Shown: in pieces, positions 1-64,000 of the stretch
Layout: every line of letters starts with the position of its first letter
Numbering within the stretch: position 1 is the stretch's first letter
NCBI GenBank assembly: GCA_031213475.1
Contig: JARUPZ010000009.1
Span: 4,993,601-5,057,600, forward strand
Length of the DNA stretch: 64,000 bases
Direction: 5' to 3'
From: Nereocystis luetkeana
Taxonomy: Eukaryota > Sar > Phaeophyceae > Laminariales > Laminariaceae
Notes under the pieces: generated by a model
What the model was told of the DNA's origin: nothing
Seen by the model: only the letters and a program-made list of their open reading frames with translations
The model's database searches: none
Translations under genes and position numbers: made by a program

Positions 1-610
1 AACGTGGCTCCTACTCCAGAGTGACCATGCAGAGTGTGTACCAACGCGAGTACATCGGCAACCATGGATTCGGGTATGGCTGGCAGGTTCCTACCTTTTC
101 CGTCGGCAAACCTGATTACATCGTTCTCGTCTAGACTATACCCAGTCTCATCTACTTCCGCGGCGTTCGCATTGCTATCCTCCCGCAGACGCTTGCTAAC
201 TTGACCCAGATGAGCGTCGTTTCGTTGCCTTCTCGCGCGGGATGCCGGATTGGTGAGTACCTCGACCGCCCGATGGATGACCGGCGTCCTCCTACCCGAC
301 GACAGCGGAACCTGCCCCCCTGCTGAAAGCACCTCTTTCAACGGCTCCATATAGCGGCTGGTCGACTCCTGACCCAGATGAGCGTCGTTCCGTTGCCTTC
401 TCGCGAGGGATGCCGGATTGGTGAGTACCTCGACCGCCCGGTGGATGACCGGCGTCCTCCTACCCGACGACAGCGGAACCTGCCCCCCTGCTGAAAGCAC
501 CTCTTTCAACAGCTCCATATAGCGGCTGGTCGACTCCTTCAAGATCTGGTCGTTGGGCAGTACGATCAAGGCATCGGGGCGATAGAGCAGAGCACGGACA
601 CGGCTTCCGA
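1..610 (-). mobile_element. Ty3/gypsy-like pol fragment, cut by the window edge
   Basis: Read on the minus strand, an open frame runs from about 610 down to base 1 and continues outside the window. Near the edge it reads IPESMVADVLALVHTLHGH followed by SGVGAT. This has the form of the N-terminal zinc-binding (H2C2) part of retroelement integrases, where a histidine pair precedes a helix and then a YWP-type motif that would lie beyond base 1. Upstream the frame reads ALLYRPDALIVLPNDQILKE and carries an exact in-frame duplication of 56 codons. I infer the region between RNase H and integrase of an LTR retrotransposon. Gypsy is preferred over copia because of the integrase order, but the RT that would prove it is not visible. 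There is no start codon, as expected for an internal pol fragment. Confidence 0.5.
203..538. repeat. 168-bp tandem duplication (2 copies)
   Basis: Bases 203-370 and 371-538 are near-identical head-to-tail copies, differing at only a few positions. The unit is 168 bp, a multiple of three, so the minus-strand pol-like frame stays open through both copies and gains 56 residues. High identity suggests a recent event. Confidence 0.9.
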
Positions 611-870
611 GCGAGCAAACGACGGACGAGCAAGACGCCGGAGCGAGGAAATGCCCGGCGTCGTAGCGGGGGAACGACACCGCGGGCAGCGGGCGAACAA
701 GACACTGGAACGGGCTAACGCACGGCGTCGGAGCGAGGGAGCGGCGCAGCGAGCGGCGGACAGGCAAGACACCGGAGCGAGGGAACGCACCGCGTCGGAG
801 CAAGGGAGCGGTGCAGCAAGCTGTGGACGAGCAAGACACCGGGACATGGGAGATGTCATGCCGTCGCAGG
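560..870. repeat. Degenerate GC-rich short tandem repeats
   Basis: Variants of the phrases GACGAGCAAGACACCGGAGC and GTCGGAGCGAGGGAGCGG recur about every 60-70 bp. Open frames on both strands here are low complexity (Arg/Ala/Ser) and look like by-products of the repeat. Confidence 0.65.
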
Positions 871-1320
871 CTTCCGACGAACGCGTCGCCCTCCCCCCGT
901 CAACGAGAATGGAAGCGAAAAACGAGGCGAAGGGGAGGAAGAGAACTGGAGAGCCTAACAGTCAAGCAAAGGCAAAAAGACACATACATGTCAGTGCAAG
1001 ATCCTCCTTGATGTGTCCTTTTCACGGCCAACATTTAAAGAGAAAACAACAAAGCGGTAAGGAACAAAGTAACTACGATGAACACGAACATACACAGCGA
1101 ACACGGGACGCAGGTAAACTGCTGGACACATGCGACAGAGTACGGGTGTCAGTAAAGGTCATAGCCAGCGCAGTCGGGTGCACGGGCATGCGGGTTTGCA
1201 ACAAACACACCAGCAAACAAACGACCGAACTATCCACTTTAGCGAACAGAATAAATAACAAGATCAAACATGACAGCCACAAAACGGACGAACGACAAAG
1301 AACTAAATAAAAACAGGCAG
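871..1320. other. No gene recognised
   Basis: One plus-strand frame stays open from 651 to 1310, but it starts in the repeat block and its product is rich in Lys, Arg, Thr and Gln with no domain. I see no RNA gene or promoter I can support. Confidence 0.5.
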
Positions 1321-2300
1321 CAAGCCCCGTGGCAAGGCTCGGACCTAGAGGGGCCTGGTTGCTGTCTCCCTTCAGCATGGGCGACAGCAACAAAGGTCCC
1401 AATAGGTACAGACCCGACCATTCTGTTCATTCACCCCGTCTAAATAAACAAACAACGAGCGGACAAACAAAAGAAGGCGGATAAAAAAAAAACCAAAAGA
1501 AAAGAAAACAGGTAAAAGCCCCGTGGCTAAGGCACAGGCCTAGAGGGGCCTGGTTGCCGTCTCCCTTCAGCATGGGAGGTAGCAACAACGGTCCCAATAG
1601 GCGCAGACCCAACCAATCTGGGCATCCACTCTCTATCCGAGAAATGAAGCGAACACAACGAACACAAAACATACAACAAGATGTGCTGCGTTCCCAGCGA
1701 CGCAGAGCAAAGCGTCGCGGGTTTAACGAGCGGCGTACGGCGAGGGCAGCCGATACGCAGACAGGCAAATGATAAGCGAATGTCAAGATAAGATATAGGA
1801 CGAGTACAGCAGCAGTGGAACACGGGACGTCAGCAGAATGGCTGCCGGTAAGCACATATATACATGTACGCGGTATACGAGAGTGTGTTAGTCTCCTGCT
1901 GCCCGCACAGCGTGTTGAAATCGGCGGTACAGATCAGCCGAACATATTAGTATTCCAGAGAGACCTCGTTGTTATCTCTCTGCCGGATGGAGACGGCAAC
2001 AATGGTCCTCTCACGCTCAGACAAACCCATATATATGTTATGCATGCGCCAACAAGGTGAGATAGGAAAATCATAATGCATCCGGCCGTTTCTGTCCCCC
2101 GCTCGCCCTTCGTTGCAGGAACATGTTGCGATGACGGAGCATAGAAAATAGTACAAATATCAACTCCAATAAAAGCGGGAAAATCAGTACAACCAGCAGC
2201 AGAGCAGCATAATGAGATAAGCGCAGATATCAGCACCGATACAAGCGTGAAAATCAGTATAACCAACTGAAGCAGAGTAAGATGTTGAGTGCGACTCACA
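1321..2300. repeat. Degenerate repeats, including a 195-bp-spaced pair and a 69-bp-spaced pair
   Basis: A block of about 110 bp at 1321-1430 recurs at 1516-1625. Both contain GAGGGGCCTGGTTG, CTCCCTTCAGCATGGG and GGTCCCAATAGG, at a spacing of 195 bp. A shorter relative (GACGGCAACAATGGTCC) lies at about 1990. At 2158 and 2227 a 69-bp-spaced pair shares ATATCA and GAAAATCAGTA. The pieces look like one old, decayed repeat region. Confidence 0.7.
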
Positions 2301-2399
2301 CCTGTAATGAATAAGCGGATCGACAACGAATTGTATTCCAGGTGGCAAGTGCATACACTGGATACGCTCAGCAGCTGTACGCCCACAAAATAAACGAAG

Positions 2400-2920
2400 T
2401 AAAATTGTAGTCAGCATACTAACAGACCGTGTAGGTAGGACAGGCACAGACCTCGTGGAACTTCGTCTCTGTCATCCACGACGGGTGAAGAGACAACACC
2501 GCTCCCACGAGGCACACATCTATCTCTTCTATACTATATTTGACAAATACAGGTAGGGGAGGCACAGACCCTTTGGAGGCTCGGATCAGAGACCGTAACC
2601 ACGTCCCCACAAGGCACAGACCCATCTCCAATAAAACAGAACGCATGCTAGGTAGTAGGTAGGTTAGGGGCAGACCTTGTGGAGGCTCGGTTCAAGACCA
2701 TAACGGCACAGCAGTACCGTAATGCATCCGGGAAAGGCGCAGACTCAAAAGACGTGGTCGTCCTTCGATCGCAGACCCATCCGGTTATTACGACAGTGGC
2801 GTAAAATCACGGCACAGTAGTACAGTAATGTAACCAGGACAGGCGCAGACTCAATAGACTTGGATGTCGTTCAAGTGCAGACCCATTTATTACGACAAGA
2901 GTGAGGAAATTAGCATTGGC
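2400..2920. repeat. Degenerate repeats sharing a GCAGACCC-type word
   Basis: Words of the form (G/C)(A/G)CAGACC recur every 40-90 bp (for example near 2450, 2568, 2626, 2670, 2738, 2766 and 2878), each in a loosely related context such as GGTAGGnnAGGnGCAGACC. The block grades into the ordered array that follows. Confidence 0.6.
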
Positions 2921-4600
2921 TCAGCGAGAAATCTCCGCATAACCGTGGCGTGAAATCACGGCACAGTAGTACAGTGGCGAAAAATCAAAAGTGAAAAAAT
3001 AATAAAAGTGAACAAAAATAATAATGATCAGAGTAAAAAAATAACAACAGCGGCAAAACGTGCAGAAGACGAAAGAACATACCGTTAACAGACACACCGC
3101 AGTACCAGGTACAGCAGTACGGGAAATTAGCATAGGATCAGCGAGAAAACCACGCATAATAACCGTACTAAGGCAGTGGCGCGAAATCACGGCACAGCAG
3201 TAGTCAGTCGGGCGGTAGCAAAATCGCAGTACAGCAGCAAAATCGCAGTACAGCAGCGCACACGGTGTTGTTAAGACATTAAAATGAATAGCAAAAGTGA
3301 ACAAAAATAATAATGATCAGAGTAAAAAAAAATAACAACAGCGGCAAAACGTGCAGAAGACGAAAGAACATACCGTTAACAGACACACCGCAGTACAGCA
3401 GTACAGGAAATTAGCATAGGAGCAGCGAGAAAACCACGCATAGCCGTACTAAGGCAGTGGCGCGAAATCAAGGCACAGCAGTAGTCAGTCGGGCGGTAGC
3501 AAAATCGCAATACAGCAGCAAAATCGCAGTACAGCAGCGCACACGGTTTTGTTAAGACATTAAAATGAATAGCAAAAGTGAACAAAAATAAATAATGATT
3601 AGAGTAAAAAAAAAATAACAACAGCGGCAAAACGTGCAGAAGACGAAAGAACATACCGTTAACAGACACACCGCAGTACCAGGTACAGCAGTACGGGAAA
3701 TTAGCATAGGATCAGCGAGAAAACCACGCATAACCGTACTAAGGCAGTGGCGCGAAATCACGGCACAGCAGTAGTCAGTCGGGCGTTAGCAAAATCGCAG
3801 TACAGCAGCAAAATCGCAGCACAGCAGCGCACACGGTGTTGTTAAGACAATTACAATGAATAGCAAAAGTGAACAAAACTAATAATGATCAGAGTAAAAA
3901 AAAATAACAACAGCGGCAAAACGTGCAGAAGACGAAAGAACATAACGTTAACAGACACGCCGCAGTACAGCAGTACAGGAAATTAGCATAGGATCAGCGA
4001 GAAAACCACGCATGACCGTACTAGGGCAGTGGCGCGAAATCACGGCACAGCAGTAGTCAGTCGGGCGGTAGCAAAATCGCAGTACAGCAGCAAAATCGCA
4101 GTACAGCAGCGCACACGGTTTTGTTAAGACAATTACAATGAATAGCAAAAGTGAACAAAAATAAATAATGATCAGAGTAAAAAAAAAATAACAACAGCGG
4201 CAAAACGTGCAGAAGACGAAAGAACATACCGTTAACAGACACGCCGCAGTTCAGCAGTACAGGAAATTAGCATAGGATCAGCGAGAAAACCACGCATAAC
4301 CGTACTAGGGCAGTGGCGCGAAATCACGGCACAGCAGTAGTCAGTCGGGCGGTAGCAAAATCGCAGTACAGCAGCAAAATCGCAGTACAGCAGCGCACAC
4401 GGTTTTGTTAAGACAATTAAAATGAATAGCAAAAGTGAACAAAAATAAATAATGATCAGAGTAAAAAAAAATAACAACGGCGGCAAACGAAAAAGCAAAA
4501 TCGCAGTACAGCCACAAAATCGCAGTACAGCCGCGGTTGTGGTGGCCAAAACGCAGTACAGCAGTAACATCGCCGTACAACAGCGGTAGGCCGGTACCGT
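2921..4600. repeat. Tandem array, unit about 283-291 bp, about 5.5 copies
   Basis: The anchor GAACATACCGTTAACAGACA occurs at 3075, 3366, 3649, 3938 (one change) and 4222, giving unit lengths of 291, 283, 289 and 284 bp. Length differences sit mainly in a poly-A tract. Each unit contains a direct doublet of a 19-bp word built on GCAAAATCGCAGTACAGCA. Minus-strand frames open across the units (Cys- and Phe-rich) repeat with the array and are not believed to be genes. Two units also contain the window-wide TACCAGGTA word (3103 and 3677). Confidence 0.93.
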
Positions 4601-6835
4601 GAACCTACTGAAGAGAGAGATAGAGAGGTCGACATGCAATACCACAGTGTATACTCGTACGTACGTAATTTTGCCTACTGCTGTAGTCTATTAAAAATGA
4701 TCTGACTCACAGTTATAACGTTATTACCAAGACACATAGAAATGAAAAACGTGGCTTGCAAGGTTTGCAGGGATGCTTATCGACCTCTTACTTGCCAGAA
4801 CAATAACTAAGAAAGGGGGATGGAAAAGGACGTGCGTTAAATTTGTATGTTGCGTTAGCCGTGAGGCATTTTTATTTCACAGATAACAGCAGCAACGAAA
4901 CGTGGCGAGGCGGCGACGGCAGCGGCAACATACACGCACGTGGTAAGGGCAGCACACAAGCACGTGACGGCAAGCGACGGCAGTAACGACGTACGTGACA
5001 GCAGCTGGCTTGTGGAACACGAGCCTGAGAGTCTCAGCGAGCGCACTTGGACACTCGCGCTCTCAAACCCCGCATCATCGTCAGGCTTACGCTTATTTTT
5101 CATTCATTATTTATTTTGGCTGCTGTGTGGAAAAGGTGATGGGGGTCTGACAAGTGCGCTGCCGGCTCCCACCTGCGCCATTTGTTCAATACACGTCGAG
5201 CCAAGCACGCAAACTCAGGGTACCAGAGTGAGAATCAACGATGTGGACACGCGCCAGGGAGCAAGTCGCTTCCTGGTTGTGTCATGCATCATGAATTATA
5301 CCAGGTACTCAGGCATTCCCCACCGAAATAAAATAATTAATTGAGTACAGACCCCCTAAATAATGAGCACCCGTTCAGAGTCATGGGTGTTATCGTACGC
5401 GCGGGACGCGCAGTACTGCTGCTGCTGTATCCGTGATACAGCCTACCCCGTAGTAGGTACCAGTGGGGTTGAGTTTCCACGTGGTCCATGGTTGCATGTG
5501 GTCAGCGGTGGGTCAGAGTTGCTTGCAGGAAGAGCGCTATCAGCGCGTGTACCCCCCGTAGAGGCAAAGGAAAGGCGAGGTGCAACACACAAAAAAAAAC
5601 AATAAAACGCTGCCACCCGCAGCTACCAAAAAAGTTACTCAAGATAAAAAATAAAATCGAAAGGAACAGGTCGGAGGCGCGAAGGCCGCCGCTCGTTCCG
5701 GCACGGGAAATGCAAACCCGTGCAGTAAGCGCGCAGCATGTACAGGGACTGAACACCATGAAACGGAAAGCTGGCTACCTGGGCTGAGGTCTTAAGTCAT
5801 TGTCACAAGGCAACACATGTAGGGTTCTGTAATAGTTGGCAGGAGTGGCATCTGTGGACCACAGGTTGTCACTCAGAGATGCATAACCCAAAAGGAGAAC
5901 ACAAAGACGAGACATCAATGACCAACCTCAGTGACAGAGCAGAGCTTGAGTCCGACCGAGTCGAGAGGTGCGCTCCTAGGTCTCCAGGAGAGTAGGGCGA
6001 GCTTGTGGTTCTTCTGTGAAGAGGCTCCAACTGGAGATGGCTAGATGGTAAGTGATTGCTTGTTCCGTGACCGTGGTGATGGTCGCGGGAACTGAGTGAG
6101 ACGGAAGGGGGATGAAACCTTCCGTCCGGAACGGAGCTACAATATGAAAACGCCTCTATGTCATCATAACTCCTGAGACGGTCAACCGAACCGTAACATT
6201 TGTTCAAGTATTTGACATGGTTCCCAATGACGATTGGGCATCTTCACCGTTTGAGTACTCCACTGCTGTACATGCACATAAGGTTGACCCTAATTTTCAA
6301 GTGCTTCGTCCCCGCATGGGGAGGGCAGTTCTATGAAGGCGAGGCCACATATGCCCAATGCCCAAACTAAAGGTTCCCTTCATTTGCGAACGCGATCGTG
6401 AAGTGGTTGAGCGTACCACGCACCTGTTGTGTCATCCGTCTCCCAAGCATCGGGCGATCCGCCTGATCGGAGAAGAACGTTAGTAGGAATTCTAAATTGC
6501 ACGACTAATGCTGGAAAACATGATGTGGGTATTGTGTAACCGAGCAGGATACCTTCCTATTTGACTCTCCAAGATTAGTGGCTCAGTGTTGGAGACACGA
6601 AGCGAAAGGTGGGATTGGGATGCCAATAGGCAGTAGGTAGTTTCCGTGCTGGGGGGGTGTTTGCCACCACCTTTCTACAACCACTTTCACGAAACCGTTA
6701 TACAAGGGGTACGATCTTGAAGTGGTGGTGGATGAATGACGTTTGAGGACTCATGAATTAGTTTTAGCACGAAAGGGTCTCACCAGTGGACACTGTTCGG
6801 GCTGGGGGGGTGGCGTGAAGGTGGCGTGAATGTCA
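4601..6835. other. No gene recognised
   Basis: Short open frames exist on both strands: 4940-5344 plus, 5488-5787 plus and 5869-6207 minus. None shows a domain, signal peptide or splice pattern that I can defend. One TACCAGGTA site lies at 5299. Confidence 0.5.
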
Positions 6836-7245
6836 GTACCTTCAAACGTGGCGTGAACGTCAGTGCCTTCAAACGACTTACTTACTCGGAGGCACGTCAG
6901 TGAAGGTGGCGTGAACGTCAGTGCCTTCAAACGACTTACTTACTCGGAATCACGTCAGTACCTTCAAACGTGGCGTGAATGTCAGTGCCCTCAAACGACT
7001 TACTTACTCGGAGTCATGTCTGTACCTTCAAACGTGGCGTGAACGTCAGTGCCTTCAAACGACTTACTTACTCGGAGTCATGTCTGTACCTTCAAACGTG
7101 GCGTGAACGTCAGTGCCTTCAAACGACTTACTTACTCGGAGTCATGTCTGTACCTTCAAACGTGGGGTGAACGTCAGTGCCTTCAAACGACTTACATACT
7201 CGGAATCACGTCAATACCTTCAAACGTGGCGTGAATGTCAGTGCC
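6836..7245. repeat. 64-bp tandem satellite, about 6 copies
   Basis: Units contain CTTCAAACGTGGCGTGAACG, GTCAGTGCCTTCAAACGACT and TACTTACTCGGAGTCATGTC. The inner units are almost identical; the flanking ones diverge, and one early unit is shortened. Because 64 is not a multiple of three, the same 61-63 residue frame reappears staggered by one unit. Those frames are artefacts of the repeat. There are no variable spacers, so this is not a CRISPR array. Confidence 0.92.
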
Positions 7246-8737
7246 CTCAAGAAGGGAAGGCATCCACGCGAATCGGGCGCACGAGCATTGGACCGGGGGG
7301 TAGCGAATCACTTCCGTCGAACAGCCCTGTCTGAGCTATCAAGCATCTATGAGAGGACGCCGGATCAGGGGTCGGGTAGGTTTGTGTGTACCCCGTTACA
7401 TAAGCGGCAAAGGATGCTAAAGCATCGTACCATTTTCAAGTTAGATGCACGGAGCCGCTGTCGCAGTCGTGACCGCCGTAGCAGCCACCACCGCCGTAGC
7501 AGGAGTGCCACGCAGGAGCGCAACCGCAGTAGCAGCAACCGAGCACGGCAACGGGAACCCGCAGGACGGGGGGGCAATCAGGTCCACCACCTCCGCCGCC
7601 GTGGAGGGAGCGTAAACAGCCGGCCCAGCAGGAGAAGGAGGAAGAGGTGGAACAGCATCAGGCGCAGCAACTGTGTCGTCAGCAGCAGCGGCAACTGCAG
7701 CCGCCGCAGAAGCCGAAACAGCAGCAGTGACCGTCAAAAGGAGAAGCGGAAGGCGTAGGAGCCGCGTCACGAGCATCGGGGATGCCCGTACGTGGCCAAA
7801 GCTCGTTAATCGTCGAATGGATAAGGAAGGACGCGGCAGCCGGTTCGTCGGGGATATGGAGGAGGAGTTGCCCACGTTGTTACCGGGTAGTGGCCGGGAT
7901 ACCCGCTGTGCACCGACGATAGTTATGCGTCGGGCAGGGGGGGTGTTGCAGCGCTACGGGCTTCAGGAGTCGCCCAGGTGGGCGACAGGGTATTCTGTGA
8001 TGTACGTTGACTGACCTGACCAGTGACGCACGGAGGGTGCATCGTGTAAGGCAGCGATAAAGCCGTAGGATGGCTCGCTGTCATATCGATGTAGGTATAC
8101 AATGGAGTGTCCCCGGCGGGGGAGGCCATTGTCTGGGTCATGGAAACCCCGTATCGGCTGTAATGGTCGATGCGGGTGCTCTCTGGCCCTACCTGGGGTT
8201 AGTCAATCCCACCAAAGAACGGAAGAATCAAGTCAAAGCATATCCTGTTCACACACCGTGCATGAGTCTTGCCCACCACGTTCATGTCAGTTGCCCATAA
8301 CGTGCATGTCAGTTAATCCCACGTCGCATTCGCTGAGCAATACCAACACTCAACTCTCGTGGCGTCTGGCCACCCCGTGGCCAGAGAGGATTTAGGAGCG
8401 AGGTACGGAGGAAATCCCCATGAGGACTCTCTCAACGAACGACAACAGCTGGCTATCGAGGTGAGACCGAGCCGATAGCGGCACACAGGAGGAGGCAGCT
8501 GTAACAATTGAGACAATGAATGGCAATACCCCCACGTGGTTTCCATCTATGATTTTCCCACAAAAATGACTGTGCAGTAACTAGTTGTGAATAGATCTAC
8601 TCGTCTGTATGTACAGTAATGTGCAGATGTTTTTGAAACTGGTAGTATTGCACAATATGCAGACTGTATCGTTTTCAATTCGCTCTTGCTCCAGTCACCT
8701 AGGTTTGTTTGTTCCGGAGAGGAACCTTGTAGTATAC

Positions 8738-8741
<4 letters not shown>
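7246..8741. other. No gene recognised; GC-rich trinucleotide-like stretch at 7440-7760
   Basis: Between 7440 and 7760 the sequence is dominated by GCAGCAN/CCGCCG-like triplets. It stays open on both strands (Arg/Ser-rich on plus, Ala-rich on minus). I see no domain. Codon-like periodicity of this kind can come from a decayed gag or from simple-sequence expansion. Confidence 0.4.
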
Positions 8742-8782
<41 letters not shown>

Positions 8783-8783
8783 C
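8742..8783. repeat. (TA)n microsatellite
   Basis: About 20 TA units interrupted once by TG. Confidence 0.97.
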
Positions 8784-10417
8784 TACTGGTACTCGTATTC
8801 CTATTGCTACAATTAATTGGAGGATATTGACTGCTGAAAAGGGTATTACCTACATCATATGTGAGGTACGCGTGTTCACTGTTGGGAGTGTTTCTTGTCT
8901 CATCCGGTCCCATATAACACGACGTAGCACTGCTAAATACTACGTACTCATGTTGTTTACGTGGTACCGGTGGGACCTTGCTTATACTGACTGGTGGTAT
9001 AGTACTACTTCGTGTAAGCTGGTAACCTGGTGAAAGCTAGTAGCGGCGGTAGTCGGGAAAAAATAAGTTCTGGCTGCTGCGCATTTGCTAGATAAATATT
9101 TCACCGTCGATATAATTGAGTCGTGCTTTGTATTAGTTGCCAGCAATAACGCTGTCCCGCGAGCGACGTTCATCCGCAATTCTACCCGGCGTATTGCGAC
9201 AGACGTTGGGGCCGCTGGAGTGCTCAGGACGCATGGACCAAACAACGGCCCGACGTGAGGCGCAGCGCCTCTCTTTTGAGCGTTATATGTTCTCCATCGA
9301 TGCCGCTAGGCGGGACTAAAACGGTCTGGTCACGAGCCTCGCTGAATCATGACGACAGTACCCGTTGTGTGTCTTGGTGTTCCAGTCTGATCGAAAGTAT
9401 ATTTAGGCAAAATCCAAAACACCCTTACACTATCATCAGTCGAAACTCTCCTCGGGATTGATTTCATCTTTAGCACGCGCTCGTCGCGTCTCGGCGCGAA
9501 CTGAGATCCCGTGCCCATCTGGTTGTGGCACCCGCACTTTCTATCTATAACGCAACTAATGGCTGAAGCGCTCTGTTTCACGCACCTACTTACAGATATA
9601 CGTAATGTTCACATAGCTTACTGGAATCAGACTCGATGTCCTTGGTTTACTGAAAAATTCCAAAGGTGCATACTTGCATGTCGTTGAAAAGCAAAACAAA
9701 ACATATATCTGACAGGTCAAGAGCACGTTGCCCTCCGTCAATGCGACAACTACGTAGACCGCAGCGCTGAAGACACGAAGGCGCACTCGATATGTGTACA
9801 TTTATTCGAGTTTACCAAGCCATATTTTTTCACTGGTGTGATAGTATCGCCATGTTGGGGTCAACTTCGCGAATATCGATCGGAAACTATCTATCGGCCC
9901 AACTGACTTTGGTCAGGCCCTTTTAAAAACGAAAACTCGTCAAGCGGAGGTACACCCCCTGGTTTTCAAACGATGTTTAAGTAGAGGAGAATCACGGCTA
10001 CACCCGGCGCCTGAACGTTCCCAAGCATGCCTCAAATGCATTTCTACGCACTCTGAAAAAGCCCCCGCCACCCATGAAGAGCACGCACACTCATGTTGTG
10101 TATTTTGCACGTACGGTATTTTGTGTTACGACACCGCGGCGCAGGAGGGGGTAAAACGCTTCCCTAACAAATAAGTGTATGTACTACCCCCAGTCAACCG
10201 TCATTTCTCACCACCCGCCCAAACACAAACCCCTTTATTGACAACTCAAGCCACACAAGATGGGTGTATCGACGCCACCGCCCAAATGAACTCGAGCGGA
10301 ACATCCGAAAGTTGCCGGTAGTCGCAGTCACTTGTCTCAGTACATAACACTCCACAAGGAAACTACCCATCACAAAATTGGGATTTTTTCTCGGAAACAA
10401 GCTGTGGGAATTCAGAA
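8784..10417. other. No gene recognised
   Basis: Only short frames, below about 115 residues, with no recognisable product. Confidence 0.5.
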
Positions 10418-10478
10418 TACCTGGTACGTTGGTATATATAATATAGAATTATAATATATATGTAAAATATACCAGGTG
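10418..10478. repeat. Inverted pair of TACCWGGTR words around an AT-rich core
   Basis: TACCTGGTA (10418-10426) and TACCAGGTG (10470-10478) face each other across 43 bp that is almost entirely A and T and contains TATATA runs. The arrangement could extrude as a cruciform or bind a dimeric protein. Confidence 0.55.
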
Positions 10479-11326
10479 CGTGCTCCCCTGTGCGGCAGAT
10501 GCACGTAGCGAAACTATTTCAAGATACGCCTCGTATATTGCTGCAGATCTGAACGCGTTTTGTTTCGTGCGAAAAAACAAATTGCGCCAAACTAAATGTC
10601 CCGAAAACAAAATGTCATGTTTTTCAGCGTTTTTCTATAATATGGGCAGGCGTAAAAAAAACGGACACTTTTTTGTCGTAAACTATTTTATTTTCTCGTA
10701 AACTTGTTTTTTGCTGTAAAGGCTGTCTGTCTAGGCCTTTGCTAGACGGTGTCTGTCTAGGGGTACACGTTGTTCGTAGAGTCCAAGCCTGGATGCCCTG
10801 ACCACCACTTGGTTTGATGATATTATTTTTTGTCGTTGTATTAGAGGACAGGGGAACAGAGAGAGAGCGGAGCCTAGTTCGGAGCTCGGGGCGGAGAACA
10901 GAGGGCTTGAACTCTCCTCATAAACACACAGCAGAAATTCACAAAAACGCCTGCGAAGATATACGCAACGCTTTACAACTTGTAACCGTCGCTGCTGGAA
11001 GGATCCAAACGAACACCCTCCCTTGCTCTTCACAGCAGTGACGAGACCGAAGAGACACTCAAGACTTGCTAGGACATATGAACAGCAAACGACAGTTCCG
11101 CAGGAGAAAACGCGGCCACCGGGTCAAACTCCCCTATATAACACATACCAGGTATACTCCAAACCATTGCACTTGAACAACGGCCGCATTCTCGACGATG
11201 ACCATGGCCAGAAAATAGAATGATAAGCGGTGCTCTACTCCCCCATGCCCCTCAAAGCAGCGCAGGGTTGACGACCTGACAAATTATCCCTCGCATCACT
11301 CAAACATGGTACTCATCGAACAAGGC

Positions 11327-12901
11327 TCATAGACCGTTATTCACCGTCCAAAGGTAGATTCCACAAGAACCTACGATGGTCGCAGCAAGGGATTTCGTCA
11401 AAATATCAGCGTGCTGCTCCTCCGAACCTAGGAAATGAACGTCGATCTTCTTACAACGAAGTAGCTCCCTGAAAAAACGAAAACGCACGTAAATACACTT
11501 ACTCCGCGTAGAACTAAGAGTGTTCTCAGCCAACGCTATGGTCCCCTGGATATCTTCGAAAACCCGAACACATGATCGGCTTACCTCTGGAAAAGTAAAC
11601 GACACCACCGCGCCAGTAAACCTAGCTTCCTTCACTCATTCACCCAGGGCGACATACTCTGCTTCTGCTGTCGACAACGTAACACACTTCTGCGTGCTAT
11701 GTTCCCAACTGACGGATGCACCCCCCAGGGTAATTACCGTCCCCGATACCGAGCGCCTATCGTTCGCCTTACCAGCATAATTTGCATCACTATACGCAGT
11801 GAAATCCAATCCCGAACAACGCACAAAAGTGAATCCCATTTACCAGGTCCCATGGACGTAAGCCCTACTCTTGAAACCTGTCTTCCAGTGCCTCTCCGAT
11901 GGGTTGTGGGAGTGGCGCGCCACGGCACGCACAGCGTTCGAGATGTCCGGACTCGTCATGGTCGACAGCCACATCAAGCTGCCCACAGCCTCCCTGTACG
12001 GCCAGTCTCCTCCAAGTTCACCCTCCTTTCTTGGACCTATTTCCACACAGGGTGTCGCGGGGATGTTAGAGGATGAGTGAACACCAAAACAATTCTGCAT
12101 GCTCTAAAAAAACGCCTTCTGCGTAATCTCCAATGTCACCAATCCCCAGTCGCGTTTTAAAGCACAACCACTATACCAAGTCAGATCGCCGAGGTTATTT
12201 GTGGGGCATTTCGTAACAAGCGGGGCATGGAAATCTCCGCATGGCTCGTCCGATTCTGCGATAACGATGTCATCTACATGGACGGCCATGATCAGTTCTA
12301 CCTTGCTGTCCACAACCATGCAAAAAACACACGGGTCAGACCTACACTGCTCCATACCGTACTCTACCAATAATCCGGCCCACTGCCGTCCGTTCTGCTT
12401 TAGACCATAGAGGGATCTGTTCGAGCGGACAATCCTTCCTGACATGTCAGCACTCCTACCGGGTAGTTTCATGTATATCTCGGCGTCGAGTTTCGAGCGC
12501 ACAAACCCTTGTGCGACCTCTAGATGAAAAGTCTTCAGAACATATTCGTTGGTAACAGCCGCCAGAGTTTCAACTTACGTAAACGAAGGAATTGGTGCAA
12601 ACGTTTGGAAGTAATCTACATCCTGCACCTGGCTAAAACCCTTAGCCACTAATCGGGCATTAATTAGTCTTTCCTATCAGGACATCCTTATCAGTCTTGC
12701 CTAGTAAGTGAACACCCACTCCGCGCCTACAGGTTTCCGCCTGGTCTCGGCTTCATATGTACCGGTCGTTTTGTGACTCTCCAACTCCACTTGCATGGCC
12801 TTGGTCCACGCCGCTTCATATCGGGAACGCTCTACATCAGCTACGGACTGCGGGGGCGGTTCTACGTCTTCCGTGAAACTACTCGGCATGCACACGCTCA
12901 A
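11327..12901 (-). pseudogene. Copia RT-RNase H pseudogene
   Basis: The minus-strand translation carries copia landmarks in order: ARLVAKGFSQ and DYFQTFAP near 12,620; SLYGLKQNGRQW near 12,400; the catalytic box HVDDIVIA (YVDD class, with V in place of Y) near 12,270; the connection segment AVGSLMWLSTMTSPDI near 12,000; RNase H DSDANYAG-like SDANYAGKANDRRSVSG near 11,760; LSTAEAEYVALGE near 11,660; and HADILTKSL near 11,390. The frame at 12,901 matches the frame at 11,327. It is broken by stop codons, clear examples being near 12,560, 12,104, 11,840 and 11,636, and by a probable compensating frameshift pair at 12,660-12,720. The element is therefore dead at the RT. Confidence 0.85.
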
Positions 12902-13429
12902 CTCACCTTTTTTCCACTGCTGGTCCTCCGGTCATCAAGGCCACTGCGTCTTCCGTCGTCCATGACGAACGATTCAGGATACTACCAGGCGTCGTCAACC
13001 ACTCGTACGCAGGCGCAAGCAGCGCGTCTGCGGCTCCTTTGTCCACCCTTAGCTGGTTCACCACAGGTTCATCCCCCAGTCGTTGGCCATGACCCCAGGT
13101 CAGGTCCCGTACTGTTGGAGGGAGCCGTCCCCAGCTGCTGAGCTCGGGTGCTAGCCTGCCCGACAGGATCGCGGGGGGGGGCTCACCGTTTCCTTGGCCG
13201 GTGTTTGAGATTGATGCTGCACCCGGGTCGCTTTCGGCCCTCCGTGCCGGGATCGAAGAGGCGTCCACAGCGCCCCCTTGATACAATTCCATCGCCCCGG
13301 CTGTTTCAGCCCTCTGCCTCGGGGCCACGGAGGCGTCCATGGCGCCCCCTGAAGAAAAACACATCAGATTAGGTGTCTAGTCGCCGGCCTCGACGTGCCA
13401 GCTCCTCCTTTCGACGTTGGGCAGACATC

Positions 13430-14163
13430 AGCAGCGTGCTCCCGCCCGTTCCATTCATTGCACACCTTCACTGTGTAGTGTTGCAACCCGTTGAACCTTC
13501 TTGCCACATTTGGAGCACCTCTCTTGGAAGGTACTACCATCGGCGGTTATGGCACCGTTGCCATTGCCACCGGCAGTCGCGTTCGAGTCACCACCGGACT
13601 CACCGCTGAGGTATGGACCTCTCTCTCCAGCCCTCCCAGGCTGGTCTGGCTTACCCCTCCGTGGGCCAACCTCGACAGACAACGCAGTTTCGCGGCGTCC
13701 CGTCGCACAAATTACGCAGAGTTTTATTACCCAAAATCGTATCATCTCTTGCTGTAGTGTCTCGTACAGCAGTAGGCACTGCCCTTTTTAGCCGCTCCCC
13801 TACAGCAGCGCTACCCTCAGCACTGCCGGACTCCGATCGAGAAAAGCCTGCTTCAACAACAGCAGTAGTCTCTCGCACTTCAGCAGTGGGTACTGCCCCT
13901 CGTGTTTTTTTCCCTACAGCAGTGGCTCTTACCTCTGCTGGGCTCTCTCTTCCAGCAACGCTGCCTTCAGAGCCGCCTGGCTCCGAACGACCGTTGTTCA
14001 TCATGGACTCGGTCATCATGATCCTCATGGCTCATATCATCAATGCCTCGCTGTGCTCCAACGCCAGGTTGACCTCGCGTCGAACCATTTGAAGTTCACT
14101 CGAGGAATCGTGCTCCACGCGAGCCGACCTCTCCGAAGACATCATTAGCTTCTGGTGCCACAT
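13430..14163 (-). pseudogene. Copia gag-like remnant
   Basis: A minus-strand frame can start at about 14,163 (MKMWHQKLMM...), is helical and charged, hits a TGA near 14,030, and reopens. Near 13,520 it contains CSKCGKK, the first half of a CCHC zinc knuckle. The expected H and last C are lost or frameshifted. Placement just inside the presumed 5' LTR, and upstream of RT on the same strand, supports gag. Confidence 0.5.
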
Positions 14164-14813
14164 CTTCATAGTTCAGGTACACTAGTGTGTTCGTAGAATC
14201 CAAACCTGGATGCCACGCTGTCTTCTGACACCTTAGCCCCCCACAGGGTTTCGGGGTACCTACTATCATCCCCTCCCTCTACACCTGAACCATATCTATA
14301 GAAAACTAAACCCAGAGGACGATAAAGAGCCGTCCATCCCCTGCGTGATACAAGGGCTTCTTCCATACTATAATCGTACTGTAAGGCGGCGACCGCTGAC
14401 CTCTACGCTACACTTGCGTCTGGTTAAGTAGTTGCGGTCACTGCAGTCACTGCAGCAGCAGTGAGTGATACAAAGGACCTTTTACTTGGCGGTGAGGGAT
14501 GTGTGCACCCTGGCGGCCCTGGCGCCATGGCGTGTATGTCTAAGCTGAATATAAAGCCGCTGAAGTGTCCAGTGCATGATTTGCTTTCGTCCGCAACAGT
14601 CGGCAACATTATATGAGGTGGCTAACCTAGGGGGAAAAAAAACATGGTTTCATCATTTGCGGATGCATCCGAGTACGGAAATGATATACTTCGTATCTGG
14701 AAAGATAGATTGATAAATACCAAGTGTCTTCCGCACTTGGTTTTACCTCACCAGCGACAATCCATCGGCGAATCATACCGGTAACAGGTCGTGCCCGGAG
14801 TGTTATAACGAAG

Positions 14814-15022
14814 CGGATTATTATCGAGGTACGAGCAAATATGTGTTTCGTATGTACGGGAGAAGTCGACAAATGAGATCAACACGGGTTGTTGTACCCG
14901 TATAGTCCAGAAGTGCACCTGGGACCAGTTCTGCTGTAGAAGTTGAATCGCGAGCGAGAGGGCGCAGCGAAGCAGGGTCGTCAAGACAGGTCCAAGGTGC
15001 GGTAAAGACTGTTCTAGCGTCT
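14814..15022 (+). repeat. A1 terminal repeat of the YR retrotransposon
   Basis: Matches 20,311-20,519 over its whole length. Both contain TATTATCGAGGTACGAG, GTGTTTCGTATGTACGGGAG, GACCAGTTCTGCTGTAG and GGTCCAAGGTGCGGTAAAGA. Confidence 0.92.
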
Positions 15023-15118
15023 GGCTTCCGTGTATCGCTGTGGACCCGTGGGCGCTGCTGGCTTTGTCGCTGATCGGCGTGGTGTTGGCATTTTCGGTGT
15101 TTCGCTCGGGCTTCATTC

Positions 15119-16488
15119 GTGCTGCAGCTGGTCGAGTTGACTGCGATGAGTGGTGCCCCGACATCGAAACCGGACGACGCCACCGTGGCCGATGCTGCGG
15201 CCGCAGCGGCCGCTCCCCGGAGCTTGGCGTCTAGCTCTGGGGGCTCGGCATCCGATGCTCGCCACGCTGGCTCTGGATCGGACTTCGTACGTGCCGCCGA
15301 CATGGCAATGTGGATGGGGCAAGGGGAACGTCAATTTGGCCTTGTTGCGACAAAATGCTGGCAGCCTCGGCGAGAACCGACGCGTCCATCGCGAGTATGC
15401 CAGAAACGGTGTCTGCTTGCGGGGCGCAGGGCGCCCACCTGGACATCGTGCTCCAGCAGGTTGTGGCGAATCAGGCCGCCCAAGGGGACGCTTCCCGCGA
15501 CGGTGGCGCCGCCCGGGAGCGGTTGCTGCAGAAGTCGCAGCTTGTTGACGAGGCTGCCCTCTGGAGATAGTAGGGCCCTGAACGGCATTGGATTCTCCGA
15601 GGCGGGCTCCCCCATCTTCTTGGCGATTCCCCGGTCGATGTCCATGCTTTCGTGGGGGAGTCGGTCAACGACACTGCCCGGGTGGCCACCGGTCAATGAA
15701 CGATTTCGACGTGTCCCAGTTCGGTCCCCGTACGGAAGGGGCCCCCGAGGGTTGTCTCATGGTCGCCGACCGTCTCGACGTCGTGAGTTCGGCTCTCATC
15801 GGGGTGCTGTCCGTTGGGCTGGTGCCTTCCGTGGACGCGGATCGGCCATGCTTGGAGCGGCTGGCTCCTCTTACCGCAGCCTTCTCATCGGCGTCCGCTG
15901 ATTTGCGTACTCATACGTTGTGTAATTACGCTAGCTTGTCGAGCGCCAAGGCGAGCTCTGTTATGTGGGAAATGGCCAACCACGACCTGCGGTTGTGGGT
16001 AAACGACATCATGCGTTTCGCTCTAACGAGTCAACCGCCGATGGTGCCGCATCCCTTGGACACAGGCCTTCGCCGTGCCTCCTCTACCGGCGTTCGGCCG
16101 GACGGCCGCTTTGTGCCAAGGAGGAGGGGAACTCCTTAAGATCGTCAGCGTAACGTCTCGGGGCCGCCTCGTGGGGGAAGGGCATTCTAAAAGTAAGGCT
16201 CCTGCTGTGCAGTCCTCTCCAGGCGCTGGGCACGCCAGGAAGAAAAGTTCTTATCTCCGCCATATGTTTGACAGCACGGGAAAGTGCAAGTGGCGCGATT
16301 GCATCTCCGTGCATGACGCTCCCCCCGCGGATTCGTCGTTTTCCGCCCCCTTCAGGGGGGCGGGTGGCGGCAGCTCGGCGTCGGCGGGGGGCGGGTCACG
16401 TGCTGTGCCCCTGCGAGCGAACAATGCTTCTAGGGCTACAGGTGGCTGCGGGGCTGCTGGGGGCGGCGGTCCCAGCTCCCGATGAAGA
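15119..16488 (+). pseudogene. YR-element ORF1 (gag-like), frameshifted
   Basis: Successive frames 15,119 onward, 15,310-15,570, 15,700-16,139 and 16,075-16,485 read as one broken protein. It begins Ala/Ser-rich, then has a helical middle around ERLAPLTAAFSSASADLR and MWEMANHDLRLWVND. It ends with CKWRDCISVH (C-x4-C-x3-H), a possible zinc-binding knuckle, and a Gly/Ser-rich tail. ORF1 of DIRS-order elements often ends in such a motif. The break points are judged from where composition and similarity to coding sequence switch frames. No enzyme domain is present. Confidence 0.6.
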
Positions 16489-16838
16489 CGCGGGCCCTTC
16501 CTTTCGGTTGGGCCGACATCACCCGGGGGGGTACGGCCCTGCAGACAGCCGGAGGGGCGGTAGCGGCGCCCGAGGCACGCGGGCAAAACCCCGGATCCGG
16601 TGGTTAAGGGCAGTGCCGGGAGGGGGCTTCGGGGGCGCGCGTTGGATGCTCTGGCTGGCGACGGCGGCGTTGTGGGAGATCGCGTTTCCGTGGCTCCGGG
16701 TTCCGTCTTCTTCGGGGAGAGAGGTATATTGGGTTTTTCTGCGCCGGCGTTACCGATTGGTCCATCGTGTACGGTGCATCAGCGTGTTTTGATCGAGTCG
16801 TGGCTTTCCGCTAAGGCTAGTGTTGCACGGTCGATGTC

Positions 16839-18845
16839 GTGGGTTGGCTCTGCGAGCCTCGATCGGGTCGCTGGCGTTGGTACGGTCTTGTTGCGGCGAT
16901 GTGTAGCATTGCATCCATTGTGGCTACCGTCGGGCCGTACAGCCTGGCTCCGCACATATGCCTGGGTACTGTGCGTCATTGGTTCGGGACCATCAAGCGC
17001 TTCCCGGCGATTAACCAACTGCGCCGCTTGTTGTCTCCGGGGTCGCCGGTGTGCGTTGACCGGGGGGGTGAATTAAATACTGAACCTGACTACGGCAATC
17101 ACCCGAGCGCGCTCCCGCATGCGGCTGCTATTTTGGAGAAGGTGTGTGCGGACGTTACTTTTGGGCGTGCCATGTTGTTTGAGTTGGGCTCCGCTGCGGA
17201 AAATCGTGGGTTGCGTACTTCGCTCTTGGCTGTCGTTCTGGAACCCAAAGTTTGTATCGTTCATGATCTCACCTTTGCGCGCGCTGGCGTACGGACAAGC
17301 GTTAATAACGACACAATTTTTTCGTCGGCTCCGACTTGCGATCTCGGCAGCGTGCTTCGCGATATGCTCATGCGGGTGCTTTTCTTACGTCTGTCACACG
17401 GTACGGACGCCCAAATAGTCTTGTGTCGGGTTGACGTCGAAGGCGCGTTCTGGCAGGTTCCGGTGGACCCTGCCGGGGTGCCCGTCTTTGGGTATGTGGC
17501 CGGCGGTCACGTGATTGTGGATTTTCGTTTGCAGTTCGGGTGGCGTAACAGCCCCGGATTTTGGGGGTTTGGTTGCGTCGGCGCTCGAACATTCTTACAC
17601 TTATTCCACGTCGAAAACTGCTGTAGTGTCCGACCAAGGGGAGGCTGCCGTTGCGCACGTCGTAGTCGCCACACCGCGGGGCGGGCCGGTCGTGCCTCTC
17701 CCGAGCGACTGTCAGCCGGTGCCTGGCACTGGGGGAAATGCCGGGAGTTATTGTTTTGTATGGTATTACGTCGACGACGGCATCCTCGTTGAGCTGCAAT
17801 GGTGGCCAGTCGGCCGCCGTTGCCAGCGAGCGGTGCAGTCGCTGTTGAGGTGCAATGGTGGCCAGACGGCCGCCGTTGCCAGCGAGCGGTGCAGTCGCTC
17901 GCGTCGGACCACTTTCGCTTGCTGGGCGAACGTTGGATATCTGATCCCCCTCTCTTATCTAACAATAAAATCACTATATAGAATACTCGATTGGAGGTGT
18001 TGGGTTGGATCACAGACACTGAGGCCCTTACAGTGACGCTTCTGTCGCTTAAGCGAGACAAGCTCTGTAAGCTTCTCGCGGCGTGGCCGGCGTCTCGGGC
18101 CTCCGCTTCCGCGAACGAGGTGTCGAAGCTTGTCGGGTTTCTCATTCACGTCTCGTTCTCTATTCGTCCGGGGTCGTTCTTCGTGCAGCGCATGCTGGCC
18201 TCGGTGGGGATGCCGCGCATCACCGCCGGCGCTGACTTCGCGTGTCGTACCGTCAACCCCGGGCGGCAGGTCGTTCTCGGGCCCCGAGTTCCACATGGAA
18301 CTCGAGCTTTGGCGGTGGTTCGTTGCTGAGGGGCTCGACGCGCTGGGGGGTTGCTTGTCGGCTCCGATGTACCACCTGCTTGAGCCCCCGGCCCGACGTG
18401 CTCTGTTTTCGGATGCTTCCAAAACGGCGATCGGGGGGTTATGCCTCGAAACTGGCGTATACTGGCTCGTTTATGTGACTCGAGTAAGGCCGTCGCGGGC
18501 GAGAACGATATTTCCATCAACGTCCTCGAATTGTTAGGGATCGTGGTGTCGGCTTGGGTCCTCGTGTCTCCGTGCGCGGAGCGCCCGTCTGCGACGGGCG
18601 ACTGCGTTCTGTTGCGTGGGGACAACGAAGCCGTCTCGGCGTGGGTGCGACGGTGTCGTGGGGGTAATGAACCCCGATCTGGGGGGTTGATGCGCCTCCT
18701 CGGGGCGTTGGAATTGTTTTCGGGTTGGCATTTTGATGCAAAACACGCGCGGGGAGTTTTTAACGTCGCCGCTGATGGTATATCACGCTGGGATCGCGAC
18801 CGTGTTCTCCACAACCTGCACTCCGTTCGTCCTGATATACCGTGA
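16839..18845 (+). pseudogene. YR-element reverse transcriptase-RNase H, frameshifted
   Basis: RT motifs occur in order: CRVDVEGAFWQVPVD near 17,430 (first catalytic Asp), QFGWRNSPGFWG near 17,540, then YYVDDGILVE near 17,770 after a +1 frame change. A 56-bp tandem duplication at 17,795-17,906 follows the YVDD box and by itself changes the frame back. A TAG at 17,979 interrupts before LGWITDTEALTVTLL. RNase H follows: FSDASKTAIGG (18,410), NVLELLGIV (18,515), RGDNEAVSAWV (18,615) and ARGVFNVAADGISR (18,750), which supply the Asp-Glu-Asp-Asp set. Further shifts lie near 18,270 and 18,470. The RNase H stop overlaps the start of the recombinase frame. Confidence 0.85.
17795..17906 (+). repeat. 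56-bp tandem duplication inside RT
   Basis: TGCAATGGTGGCCAG begins at 17,795 and again at 17,851. The two 56-bp copies differ by a few bases. Removing one copy joins the YVDD frame to the downstream RT frame. Confidence 0.9.
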
Positions 18846-19882
18846 CAGGCTCAAGATTTGGGGAAGGACGGGACAGATTTCCGTACTTCCGTGTTGGCCT
18901 CGAACTCATGCGCAATGCAGTTGCGGTCTCGTCTGAACAGACTTATCTGGGGCATTTTGGCGCCTGGGTAGACTTCAGGGTAAGTTGTGCAGTGCCGGTT
19001 TTTCTCCAGCACTGTCGTGAAGATATAGCCAACGTGTGGTGTTTGTTTGAGTACGTAGCGAACTCGTTTGCCACCAAACTATTGAGGTCGGCGACCATCA
19101 AAAGTCATTTGTCGGCGATCAAATACTTTCACCGTACTTCGCGCGGTTTCGAGCTCGACACTACCCACCCTATTATCGCTAGCGTCCTCAAGGGCGCTGC
19201 TCGTTCGCACGCCAACGTGGGAAACCAAGCTACCGTGCGTAAACCTATTTCATGGTGGATGTTCCTTGCTGGCGAGGCTTTGATTACATCTTGGCGCTCT
19301 GGGAGTCAAATTATGTTGCTTACTTTGTGTGCTTCGTTTTGCTACTTGACCCACGCGTCGGAATGTTTGCGGAAACGAGGTCGCGTACTTCCGAGTCGTA
19401 TTGTTTGCGGCGGGCCGACGTCGCGTTGTTCCGCGGCGAGGCCCAGCTGGCCGAAGCACTGTGGTCGACCGCTCACCGCGTTGTGGTCTGCTTTCGCATT
19501 TCAAAGGGGGATCAGCTGCGAATATCGGCTGTGCTGTCTCGTGTGCGGGAGGGTACTCCGAGACCCGTGGGCGCCGGGGGGGCGCCGTCGATCTTATGAT
19601 CGAGTTGATGTCTTGTTACTTGTTCCCTCCTTCGTCGGCTCGTCTGGTTGCGTTCGATACCGGCGACGGCAGATGGGCCATGTGGACCAAGCAGCAAGGG
19701 ATGGCTGCCCTGCTAGCGGTAGTTACGTTGGCGGAGGATTACGCCCTGCATTCCCTGAGGATTGGAGGCGCAACTCACCTGTCGGCCGACGGGGCTACAT
19801 CGGAGGTCTTGCAGCGTGAGGGGCGGTGGGCGTCCGACGCACACAAGGCGTACGTACGCAGACATGGGGAGGACACCGGTTG
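18842..19882 (+). pseudogene. YR-element tyrosine recombinase, frameshifted
   Basis: The frame starting near 18,842 reads SEQTYLGHFGAWVDF, a SAM-like core-binding segment, followed by SATIKSHLSAIKYFHR. It changes frame near 19,370 and again near 19,590. The C-terminal catalytic end is intact in its own frame: HSLRIGGATHL (H-x-x-R) near 19,750, then REGRWASDAHKAYVRRH, whose Tyr is the expected nucleophile, and a stop at 19,882. The first catalytic Arg should lie near LTHASECLRKR, and its exact position is uncertain. Such an enzyme would insert a circular DNA copy without target duplication, in line with the AAG junctions. Confidence 0.85.
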
Positions 19883-20129
19883 AGTGGCAAGCGTGGTGGC
19901 CCTAAAGGGCATAAGTAATGGACCCCTGCCGGGGCAGGGTACGAAGTGGGGGCAAGTGGCTGCACGCCCCGGACTGGGTGAGAAGCGGTAAAAGTGGGGG
20001 GTGCCTAGGATGGCTATGCGAGCCAGGCGGACGGAGGGAGACGTTGTAGAGCGTCGCAACAAGTGCGTTGCGGGGGGGGGGGGGGGAGGGGTAGCGTTAG
20101 CATCAACAACGTGAGCCAACTCCATGTTG

Positions 20130-20310
20130 GAGGATGGCGTCGAGAGATCGACGTCTCCAGATGGGGATGGAGTTTGACTCAGGTTCATGGATGTTAGCAG
20201 GGGGTTGCTACTGGAGCAGCCCCGGGGGTCTCCCCCTCTCTCCACCTCCCTTGTTCCGAGCGGGGTGTGTGCGCATTAAGATAAGACAATTTCGAAAGCA
20301 ATATACAAAG
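20130..20310 (+). repeat. B1 repeat of the YR retrotransposon
   Basis: Matches 21,147-21,329. Contains a hairpin GTCGA-GAGA-TCGAC and ATGTTAGCAGGGGGTTGCTA, and ends CAAAG directly abutting A2. Confidence 0.9.
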
Positions 20311-20519
20311 CGGAGTATTATCGAGGTACGAGAAAAAGGTGTTTCGTATGTACGGGAGAAGTTGACCAATAAGATCAACACAGGTTGCTGTACCCGTAAA
20401 GTCCAGAAGCTCACCTGGGACCAGTTCTGCTGTAGTAGTTGAATCTCGAGCCAGAGGCCGCAGCGAAGCAGGGTCGTCAAGCCAGGTCCAAGGTGCGGTA
20501 AAGACTGGTCTAGCTTCTC
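20311..20519 (+). repeat. A2 repeat of the YR retrotransposon
   Basis: Second copy of A1, starting CGGAGTATTATCGAGG immediately after B1. Confidence 0.92.
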
Positions 20520-21146
20520 ATTCACCCGCCCGTGCTTTTGAGGGAGTCAGTGTGTGGGGGAGTTACCTAGTCGCAGCAGCGGTATGACGCGTTGGCTGCT
20601 GTTCGGTATACGTACTTTGCGGGCGAATTTGATGGCGCCCGAGTGTCGTGGAATGCGCAGGGTGCAGGGGGACTAGCCGCTGTGAGTTTGGTGTTCTAGT
20701 GCACGAAACGCGGTATGTATGGGCCGCGTTGTGGGTTGCATCAGCCGTTGGTATGACGCGGGGACGTTGCTGTTTGGTTCACTCGTGCGGGAGTGATTGC
20801 CGACTTTTAGCGGGCACGTCATGGTGTTGCGTCATCAGCTCGGATTACGCGCTCAATCTGAATCGTAGGAGAGAGGTTTATCCGTAGGATGGATGGCATG
20901 AGGCGCGGAGTGTATGGCGTAAGTTAAAGTTTGTTTTGTTTACGTTGGTTGGTCTGGTGGATGTTTGGGTATAAACACGTCATGTATATATTACACTTTT
21001 GTTATGAGTGCATCGTTGTAGTGTACGGCGTGTACGTCTGGTGGTTCCTATGTATGCTGTGGGCATGCTGTATGTTTTTTTAATTTATATTTATATTTTT
21101 TTTCATTTTGTATTCGCCTCTGTATGTATTGCCATTCGAGTCGGCT
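20520..21146 (+). other. Unexplained 627-bp spacer between A2 and B2
   Basis: It has no similarity to the rest of the element that I can see. No long frame, no TIRs and no target duplication were found. It is T-rich toward its 3' end (poly-T and TATATTTATATT near 21,080). Confidence 0.6.
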
Positions 21147-21329
21147 GAAGGCTGGCGTCGAGAAATCGACGTCGCCAGTAGGAGATGGAGTTTGATTGAG
21201 GTTTACGGATGTTAGCAGGGGGTTGCTACTGCCGCAGCCCCGGAGGTCTGTCCCTCTCTCCACCCCCCTTGCTCCGGGCGGGGGGGGTGCGCAATAAATA
21301 TTTGTCAACTTCGAAAGCAAAATACAAAG
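21147..21329 (+). repeat. B2 repeat, right end of the YR retrotransposon
   Basis: Second copy of B1, including the GTCGA-GAAA-TCGAC hairpin; ends AATACAAAG followed by unrelated TTTTAATTT. Confidence 0.9.
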
Positions 21330-22272
21330 TTTTAATTTTTCAGATTTTAATGACGTATGGGGAGGATTTATATTACGTTTTGCGAACACCCGGAGGCGTT
21401 CCCAATGGGGGATATATTTTCGCTCAAGAAAGCACGGCCGTCGTTCCGGGCCAGCTCTGCTCTCTCCCGTCTCGTATGCTCTGCTGGTACGTACGATATC
21501 GTGGGGAAAATCGCAAGCTGGCTACATCCTAGGCCTGATATTTACTGAAGGATGGCTGGCACAACCGGTCGAAGCGATAAACGAGCTCAAACCGGAGAAT
21601 TGGAAGGAGTGGATGGGTCTGGAGACTGGCAGCAACATGACCCAAAGCCGGGCAATAGAGCGTGACTTCGAGCACATTGCCACCCTGCAGAGACGGAGCA
21701 GCAAGCATGTATCTCTCGTGGGAAGCTCCAGGCAGCACTCGTCGACGTAATCTACACATATAATACAGGTGACGCTTTTGGAAAATGCTGACTGCTGTGT
21801 GCTGCCCATGAGTAGTACGACTATAGTTGCAACAGGCACGTACCAGGCACAAGTTGCCTGGTGCTTTTCTGTCGATATAAATAAAGTCCGCTGAAATATC
21901 CATTTTTTTGCCCGAACAATCATTTTTTTTCCGGACAGGGTGGTTGGTGCTTAAGGTTATACTGAATATAAAACGACTAGAAGACTTACTTGCTTTATGT
22001 TTATATCATGAGACCCCAGTGACAGGCGATGTGATACCACAGCAGCACTACAGAGACAATATAACACGAGTAGTAACAGCACTGCTGTAGATCAGCTTGC
22101 TCCTATTGCTTCTTGTACTACTCCTGTAGTATGTACCTGGTATATATACCAGGTGTATCCATGCATATGTACTGCTGCGGGAGGTGTAACATATCACGAT
22201 GATCCGTACTACCTCCAGGTACTGCTATACGACTACCCGGTGAATCTATAGACAGGAGTACAAGTACGACTA
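21330..22272. other. No gene recognised; contains a perfect 20-bp palindrome
   Basis: Minus-strand frames at 21,522-21,923 are up to 133 residues, with no recognisable domain. Bases 22,135-22,154 form the perfect palindrome ACCTGGTATATATACCAGGT, made of two TACCWGGT words head to head. Confidence 0.55.
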
Positions 22273-22377
22273 TTACGAGGGACCATAGAAAATAGGGTTA
22301 AATATTGTTCGTAAAAGCAGGAAAATATATTGATTTTGTGTGTGTGCCGTAGGTCCTAGTTACTATGGCCCCCCTTA
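22273..22377. mobile_element. TA-flanked MITE, copy A
   Basis: Terminal inverted repeats TTACGAGGGACCATAG (left) and, reverse-complemented, TAAGGGGGGCCATAG (right). Flanked by TA on both sides (22,271 and 22,378). 105 bp long, AT-rich core, with CCGTAGGTCCT next to the right TIR as in copy B. Confidence 0.8.
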
Positions 22378-22379
22378 TA

Positions 22380-25300
22380 GACTACACCCGTATCTGGTTA
22401 TAAAACAAGGGCGTAGACTCCACCGTATACCAATACCAGACGATTCGAAGTACCACGTACCAGATAAAGCTCTCCCCGTGTACGACGCAAAAACCACAAC
22501 CCTCGAATGAAGTCGAACCGATTTTCTCGATAACAAAGCGAGCAGAACATACGATAAATATTGCAGTCTGTGGAAACTTGTCGACAAACAGGTAGATAGT
22601 ACTATGTCATCAATCGGTCTGGGCAATGGCTGACTCAGTCAATAGCGAAAGTACTACTGTCGTCAAAATCAAATCAGTGGAGTACGTTGCAGCAGTTTAC
22701 TGACCGGGGCTGATCGAGGTCATCAACGCGGAAAATATCACTTAGCATGTTTATGTCGAAAAAAAGGCATGCACCGTATGTATGGCGATGATGTGGCGAT
22801 CCTATGGGCAAACTGCAGAAATGTATGAGCTCCCTCTTTCACCTCTTTCGTTCCTCGTCTCTCTTTGCTATCTTCTTTCTTCCCGGGACGCTCTTGTTGG
22901 GTTTACGATAATGTCGCGTGTTTCTGGGACGTACGCAAGACAGAACATTTTTGCTGTTGATGATACTAGCCGGGCCAGTAGGTAGAGTACTATCGTCAGT
23001 AGTAGATTGCTGCAAGTATATTATTATGGCAAGCACCTTAGCGGCAAGTACCCACCACTAAGCATGGAAGCATCGCTCGGCATTTGCACTCTCCCCGGTG
23101 TCGAATGAAACAGTTTCGATAATTCGTCCCTAGGGTACGTGTTATTGTCAGCATATTACGGCATACTGTTGTTGCTGTAGTTTACCGACGGTACCCGCAA
23201 CATGCACCGATTGTATCGCCTCGAGAATGTTGATGTTTACGTACAAAATAGCCGGAAAATTACGGTCTCGACAGGTGCCGTGTACAGTAGCACTCTCAAG
23301 ATACGTCACTCTCTTGTAGGAATATCACGCCTATTTCTATCCAGATAAAGACAACCCCCAACGGAAATAATATCGGTTTTGGACGTATCTCGTGGAGGTC
23401 GTTTCATAGACGCATAGATAGATGGGTGTTTGCACGCTCCTCGTTGTCGAGGGTTATGATGGGAAACTCGTCTGAGGGGGTGTGATATCTTGTTTGTTAT
23501 GACGCGAACCGGACAACGTACGACGACGATTGCCGTTCCGAAACATTCGTCGCATCCAACACCTTACAACGGCAACACAGCAGTGCAGCGGTACATGATA
23601 TAGTTTCGTCTTGAAATGGAAGTAAGAGAAGAACGCATGCTAACGTAAAATATCTGCCTGCCGTGCCATCGAATCGTGCTGGGGCCCCCATGCAGGTCTG
23701 TATTATTTGTTGACGAAATGGACAACCTTGAGTCCGTTCCAAACCCAACCAACCTGAGACGTTCGCAACGGTCGAATAGTGATCATTGTTCCCAAGATGA
23801 GATACAGAAACGGCATGTCACCAATTAATTGTGTGATTCTCAGAAGGCTCAAACAGACAGCACCATAGTAAACTACTACAAACAAACTCCTCCAAAGAAG
23901 TAACACAAATTTGAGTCCGCCATAAAGCTGCGCAGGATATATATCTAAGCGTACCCCGCTGCCCTTCTGCGAGTGCTTTTCTCCTCGACGTGGTCCGAAC
24001 AGGATTTTCTGACACGCGAAAGGAAGCGCGACGGAGACGACGTCGAATATCGCCTGCCCTACATGGTCCAGTCTTGTATCCAGCACCTAGTACCATGCAT
24101 CGGACGATCTCGGGGACGGTAGTAAAGGCACTCAGACCCGAAGTAGTGCTTGCACAGGACGACGATGATCTTGGTTAACGCGCATGGACGGCATTCCCAA
24201 GCATGTAGTGGAAGCGCATTGTGACTTCTAAGCGTGTGTGTTTGTTTTTGGGCTGTTTGAACAGGGTCTGGCCACCGTGCCTGGAATGTGTAATCCGGTG
24301 TGGGACTGGAGCCTGAAAAAAATCGAGATTTTTTTTTTCTTCTTGTAGTGTAGGAGTGTCTAGTCACTTTCTAGGACGTCGGTTGAAGAGGATTGGTACT
24401 TTGTCGTCGCTTGTCGACCAGCTCATGTTTTTTTAAAGTTATCGGATACCAGGTATTTCCTTGTCACCGCGCCACTGTTACCGTGCGTTAAGGGTTAAGA
24501 ACTTTAGTCTTGTGCTTCTAGGTACAAAGTTATGCGTTGGCTTGGTTAGCTGGCTTAGGACTGCACAACTGACAGGATATATATTGCGGGACATTGTGGT
24601 CCCCATTATAATTACGAGCGAATGCCAAGGAGCTTAGAAATTTGAAATGGTTTATCGGCGAACTCCGCCGTTTCAGTGGGGGCCTATGACTGAATGAGAG
24701 CCTCACACTTCATCAAAACTGCTTCTGAAACTTTGACGGAGACGCCCCTCAAGTTTCCGTCTGAACATTACACAACGTGGAGTTTTGTAGCTCCTCTGGG
24801 TTGTGTCGAGGCCGACTAAACCCTGCTTCCTTCCACCGGCGCGGCATTGTGGTCCTATTGATTTATAGGGATTGACTCGTTATTTCATTTGTTAACGAAC
24901 GTCTCTCTCCCGCCCCTGTACCTAGTAGTAATATTGACCTTCTCGAAGGATCGCCATTTCTTCTGCTCGTCGATTTGCATCAGTTCCGGCAATGACCTAG
25001 TAATCGGGTCCGGAAATCATAGGCCGATTGAAGTGCAAATGCCTTAGACGTTAACCCAGCCTTGCTATTATAGCCCGCGAATCCTCGGTCGTTTTTCATA
25101 CCCCGCGTGCATCACTTTGTGTTAACGATGGCCATATGCAATGAAACATCATCATCGTCGGCGTGCATGTATGTGTCGTATTACAGTTACCCTCCCTAGG
25201 TGCAAGGTATCGTCTATATATAGAGCAGCACCGAAAACAACCGGCGTACTCTTATGGGGAGTCTTTACCAGGTGTATATCTTCCACTCTCGTTGGGCAGG

Positions 25301-25773
25301 ATCAACAGTGTAATACGCAGAAAAGAAAGAAACTTCCGTTGCCTTGAAAAAAGAAGGCGGAAACGGGCGTAGCTTATGAAATAATACGACGAATCTGTTG
25401 CAGTCATTATCTTTGCAGAACCAAAAAAATGGAAATCGTAGATTCTCAGGAAACCTACTTACGGTCGCCTTTGGCACCACCAAGGACGGCTCTGCTTCAA
25501 TCCTCGCAGCTCGTGCGGAAAAGGTTGCAAGTACAGCTGCAATTATGAGCTATCACATGTAGGTCATATCCACTGAGAGAAAACATTGTTAGCTGCCTTT
25601 CATTCTTAGGTAGCCTGTATATATTACATATTCGTCGCATTTTCAACAGTAGTAGAAACACGCCTCGATTAGAGGTGACCTCGCAACTGGGAGTCAGTGT
25701 TCGAAATGCATCGATGATATACTAACGCGAGTATATAAGGGGGAAACAAGCAGGCCGGTCTATGCTTCAATAA
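22380..25773. other. No gene recognised
   Basis: Scattered short frames only, up to 127 residues at 23,703-24,086 minus. TACCAGGTA at 24,447 and TACCAGGTG at 25,266. On the minus strand, peptides IIAAVLATFSARAARI (about 25,540) and HIAAVVTLFLARAIKQ (about 25,930) are alike, so an old local duplication is possible. Confidence 0.45.
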
Positions 25774-25889
25774 GGGCTGGCCAAGGGGTTTCGCAGGATC
25801 ATTTTGGTTATCTGATACACCACATGGTTCTGGAGATACGGCTTGGTTCTCATTTTAGGCTTCGTTCGCATTTTTCCGATTTGTCTGTT
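25774..25889. repeat. 116-bp dispersed repeat, copy 1
   Basis: Nearly identical to 50,199-50,314, with only a few differences, from GGGCTGGCCAAGGGGTTTCG to GATTTGTCTGTT. Confidence 0.92.
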
Positions 25890-26379
25890 TAATAGCTCGT
25901 GCAAGAAACAGCGTAACTACGGCAGCAATGTGAGTAAGGTGTATATAATCATATATACAGACATATAAATATTGTTGGCTATCGTTTATTCTAAGGGTCG
26001 ATCTTAGCGACGAGTGTTTTTCAGTTTGTTTCGTCATCTTCCCGAAATTTCGGTATTTTCCCGAACTATTTTCGGGAAGTTAAGAGCCGAAACACTTCCC
26101 TCCCGCAAAAAGTCGCCTCGACGTTTTTGGGGTTTTTCAGGAAATCTGCGTGCGTGAGGGGTATATATACTAAGGCTACGCCACAACAACCTGAAAAAGC
26201 ATAATAATAAGCTTACAAGCCAAAGCAACAACGGTGCGAACAATACAATTTGAAAAATATTTCCGCAAGCTGAAAACCGCTCTTCTTATAACCGCGCCAT
26301 CCATCACGCCTGTCAGTAATAGGTAGACACCCGGTTGGCACCCAGCAGTTAGAGCACTTCCTTGCGTCCCTGCCGATGG

Positions 26380-26479
26380 TTAATCCTTTTTTCACTACCG
26401 TTGTCCGAATTGGTGGACAACTTACTTGGAATTTGAGCGGTTTGGCCCCCAAACGGTGCTGTGGTTGGAAAGTGGTTAA
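26380..26479. mobile_element. TTAA-bounded foldback element, copy H1
   Basis: A 100-bp stretch with TTAA at each end and imperfect self-complementarity. Its inner part (TTACTTGGAATTTGAGCGG and CCCCCAAACGG) aligns with the reverse complement of the hairpin at 43,749-43,841. TTAA borders recall piggyBac-type MITEs, which is an inference. Confidence 0.5.
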
Positions 26480-27785
26480 TGTGAAGCTATGGTCGAGGTG
26501 TGGGTGAGGGTAAGGGACGCATGACATAATGTGTATCTGGCAGCTGGGAAGCAGTGCTTCGCTTCTTCTGATATTGATTTCCTTTATGGATGACTATTAC
26601 GGGGGGCATAGAAAATAGGAACACATGTCCAGAGTAAATATAGCGAAATATACAGGTTTTTGTGTGTACCGTAGGTCCTGTTAACTACGGTCCCTCGTAA
26701 TAGAGCTGAGAAGGTGCTCTGCCAGAGAAGTGAGAGGCAGGGGGGGTGGGACTCGCCGCTCATATATACTTGTCCCACCCCACGCTAGAGGCTCTCCTAA
26801 TCAACTCTTATCAAATGTACTAATAAATTACCTTTCTATGGTTGCCGATCGTTCTCCTGCTAATGTAAGAACTCCCCACTGTATGGTTCTTTCCGCGTTG
26901 AGGAACATTAATCTCATCTAACGAGCTATCAACCCTAGAGAACATTGTTGATAGAAAGTTAACCCATTCTTTGGAATATTTTCGGAGTCCTCAGCCTACG
27001 AAGCTGCGGACATTACTATCTATACCTGTAGCCCATGAGCACCCCACTCATATATCACATTAGCCCTCCCGGAATAGTCCAAAATGCAGACCACACGATG
27101 GTCGAAAGATGACGACAATTTTTACCCAAACGACCAGGAAGAGGTGGTCGAAGATGCGGCTATTCGACACAAAAGAAACGAGGCTAAAGATTCCCCCTCA
27201 CCTCGTAATAAGACCCAAACACTACGAAGGCCTATTTACTTCAGAAGCATCACTAAAAGGTAGACCAAGGGAGAGAAATAAATAACTCGAAGCGGAGGCG
27301 ACGCCAGATGTGAAGATATGGCCGAGGTAAGCGTGAGGGTAAGAGACGCAGGCGTATCTGGCAGCTGGGAAGCAGTGCTTAGCTTCTTCTTGTATTGATC
27401 TTCTTTTTGGATGACTGGAGCGAAGGAGGTGCTCTGGTAGAGAAGTGGGAGGTAGGGGACGTTATACTCGTCCAACTTCTGGCTAGAAGCTCCTTTAAAC
27501 TCCTATTATCGAACGTACCCCTAAATATCTTTCCTAGGGTTACCGATCGTTCTTCTGCTAATGTATGATTTTCTCTCTTTAAGGTCCTTTCAGCGTTGAG
27601 GAACACTACTCTCGTCCAACGGGCTATCCGCCCTAGAGAGCATTCCTGAAAGAACGTTACTCTCAACTAACGGAATATTCGCCTAGTGAATCCATTCGTT
27701 GGATTATTCTCGTACTCCTCAGGCTACGTAATTTTAGACTATATTATTTATATCTATAGCCCATGAGTACCCCACTCATATCACA
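26480..27785. mobile_element. Small LTR-like element (TRIM-like), undescribed as far as I can tell
   Basis: Two direct repeats, 26,480-27,059 and 27,309-27,785, bracket 249 bp of internal sequence without coding capacity. Each repeat starts TGTGA and ends TCACA, giving a 5-bp terminal inversion with the TG...CA signature of LTRs. The outer flanks are TTAA on both sides (26,476 and 27,786), a candidate 4-bp target duplication. After removing the nested MITE the first repeat is 474 bp against 477 bp. A purine-rich stretch, GAAGCGGAGGCGA, precedes the second repeat. No clear primer-binding site starting TGG follows the first. A plain tandem duplication remains possible. Confidence 0.55.
26597..26700. 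mobile_element. TA-flanked MITE, copy B, nested in the left LTR-like repeat
   Basis: TIRs TTACGGGGGGCATAG and, reverse-complemented, TTACGAGGGACCGTAG; TA on each side. The second LTR-like repeat (near 27,410) is the matching empty site: GGATGACTGGAGCGAAGG against GGATGACTA-insert-TAGAGCTGAGAAGG. Loss of the element plus one TA restores the alignment. Confidence 0.88.
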
Positions 27786-28380
27786 TTAAGCCACCAATTT
27801 ATGCGGATAGTCACAAAGCCGCCGGCCTGCTGTTTAGGATAAGACGAGTGTTGGTGGATACTGTCTGGACGCGGCGCACTTGTTTTTCCTGTAATTCAAC
27901 TGTTTTTCTCGTATTTGTTGCTGACGACGGTTCTTCCCCGATTTATTCAACTGCGGGACTGCGCACAAGCAGTCAGCGCTAAAGGTTGTTCTTATCGGGC
28001 AGTTTTTTTACACCACAATTTTCCTTTTGTTTCGCGCTATTTTCTATTTGTTCGGTGAATAATTTTCGCTAAAATGTTACATTTATGAAACCTGTTTTGT
28101 TCTTGTTATTATAGAGAATTGCACGATGAGTTACACAACGACTCTCCGTTTCTCGATACGTGTCTGTAGTTATGCACAAACTTTGGGGATTCTGAAAACA
28201 AGAGGTCGGGTCATTTGCAGCGCAGAACAAAAAAACAAATCTCGCGCGCAATTCATTTATCATCCTGATTATCGTGTCCTCTTTCGGGAAGTATATCGAA
28301 TACCAGGTATATCAAACCTGATTTTTTCGTTTCTCCTGTATGTAGGAGTTCAATAATAGCGACGACACGTCTCGGTATCC
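27786..28380. other. No gene recognised
   Basis: AT-rich sequence with short frames only. TACCAGGTA at 28,301. Confidence 0.5.
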
Positions 28381-30300
28381 TGATACACATCTCTAACTAC
28401 TTCCAAACTTTGGAAATTCCTGGATAAAAACCATCCGGGGTGAAAACCATCCGAAAAAAAAGAGATTGAAACAGATGGATTCACAAAATCGTGGCGTCCA
28501 TGTACCAGTCTTCGGAGGGCAGTCACAATTCGTTCATGCAAGGCGGTCACGAAAGGTTGGGGTCTCTCCGGCACGATCGAACGAGATCCTGTCCTCACAT
28601 CAAGATTAGTAACATTTTTCAGATCTCTCGGCCGCTTTACGCTAGTCGTACATGCCACACTCACTTGCTGACCAAGGTTTTGCACAACCTGACACTCTCG
28701 TGGTTCTTGTTCGGGAGCCATCGTGATGGCTCTTCTGACCGGTGCTCGTCCGGGGCAGTCTGGTGCCGAGGGGAGCTCAGAAAGTCACGGTGGGAGCTCC
28801 GAGAATTTATGGTCTGCATAAGCCGCACATCCTTTCCTGTGAGCAAGACTTTGGGCAGAGTGCCACCACCACCTTTCCTTACAACGCCCAGCCACATATA
28901 TCTCTGTAAACCGTTCGGATCGTAGGAGAAAACGCTTGAACACTCTGTATGCGGCATTCTCCAGTTGTCATTGTCGCAACCATATCCCGACTTTAAGTGA
29001 TTGCCTCATGTTTTGCCGGACCACTGAAACCGTAAAGAACAGCCGCTGTTCACGGATGGTCGTTTTGATACTCTGGCGTGATATTTTCTAGACAAATTTG
29101 AGGGCGTTAGTGTGCGAGCGGTTTCCTTGGCCGGCACGCTGTCGGCGTCAAAAGAGCTTGGCCCGCTGTATAACCCAGTGGTCCACCGCTCAGAGCTTGC
29201 CGAAGTGTGGCACATTGAGCGTCTTGATAACAAACTCTACAGCAGGGGGTCTATGATCTCTGGTTTTTAACATGCGGATTATGAGACTTAGCGGGGCCGG
29301 TTTCATGTCTCACTGCTCCTGACCGAAGCGCTTGAGACATGCCCCACAAAAGATGTGTTTCTATAGCGAGAGTACAGATTTTTCGTGGATAACGTGGTCG
29401 AAGTTGCAGAGCTTGGGTTGGTAACCTCCAGCCAGCTGTTTCGATTACGAAAGAGGGAGCACGCGATGTCTGGTCTCGTGTTCGAAGGGCATCATTCTCG
29501 TTAAACATTCCAAACACGGGAGGCCTGCTGCATCGAAGACGCAAAGGATGACTGTCGTACTTTCAGCAATGTTTTCCGCCGATCTGGAGGCAATTGCTGC
29601 GTCATCGGCGAGCAACATCACACCCCTTATGCCTATCGCGCGCAAGACAGTACCACCTGCTTCACCACCACCCTTTCCTCTGAGAAAAACATCGAATGCC
29701 TCACCTTGTCTTTGTTATCGGCGAGGTGTGGTACTATTCGAATATCGTATACCACAGGAACAAAGAACACGTTAAACAGCTGCAGCGACACCACGCCACC
29801 TTGTCGTAGTCTCCGTTCTGAATATAATCGGAGCGCGCGATATCGTCTGTACGCACAAAATCCCGCCTATTGTCATGGAACCGACGCAAGACTATGATGA
29901 TTTTGAGGGGCACGCCAAAGCTTGTCAGTACCTACCACAAACGAACTCGTTCGACCGACGCTATTTTCTTGTCAAAATATACACTGATATGTTTGTCTCT
30001 CCTTGGAGTTCGTGCGATCCTCGACGGTCAAAATCAAACCGAATGTTGATCGTGGCGAACGAAGGCCGCACTGTATCCGCTGGGAGAATGCCCCAATAGT
30101 TCAGGCATTTGATAAAGGCGGACAGCGACAACTTCCAACAGCTATTTGCCTGCATGAGCATCGAGCCAACTTCCCTCTGGAGGTGGATGCAATCAGAGCT
30201 ATATTTGCGTGAATGGACGATCATGATAATGGTATATTTCCTTCTTTGGGGGACGTGTACCGTTGTCCGAAAAGAAGTGGCCGACGTCTAGTGCACCCGA
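28380..30300 (-). mobile_element. LINE-like reverse transcriptase remnant
   Basis: On the minus strand the translation, with many stops and frame changes, follows the order of a non-LTR RT. NYWGILPADTVRPSF near 30,110 matches the LP..Q.GFRP finger block. LWRAP near 29,920 is followed by LRQGGVVSLQLFNVFF near 29,780 (the GLRQGC.LSP.LFN block). GVMLLADDAAIASRS near 29,610 holds the catalytic Asp pair (ADD), with DAAGLP beyond it. Downstream, LRAVDHWVIQRAKLF and SIKTTIREQRLFF resemble the basic post-RT region that follows this RT type in protist genomes. No endonuclease was found. This copy is an old pseudogene, and the opposite-strand frame at 28,491-28,925 is its shadow. Confidence 0.75.
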
Positions 30301-31727
30301 TAACGTTGTGGTCAAAACCGTGTACCATTCCATCTCAGTGACCGCGACGGTTACAGGAAGACATCGCATTGGTCAAGGCCCGCCACCACCCGTTCCTGGC
30401 CACGTTTGTGCCGGGCATACCCGATATCTACTATTCAATCCCGAGAAGAACGCGATGATTGTACCGACCTACCCTAACATGGCCAGACTACTCGAATACA
30501 GCGACCAATCACCACTTCGGAGTTCATGACTATCATCCCCACGAAGACGGGCAAGAAGCAACTGGGCGATGTCTATCATTAAAATGTTTTTTTTTTTCTA
30601 TTGATAGTTCGTCCATTCTCTTTGCTCAAGTAAGTGCTGAACCCACCACACCCAACACCGCTCTCCCTCCTGTCGTCTACTCTCCTTCACAAAATCTATC
30701 TAAACCCTATCTCTTCACTTGTCTGAACTACAATCAATCAATGCACAGCCGTAGTAATGACTGATCATGACTGACGATACCAGCTGAGGGACAAAAAATA
30801 TGAACAGGCATGCTTATGCAACGTCTCTATATTACCAGGGTATATTACATTGTAGCAACAATAGAGTTATAAAACGGGTGTGTCCACTCCTGTTTTGTGT
30901 ACAAACATTTGGTTTCTTTATTTTCGTCTAACCCTCGAGGATGAAATTCTCTGCACTGGGATTTATACGAGCTGGATCGGCCAAGCCCAGCTTTTATATT
31001 CGTTCTTCGCTTGCGGAACCACTCAGATTTGTTTGTCCTTCATACTTGGAAACAGTTGTGTTACGTACTGGGCCGGCCATTCGGCGACCTCCACGGTTTT
31101 GCCATCCGATTCGATTTCGTCGAGATATGGAGAAAACGTGGATTTTTTGTCAGATGTGAACCCAACAATATTTAAAGCAGACGGACAACCGATGCCGCTG
31201 ATACCCGGTTAGAACATTTTTAGAGGGTATGCCCCAAGTATAGAAAGCCCTTTAAAACGCCCAATTCGATATACTTCAATAAATATAGTTTGCATAGGAG
31301 TACGACATCTGATACAAAGTCAAGGTATTCCGACGAGATCCACAAAATGTGCTATTCTCACACTCTTTCGTTTTTTCGTCGACATCGATTTTATTTACGC
31401 TCTTCTTACGGTCGAGATAAAGAGATACATTACTGCCCCTGTTGCTTTTCAACTTTAGTTTAGTATTGTTTTCGTCCCAACATTGTTACGGGCATTTTCA
31501 AACGTGCCTTGGATCTCTACGCCAAACAAATATAAGCATCCCTAGGTGGACTATGATGCAGCACGTCCAAAATGTTGACATAATAGTTCGCAAAAACGGA
31601 CTGAAGATTTGCGGGAGAACCTCAAAAGCTGATATCCCCGGCCCAGTCTCTGCGTGTTGAATTATGCAATCCTCGAATATAAGAACCTGTACCTGTGTAC
31701 GGGTAGTTGGTGTCGCTTAAGCTTCTA
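30301..31727. other. No gene recognised
   Basis: Plus-strand frames up to 110 residues (30,880-31,212) show no domain. The stretch next to 30,300 may belong to the degraded 5' part of the LINE. Confidence 0.4.
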
Positions 31728-32076
31728 CTTTTTTTTTTTTTTTTTACTCATCCAATTTTTTATCTTCGCACGTCGTCTTCTATATCTCCTTCCAACTCGT
31801 AACTCAGATCCGGGGTCGCACAGCAGGCTCTGCTACCCCCTTCCCTCTACGGTACGTGGCTTCATTCTGATCGCGAGAAGATTTCAGGCTTTTCTTCCCT
31901 CGTCGACTCGCATCGAATTGTGCCTATCCACGCTGCAAGGCGCTCCCAACAGTTGAATCCATTTTATTTTTATTTTTGCAACTGAAGTCAAATGTCCGAC
32001 CTACCTGGGCCTCGAACCCAGGACTAAAAACACAAGAAGAATTCGAGGTTAACCACTTGAACGACCGGGGTGACCG
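31728..32076 (-). mobile_element. tRNA-derived SINE, copy 2
   Basis: Reverse complement of the SINE at 51,171-51,512. The poly-A tail appears as poly-T at 31,728-31,745. The body contains words such as AGATCCGGGGTCGCA, matching the plus copy. The tRNA-like head at the right end has A box CGTTCAAGTGG and B box GGGTTCGAGGCC. Flanks share only a partial GTGTCG..TTAA, so the target duplication is eroded. Not a functional tRNA gene. Confidence 0.88.
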
Positions 32077-35000
32077 TGTCGTATTAATGGTGCTCACAAA
32101 TACGTTTGAAACACACGCGCCGGGTTTTGGTCGGTTATTTGTGGAGTGTACGTCTATGGAACAAAATCATCCGTATACGAGCAAAATGTGTCGTATTCGG
32201 ATCGTATGTGATCGAGTAGATTATGATGGCGACATGATAGGGTCGTCATATATATGATGACGCGTCCGAAAACAATACAAATAATCCTTTCCGTGATGCA
32301 AGAAGTACTGAACGCTGGGCGATGTCGGACGAAGCACGCGTTCGTACGATGGGTATAATCTATATGTCAACTTGTTCGGCAGTAAATCTTAGAGATCGTC
32401 GAACATTCTGGATTGTAATCAGCAGAGGTACGGTGATAACGAGGCTGGCTGGTGAAGACAGCGCGCTACGTGTCGTGCGCGTGACACTACACACTCCAAT
32501 CACACGGAGTATCAACCATTCGGGGTCTTAATACTCCAGATACTGGCAGATACTAAAAAAAATCTAGTTTCTGACTTTAATTCCAGGTAATTATGTTGGG
32601 TACACTTCGGAATAGTTGACGATACGCATCATTTATTTCCTCGCAAATTGACCGATAGCAAATAGCCGTTATACGATAAGTTGGTCTGTCACCGTTCAAC
32701 ACGTCAGTACCTGTTGCCTGGCAGGAAATATTCTCCGTATTGGTATCCGAAGCGTCATCTCATGATGACCGCATCTTGTCGCCATGAGAATTCACTCGAC
32801 CAGGTACGGTACGAATACAGTACTTATTGTTCCTTCCAGATGCGTCTACTTCACAAAACAGCGAACAAAACCTGGCGCGTGCGTGTAATCTGTTTTAAAT
32901 AAATAGGTTTTTCCTACGGCGGATTGGTTCCACTTTTAAAATTCGTGTCGCGTGTCCATATAACTCATAGCCGACGTTGTAACATCAAAACATGCTGTTG
33001 CTACCCCTGGCGCTTGGGCATGTTGGCCAGACCTGACGTTCTAGAGGGGCAGATGCGGTGAAGATAGCCGCCCGGGGCGACTCTTTCTGCTAGTGTGTGA
33101 CTAGCGCGCGCTCATCCATAAACAAAACCTAGACAATGATGTATTCCGGCCGGACATGGTCACGTTACGGTCATCAGATAAGAAGCATCATGAATACAAC
33201 GCGACGTGTGCAAATCAGACTGATGAGTTTTTCCAGGCTCGAGGGATGGACGATAAAAAACAAACAAGCATATTTTAAACAGGAAATACGGTCGGACACA
33301 GCCTGCCTTACATACGATTTCCAGGGTGGTCAGGCGAAAACAAACTGCTTTATACTCGTAGCAATGCCTACATTTTGAGTCTGTAGAACATATGTTTGTC
33401 ACGAAGTTAGCGGCGATAGTCATGCCCCATCACTGCTACTACTACTGCTGTTCCCTACGTTTTTTGTGATTGGGAGAAGGTGGGAGAGAGAGTCAAACAT
33501 AATCTTCTAGGGGAAAGAAGAGGATAAAGGAGAGGGAGTGATAGCCGTGGTTTGTGTTTGGCACTTCAGGAAACCAAGGGCGAAATATTGATTTTTATAT
33601 TTTGAATGGACTTAATCATGGAAATCACGCAGACGATTCTTGACCGTTTTTGTCGGGACGAAACGTATGAACCTCTATAAGTATATAAACCCCAGTCGCC
33701 GAAGTGGTGGTTTGTCGTCGTTGTCGAATAGGATTGGCATTTTTCGGGAGGGGGGATACATGATTGGTACTTCTTACAGGGTAGGCGGAATCAAGTATAC
33801 CCGGCGCGCACGTGGGCAACATCGAGTCGTGGTCGGCGATAACCAATGTGCTGTGCCGTCGTGGGGCAACCGCGGTCACTGAAAAAGATTAGTGCCCTAT
33901 ACCGGCCACCAAGTCATGGCATGTACCCAGGAGACCCAGTGTTGATCAGTCGAGTATTCCTAACTTCGACAAAACGTTTGTCAAACTACTTGACGCATTC
34001 GGGGTTATCGAAGTTTGAAATATCGGCACCATAGCCGTCTGGTCAAACTCTGTTCAGTTTTGATGTTTCGGTATTTATTTTAAAAAAAGGGTATTGTCTG
34101 TCTTATCTCCCGGAAGGACAAGTTGCTTCGTTTCGTTTTTTTGTTCTGTGACTTTCGCGTTTAGGTTTCACATTTTTTTCATATCGTTTTTTTTCTCGTC
34201 TATCAATCGGTCGTGAATAGCATGGTAACAGGTATGTCGTCCGTCTTGAGTTTTGTAGAACGATATTACATGGCACTGCATTGGCTCTATGCCATAGGAG
34301 TAATTACGACGTACTCCTGCGGTATACCTAGTACCTGGTATGTCTGATTCGCGCTCTAGAGACGCCAGATCCTGAATATTCGTAATATTGACGTCGATAC
34401 TCGGGACCGACATCACGTGTGTTGGATGGCGACCGGAAAAAAACGGGTTAATTTGAGGAGTAAGCAATCAGGAGTGCTTCTCCAATACCCCTTCGCCCAC
34501 ACCATCACGCGCACGACCGCCAAACGAAGAGATCAACACTCTCATTTCCCTCACCTCCCCAGATAAGCACTCGAAACTAAACGAAAGCTTCTCTCCCGGC
34601 ATCGTTTATCTTGGGACGACGACACGCCTGTTATCATACACACTCAGTACACATCAACCGCGCACACAACTGTCAGAGGGCACCAGCGAAGACAGACGCG
34701 GCGGTGGTAGAAGCTGCAGCAGCACCGAACAATATTTCAGCGTCACGTACAAGGAGCTTGAACACGTCCGGGTTTACCTATTCAGGTGATATATATAAAA
34801 ATAAATGTCAGGACCAAGGAGTCGATTTTTTTCAGCGACCCCGGCGTTCATTCTCACCTGTTCATGTGTTGTTCTTGTATCATGTAAGCTGTCTCGACTT
34901 GGTCCGGGTGGCCTAGAACGACTGCTGTTATTGACAACTGTCTAATATATATATTGGCTAAGCTGGCCATCAATTATACCATGGTCCCCGGGTTTTCGGC

Positions 35001-36379
35001 CACGCCAACCTCGAGAAACCTTATCAGAACAGAAACGAACGTACCAGTTTGAACACTCTCCATTTAGATTGTCGACGGCTTCGTGCTTATCAAAGGGGGG
35101 CGGTGACTTGCATAATGTTCCCGACAGCAGCTTGTTTGTTTGTCGGGATCGATCTAACGCGAGATTTTAGCAGAGGTTCAAATCCCGATTTTGTACAGGT
35201 GCTGCAGTGGTCGAAGTAAGTCGATATTTGAGCTGCACAAAATTTTATTATAAACCATCTCCCAACCGAACATTTTCACGTCACATGCGGAAAGCTGAAG
35301 TTCTTCACAGTAATCTATCTATACTTCTGTTGGCCGCAAACAAATGATATGTTGTGCGTGGGTGTGAGAGAGCTTGATGCTAAATACGGTGGTAGTAGGA
35401 AGCAATAATTATGTCACGACGTTGTTTCGTGTGTTCGAAGGTCCGAGCGCGTAGCACCAAAAGCTCGACCAATCGACAAAAGGTTAATTATACAGGACAA
35501 TTAAGCACAAAGCACAAGGAATACATCACCGATGACGAAGAAATGGCCATGACAAATAAACGGTTCTTGTTCTTCTGGTGGAAAACATATCCGCTAATCA
35601 GTCGTCGTCCTCCATGCTGCAGGAGGAAAAAATACGTTCCCATGACCAGGGTAGAAGAATGAGAAATAGTTGGGCCTAATCATGAAAACAAAAACGGTGA
35701 CAAAATGGTCAGGATTCCTGAACACATACTAACATCAGCTATCCTACACCTACCTACGAAATACAGGTCTTGGTTGCAGATCCTTCACTAGACATGCATG
35801 TCGTATGTATTCGTGGCCGAGAAGCCTGGCACGCGCTGGGACTTGACTCATTGCTGAGGGTTTTACGTGTCCCCTGAGAGTAGACTAGCTGGTGGTCATC
35901 TTTAGTACGTCCTTCGTGACAAGCCTTATTGAGGTGGTCTCGCAGGTCACGCTGCGGTGGGTAGTTCAAGCTCTGAGGGTATCTCGTTATACGATAGGCT
36001 TGTCTCATAACGTGCTGTGGTCGTTGTCTGGGTTGACATTCATCAAAATGTACCGTGGATCTCACCCGGTTCAGGTTTGGTTTTTCGGACAAATTGAACA
36101 CATTTCCCCTGTCTTCCAATGCCAAAGCAAAAGTTTTTTTTGCTCCTTGCGTGGTTCCCGTTTAGCCGTTGTGTTTTACGTCCACAAACAAATACCAGGT
36201 AGACGTAAGTGCAGTGTTGACTTGTCAAAAACTGGAGAAATAGTCATCGCACGCAAATTCAAGGCAGTTGGTTTGTCTCGTCGTTGAGTACGCTACAACA
36301 GGCTGCACAAACTACACCGAGCTGACGCCTATTTCTTCTTAAAATTGGAAGACTTCTTATCAAACCTGAACTTATTCCA
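32077..36379. other. No gene recognised
   Basis: Frames of up to 131 residues (35,892-36,287 plus and 35,754-36,125 minus overlap each other) have no domain. TACCWGGTA words at 34,332 and 36,193. A GGTTCAAATCCC at 35,169 resembles a tRNA B box but has no tRNA around it. Confidence 0.45.
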
Positions 36380-36586
36380 ATGAGCGGGTGTTTTAGGCAA
36401 ACTTCCTTGTTATTATTGTGTGTTTGTTTTGTTAGTGCTCATAAACGTACTTTTGAGTGCGTTGATGACGAGTTCATTGTGTTTGTTCCATGGTGTCCGC
36501 AATGTTGTGAACCGGAAAAAATAAGTGGCTCATTATATTTTTTAACTTGTCCCGAACATAGCGGTCGGTTTCGGTTGTTTAATTGA
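36380..36586 (+). CDS. Candidate small secreted Cys-rich protein
   Basis: A 68-codon frame starts at ATG 36,380 and ends TGA. Residues 1-20 (MSGCFRQTSLLLLCVCFVSA) look like a signal peptide with cleavage after VSA. The mature part has Cys spaced C-x10-C-x2-CC-x13-C, around WCPQCCEPEK. This loosely recalls the type I modules of the gene at 46.9-59.8 kb. The product would enter the secretory pathway and probably form disulfides. It could instead be a first exon of a longer gene, since no convincing donor or poly-A signal was identified. No homologue is recognised, and chance occurrence of such a short frame is not excluded. Confidence 0.4.
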   Translation: MSGCFRQTSLLLLCVCFVSAHKRTFECVDDEFIVFVPWCPQCCEPEKISGSLYFLTCPEHSGRFRLFN

Positions 36587-37902
36587 GAAATAACCAAGGG
36601 GAATATTAACCAAAGCGAAATCGCACCTTCCTCGTTCGACTTCTCGGCTGCTGTTTCGTCAAACGAGGGAAATATTTAGTATTTTGAAGGGTTCGGTGTG
36701 CATTTTTCTTCGGCGTAATGTGACACGATCGTATTGTTTAAAGTCTCCTTCCTGCAGCACCTGGGTCTTCTGCGCCATACAGCAGTACAGGCCGACATAC
36801 GCCATACGGGTGCGTTAGACTTGCTTCTATCCCGCAGCATACAAACACTACCACACCGAAGTTTCTGCCAAAATCATAAGCTTTTACTTTATTAGTTCGA
36901 GGGTACTTGGCAGGGTTGTCATAATAAGGTATATGACATAGTGTGTCCTTGCGTAGTTAGACAACGCAATTTATGAATACACAACTTGCATGCAGCCGCT
37001 ATGGCCACGAACAAAATCGATGAGGGCTGTGACCACGAACAAGGTTTTCAGGCAGATTAGGACACCGTCAGAGTGCCGCCGTTCAGCGGGCGCCGAAACG
37101 AATGAAAACAGGCGGCAAATGGATCGATGCCAAGGGCCATGACTCTTCTGCTCACTTCTCATCGTAAAAAAAAGTACTCACGGACAATTTTGACTTGGAA
37201 CAGAAGGGTCAATGTCACGTCAAAATATGTTGAACTTGTTTGTACTACTGCTGTAGACGGCCGGTAGACCTGTTGCGTCTGCTGGCGCCAATGGCAGCAC
37301 TCGTTAACCTCCGGTACGACCGACGCATCCGGCTGGGCCATTGCTGCTTCTGTTTGCCGTGCTGCTCCACGCTGTGATAATAGTATGTCGCAGGCTGTTG
37401 GCGGCGTGCTGATTGTGTGCTGGCTGTGTCTCCTGTGGCTTATCCTTACAAGATGCGGCATGTATGCTAAGATTGATACCTGGTACGTTTTATTGCTGTT
37501 AAATAGAGAACCAACAGGGGAAAAAACGACCGAGATATTTATTTTCTATTTTTTCTTCGGTTAAACCAAAACGCCGACTAAAAAACATAGTTTTTGATCT
37601 GGGAAAAACAACAAAAACCCGATTTCCGGTTTCCAATTCAAAACAACCCTCAGCGTCTACAACGTTTTTCATCGAGAGCTGGACACTGTTGACTACAGCA
37701 TGAAATAAACAGCAAACACGGGGGAGATTATTACGTGTGGACCGACCAGTCGTTTAAATTGTACCTCGCACCGAGTCGTACCACAATCTGGTACGGCCGA
37801 TAGATGGTGGTTGTTGTCTGTTGCCTTTCGGGTTGGATAACTTTTGTATTGTTCGTGGGTTTGTTCGCATGTTCAACCTCTCGTTCTACCGGTAGACGTC
37901 TA
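36587..37902. other. No gene recognised
   Basis: Minus frames 36,971-37,162 and 37,159-37,461 show no domain. TACCTGGTA at 37,477. Confidence 0.5.
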
Positions 37903-37990
37903 ATACGGGGGACCATCGTTAATAGGACCTATGGTATACATGAACAAATAATAATTATCCATTTTTGCTGCCTAAATCTGGTCCTCCTAT
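37903..37990. mobile_element. TA-flanked MITE, copy C
   Basis: Left end ATACGGGGGACCATCG followed by AATAGGACCTATGG, the same terminal-plus-subterminal pattern as the right end of copies A and B read in reverse. The right end reverse-complements to ATAGGAGGACCAG. TA lies at 37,901 and 37,991. 88 bp, more diverged than A and B. Confidence 0.65.
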
Positions 37991-38023
37991 TAACCCACGA
38001 TCTGGGCTTGTTGTCCCGATTTA

Positions 38024-38133
38024 TCAATTTAGGAGAGTTAATCTGTGGTCACAAAACCACGCAGGAGATATTATGAATACCTTGTTCTGCAGTAAACAGA
38101 GTAGACAATGAAAGGCCATGTCATATGTGGTCG
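38024..38133. repeat. Three-copy short repeat, copy 1
   Basis: Shares CTGTGGTCACAAAnC, an ATG-containing middle, and GGCCATGTCAT with 43,888-44,008 and 39,696-39,810. Confidence 0.6.
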
Positions 38134-39695
38134 TCAGGGGACATCCGGGGGGCATTCCCGGGTGTTCCTACAGAGATATGGATCTTGGAGTGTAACGGAT
38201 GTTGCGTGTGTGTCTTTCTCTTGTCTCTGTGTGTGGTCTTCTTAAAAAAAATATTCATCTCTTACTTCGCATTAACTAGGTAGGGTGGCTGACTCGCTCG
38301 AGTGGTACAGCTTATGCTGGCCTCGAGCGGATCTAGGTCATCCGAGGCGTACTATTATACTGCAGTTTTCGAGGGTAGACCGGTTGTCGCACGGGAAATT
38401 TCGGGTTTGGGGTTGGGTGTATGTATATTGACGTCAGGTATAGATCGTGTGAGCATATTGACGTCTTAAGTATTTGGTCTTCGGATATACTCTTCGGGTC
38501 TTCTTCGAGTTTTGGGTCTATCATCGGGTTGGGAATCTTCTACTTCGGTCAGGTGTTCAAGGTTTCCGGATCTAATTCGAGTAGGACTCTACTCTTCAGG
38601 GGTAGCTAGCTTTGCTTGTTGCTACAAATTAAAATATGTTATATCTACATTAAAGGTCGGTTAAGCCAATACCACCTTCGTGGGGATCTTTGGCTACATT
38701 CGGGTGCGAGATGTCTGTCATCGGGACGAGTGGTGGACAGTCAGGGCGATCGGCTGTTCGAGTGGAGCAGCAGCCGATTGGGTCAACAGCTTGGCTGGTG
38801 CGTATATTTGGATACGAACCGAGTACACCGATCACCCATTTTTCGCATTACCTACGGTATACGGTATCAACATCCAAGACGTAGAGAACATGCTTCGCAC
38901 CAGGTCTGAACAAATGGCCGAAAGCCTAGAAGGGAAAACTGATTTAGTGCCACCTGGTAGATCATTTGTCACACACTTAAACTCGTAAAACGAGCTGAAT
39001 CAACCAACACCAATCAAGATCATTTTCGTGGGTTTAAGTTCCACCGAGAGCATGCTCGTAAGGGCTTTTTTTTCATACAATAAATAGAGTAGCGGAAAGA
39101 GCGGAAGCGTGATTAGATACTCTGTGCATTCGTTGAAAATCGACGAGGAGTGAGAGTGCTGAACCCTATGAGCGACAAAAAAAGTCCACGTACCGGGGAG
39201 AAGGGTAGACACCTGTGATCACGGCTTGTCCAAAAGGTCGTCGAGGGTAGAACCTCCTACGAGCTCGGTTGGAAAGTGAAAGTGATGATTAAAAAAGAAA
39301 AAACACACACACATGAAAAATAAGACATATCGAGGGCCAAGGGATATAACGCTCGTGTAGACCGAACCACACCAAAACAAATGTGAGCGTACTCTGCTGT
39401 ATACAGGCTGTTATTTTTGTTTCCCCATTTTTTTTAATTTTTTTTTGCTTTGGGTTAAGTGTATCTGGTCACTTCTCTTTCCAGTTCGTTGCTATGGCAT
39501 ATATATGGCATTACGTTGTCTACTCGTTTGGCCGCACACCAATGAAGAACCTCTGTGCCTCAGTTTTTCGTATTACATGGCTTGGATATCTTCAAGCTTC
39601 GATGAGGATTGGATCAGGCACTAGTTAATATCGATGATAAACGCACAGAACAAACGGTTAAACGCGAATGTGCAAACAAACGTATGTGCTGATTT
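38134..39695. other. No firm gene; one weak frame at 38,680-38,988 (+)
   Basis: The 102-codon plus frame reads VRDVCHRDEWWTVRAIG and later GINIQDVENMLRTRSEQM. It looks protein-like but matches nothing I know and has no clear start context. The rest is featureless. Confidence 0.35.
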
Positions 39696-39810
39696 TTCAA
39701 TCCTTGAGAGATACAGGCCCCGTGGTCACTAAACTAAAACCATGACCTTGTTACCAGGGACTGGTATGCCCTAAGCAAAGTGCACAATGCGACGCGATGT
39801 CATCGTACTC
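39696..39810. repeat. Three-copy short repeat, copy 2
   Basis: TTCAATCCTTGAGAGATACA, CGTGGTCACTAAACTA and CGATGTCATCGTACTC align with copy 3 at 43,888; about two thirds identity by eye. Confidence 0.6.
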
Positions 39811-40904
39811 AATTCAATAGGCATTTCATATGAATTCTAGTACGGGGATGACAACCAAAACGAACTAATAATGACAATAAATTCAACATAACACAGTATA
39901 AAAACAGACATGAGAAAAGTGTGACGTTTTCCCTTCCATACAAAAAGTCGTAGATACTACCTTGTACAGATTTAAAAAAAGAAGCAAACCCAGGGCCAAG
40001 TACAAACGGGGTCAAACCAAGAACATATTACGAACAGGAAAATTACGCACCGCCATAATAGCAGAACCATTCTCAATGCAGCAGCAGAATGTTTTGGTTC
40101 GAGTAGCATAGACAGCTTATATCTATCAGTTGGCTGGAGCCCTATTCCCCTCATATTAAGCAATGCATGTCGCGAGGCATGGCCTATATGGCTTAAAACA
40201 AGTTCGGTAGAGATTTCTGGCGGGTGTATTATTATTGCCTGACGTACGATAGCGATGTCTTTTACTTGCCGCGTATAGCCGCGTGACTCTCTCATTGGAG
40301 TATATTTGGGTCGTCAGCGGCGTTGTCCGTCAGCAGCCGAAAAGAATCAAGCTCGATCGGTATATATATCCGTACGCGGTGGCAGTCGTGACTACACATC
40401 GAACTTCGGCGTTTCCAAACTGCGTCAGTTGGGTGCATATTTCGAGGACAAAGGAGAGCCAGATTAGGCATCGACGAGGGAGGAGGGAAAGACGGTTTGC
40501 ACTCACGCTATCCTATTATCTTTGTTGTTTTTCCGATAAGAACTACGATTGCAAGGAGTGTTTTGTTATCAGGACGACGGACAAGATAAATATACTGGAA
40601 GATTGCCTAAAGGAGAGCACAGCGCAAAATGGGCGCATACGTTGAAGCGGGCATGAAGAAGGGCACCAGGGCGGCACACAGAGACCCACGACCAGCACGC
40701 ACCCTATCAAGAGACCAGTTATTCCTTTTTCATTATTGAGCGGCGGTGACATCTACTGGTACTTGTTGTTTACGGCACTGATCTTCGTAGTACTGGCGAG
40801 TTGTATACTCGTCATGAGGGATGACCGCAGCATTTTTAAAGAATGTCATATCAGAGCTGTGCTGCACGTTTTGGGAGGAAATCCCGGAGCACACAGCCGT
40901 TTTT
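39811..40904. other. No gene recognised; one membrane-like frame
   Basis: Frames at 40,283-40,645 and 40,736-40,933 (plus) have no recognised domain. The latter begins with the hydrophobic run WYLLFTALIFVVLASCILV, which could be a membrane helix. Confidence 0.4.
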
Positions 40905-41303
40905 GGCACTCGTATCGTGGTTTTCAGATATGATTGCTCTTTTCCCATTGATAGGTGCCAGCGACACTCCGACAGCACCCCAAACAGCTGGCGTGTTTCT
41001 CTCTCCTCTGTGTTCACGGCCACCGCGCGTTTCATACTGGGCGGCCAGCTCTGCAGACAGGAACCGCTGTAGTTAGGTGCCGCGAGTTTGTTAGTCGTGA
41101 GAACGAGGGTCACTCGACGCTTCCCAATGGAGGGGATCCCGTGGGCATGCGTGTGTCTAGTTCATATCGCTGTTTTATAGGTGGAAAGTGTCTTGCTTCC
41201 CAGCCGGATTTGTATGCCAATCAATGTTGTATCGGATTATCTTACTGCCCGAGCGCCTTTGTGTTACCGCAGACTCCTCGATCGGAGAGTTGATATGATA
41301 ACT
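40905..41303. repeat. Long inverted repeat, left arm
   Basis: The reverse complement of this arm aligns with 41,461-41,885. Shared stretches include ACTACAGCGG, the region encoding YSGxCLxS...KR.V.V, and CACAAAGG next to the centre. Confidence 0.8.
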
Positions 41304-41411
41304 AAAACGACAATTGCGACATGTCGCCCTGTCCGCCGTCTCCTTCCCGTGTTTGTGAAACGTGCGCTGACTCAGACGGCAGCCAATCACAATCTTATAC
41401 TCACACATATG

Positions 41412-41412
41412 G

Positions 41413-41459
<47 letters not shown>
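41412..41459. repeat. (GTT)16 microsatellite
   Basis: Perfect run of 16 GTT units, located in the 157-bp spacer between the inverted-repeat arms. Confidence 0.98.
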
Positions 41460-41460
41460 C

Positions 41461-41885
41461 TCACATTAACTCCCCGACGAAGGATTCCGTGGTCACACAA
41501 AGGTCCTGGAGCCCTAGGAAGATCCGAAACAACAAAAAAAATCGAAAATTCGGCTGCCTCAAAATACACGAGACGAAGAAAGCGCACAGGAGCTAAAACC
41601 AATGTGGAAACTGAACTAATAATAACATGGCCGCGGGTGTATCCTTTCAACTAGAACCTAAGAGTACCCCCGTTCCCACCACTAACCCACTCGTGGCTGC
41701 TGACTACAGCGGATGCTGTCTGAAAAGCTGCCTGCACCGTACGAAACGCACGGTAGTCGTGAAAACGAAAGAGGAGCATACCTGCCTGCTATCTGGAGTG
41801 GTGTCAGAGTGAAGACTCGCGGATATGCAGTTAAAAAAGGAGCAGTGGAACCTTACTACCACACGAATATCAGCGATCGCCATCT
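41461..41885. repeat. Long inverted repeat, right arm
   Basis: Mirror of 40,905-41,303. Both arms stay open in equivalent frames in both directions. One frame gives SSVFTATARFILGGQLCRQ against SSFVFTTTVRFVRCRQLFRQ; the opposite gives YSGSCLQSW against YSGCCLKSC. This could be a coding relic or simply a young inversion-duplication. Confidence 0.8.
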
Positions 41886-43746
41886 CTCTTCCTGGACAGT
41901 CTGACACTAAAAGGTGCAGCACAGTTATGATACCACGTCCCTGATAATTGCGCACCATAGGTTATTTCCCATGAATGGTATACAACTCGTTAAACTACAA
42001 AGACCAGTGACGACGTTAATATTAATAACAAGTACCGGTAGATACTATTCTGCCTCCTTAAACAAAAAACCAGGAAATAACAAACTATGACTGCTTCTCT
42101 CGTGATGATAGTGTGCGCATAGTTCATGGGTCTCCTTGCACCGTCTTCCTGCCGCTCTTCATGGCCGCCTAATCGCCTTGGCCCAATCCGCCCGCTCCTT
42201 TGCTCGTGCAGTCGTTGCCATTCCCTTCCAGTCGATTCCCTTTATCCATGATCCTGAAAAACAACATGCTCCTCGCACTTGCGGTTTTGATCTGGAAACT
42301 AAAAATTCTCGCGAAGGGAGAAGTCAATCCGTCTCATCCCCGCACGTAGACGTTCTGTCTCCCTCCTCCCTCGTCGTCGAATCCAGCCTCCTACCGGCGC
42401 AATAGACTGTGCCGTAGTGTGGCCTGTGGTGGCCCCTGCCTCCGCGCACGGGCACCCCGATTGAGCATTGCTGCTCTGCCGCAGCTGCCTAGAAAAGACG
42501 CGCGAATCGTAGGTCTCCGTGCCTGACGCACCACGTACGACCCAACTCTACTGCCGCCTGAGCCTCGCGGCCACAGGCAGCGGCAAGAAGGTATCACTCG
42601 TTGAGGGTGAGTCCGGCGTTCCACCCGCCAGAAAGACCTACCCCACGCGCTCTTAGCCTGATAGGGCATGCCTCGTTGCATTCCTTGCCGAGGCAGCGAG
42701 GGGAACGTACGTATTATCTAAAGCTCGCCTCTTGTAAGCGCTCTGATATCTTCAGAAAAAACAATATCATACCTCGCGAAGAGATTCCAAACGCCGATCG
42801 ACAAATCAATTTGAACAAATATCGAGACGGGGTAAAATCCGCGTTATTTTTTATTTGCGGTGTGCCCAACATCAAGTAAACCTCGTTTATTTATATCAAT
42901 ACTATATATATGTACTATACGAGGTAAGCAAATAAGAACGCGCGCCACAAGGGGTGTTGTCCCCATGAAAATGTAGTGGGAAATAAATGCGCAGATAGCT
43001 TTAAACGTGGCACATGGCCTCGAAACTCTGAACGGTTTTGTTCTCCCCAGGCTATGTAGGCGCCACGGACGCCATGACCTGGGCCTGCACAGAGTCACTT
43101 CGTGGGCTTCGGTTGTTTCGTCACGGCGGAACCGCCAGGGGAACATACTCAAGAGCCCCCCCCCCCCCGCGCTGACAGCTTCAAAACTACTAGACGGTCT
43201 TCGCGCAACAACCTGCTATACTAGGCACGAGTATATCCTGCTGTGATAAACTTGGAGCCACCTTGACGCGGGATGGTGCAATCGAAATGCCGTGTGTTTC
43301 CGGTGCTGGTATGATGGTTCTGACGATAGAAAACAACGGAGTACACCTCGAACCAAATCTGGAGATACCACACTACTAAGAGAACTACTTGAAACCAGCG
43401 TACACATTATTTATGCATGTGTAAATACCTATTCCCGTATGATGTGCGGGTGCACAGTTTATACGTGAGTACCGAACAGTTTCGACCGAGGAAGCGCCGA
43501 CGCATACGGCGAGAAAAAGGGGTGTACGTATGACTCCTGTGATTATTTCAACTACGTACGGTCGAAATAAGATGAAAGGGTAGACAGCAGACTAAACAAA
43601 GTCAGGTATGCTCATACCTTGTCCTTTTCGAGTCGACACCAGTTAGGATGCCAGCCTGCCAAATAGCAGAGTTCCTGAGGTGTGCTTTGTACATGTTCTT
43701 GGTATGTAACTCGTTTGGGCCGGAGGGTGTGTGTGTGTTCTTCACA
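41886..43746. other. No gene recognised; GC-rich patch at 42,120-42,680
   Basis: A GC-rich, CpG-containing patch carries overlapping frames on both strands (42,136-42,405 plus, 42,391-42,681 minus) without domains. It could be promoter-like or a decayed exon, with no direct support for either. A C13 run lies at 43,156. Confidence 0.4.
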
Positions 43747-43748
43747 TT

Positions 43749-43841
43749 AACCCTTTTAGAACCGCAGTCTCGTTTTGGGGACAATCCAGTCAAATTTCAA
43801 GTAGTTTTGTCCCCAAACGGGACTGCGGTTCTAAAGGGGTT
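43749..43841. mobile_element. Foldback (hairpin) element, copy H2
   Basis: Left arm 43,749-43,784 begins AACCCTTTTAGAACCGCAGT and pairs with right arm 43,807-43,841 (CTGCGGTTCTAAAGGGGTT at its end) with few mismatches around a 22-base loop. TTAA precedes the left arm at 43,747. Homologous to H1 at 26,380. Confidence 0.8.
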
Positions 43842-43887
43842 CTTTCTACCCGTCGACATCCAGCACGACCAGTGTCCGTGCCGATTC

Positions 43888-44008
43888 TTCAATCCTAGAA
43901 GAGATACAAGTTCTGTGGTCACAAAGCTACGCCACAGAAATACTACTAAGTTGCCACGTGTGCAGTATGCACTGCAGTGGGCAATGCCAAGCCATGTCAT
44001 CATACTAG
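43888..44008. repeat. Three-copy short repeat, copy 3
   Basis: Best preserved member: TCTGTGGTCACAAAGCTACG and GCCATGTCATCATACTAGG. Confidence 0.6.
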
Positions 44009-46888
44009 GTACGACAGGCAACACATACGCAATCTCTGAAATAGTGAAACGAAAAGAAACAATCAAAGAGAAAACAAAAACGAGGTAAACAAATCGAAAG
44101 AGAAAAATAAAAAAATGAAAGCAAAATCTAGGAGAAACAACCTGTCGTCCCCCCCCCCCCGCAGGCGAGGTGGCCAACACTTGAAAAAGAACGAACTGGA
44201 AAAAAGAAAGAAAATTAAAATAAAAAATAAAAAACACCACTGCTTGTAAACAGAGTAAGACAAAGAACCAAGGAAAAAAGTAACAAAGGAAAAAAACCAA
44301 AGGGGAAATAACAGGCGGACCAAAGCCCAAAGCACCTTCCAGGTGGCGGCAGCAGTTTGTGGTACGAGTAGTATAGCCAGGTTCTCCTTGCTAACCAGCC
44401 TGGTACCTTGCTACCCAGACTGCCGTCTCCGCCCTGCGTTCGTCAACTATGCCCAGCCCCTTGGCGTCAGACAATACGAAACGAGCAGAGCTGATTCGTC
44501 ATCCAACCACGCCACACGGCTCCTTCAGTACGGCTAATCGATCAGAAAAGGAAGAGAAAATATCAATGAAAATCACGGAGAGTCAGCGCAAAAAAAAAAA
44601 AAAAGGAAAGAAATGAAAAAAAAAGGTGACCAGGTATAACTGAGAATGAAACCCGTTTGTGGGGTTTCCAAGAACCGGCTGAGTATTTGAGCAAATGGCA
44701 TTTGAACGTCCTTCACGGAGCAAAGAGTACAGCAATCCGCCACCCAACACCGCACTGATTAGATCCACACCCTAAAGAATCGATCGCATATTTAAGTGAT
44801 GTTGAAAAAAGACAAAATGTTTTTACTTGTTTTGCCGGAATGTTTTCGCGGACGGTGGTACTGGACTACTGCAACATAGACTCCTGTAGCACTATACAAG
44901 TACATACATGCTCGGACGGTACCGCGGAAGACCGAAGAGTCGTGAAAATGGTTCGACGGGTAGAAGGACGGTACCGTATTATAGTATTGCGACCTAGGTT
45001 GTCATGTCAGGACGGGGCGGATAATTAAGGTTCAGAAGGAATAAGAAAAAAATACTTTATTCGTAGACGATGCACCGTTTTTTGTTTTTTGTTTTGCTCA
45101 ACGGAAGGCGTACATACCTACATACATGGTACCTTTTTGTTCTCGAAATAACTAGACGGAAACAAATATTTCTAGGAACAGCAGGGCGATTGTTTCTTTC
45201 ATTTAGCAGGTTCGAGATTCTTCTCAAGAACAACAAAAATCGGTTTGACAAGAAATGCAGGCACCCGTAACACAAGTTTTCTGATATAGATGATTGTACA
45301 TACCAGGTATCAATATATATATTTATTTTTTTCTTATAGCTTACAGTTTCATATTCCAACTTTCATTTTCCGAATTTCATACTCGAACTTTCATATTTAA
45401 GGTACCAGGTGTTATTGTCGCCCTGGACAATTTTTTTTTCAAGAGTCTATACGTGGGTTTGAACGTCTTGACAATGTAATAATTTCCTATTTCTTGCGAA
45501 CATTCATCGCTATTTATCCTTTAGATGAATACTTTGAAAACCGCAGTCCCCTGTCCGGGACCAACCGCCGAAGTGTTGTTCAGAAGTTTGTCCCCACAAC
45601 AAGAGACGGCGTTTTTAAGGTGACCTCTTGCGACGATTTACCGTGAGTGATCTTGTAGACATGCAGCGATCACCAAGGGTATAGTTGTATGCCTTGTGTC
45701 GGTTGCGCGTAGCAGGCGCCCAAGCCCCTGGCAGGGTACCCGGGATATCTCCCGGTCGTGCCGTCGAAGGCGAAAACATTTCGATGTATGCGCGAATGTA
45801 TCGCTGAAGACCAAATATTGAAGTGCGTTCAGACACCCCCCGAACCTGGAAAAGGTGTGTATCGGGATGATAACCTAAACTATTTTGTTTTGTTCTACTC
45901 CAAAGGCAATTTCCCCCTAAGAAACTCCAAGGCCTGCGCGGATTTAAAAAACGGGGTTAGGGGTATATAGCTGTTGCGCCGTTGTTCTGGATCAATAGAA
46001 AAAAAAATCGCTCAAGGTGAAAATCTCAAACAGGGTTAAGAAAAAATACTTATCTACGACGTTATACAAAAAAGCTGCTATTTTCATTTTCGGCCTGCGG
46101 CTCATTACGTTGCGCGCTGAAAAAGGCGTGTTGCGCTGGGTACAACCAGGTCTTCCACGCCTATTGCGGAAAACGGCCACTTCGACCGAACTATTGCTCC
46201 AGAGGAACGGCGCAACAGCTTATTATCCCCCTGGTGGCGACGGGTACTATTCTGTTTGCCCGCGTGCCTTCTCCCCCTTTGGTCTCCTCGCCATTCGCTC
46301 CCTTTTCACAAATACTTAGTATCTCAACTATTTATACCAGGTAGTTCGTTTTTTATCTCCATAGGGGGCATCATATTTTTCACAAGGTCCCTTTATGAAG
46401 CGTACACTTCGAATCATATGTTTTCTCCTTCGCTCACGAATGATCTGCACGAATACTTCGGTGGCACCTATTATGGTGTTTCTGATCACATGGACTGAGT
46501 CTCGAGACACGCGGCATTTTCTCATGGTATGGTGTGCCCCGTGTCTTGCAACGATATGCGTGGAATAGACCGCTCGATAAGAAGTCGGAATCTGAAATAA
46601 CCATCTTCCAACGGTGTAAAAGAGCCTGATCGTGTTCTCGATCTCAAACCGGTATTTTCCCTTCCACGTATCCGACGGTATACAAATAACCATAATGGTT
46701 CACTGCATCTCCGGTTAAATGTTATCTCGTAACCTCTCGCCGAGTAAAGAATGTGGGTTCCGCATAATACCATGTGCTCCTGAATTCCTGTTGTCAACGG
46801 ACTCCAAGTATATTATGACCTCAGATTTGTTTTTCGTTTCGTTTCTCATTTCGTTTTTATTACCATTTGGACGCATCAGGCCTCCGCA
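44009..46888. other. No gene recognised; possible third foldback copy near 45,529-45,620
   Basis: At 45,529-45,620, AAAACCGCAGTCCCC... and TTTGTCCCCACAACAAGAGA resemble the H2 arms in degraded form. Minus frames at 43,797-44,330 are Phe-rich by composition only. TACCAGGTA at 45,301 and 46,335; TACCAGGTG at 45,403. The last part (46,700-46,888) would hold the promoter of the gene that starts at 46,889. A TATA-like AGTATATTATG lies at 46,806, about 80 bp before the ATG. Confidence 0.45.
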
Positions 46889-46970
46889 ATGCGTTTTGCC
46901 CAACGTTTTCTGAGCGCGGGAGCCGTGCTCTTTATGGCGCTTTTCGCTCACGCCCAAGAGGAAGGTGCCG
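46889..46970 (+). CDS. Exon 1: signal peptide
   Basis: ATG CGT TTT opens MRFAQRFLSAGAVLFMALFA, followed by HAQEEGAG. A basic start, a hydrophobic core (AGAVLFMALF) and a small-residue site AHA before Q are a textbook signal peptide of about 22 residues. The exon ends GCC G and is followed at once by the consensus donor GTGAGT (phase 1). The next exon must therefore supply two bases, as the Cys-module exons do. Exon length is 82 bases. The second Met (FMALF) is inside the hydrophobic core, so the first ATG is the better start. Confidence 0.65.
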
Positions 46971-49900
46971 GTGAGTGTCGAGACCTCTACACGGCGTGCA
47001 TATTGTTCGGGGGAAGTTATTATCATCGCTGGGGTTGCGGCCACAGGAGTTGATTCGGGCGTTAGACAATACTACCGCTATGTCAAGGAATATACCTGGG
47101 TAACGCTTTTGAGTGTGAGTTTGGTTTGTTTTATACTCGCACCGCAGGATTGTTGAGCATGGCTGAGGTGGATGAACTCAATACGATATCCACTTTCAAG
47201 TAACATTGATATATTCCAGTGGCGCTTTCTGGCTATTCAACCCATCTCGTCTGTTGCATGTGTACGACTGGCCAAATACCGCCTCCCGAACCCTACAGAC
47301 GGATCCAAGTCAGAGTCTAGGCATCTGGTTGACTGAATCGTGTGGGCTCACCATCTGTAAAACCTCTTTTTACCCCAGCAAACATGAATCATGTCAATTA
47401 CGCTCGATTCTGACGCTCGTTTTCTCCCGAGCTGCATACCTTTCTCCCCTCCGTCATCTTCGTTCGAAAGTGGTTCGTCGTATGATGTCGCAGGCTCCTG
47501 AACCACAGGGTTTCTTATTACCCATGGCACATTTCGTCACGAATGGATCCGTGAAACGCCTTGGCGTACCACCTAGAGATAATGGGAAGACTGGCGTGCT
47601 TTTGCGCTTGCAACGATCCTTCGTACGGCTTGGTTCGATGTGTTCAGGTTTACTCTTCTTGTTTGGTACACACCTAGTCGCAGATTCGTGTAAACAGGTA
47701 CATCCTTAATCATTCTACTGGACTCAATACGTACGTCGTGTGGGATACAAGCGGTGTTGTGAACCAAAAACCGAGACTTGTTTTTTTGGTCGGTTTTGTG
47801 TCGGTTTTTCGGTTGGAAAAATAAACCGAAACCGGAACACTAGTCACGGTCGGCTTTTTTTTCCTGTCCCCTACCCCAATAAAGCCTTCATATAGGTATG
47901 GAAACCCCTTTATATTTTTGTGGATACATGCGCCACTCGCGACACAGCCAGCACACAGCCCATAGCCAGCGCGCCGCCGACATCCCGCAACATCATTGCA
48001 GTACGTATAGTAGCACGGCACACAGAAGCACAGCATAGGCACCAGGCAACAGTTGTTGCCAGGGCACAGGACAATGTGCTCCGCAAGACTGCGAGGGATA
48101 AATCATATTCAATGAAAACGGCAGTGCTGACTCCTTCGTTTGCTGAATTGCTCTCGCACTGCGACATTCGCCCTCTGCTTACAATGGAGCTGTTTCGTCT
48201 TTACACCACCCCCTTGAGTAACGAAGATTTACTCAAGGCTCACGGCGTTAGCTGTATGCTGCAAGTTGTGTCTTCACTATCTTACAGAAAAGTTATTTTG
48301 CAGCAACTAACGGCTGTATCTGTAATTATTGTTTGTTGCGAAATATCTGCACGTCTGACGGGCCTCGTCTTACGTGCCAGAATGAAAGATTTTGTCGCCC
48401 TGTACAGTCTGGCGCAGAAGACGCAGGTACTGCAGGAGAGCTATTTGACACCATACGTTCACATGTCACCTTTATGCCAACACATGCACATGAAACACTT
48501 CGAAACACTGACTATTTCATTCGGTTTGACGAGAATCCGACCGAGACCCCAACCGAGAAATATTCGGTTTCGTTTTTGGAGAGTTTAAACCGACCGAAAC
48601 CGACCGACGTTTTCGGGGAAAACCGAAACACCCGCCGAGCCCCTTTTCACTTTCGGTTCACAACACTGGATACTAGTTCCGATTTGAAAATTAGCATCGC
48701 CTTGGGCAACACTGCAGATACCCCAGATGCACGAGAACAACGATGTAGCGCACATGATACAAACCGAACCAAACCAGACTGCTTTTGAACTATTTCCTAG
48801 CCTTCTTCAAGCAGCCCCGATGGTTTGTCTCATATATGGGCGGCCGTAATTCGAGTACTGGTGGATCTTCCGGCAAATGCTGCGTGGGGTCACTGGGTAC
48901 AGGCGCAAACGTGACTACCGTGAGGAGGGACGCGGAACACCACGGTCCGTTTTACAGCCTATGATCCGCGTTTTTTCGAGAGAGGTCAACACAATAAGAA
49001 CCCGTCCGGAAACAGCATTTCTTGACCCTAGAAAACAAAATCATCCCTACTACTGTAGCTGACATTTCTACTGGACTACAGCGGAATGTACCATACACGT
49101 TCTTGTGCAGATCCTTGGCAGGGTGTCGTCCAGGACGCCAGGTATGTCCCCTTTCACGGGTCGAATCCATTCCTTTGTTGATGAGGAAACTTTGGCGTCC
49201 TGCCTTTGAGGCTACTTTGGCGTCCAACCCCGCTCCCGACATGACGATCGCACAGCTAATCCTTACGGGCTCCCTCTCGTTCTCCGTCTGCCTACACCTC
49301 CGCACTGCGACCTTGACCCGTGTGCGGTACGAAATGAACTTGATGAAGAGTGCGCCCTCGACGCAGAATGTTCGTCGGACTGCTGCGTGCCGCAGGAATT
49401 TACATCAGTTTGTGTCGGTGAGTTGATGTCATGTAAAAGATAATACGTGGGAGGAAACTGTCGATACAACACGCACCGGGGGCGGAGCATGAAGTCTTAT
49501 TAAATTCAACGTCGACCTGCATGGCAGCAAGTGCAAACGTGTGTTGTGTGGCACGGGGCACTCCCGAACCATGGCAAACATTTCTTCATTCGTTTCATCT
49601 TGAAGCGCGTACATTGCCGATTTAGAACCTGTGTTTTTTGTGTGAAAAGCGTACGGGCAGAATGGTAAACTACGTGCATATGAGTGTCGCAGAAGCGATA
49701 CTGTTGTAGCGGTGCATGGTTGGAAGAACTCTGTATCATATCAAATTCGGGATTAACTATGTTGGCCATGTGAAGTGATAATTGTGCTAGTGGAGGGCAG
49801 ACGTCTGTTGAACCGAGGAAAACATGTCTCGCCACGCACAACATAGTTGAAAAGGCGCATAAATGGCGGGGGTGAGAGGTTGAATGCTTTCACTGGACCG

Positions 49901-52900
49901 TCGATCTTAACCCACATACAACAGACAAAACGGAAAAATGGGAACGAAACAAAAAATGGGAACGGACGGTTTTTTTTAGAAAGCAAACCAATTGTGTACA
50001 ACTCCAAGAAAAAACGTTGACAGTCCTGTGGGGCTGTACAGCAGCCTTCGAATGAGCTGTCGCTCAGGCTGGAAGTCCTCGGCATCGCCGCGGTAGCCAG
50101 CATCTAGAGAAATCACAATAGAGCCAGCGTATATCGCTTTTTGCGCCCACCCGAAGGCACGAGATGGAGCATGACCGTTCTGACGAGCTCCTCTCACAGG
50201 GCTGGCCAAGGGGTTTCGCAGGATCATTTTGGTTCTCTGATACACCACATGGTTCTGGAGATACGGCTTGGTTCTCATTTTAGGCTTCGTTCCCATTTTT
50301 TCGATTTGTCTGTTATACCTGGTATGTATTTCTCGTTAAAAATGGAACGGTATACCGTCATTGGACAAACAGACAACCTCCAAAACGGGGAGAGGCAGTA
50401 CGTCAATGATCCCTACTCGTCCACGGTCCCCGAACGTAGAAAACGGCCCGATTAACCCTGCTGCATCTGGTTGTTTTTGAGTTTTATATTTGGATTGTGA
50501 ACCACGTTGTACGCCATTTCGGGAAAACGTATATGCTTGATTCCTATACGGCACTTTCACAAGAATGTACTGTAGACGTTAGATCATAGTTTGGCCGTCT
50601 GTAGGCAGTTCGGCAAAAAGTAAAATACCGCATACAGTTCCTCGCATACTTTGTAAAAAACTAGATGATGGTATTTTAGTCCTCGTGTACAAACACCTGC
50701 TAGTAAAAAAAAATGTATGTGTGGCTTTTCATCCTAACAAACGAAACAACATAGTTTCAATGGTACTCGAGGGAAGCGACCGGCATTTCACTAGACAATT
50801 ATCAAAGACGCTGTACGGAATACGGTCCAGCCTGTCTGTGACCCCGACATATTGAACCAAATTAACCAGCTGCAAACCAAAGACATCATCGGCGTCATCA
50901 ACCATCTACACACAGCGTGGGCACCCGGCAGTACCGGTAGGAACGAACGTGTTTCGCGCTTGCCGTAAGACTAGGGTCGTTGTATCTCGGAGATCGGTCA
51001 GAGTCATCGTGCGTACACCCAGATGTCAAATATCCTCAGTTCGTTCCTTTTGGTCGTTGATTTACGTTTCAACACCCATAAGGGGTGACATGAAAAATAT
51101 TCGGCCACTTTATACCCACATCGGTCATATCGTATAGTCATACTCACATAATGTACGCAGTTCCGACGGTCCGGTCGCCCCGGTGGTTCAAGTGGTTTAC
51201 CTCGAATTCTACTTGTTTGAGTCCTGGGTTCGAGCCCCAGGTGGGTCGGACTTTGACTTTATTTGCAAAAATAAAAAAGGATTCAATAGTTGAGAGCGCC
51301 TTGCAGCGTGGATAGGCACAATTCGATGCGAGTCAACGAGGGAAGAAAAGGCTGAAATTTTCTCGCGATAAAAATGAAGGCACGTACCGTAGCGGGAAGG
51401 GGGGAGAAGAGCTTGCTATGTGGCCCCGGATCTGAGTTACGAGTTGGAAGGAGAGAGAGAAGAAGATGTGCGAAGATAATGAATGGGATGATAAAAAATA
51501 AATAGGTAAAAACATAATGTACGCAGTTCCGACGGTATGATTTGAGGCATTGTGGTAATGTCGTACGATCCATGAATCGTTGTGCACCTGGAGGACGAGC
51601 GGTGTTCTATGGTATTTTCCAACGGCACCATTTCCAATAGCCGGTGCCTAATACGGATGCGCCGTTCGCGCGCCTCTTTGCTGTTGCGTTTGAATTTACA
51701 GCTGCCAGGAGCGCACCCAACGGCAATTCTTGCAGTGCGCAAGATGGATGCGATTGCGCGTCTGGGAACTGCAACCGCGGCGTTTGTGAAGGTACGACGG
51801 GCTCGCGCACCGTGACGGTTTCGTGTGAGAACTGGGGGAAGTCGTCCGTCAGTGTGCTCGATGTTTTAGATCAGCTGTAGTTCGGCTGCTAAGGGACCCC
51901 AACAATAACAAATATCAACACCAGGCGTGGTTCAAACTCATCGTCGTGAGTGTTATTATTGAATTTGCGACATATTGTGGTGAGAAATCGAGAGGGCGAC
52001 AATAATTGAAGCATCGTCCTATTCCCCTTGTACGAAGTACATGACGCGTTCAACGATAGAGGTAGCACATGACGGGGTTCTTTAACCCATAATCGTCAGA
52101 ATGTCAATCTTGTTTCGGAAAATGTTTTCTTTGGGTACTTGGGCCATGGGATTATTCATCGGGATGCAATTTCCTATTTGGTGAGGTCACTTTTCAGGTG
52201 AGGTATGGAGCTCCTAAAGTGTGGAGCCCCAGAAAAAAAGGAGTGAACCTCTATCGTAGAACACCTCACATCTGCGTCGAATGCTCATCATTAATAGGCC
52301 CACCATTGGTTTTAATTGGTATATCACACCCGTGCACGCTCATCGCGGGCCAAACGCACACAAAAATTTTGAAAAAAACTAAATGTATGTGATAATGAGG
52401 CACAGTCGATAGAAAACCTTTAATCAACGGGGCTTCGGAAATAGGTTCGGTGTAACAGCAGTGATCTTTATGTACCGTATGGTTCCAGAAGCAGCATTCC
52501 CCGAACGTAAAAAACTGACAGAAACGGCATGGGGTTGGTCTGTGCCATCGATGTGTGAAGTTTTCATGTGCTTGATTATAAAAACCACGTGTGCAAAGCT
52601 ACTTCCTACATGTTCGACCTTGGTTTAGGGCCATCACGTCTGTGTGTGCTCTCCATTCTGTTGAATGGGCAAAATATATATGTTCGTATTCATATTTTGA
52701 CTTGTTTCGCCGACCGCCGCAAAAAAAAAACCATCTGAACGACACGCTCATCGATTCTACAAGCCGCTGTTCAAATCAGGTCAAAAACGCTGTACTGAAA
52801 CTGCATCAATTAACGTGGAATTGCCTTTCGTTCGACAGCGGGAAATTTTGCAATACGTTAGAAATACCCAGTTTTGTTCCGGTGCCCTACAAACGGTATC

Positions 52901-55900
52901 AGACCCGGGCACGGCTGTCGTAGGCTACTTACGGACGTCTTTTCGACAGCACACATGCAAGACTAGTTCAACAAAAACACACTGACGGGTGCCAAATACA
53001 CGTCGTGGGGATAGGCAGCCTCTCCACACTTAGCCCTGGAGGCGAGTCGCATTGTTCGCTTGTCTGTTTCGCAGAACTACAGTATCACCAGTGCTGGTAT
53101 ATTCATAATTCCACAAGTATTCCCCATATACGAACTGCACTTATGTACCGGAATCACCTCGAAGCCCCGAATACGTCTATAAAACGTTGAGCCGAGGGTA
53201 TTTTCATCGTCTGTAGAAGAAGCCGCAGTGTACTCGTATTCCACCTTTTAATCCTTCCAGTTTTGTTTCCGACAAGCCTCCAGCCCATTACGAAGTCATT
53301 GGTTCCTGCCCTCTCCTCGTCTGCCCGTTCGACGTCTTGGCGCGTCAAAACCGTGTGCTGTGCTTGAGACAGAGTGCGTTATCAGCTTCCAGTGTGAGTC
53401 GGGGTGCTGCGCGCCGTTCCTCTCCAGAACCTGTGTCCGTGAGTATGAGTCGTACACGGTGAAGACGGGGTGTGAAACGTCCGCTGCTTCACCCTCGATA
53501 AGCATTTTATTTGTGCTTCAGCGAATGCCAATGCACATCGAAGCCGTGAGAACATAAGTTTCAAACAAAACCAAGTTTGACCATTCGATGATATACCACA
53601 ACTCAACGTATGTAGCGTGGGGTGTGTGTGCCGGGGATACCTACAGCCCCTATACAGTAGGAGATGGCCATTGTATAAGAGTTGGATAAGATGCGGTACG
53701 TATCTCCGATGGTTGAACAATTATTATCTGATCCAATGGATGTGATCCTTCCGCTTATGTATGCTGGAAATATTTCGAAAAACTTCAGTGCGAGTTACAC
53801 GGGCGATCGATTTGAGATAAGGGAACGTGACAAGTGACGCTGCCATAAACACCTCATGTACAAATATATTGACAAACACATTGACCACGGATCAAGCCGA
53901 ACTGTGAGGTCATAATAAAACCACAAAGTTTAATACAATTTCATCCCCCCGCCACCATATCTGTCAAAACGTGATATCTGCAAGAAACTCCCAACTGCAA
54001 CCAGAGTCACGATATCCTCCATTCACATAGGTTTCATGTCTAGGAAGTGCTCTTGGTCTATGCAACTCCGAAATAATACATACCCCAGTTCGGCGGTATA
54101 AGTGTCGACACTATACATCCCCGTTTATCTTTTCCTAAGGACATTAGCGCTGCCCTGGGTAATTATACCAAGCTAGGTTAGAAGATTCAGATATGCAACA
54201 TCGTATGTTACGAACAAGTCATTTGTCCACCCACGGGCATCGTATGAATTACATTGAATGTGGTCTCCTCGTACATCACGTATGTATTGCTGATTTCTCC
54301 GTGGTATCCCCCGGGTAGGAGGGGTCAAAAAGCGACTGAGGATTATCGATATGGTAGCCATTTCAAATATTTAGTTCTTGGAATGTCACCCAAGTATGTA
54401 CGTGCACGACAACTCCCAGTCCGCAGAGTAGTGCCATACCAGATGGAGTGAGTCTCGCGCTGGATATGGCGCACCGTTGCAAGGTGTTTGACTAGGATAT
54501 TACCCTAACGATTTATAGCTTTCCGCTCATGTCTAAGGACACAGTCGTCAAGTTGCACCCAGCACACGTTTTTTAATGCAATGGCTGCGGTCGAGAATAT
54601 TCATGCCGCCGGTCACACGCCGTATTTCGTTTCGCCGTCTGAACAGCGTCGGGAGCTACTGACATAGGGAAGCCGTGTTTCACGCAAACTGGATGTGACT
54701 GCGATTCTGCAGCATGCATTCTCTGCCAAGAAGCAGGGTGCACTGGCCTCGTTTGTCAAGAAGGTGAAGGTTTTACATTTTTAGGCGCATTCGATAAAGC
54801 TTAGGCGATCTTCAGAAACGCACAATCGACGACGAGGTGTCTAGGCGCTCACAAAACTTTGCAGTTTAAAAGTTCCGAACTAGAGCAGCATTGTAAATGG
54901 ATTAGGCATGGTTTTCTTTGTACGGCGGGTCCAGTTCTACTTTTGGATTTTCAGTCTGTCGGTCGGAGTTGACTGTTGGCTGGTCTAGTGTGACGGTCAA
55001 TACAACGTGGTTTTGTGATTGGGACCGGATCGGACCGGGTGACATTGTGGGGCTTTGAATTGACTTGGTTTTTGTGAGCGGACATCAAATCGTCTTTTTT
55101 TATGAGTTTTCATTGATTACCTTTGTTGTTGCGTGATGGTCGATATTCACCTTTTGCTATTGTACGCGTGTGGAGGACGACCTTGATTCGGGCTTGCATC
55201 GGGGTCGAATTTGATTTAATTCACAAATAGAAAAGAGATCCCTCGGTTTCCTTTCCGCTTGGGGGTCGTTCTCCTTTTGTTTGTGTTCGTATTTAGTTTA
55301 CGTTAGTCTGCCTATGTCTCTACGTCCTTCTGCAGTTTGCAGTGTGTGTGGGAATTGTTCTGATTTCAGTGTTGATATCGAACTTAGCTAGCCCCTCAGT
55401 GGGGCATCGAAAATGACTTCGTATGGGCTTCGAAATTTACTTTGTTGTTGTTCGGGTTGATGCTCTTTTTTTGCCTTTATTATTCGTGGGCGTCGATGGC
55501 GTTGGCGTTCATTGGTGGTCAAATTTACCTGGTTTATGAGTCTTGGCATCCTAATGGGGTTGCAGTAGTATTCCCACTCTTGCGCGAAGTGCGGAGTTCA
55601 ACATGAAATCGTCGGCGAATTCATCAGGAGGTTCGGTCAACATCCCAGCTATACTCTCCCAAAATCGTTGATACTTTTAGGTCGCTGAATGTCAAACCGA
55701 TTGGGTTCCATTGATGGTGTTCTCTAACGCCCCACCAAGGACGACGTAGCAAACACGACCGAGTGAGACAAGATATTACCGGAACCCCGCTCTGTGGTCA
55801 GTGGGAACAAGTACGAAGACGAACAATACGGGGAACGAACCATCACCTCTGGCTATCTGACGTCTACGTATCTGCTCGGACATATGCATATCAAGGTAAC

Positions 55901-58900
55901 CCCGCCTCCAGCCAATATGCATTAACAGTAGGGTATACTTCCAGATCTTACTGCCATGCACCAAACACGTCATAATGCAAATACGTCGAAGTATGGACGC
56001 TAAGACACGAATATCGCGAATACTCCGCATCCAAGGCCCTATTTGTTTATATGGACAAACTTCCGCGAAGTAGCGCTGGGACTAGCATAGTGTCTAGCCG
56101 CGCTTCCTATATGACGATCGTTCACGCAATTGACACCGTATTTCCCCCCGTTCTTTGTCTGCCACTCCGGCCGCCCTTGTATATCGATCCGGTGGGTTAC
56201 GCCTTTCAAAGTATGTCGTGACGACGCCATTTGCGACTCAAATTGCTGCGGAACGCTTCGCGACATTCCCTATTGTGTCGGTGAGTTCGAGGACGTACTT
56301 TACGAATCGTGAACACAAGGTACCACCCTAACCTAGCGGGGAACGTATCCGCTCATACACTGCACTCGTGTACCGCTTCCATATTTTTTTCATATGTCGC
56401 TAATCGACAAACCGACGTAACTTTTAGTGATACGTACAAGTACCTCAAATATACAATGCAAGACGTATGCCCAGAACCCTTATGCCGATAAGCGCCACAC
56501 TAGCGTTAATTTGTTGGCGGAGAGTGGTTAGGGATACAAACGTAAGAGATTCAAACAAATTGCAACAGCGGGGGTATACGATAAAATTGCTGCCTATTTT
56601 GAAATGTTTGCGCTACCATTAGATTTGGTGGCGGAGATACTCGATCGCGTTTGAGTGTGTACCTTTGTTGGACTCACGGCAATAAAAAAAAACACGCGCG
56701 CAGACTTGAAACATCGCCAGCGCCATGAATGTTTTCGTTTGCTCTCTTTTCTGCCTTACAGTTTAACAATGTTTCAATGGTCGCATATGTTATCTTTTAC
56801 TATGTCCGTTTGCTACATTATGCAGCTCACGGGACAATACCCAACGGGGACGAATGCTATACGGAAAATGGATGCGACTGCATGTCTGGGAATTGCATCT
56901 TCGGCACTTGTGCAGGTGCAGTGGAAAACAGTTTGCTCTGTTTGTTTTGTTTTTGATTGTATCATGGCGAATAGAAGTATTTTTCACACCAGTTTCAATT
57001 CACAGTTATTGAATACCAGGTACACGCACTTTTGTCGCCCGAGCCGTGCGTCCTCCGTGCTTACGTGCCATGAGCTGCAGTGCCCAGAATAGCGCGGAAC
57101 TATATCATGCCTGCGTCAATATGTGTGTCTGGAGCTGCCCCATACCTTACCTCACTCTTTGTCGCCGTGATCGTTTTGAGGCCCTCCGTGGCATGCTGGG
57201 ACGTGTGAAGTATCTGATCCTGAACGCCAGCATTATTTTGTTCACTTGGAGCACAGTGATCTAGTGTAGGTGGGCAAGGAATGTTGTTCGAGTCGCGAAT
57301 CGGGTAAGCAATAGGGCCCAGTACGACGATGCCGTGTATATCTCGAGGGAGGCGTTCTACGACAGAGGTTCACCCAAATTCTTCTGAGGATCCTCACTTA
57401 AAGAGATCCATGCCTCTCTCGAAAACTGACTTCAGCGAAAAGTAAATTGCATCGCGGCGAATAAGTCCATGGCCCGATACACAACATTTTTATCGAAATC
57501 AAAATTGGCAACCCAACGATTAGGGATAAGGAACCGCGTCTTTCAGAAACAAAATACGAGATATCAGCTACGTCTACCGTAAAACGGGTCCTCGGATGAC
57601 ATGTTTTGGGTGTAAACCCCGGCAAGCTAAACGGCCACATATAGCAAGGACCCAGACCATTTATACCGCGGACGTAAAAAAGATATTTTGAACGCGTTGA
57701 ACAATGTAGCGAACCCCACAACGTGTCGATGTCTTCTTCAATCAAACGCCAAAAAGGTCTCTACAGAACTCCGCACCTTCACACGGTTGACTGGACGGTC
57801 ACACTAAGTGACGAGGGGGTCCCGGCCATGTGTGACGCGTTTGGAGGTCGTGTGTAAGATCTCTGAAGAAAGCCGCAGCTACCTATGCGGGTTGTTGTTC
57901 TCAGACGTCGGTAAGCTCTCTTACGAGCAAAGGGTAGCCATTTCTCACGAAAAAGTTTGTATTCGTGCTTTCATGAACTGTGGCGCTCTGTACGGTAGAG
58001 TGGGTTTTACTTGGTTAAGTGGCTGCATACGAGGCCTGCAACCGCCGCGAAATAGTTGAGTGTGCCAATGCGTCGTGATTTAATGGTTAAAGCCCTGTCG
58101 GGCGGTCAATCGCATTTGAAACATGTGAGTATTTTCTGTATACAGGAAACCACATTCCTGGTACGCACATCAGTGGAAGGCATAATACACTACGAAAAAT
58201 CAGTGGTTTATTCCAAGGTTTACACAAGGTTTGCACGTTTGTTTTGCGGAGGTGGTGAACTCTGTTCTGACAGCATTGCGAGCATGTTGAAATTCGTCTC
58301 TCTCGAAACACGTACTGCACGTGAATTGTCAAAACATCGCGACGAAAAACGTCGTACTATCGATGCCCGTGTTTTGAACATTCTTCTGGGCCACGGTATT
58401 TTGGAATGACTTTGATCCTGCAGTTATTATTGGCTTGTTTAGCAGGAACGTTAAACGCCTTAGCACTCACCTTATCATGTCAAAGCGTATACGAGACTTG
58501 ATGAACACCACACGGTACCCGGAGACATTTGACTCACAAAATACCTAACCCTACAGCGGGTAGACTACCTAATCCGTTGGATCTTTTCACGTCAACTAAC
58601 CCAGTGTGCGTAGGCATCTCTTCATTGGCATCACCGTATGGTTTTACCAACGATTAAGATACGTGATTTTCCGTCTACCCTAGCCTAAACATAACCGTTG
58701 CGGTCAACGTTACTCTGATGGCTAGGAGTTAAAAGTCGACCAGCGTCCACACCGCGCGTAACCCACAAACGTATCGATAGCTCTTCTACCAAACCGCCAG
58801 TGACACTCCAAACCCATCCCATTGGCCGCTTGCTGCGCTGCCCCCTTTCCGCCCTAAACGATGCAGCTTGTCCCGATGGGACGAGCATGTGCAACGACCC

Positions 58901-59777
58901 ACATATGCTAGGCCTTCGTGGTCAGACTATAGACTGGTCCGGTGTCGATGGCGGCTGGTACTGCCTGGTAACGGAGGACAACGCCAACGTCCACGTCAAC
59001 GTAAGGCTCACCGCCCCTCTGCCCGAGGAGTTCCCTGACCGTCAACTGATTACTGGCCTGAGCATAGTGTCCGACGGGCACTCTCTTGTGATCGAGGTGA
59101 CGAACCCGTACAGTGTCGAAACAGACGGCTGCCATGGGGGAGTGTCGCCTTGCCTTGCCAATGGAGGACTTCGCGCAATCGTAGACGGGGAGGAGGTTGA
59201 TGGGCTTCTTAGTTCTTGCAGACGGGAGTACGTTGCGGATGGCATAGCTTTGTCCGCGTCCAATCTACCCGTGGAGTGCCGACAGTTTGGCGGGGAGAAG
59301 ATATGGGCGCGCATGTACGAGGAAATGTTGCAAGGAAGTCGTGAACTCACCAAGGAAGAAGTATTCGAAGACTGGGTGTTACGGTTTCATCACATGGCCG
59401 CACCCGAGTGGTGCACGAAGTACATCGCACAACACGACCTGGTGGATCTGCAGTCTAACCACGCTATCTTTAAGATCGAAAGTTCGGCTGTCACCGTGCG
59501 TCTCAACGTCGGTACGAATTTCCAAGGCTACGGCGAGGTAGACTGGGATGGGCGTGTCCTGCCCGACGTAGAGTTTTGGCAGATGGACGTGGGATTCCAC
59601 GGCCTATCGGTCGAAAGTGAGTCGCTGTCTGGAATGTTGGGTGAGACGGCCAGACCGGTTCTTGACAAAACCGGCAACATGGTAATGAAAGGGTTTGATG
59701 CCTTCCGTGGGACAGTCGAGGACTATCGGGTCTCCGGATCCATAGGTACCGACTTTGCCCTACTGCACCAGACGTGA
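46889..59777 (+). CDS. Inferred multi-exon gene: secreted modular Cys-rich protein with C-terminal DPH-type domain
   Basis: Inferred exon order: signal peptide (46,889-46,970), then module exons I (49,256-49,417), II (51,702-51,791), I (core 53,351-53,438), II (54,647-54,763), I (core 56,175-56,280), II (56,826-56,915), I (core 57,826-57,910), then a 325-codon terminal exon (58,801-59,777). All donors from the signal exon through the last module interrupt a codon after its first base. The clearly defined acceptors restore two bases, so modules are symmetrical 1-1 and can be duplicated without breaking the frame. Modules alternate I/II, which suggests repeated duplication of a two-exon unit. 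Predicted location is secreted or cell surface, with many disulfides. The span is a join of separate exons, not a continuous frame. Missing or extra exons are possible, and transcript evidence is absent. Confidence 0.55.
47752..48668. mobile_element. hAT-like non-autonomous transposon in intron 1
   Basis: Terminal inverted repeats CGGTGTTGTGAACCAAAA (47,752) and, reverse-complemented from the right end, CAGTGTTGTGAACCGAAA. Flanking 8-mers GATACAAG (47,744-47,751) and GATACTAG (48,669-48,676) match at 7 of 8 positions, the size expected for hAT. Both ends are crowded with subterminal ACCGAAACCG-like words in both orientations, typical of transposase-binding regions. Length is 917 bp. It carries one long frame (47,920-48,588) but no transposase motifs. 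Confidence 0.85.
47920..48588 (+). other. 222-codon open frame inside the hAT-like element, function unknown
   Basis: Starts at ATG 47,920 and stays open to 48,588. Composition changes from His/Arg/Thr-rich at the start to a Leu/Val-rich middle (LQQLTAVSVIIVCCEISARL) and ends in the Arg-rich translation of the subterminal repeats, which argues that at least the 3' part is not selected as protein. No BED finger, DDE or hATC dimerisation motif is seen. It could be captured host sequence or chance. Confidence 0.25.
49256..49417 (+). CDS. Exon: type I Cys module, first copy
   Basis: The core reads DPCAVRNELDEECALDAE, then CSSDCCVPQEFTSVCV. Spacing is C-x9-C-x5-C-x3-CC-x8-C. The exon ends GTC G before the consensus donor GTGAGT at 49,418 (phase 1). 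The candidate acceptor GATCGCACAG gives two leading bases and a length of 162 (2+53x3+1), a symmetrical 1-1 exon. The upstream part of the exon (LPLVLRLPTPPHC) also resembles the sequence ahead of the 53-kb copy (SPRLPVRRL), so the exon may really extend this far. The ICK-like cysteine pattern suggests a small disulfide-bonded fold, which is inference. Confidence 0.6.
50199..50314. repeat. 116-bp dispersed repeat, copy 2 (in intron 2)
   Basis: Near-identical to 25,774-25,889. Homology stops at CTGTTA, exactly where TACCTGGTA (50,316) begins in this copy. Confidence 0.92.
51147..51170. repeat. Target-site duplication of the SINE, left copy
   Basis: 24 bases starting CATAATGTACGCAG and ending CCGACGGT, repeated exactly at 51,513-51,536. 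The preceding base also matches, so the duplication may be 25. Confidence 0.95.
51171..51512 (+). mobile_element. tRNA-derived SINE, copy 1 (in intron 2)
   Basis: A tRNA-like head with an RNA polymerase III A box TGGTTCAAGTGG (51,194) and B box GGGTTCGAGCCCC (51,228) is followed by a roughly 260-bp unrelated body and an A-rich tail ending AAATAGGTAAAAA. The perfect 24-bp target duplication shows a recent L1-style insertion. The inverted copy at 31.7-32.1 kb shares head and body. The tRNA fold is imperfect in the acceptor stem, so it is not a tRNA gene. The parental tRNA is not identified. Confidence 0.93.
51513..51536. repeat. Target-site duplication of the SINE, right copy
   Basis: Identical to 51,147-51,170. 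Confidence 0.95.
51702..51791 (+). CDS. Exon: type II Cys module, first copy
   Basis: Acceptor TTTGAATTTACAG, then two bases, 29 codons and a final G before GTACGA (phase 1-1, 90 bases). The core is NGNSCSAQDGCDCASGNC followed by NRGVCEG, that is C-x4-GCDC-x3-GNC-x3-C. The 56.8-kb copy has exactly the same length and reads GDECYTENGCDCMSGNC. The GCDC signature and the fixed exon length separate this module from type I. Confidence 0.68.
53351..53438 (+). CDS. Exon core: type I Cys module, second copy
   Basis: Reads KPCAVLETECVISFQCESGC then CAPFLSRTCV, aligned with the 49.3-kb copy (PCAV...C...C.S.CC.P...S..CV). Ends GTC C before consensus GTGAGT (phase 1). The frame is open upstream to a candidate acceptor CCTTCCAG at 53,260, but that would give phase 0. 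The 5' border is therefore uncertain and only the core is listed. Confidence 0.58.
54647..54763 (+). CDS. Exon: type II Cys module, second copy
   Basis: Acceptor CGTCTGAACAG, two bases, 38 codons and a final G before GTGAAG (phase 1-1, 117 bases). Reads GKPCFTQTGCDCDSAACI, then LCQEAGCTGLVCQEG. It keeps GCDC but carries about nine extra residues with one more Cys pair than the 90-base copies. Confidence 0.62.
56175..56280 (+). CDS. Exon core: type I Cys module, third copy
   Basis: Reads PCISIRWVTPFKVCRDDAIC then DSNCCGTLRDIPYCVG. Cys spacing C-x12-C-x5-C-x3-CC-x8-C matches copy one except for three extra residues in the first loop. Ends GTC G before consensus GTGAGT. A pyrimidine tract (TTTCCCCCCGTTCTTTG) lies just upstream but without a good AG, so the acceptor is unresolved. 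Confidence 0.58.
56826..56915 (+). CDS. Exon: type II Cys module, third copy
   Basis: Acceptor ACATTATGCAG, two bases, 29 codons, final G before GTGCAG (phase 1-1, 90 bases, the same as the 51.7-kb copy). Reads IPNGDECYTENGCDCMSGNC then IFGTCAG. Only 545 bases separate it from the preceding type I exon, the shortest intron of the gene. Confidence 0.65.
57826..57910 (+). CDS. Exon core: divergent type I Cys module, fourth copy
   Basis: Reads RPCVTRLEVVCKISEESRSY then LCGLLFSDVG, ending GTC G before the donor GTAAGC (phase 1). Keeps PC and the next two Cys but lacks the CC pair, so it is either degenerate or specialised. Position immediately before the terminal exon preserves the I-II alternation. 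Confidence 0.42.
58801..59777 (+). CDS. Terminal exon: 325-codon domain with DPH...WSGVDGGWY segment
   Basis: The longest well-behaved frame in the right half. Acceptor CTACCAAACCGCCAG is followed by two bases and an open frame to TGA at 59,775, which fits the phase-1 donors upstream. It opens RCPLSALNDAACPDGTSMC, then NDPHMLGLRGQTIDWSGVDG and GWYCLVTED. A DPH motif with a glycine-rich GQ..D segment and an aromatic GWY is the look of vWD- or root-cap-like extracellular beta domains; this assignment is tentative. Paired Cys occur at TDGCHGG/SPCLANG, SSCRREY and VECRQF. The C-terminal third is hydrophilic, with no membrane anchor. An alternative donor, CAGAC/GTGAGC, overlaps the stop, so an extra 3' exon cannot be excluded. 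Confidence 0.7.
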
Positions 59778-59983
59778 GCTGGATCCATCCTCAGAGATTG
59801 TACACCTTGCTTAGTACATTGGCCCAGTCGGAGAGGAGCACGAGTACGAACCATTTGTTCGTGATTTTTTCCCCCACATTTTTTTCTTTAAACGTACTGT
59901 TTCTGTTGGTTGTTCGATCGGCGAGAGAGCCGATTATCGAAGAGAGCCTGTTTCCTAAAATTTGAAGGTGGAGGGTCTTACAG

Positions 59984-60082
59984 AACCGTCCGGGTTGCTC
60001 TGGAGATGTGAGCCAGGCGCTCAAACGCCCCGTGATATCGAAAGCCCTAGACTCAGTTCTTGCGTCCACATATGGTCTGCAG
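59984..60082 (+). CDS. Possible extra phase 1-1 exon
   Basis: Acceptor AGGGTCTTACAG, two bases, 32 codons, a final G, then GTGGCG; 99 bases, class 1-1 like the Cys modules. Reads PSGLLWRCEPGAQTPRDIES and ends SSCVHIWSAG. It has only two Cys and no similarity to modules I or II. Joining it to the terminal exon through the donor at 59,774 would not keep its frame. It may be a relic, a skipped exon or chance. Confidence 0.25.
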
Positions 60083-60179
60083 GTGGCGCTAGCGAGGTGT
60101 CAGGTCACTTTTGTGTCAGGGTGGAAACGTCAATTGCAAATGGTTCTTGTTGAGCATTGGAAGACCAGCAGCGTTCTTA

Positions 60180-60355
60180 CAGCCACACCCGCAGATGTCT
60201 TGAAAATGACGTCATGAATTACATATCAAGTGTCTTAGATATGTCTGGTGGCTATGCGGGCGCATCAGGGACGCGGCTGGTACCCGCATCGCCACGGTAC
60301 TACCGAAATAGTCAACCCAAATGGGCAGCAAGTGATGCCTGGGGTGTACAAGTGA
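60180..60355 (+). CDS. Possible exon of an unknown downstream gene
   Basis: A plus frame reading NYISSVLDMSGGYAGASG and then KWAASDAWGVQ ends with CAA before the consensus donor GTGAGT (phase 0). The start is undefined. Unrecognised product. Confidence 0.25.
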
Positions 60356-60480
60356 GTGAACCTCTTCTTGAGGAACCAAGACACTGGATTGGACGTGCTC
60401 CCGGCTGTCACGTCAACGCTGTTCGAAGTTGATGCGTTACGCATTATTTTTATGCACGGTTGCTTTCGACTCCACGGTAG

Positions 60481-60648
60481 GTGGCCTCTCCGTCTGGATG
60501 TGGAAGTAGTGCGTTTGTTTTGCTAGGGTACAACCTCGTACGTTACATGCTCAGGATATATGAATTGGCGCATGAGGAACGTGCCGTGCAGTTGGGTCGC
60601 CTTCGAATCAGGACGGGTTTCCCTGGGGCGACTGGACAGCTAGTGAGT
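60481..60648 (+). CDS. Possible exon of an unknown downstream gene
   Basis: Reads YNLVRYMLRIYELAHEERAV then QLGRLRIRTGFPGATGQL, ending CTA before GTGAGT (phase 0), the same phase as the frame ending at 60,355. The peptide looks amphipathic and protein-like but is unrecognised. It might be spliced to the preceding candidate. Confidence 0.25.
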
Positions 60649-60699
60649 GCCACAACAGTTTCATTATGTTTGGATCTGACGTAGATAGACGGATAGGAA

Positions 60700-63600
60700 C
60701 TAAGAGGTGGCATATATGATCTAGCAGTAGCACAGGCTCAGCCTCTCGTACGGGTATAGGGGTGCTGTCCGTAGTCACGCACAGATTCTCCGTTTTGAAC
60801 TCCAAGCGTACTTCCACGTGAATGTTGAGGGAGAGATTAACACAGTGGCCGCCAGTCGTTGGACATGTTGATTGACAGCTTGTCGTGAGACCTTTGCATG
60901 GCCGTTGACACTGGATTGTTCCTAGGGCCCATAACAACCAATACTACTCTCTCGTGTGCCTATAGAACCAATTGATTGAGAGCTAGTCGTGAGACCTTTG
61001 CATGGCCGTTGTCACTGGATTGTTCCTAGGGCCCACAACAACAAATACTACTCTCTCTTGTGCCTATAGTACCTGTTGACGGTATCGTTGTTATTTTTTT
61101 TGGCTTCTGAATTTATGTTCCCAAACCGAATACTGCTCATTACGTTTCCGAAATTGATGACCGCCGGACGCGTTTTATCTTGATTGAACAAAGGCGCCTG
61201 ACGCGTTTTATGTTGATTGAACAAAGGCTGCGTATCGTCGAGCTTTGCATCGTTGGCCCACTGGTGCTCAGAGAGGCTTCTGCTATTTGAACGGTGATTG
61301 TAAAAGAAAAGTGGAGCTTTTCTGCCTAGCGGATCAACCGAGGGCCAAGTCGGTAAAGTTAGCGAATGGTACTACTTGATCATAATGTTCCCGACCAGTG
61401 TCTAAGCCTGCGTACACGCGTCGGGGCCACAAAGTTCGCTTTCATATACATGAATGCCAACAGACGGTGTACCGAGATATCACTCAACTTGGTATAACTA
61501 CACCTATCAAACGTTGATATTTGAGTTTTATGAGTCACGTTGCTGAAGGGTATAATAAGGGCGTAGGTCTTCTAGGTCAGTGTGGGTGTGGTAGTGCCAG
61601 GGGGGTTTCCCCCCTTCTTGTCTTTGCGATATTCTCGCAGTTAAAGGGATACTCATGCCGAATGTCATCGCGTCATTCGTTTGTTTTCTGATATTCGAGG
61701 ATATGTATAGCACTATATCATCTTCTACATAAATAAAAGTATGTCTAGACTGTTTCTGGGCGGTTGAACTACCACCATCTGGAAGATGTATTCCTGGCCT
61801 CGAGCGTTTTTTACATCAGGCCAGAAAGCGTTCACGTTGTCCCGGCCTGAGATCAGGGTCTCGACGTATGAAACACGAACCATGTTACACCGTATATGCC
61901 GGAACCGATTCCAGCTGATATGTCCCAAGAGCACGAACTTGTGCGATATTTCCGAACAAGCCGTGCCGGTGTCGACTCTCACGTGAAAGCACTTTGTGAT
62001 GTCAGTACGCCTGTCTCTTGTCCAAGAATTCCATTTTTTAGGTGCATTCGCCAACAACCAGGCGAAGGTAAATCTAAATCTTCACTGACAATCAAAACCC
62101 AACATAAGACTACATACGCCCTCTCCTCATCACCAAGAGATATAGTATACATGCAACTATCGCACAGGAACTCAGGACTGAAGGTGAGCTTGACATGTTT
62201 TATCGCTACGGTGCGTATTGTGTTGTACATACAGTAGGTTGGTCAGATATGGCTCTCAAACGAAAAAACGCAAGTAAACCCGAGACCATATCCCATGTAA
62301 ACCAAACGAGTGTAGGAAGAGGGGGAGGGTGGGGAAAGTCGGCGAAAGAGCAGACACCGCCACTTAACAGAGGGATTGAAAACAATCAAACGTTACATCG
62401 TCAAGGTTTGATTAACCCAGAACCACCCTACACGATGCCAATCGACTCGAAGTAACACAGGAAACGGTTAGGGAGCCGAAAACAGCTATCGACAATTGGT
62501 GGGCATACACGTGGGCCCGAACCTACTAATAGTTTACGTTGAGGTAGCGCGCGGACGAAACATTCGTGTGGGAGTGCGGCAGAACCTCACAAATTCATAC
62601 GGGAACGTTTGTCACCGGTTCCGATGGCGGCGCTAGCGGTCAACGCTTGCACCCGAAATCTACGAGTAAACACAATAATCAACTCTAACTATATGTAGTG
62701 GTAAGTTCGATTGGCGAACTCACTTCCAAGTCAAACTTCACATACATGCGCCCTCAAACCCTACTATTGCCCGTTCAGAACATCCGTGATAAGTGTCCAA
62801 GGCCTGCCCTATGAGTTCCTTCTAAACGCCTCATTTCTGAGGTCTAATGGGAGTGTGAGAAAAGTGGCAGGAAATTATCTGGCTCGAGCGTCAACACGGA
62901 TTCCAACAAAATGCCTCACCCAGTTTCCTAAAGATAAGAAGGAAAACGGATATTGGCTGGTGAACGTTGCCCGGTCGGGACACTTTATATCCAGGTTTGG
63001 ACAAGGGTTGAAACCGTGTTTGAAGGATATCAGGTATCCGCCGAGAGTGGGGCGGCGTGTGCCACCAACTGTTCGCACGATTGGGAGTGGTCACGGTTAC
63101 AGGTGAACCCATAGGAGTTTACGGCCATCTCTGTGGAACAACTCTTTCGTGTCCACAAACTCGGAGAGGATGGCCCCGTTCTGACTGCAGCTTGGTGCCG
63201 AAGTAGATGTTGCTCATAACAGCCCCCTTGCAAGGCATCTGAACTTGGCCTGGCTGGACAACAACCTTCCGCGCTCTCAAAAGACTTGGGGCAACAAATA
63301 TTCTCATCCACACATCCACAACGTCTGAACAGGTCATCGATTATACTAGCCCCTGCACCCAATATAAACGCCTACGCCCGTGGAACGGAACCTGAGTGCT
63401 ATTGTGTGGTCGTTGGACAAGTCCTTAGTTTGGATTTAATGTCTGGGGAACGATGCTTACTCTAATGACCAACTACCCGCGGTCGGCCTGACGGGTTGAA
63501 AGTTAAATATTTCCATCGAGGCACCGGAGATGTCTGCGCCTAACCGAAAATGACTTCGACATGCAGATGCCAGCTAGAGCTCGTGACTCGTTTCAGAATA

Positions 63601-64000
63601 CCCTGTCCAGGTGCCCGTCTTCTCCGTCAAAGGAGAAGAGAAATCGAGGCTTTAAATAAATATAGCGGGGTTATCGGACGCCCTATGGTCCGGGGCATCT
63701 TGTATCCGTTGGAATTTGTTTAGGTAGCTTATTGCAGTCGAATCAGGTGCACCGGTACAACAGAAAATACGGCAAGTTAGAATGTAGAAGAAGGATTCGC
63801 CGCTGGCATATTACAAATGCCGGGTGCAGCAAAAACAAACTACGTTCAGGCTTACCTCATTGCCATCTGTAAATGGCAATTAATTGTCGATGTCAGGGGC
63901 CCATTGGAACAGGTTCGACTAACCCCTTGCCCGATCATTAATTTGGTGTCTTCTGGGAACTATCGTCTAGGATGTGCACGGATTTTCGTACCGAGTCGGA
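60700..64000. other. No firm gene; one 131-codon plus frame at 62,711-63,106
   Basis: A direct repeat of about 100 bp lies at 60,868-61,065: TGAGACCTTTGCATGGCCGT and GATTGTTCCTAGGGCCCA each occur twice about 100 bp apart. The frame at 62,711-63,106 contains GLPYEFLLNASFLRSNGSV, faintly like the end of retropepsin domains, but lacks the catalytic DTG. The minus frame 61,725-62,057 contains RVDTGTACSE without a following RT. The minus frame 63,030-63,362 contains RRCGCVDENICCPKSFESAE, Cys-rich. None is strong enough to call. Confidence 0.35.

What the first reader, a model, noticed from the sequence alone, without database searches (positions are those of the whole stretch)
46889..59777. Exon-shuffled secreted gene with strictly alternating Cys modules
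Seven small Cys-rich exons follow a signal-peptide exon in the order I-II-I-II-I-II-I and end in a 325-codon extracellular-looking exon. All donors are phase 1, and four module or terminal acceptors fit phase 1 exactly with exon lengths of 162, 90, 117 and 90. Two type II exons have identical length. This is the pattern of repeated duplication of a two-exon cassette with symmetrical introns. I do not recognise either module or the combination.
Basis: partly seen in the sequence, partly recalled or inferred. Interest (0 to 1): 0.85.

Follow-up and report, generated by a model that had tools for sequence, protein, structure and literature searches.

The report
Kelp secreted protein with paired cysteine exons
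A brown seaweed, probably a kelp, carries a family of secreted proteins built from small cysteine-rich exon cassettes that occur in varying number and in front of different protein ends, the sort of exon shuffling usually credited to animals.

Summary
The cysteine modules are real. Strict type I and type II motifs occur three times each in the window, all on + inside the interval; 60 simulated windows gave none. The window's own genome (465 Mb) supports the gene model: several relatives of the last exon are preceded by the same kind of signal exon and I-II exons, with phase-1 junctions. A light-harvesting gene of this genome is 94% identical to a giant-kelp protein, so the host is a brown alga.

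Corrections: the gene is SP-(I-II)x3-T. The seventh module (57020-57166) has no homologue found and fits chance. Type I exons are most likely 66-69 nt, not 162; the last exon 302 codons, not 325.

Why they alternate: each exon has an odd five-cysteine core; a pair gives ten cysteines in colipase/Dickkopf-like order, so one bond should cross the exon junction (inferred). Elsewhere the same exons precede a third module and a Pro/Ser/Thr-rich, membrane-spanning end. This supports class 1-1 exon shuffling outside animals. No transcript was available; function is inferred.

The parts
46889..46970 (+). Signal-peptide exon (27 codons + 1 nt, phase-1 donor GTGAGT)
   Evidence: a similar M-...-hydrophobic-...-AQ exon with phase-1 donor was found in 6 of 6 regions searched (window, p4, p9, p15a, p15b, L031). 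p15a had one further candidate.
49349..49417 (+). Type I exon 1, 69 nt, phase 1-1, five Cys (alternative start 49256 gives 162 nt)
51702..51791 (+). Type II exon 1, 90 nt, phase 1-1, five Cys
53373..53438 (+). Type I exon 2, 66 nt, phase 1-1, five Cys (alternative start 53277 gives 162 nt)
54647..54763 (+). Type II exon 2, 117 nt, phase 1-1, seven Cys (27-nt insertion with two extra Cys)
56212..56280 (+). Type I exon 3, 69 nt, phase 1-1, five Cys; only one in-phase acceptor exists
56826..56915 (+). Type II exon 3, 90 nt, phase 1-1, five Cys
58867..59777 (+). Terminal exon T, 302 codons + stop, one domain of an unnamed family with conserved DPH-x-x-G-x-x-G start
   Evidence: 117 matches in own genome; 27-row alignment; acceptor
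57020..57166 (+).
   Evidence: Against:

Best explanation
The interval holds one gene of a brown alga (probably a kelp) for a secreted mosaic protein of 497 residues in the model: a signal peptide, three repeats of a ten-cysteine domain, and a C-terminal domain of about 300 residues. Each ten-cysteine domain is split over two symmetrical class 1-1 exons, I and II. Alternation is strict because each exon brings an odd number of core cysteines (five), so a pair is needed to close all disulfides; the cysteine order is that of the two-subdomain colipase/Dickkopf/prokineticin fold, in which one bond ties the halves together (pairing inferred, not shown). Because every junction is phase 1, pairs can be added, lost or moved between genes without breaking the frame, and relatives show one, two or three pairs before T, and other partners elsewhere in the genome. 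SHOWN by sequence: modules, phases, exon geometry, paralogs, different contexts. INFERRED: splicing itself, fold, secretion, function. Most likely function: an extracellular binding protein of the algal surface or matrix, whose loops vary on a fixed cysteine frame; recognition of self, microbe or matrix partners is possible but untested.
For: Motif counts 3+3 vs 0 in 60 simulations. Own-genome relatives of T: 117 matches. In 10 fetched paralog upstream regions, 4 of 10 have strict I and II motifs in I-II order, 4 more of the 10 have a variant type II only, 2 of 10 neither; an eleventh region (L031) has I-II-I-II. Type I: five Cys in 12 of 12 and phase-1 donor in 12 of 12. Type II: an in-phase AG exactly 9 codons before the first Cys in 14 of 14 (other in-phase AGs also present in 9 of 14), phase-1 donor in 13 of 14. 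Ten Cys columns invariant in 11 of 11 I-II pairs; exactly ten Cys in 8 of 11 pairs. Signal exon in 6 of 6. In the tandem pair p4/L031 module exons are 77-89% identical without gaps, introns 63-69%; dN/dS 0.33 for modules and 0.27 for T. Other contexts. Two-subdomain fold and disulfide layout of Dickkopf: passages of PMC6078440.
Against: No transcript or protein data. No Pfam family or PDB chain matches any module, the joined pairs or T at useful E-values, so the fold rests on cysteine order alone. Pairs with 11 (2 of 11) and 12 (1 of 11) Cys do not fit a plain ten-Cys rule. p15b's type II exon has no phase-1 donor in my scan. 2 of 10 paralog regions show no module within about 19 kb and 4 of 10 only a variant. 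The type I/II HMMs were built from the same modules they then found. Window I1 has lost the acceptor that its relatives use.
Confidence: 0.62

Rival explanations
1. Type I and type II are two independent small disulfide-rich modules that merely alternate; free cysteines form bonds between molecules (a cross-linked matrix) rather than between neighbouring exons.
For: Odd Cys number in each exon; variant type II occurs without a recognised type I in 4 of 10 paralog regions; L029 begins with a type II as far as the 10 kb fetched shows.
Against: In the 11 adjacent I-II pairs examined the ten Cys columns are invariant, and of the type I exons found, 12 of 12 are followed by a type II on the same strand.
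Confidence: 0.22
2. One reading: seven modules I-II-I-II-I-II-I with 162-nt type I exons and a 325-codon last exon.
For: The 162-nt and 147-nt frames are open and phase 1-1; the upstream AGs at 49255 and 53276 have better pyrimidine tracts by my count (0.60 and 0.68 against 0.36 and 0.48).
Against: Paralog acceptors lie at or near the first Cys; I4 has no homologue and fits chance; T acceptor position is shared by 7 of 12 regions.
Confidence: 0.1
3. The window copy is a decaying pseudogene of a real family.
For: Loss of the homologous I1 acceptor; weak donors GTACGA, GTGAAG and GTGCAG after the type II exons; a related locus (L030) is visibly decayed.
Against: All eight exons of the model are open, phases agree, and T keeps a full frame with dN/dS of 0.14-0.16 against p9 and p4.
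Confidence: 0.12

Closest known systems
Colipase / Dickkopf CRD / prokineticin ten-cysteine fold (animals)
   Same: Ten cysteines in the same order with CC in the first half, and two similar subdomains. Dkk4 CRD1 residue numbers in PMC6078440 (passages) give C-x5-C-C-x4-C-x4-C for its second half, against C-x5-C-x-C-x4-C-x4-C here.
   Different: No detectable sequence match in Pfam or PDB; loops much shorter; each half is its own class 1-1 exon; three copies in one chain; a brown alga, not an animal. Colipase and prokineticin spacings are recalled.
Metazoan class 1-1 exon-shuffled extracellular mosaic proteins (Patthy)
   Same: Secreted, signal exon ends in phase 1, all modules flanked by phase-1 introns, variable copy number and context.
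   Different: Passages of the review PMC8001218 pose exon shuffling as restricted to Metazoa; this is a photosynthetic stramenopile. Here the exon is half a domain (inferred).
Brown-algal ROCO LRR exon shuffling (and NB-ARC-TPR)
   Same: Brown algae, repeated symmetrical exons, variable copy number.
   Different: There: 72-bp LRR exons in phase 2 of a GTPase family (passages of PMC11378527). Here: 66-117 nt Cys exons in phase 1 behind a signal peptide.
VWD domain and plant Root_cap (PF06830)
   Same: A recalled likeness of the T start 'DPHM-x-G-x-x-G' to GDPH-type starts.
   Different: hmmscan of 27 T members at E<=10 named neither family; a direct PF06830 search of the genome did not complete.
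WAP four-disulfide core / inhibitor cystine knot
   Same: The third module (L029, L056) has C-x5-C-x5-CC-x4-C-x6-C in two of three copies; weak WAP hits.
   Different: WAP scores 11.2 and 13.0 bits lie under the 20.8 cut-off. ICK likeness is recalled.

Membership tests
Class 1-1 exon-shuffled mosaic gene | Modules bounded by phase-1 introns on both sides | tested here: met
   Window: 6 of 6 modules. All regions: type I donors 12 of 12, type II donors 13 of 14 (p15b none), type III 3 of 3 on both sides. From DNA only.
Class 1-1 exon-shuffled mosaic gene | Same module in different copy number and with different partner domains | tested here: met
   1, 2 or 3 I-II pairs before T; II-I-II-III then a Pro/Ser/Thr-rich TM tail at C39; I-II-III-III at C9:5.58 Mb. 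Joining of these exons is inferred.
Class 1-1 exon-shuffled mosaic gene | Exons joined in mRNA | not testable with these tools
   No transcripts held.
Colipase/Dickkopf/prokineticin fold | Ten cysteines in the fold's order | tested here: met
   Ten invariant Cys columns in 11 of 11 pairs; exactly ten Cys in 8 of 11.
Colipase/Dickkopf/prokineticin fold | Sequence match to family models or solved members | tested here: not met
   none.
Colipase/Dickkopf/prokineticin fold | Five disulfides with one bond between the halves | not testable with these tools
VWD or Root_cap domain (T exon) | Match to the family model | tested here: not met
   single-sequence AlphaFold model useless, mean pLDDT 33.9.
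Brown-algal ROCO LRR exons | 72-bp phase-2 LRR exons | tested here: not met
   Exons are 66-117 nt, phase 1, Cys-rich.
WAP domain (type III module) | Score over the Pfam cut-off | tested here: not met
   11.2 and 13.0 bits against 20.8, two copies scanned.

The most novel reading that the evidence does not exclude
Brown algae evolved, independently of animals, a genome-wide system of class 1-1 exon shuffling for extracellular proteins, in which the mobile unit is half of a disulfide domain: two half-domain exons must travel or be kept as a pair, and the pairs are fitted to different ends (secreted T domain, or mucin-like membrane-spanning tail), giving a fast-varying repertoire of algal surface proteins.
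Probability: 0.45. Interest if true: 0.82.

Novelty: new variant of a known kind. Interest (0 to 1): 0.63.

Why it matters
Class 1-1 exon shuffling of extracellular modules is presented in the review read here (passages, PMC8001218) as an animal trait tied to animal multicellularity. A second complex multicellular lineage doing the same with its own cysteine modules would make the 'why phase 1, why animals' question testable by comparison. The split domain is also unusual, since the exon is not the folding unit. My paper searches listed no report of such genes in brown algae; those listings cover open-licence papers only, and 110 and 136 showed 12 of 709 and 8 of 451 papers.

Tried and rejected
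Rejected: I4 as an exon. Rejected as preferred: 162-nt type I exons. Considered and dropped: recent in-gene duplication (identity table); Coronavirus NSP2 hit of cassette 3 (E 0.9, chance); phrog minor tail hit of T (E 0.017); DEPTOR hits of the T profile (E 0.12 and above).

Led nowhere: viral contigs and prokaryote contigs (29, 108) hold no relatives; Rfam none (35); ARAGORN none (6); AlphaFold of T from one sequence, pLDDT 33.9 (80). Type I peptide search of the genome found only itself (59). A type I paralog query, a type III query and PF06830 did not complete (101, 103, 105, 114, 117, 135; 119, 121, 129, 131, 134; 77, 85, 88, 93, 96, 107, 111). Zambounis 2012 is not held. Searches failed on wrong frame or strand; on argument form; script 118 stopped with an error after its three type III results.

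Full report
WHAT IS THERE. The interval on the + strand reads as one gene. Exons in the preferred model are 46889-46970 (signal), 49349-49417 (I), 51702-51791 (II), 53373-53438 (I), 54647-54763 (II), 56212-56280 (I), 56826-56915 (II) and 58867-59777 (T). Lengths are 82, 69, 90, 66, 117, 69, 90 and 911 nt; every junction is GT/AG and phase 1; the chain has 497 residues and 40 cysteines. Strict type I and II motifs occur three times each in the 64 kb, all here and on +, against none in 60 first-order Markov simulations.

HOST. The window lies in a 465-Mb genome of 1987 contigs that has 68 matches to chlorophyll-binding proteins. One of them matches PDB chain 9ygv_17 with 146 of 156 residues identical (counted by eye). 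[quoted passage not shown] I infer a brown alga, probably a kelp, not necessarily Macrocystis.

THE TERMINAL FAMILY. T has 117 matches at E<=0.001 in this genome (115 of 134 candidates scored). An alignment of 27 gives invariant and near-invariant residues such as DPH, G and W. None of the 27 named a convincing Pfam family and the profile found no PDB relative (best E 0.12).

PARALOGS TEST THE MODEL. I fetched about 20 kb at each of ten close T relatives. Four of ten have strict I and II motifs in order on the gene strand: p9 and p4 with I-II-I-II, p15a and p15b with I-II. Four others (p38, p24a, p24b, p39a) have a variant type II about 2-4 kb before T, and two (p6, p39b) show neither. An eleventh region, L031, is a tandem copy of p4 with I-II-I-II. 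The HMM scan used models built from these same modules, so it is a check for extra copies, not independent proof. It found no further type I or II in the window.

EXON GEOMETRY. In type II exons an in-phase AG lies exactly nine codons before the first cysteine in 14 of 14 (window 3, p9 2, p4 2, L031 2, p15a, p15b, L029 2, L056); 9 of 14 also have other in-phase AGs. A phase-1 donor was found in 13 of 14, p15b being the exception. Type I donors are phase 1 in 12 of 12. Non-first type I acceptors sit 2 nt before the first Cys codon in 6 of 6, and first-position ones 3-4 codons before it in 5 of 5 paralogs. The window's I1 has lost that first-position AG; the next in-phase AG is 49348. A signal exon of the same kind was found in 6 of 6 regions searched. 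A phase-1 T acceptor 29-38 nt before the DPH codon was found in 7 of 12 regions.

SELECTION. Between p4 and L031 the module exons are 76.8-88.9% identical without gaps, T 90.2%, the introns 63.1-69.0%. Nei-Gojobori dN/dS is 0.33 for 98 module codons, 0.57 without shared Cys codons, and 0.27 for T. For p15a/p15b type I alone it is 0.69 on 24 codons. The exons are therefore coding and constrained, with looser loops.

WHY THEY ALTERNATE. Type I has five Cys in 12 of 12; I-II pairs have ten in 8 of 11, eleven in 2 and twelve in 1. Ten Cys columns are invariant in 11 of 11. Their order, with CC in the first half and C-x-C in the second, matches the two-subdomain fold of colipase and Dickkopf (recalled; Dkk4 residue numbers and the two-subdomain, five-disulfide layout from passages of PMC6078440). 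In that fold one bond joins loop and first half in CRD2. If so here, each exon is half a domain and neither half is closed alone. This is inference: no sequence-level match exists.

OTHER CONTEXTS. A type II query found 16 places, eight of them on the minus strand of C9 between 5.15 and 5.93 Mb, six at steps of 123.7, 113.6, 113.7, 113.6 and 113.6 kb, where the T search listed no match. Four kb of one copy (L056) show a type I (HMM E 1.2e-6), a type II by exon geometry (not found by the type II HMM) and two further Cys exons, type III. On C39 (L029, L057) lie II, I, II and a type III exon, then a 399-codon frame with a 263-residue stretch of 68% Pro/Ser/Thr and three hydrophobic segments. Type III exons are phase 1-1 in 3 of 3 (81, 81, 84 nt). 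The membrane tail recurs once more, at C39:2,033,317-2,033,620, about 4.5 kb downstream of a decayed type II exon. Both tails start at the homologous point behind a phase-1 AG. So the same module types stand before two unrelated ends.

KNOWN OR NEW. Exon shuffling in brown algae is known for LRR exons of ROCO genes (72 bp, phase 2; passages of PMC11378527). Class 1-1 shuffling of extracellular modules is treated as metazoan in PMC8001218 (passages). I therefore call this a new variant of a known kind. Function stays inferred: a secreted or surface binding protein on a cysteine frame with variable loops, in the matrix or in recognition.

Noticed in passing
G000:C9:5152295-5927911 (minus), L056: Eight type II module hits, six of them at near-regular 114-124 kb steps: a large tandem array of genes with I, II and a third Cys module and no T match listed.
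   Followed up: partly
L029 with L057 (C39:1940001-1952900), 11093-12289 of the joined stretch: A 399-codon frame with Pro/Ser/Thr-rich repeats and three hydrophobic segments downstream of II-I-II-III exons; reads like a mucin-type membrane tail.
   Followed up: partly
L030 (C39:2026001-2034000): A decayed relative: type II exon without several cysteines and an interrupted membrane tail.
   Followed up: partly
p38, p24a, p24b, p39a (L009, L011, L019, L021): A variant type II exon (C-x4-GC-x-C-x4-C-x8-C, phase-1 donor) about 2-4 kb before T with no recognised type I; p38 and p24a share an upstream signal-like exon.
   Followed up: partly
window 12107-12574 (-): Copia-type reverse transcriptase fragment (RVT_2, E 7.5e-18).
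   Followed up: yes
window 15000-20000: Long overlapping open frames that look, from recall, like a DIRS-type retroelement; three frames gave no Pfam match at E<=0.01.
   Followed up: partly
window 51170-51260 and 32005-32022: tRNA-like B-box sequences, possibly SINE remnants; 2 matches against 0.24 expected, no tRNA called.
   Followed up: partly
window 60868-61075 and 61162-61227: Tandem duplications of 104 nt (91% identical) and 33 nt (94%) downstream of the gene.
   Followed up: no
window 52141-52267 and 57349-57475: Inverted pair of 127 nt, 78% complementary, lying in two introns of the gene.
   Followed up: no
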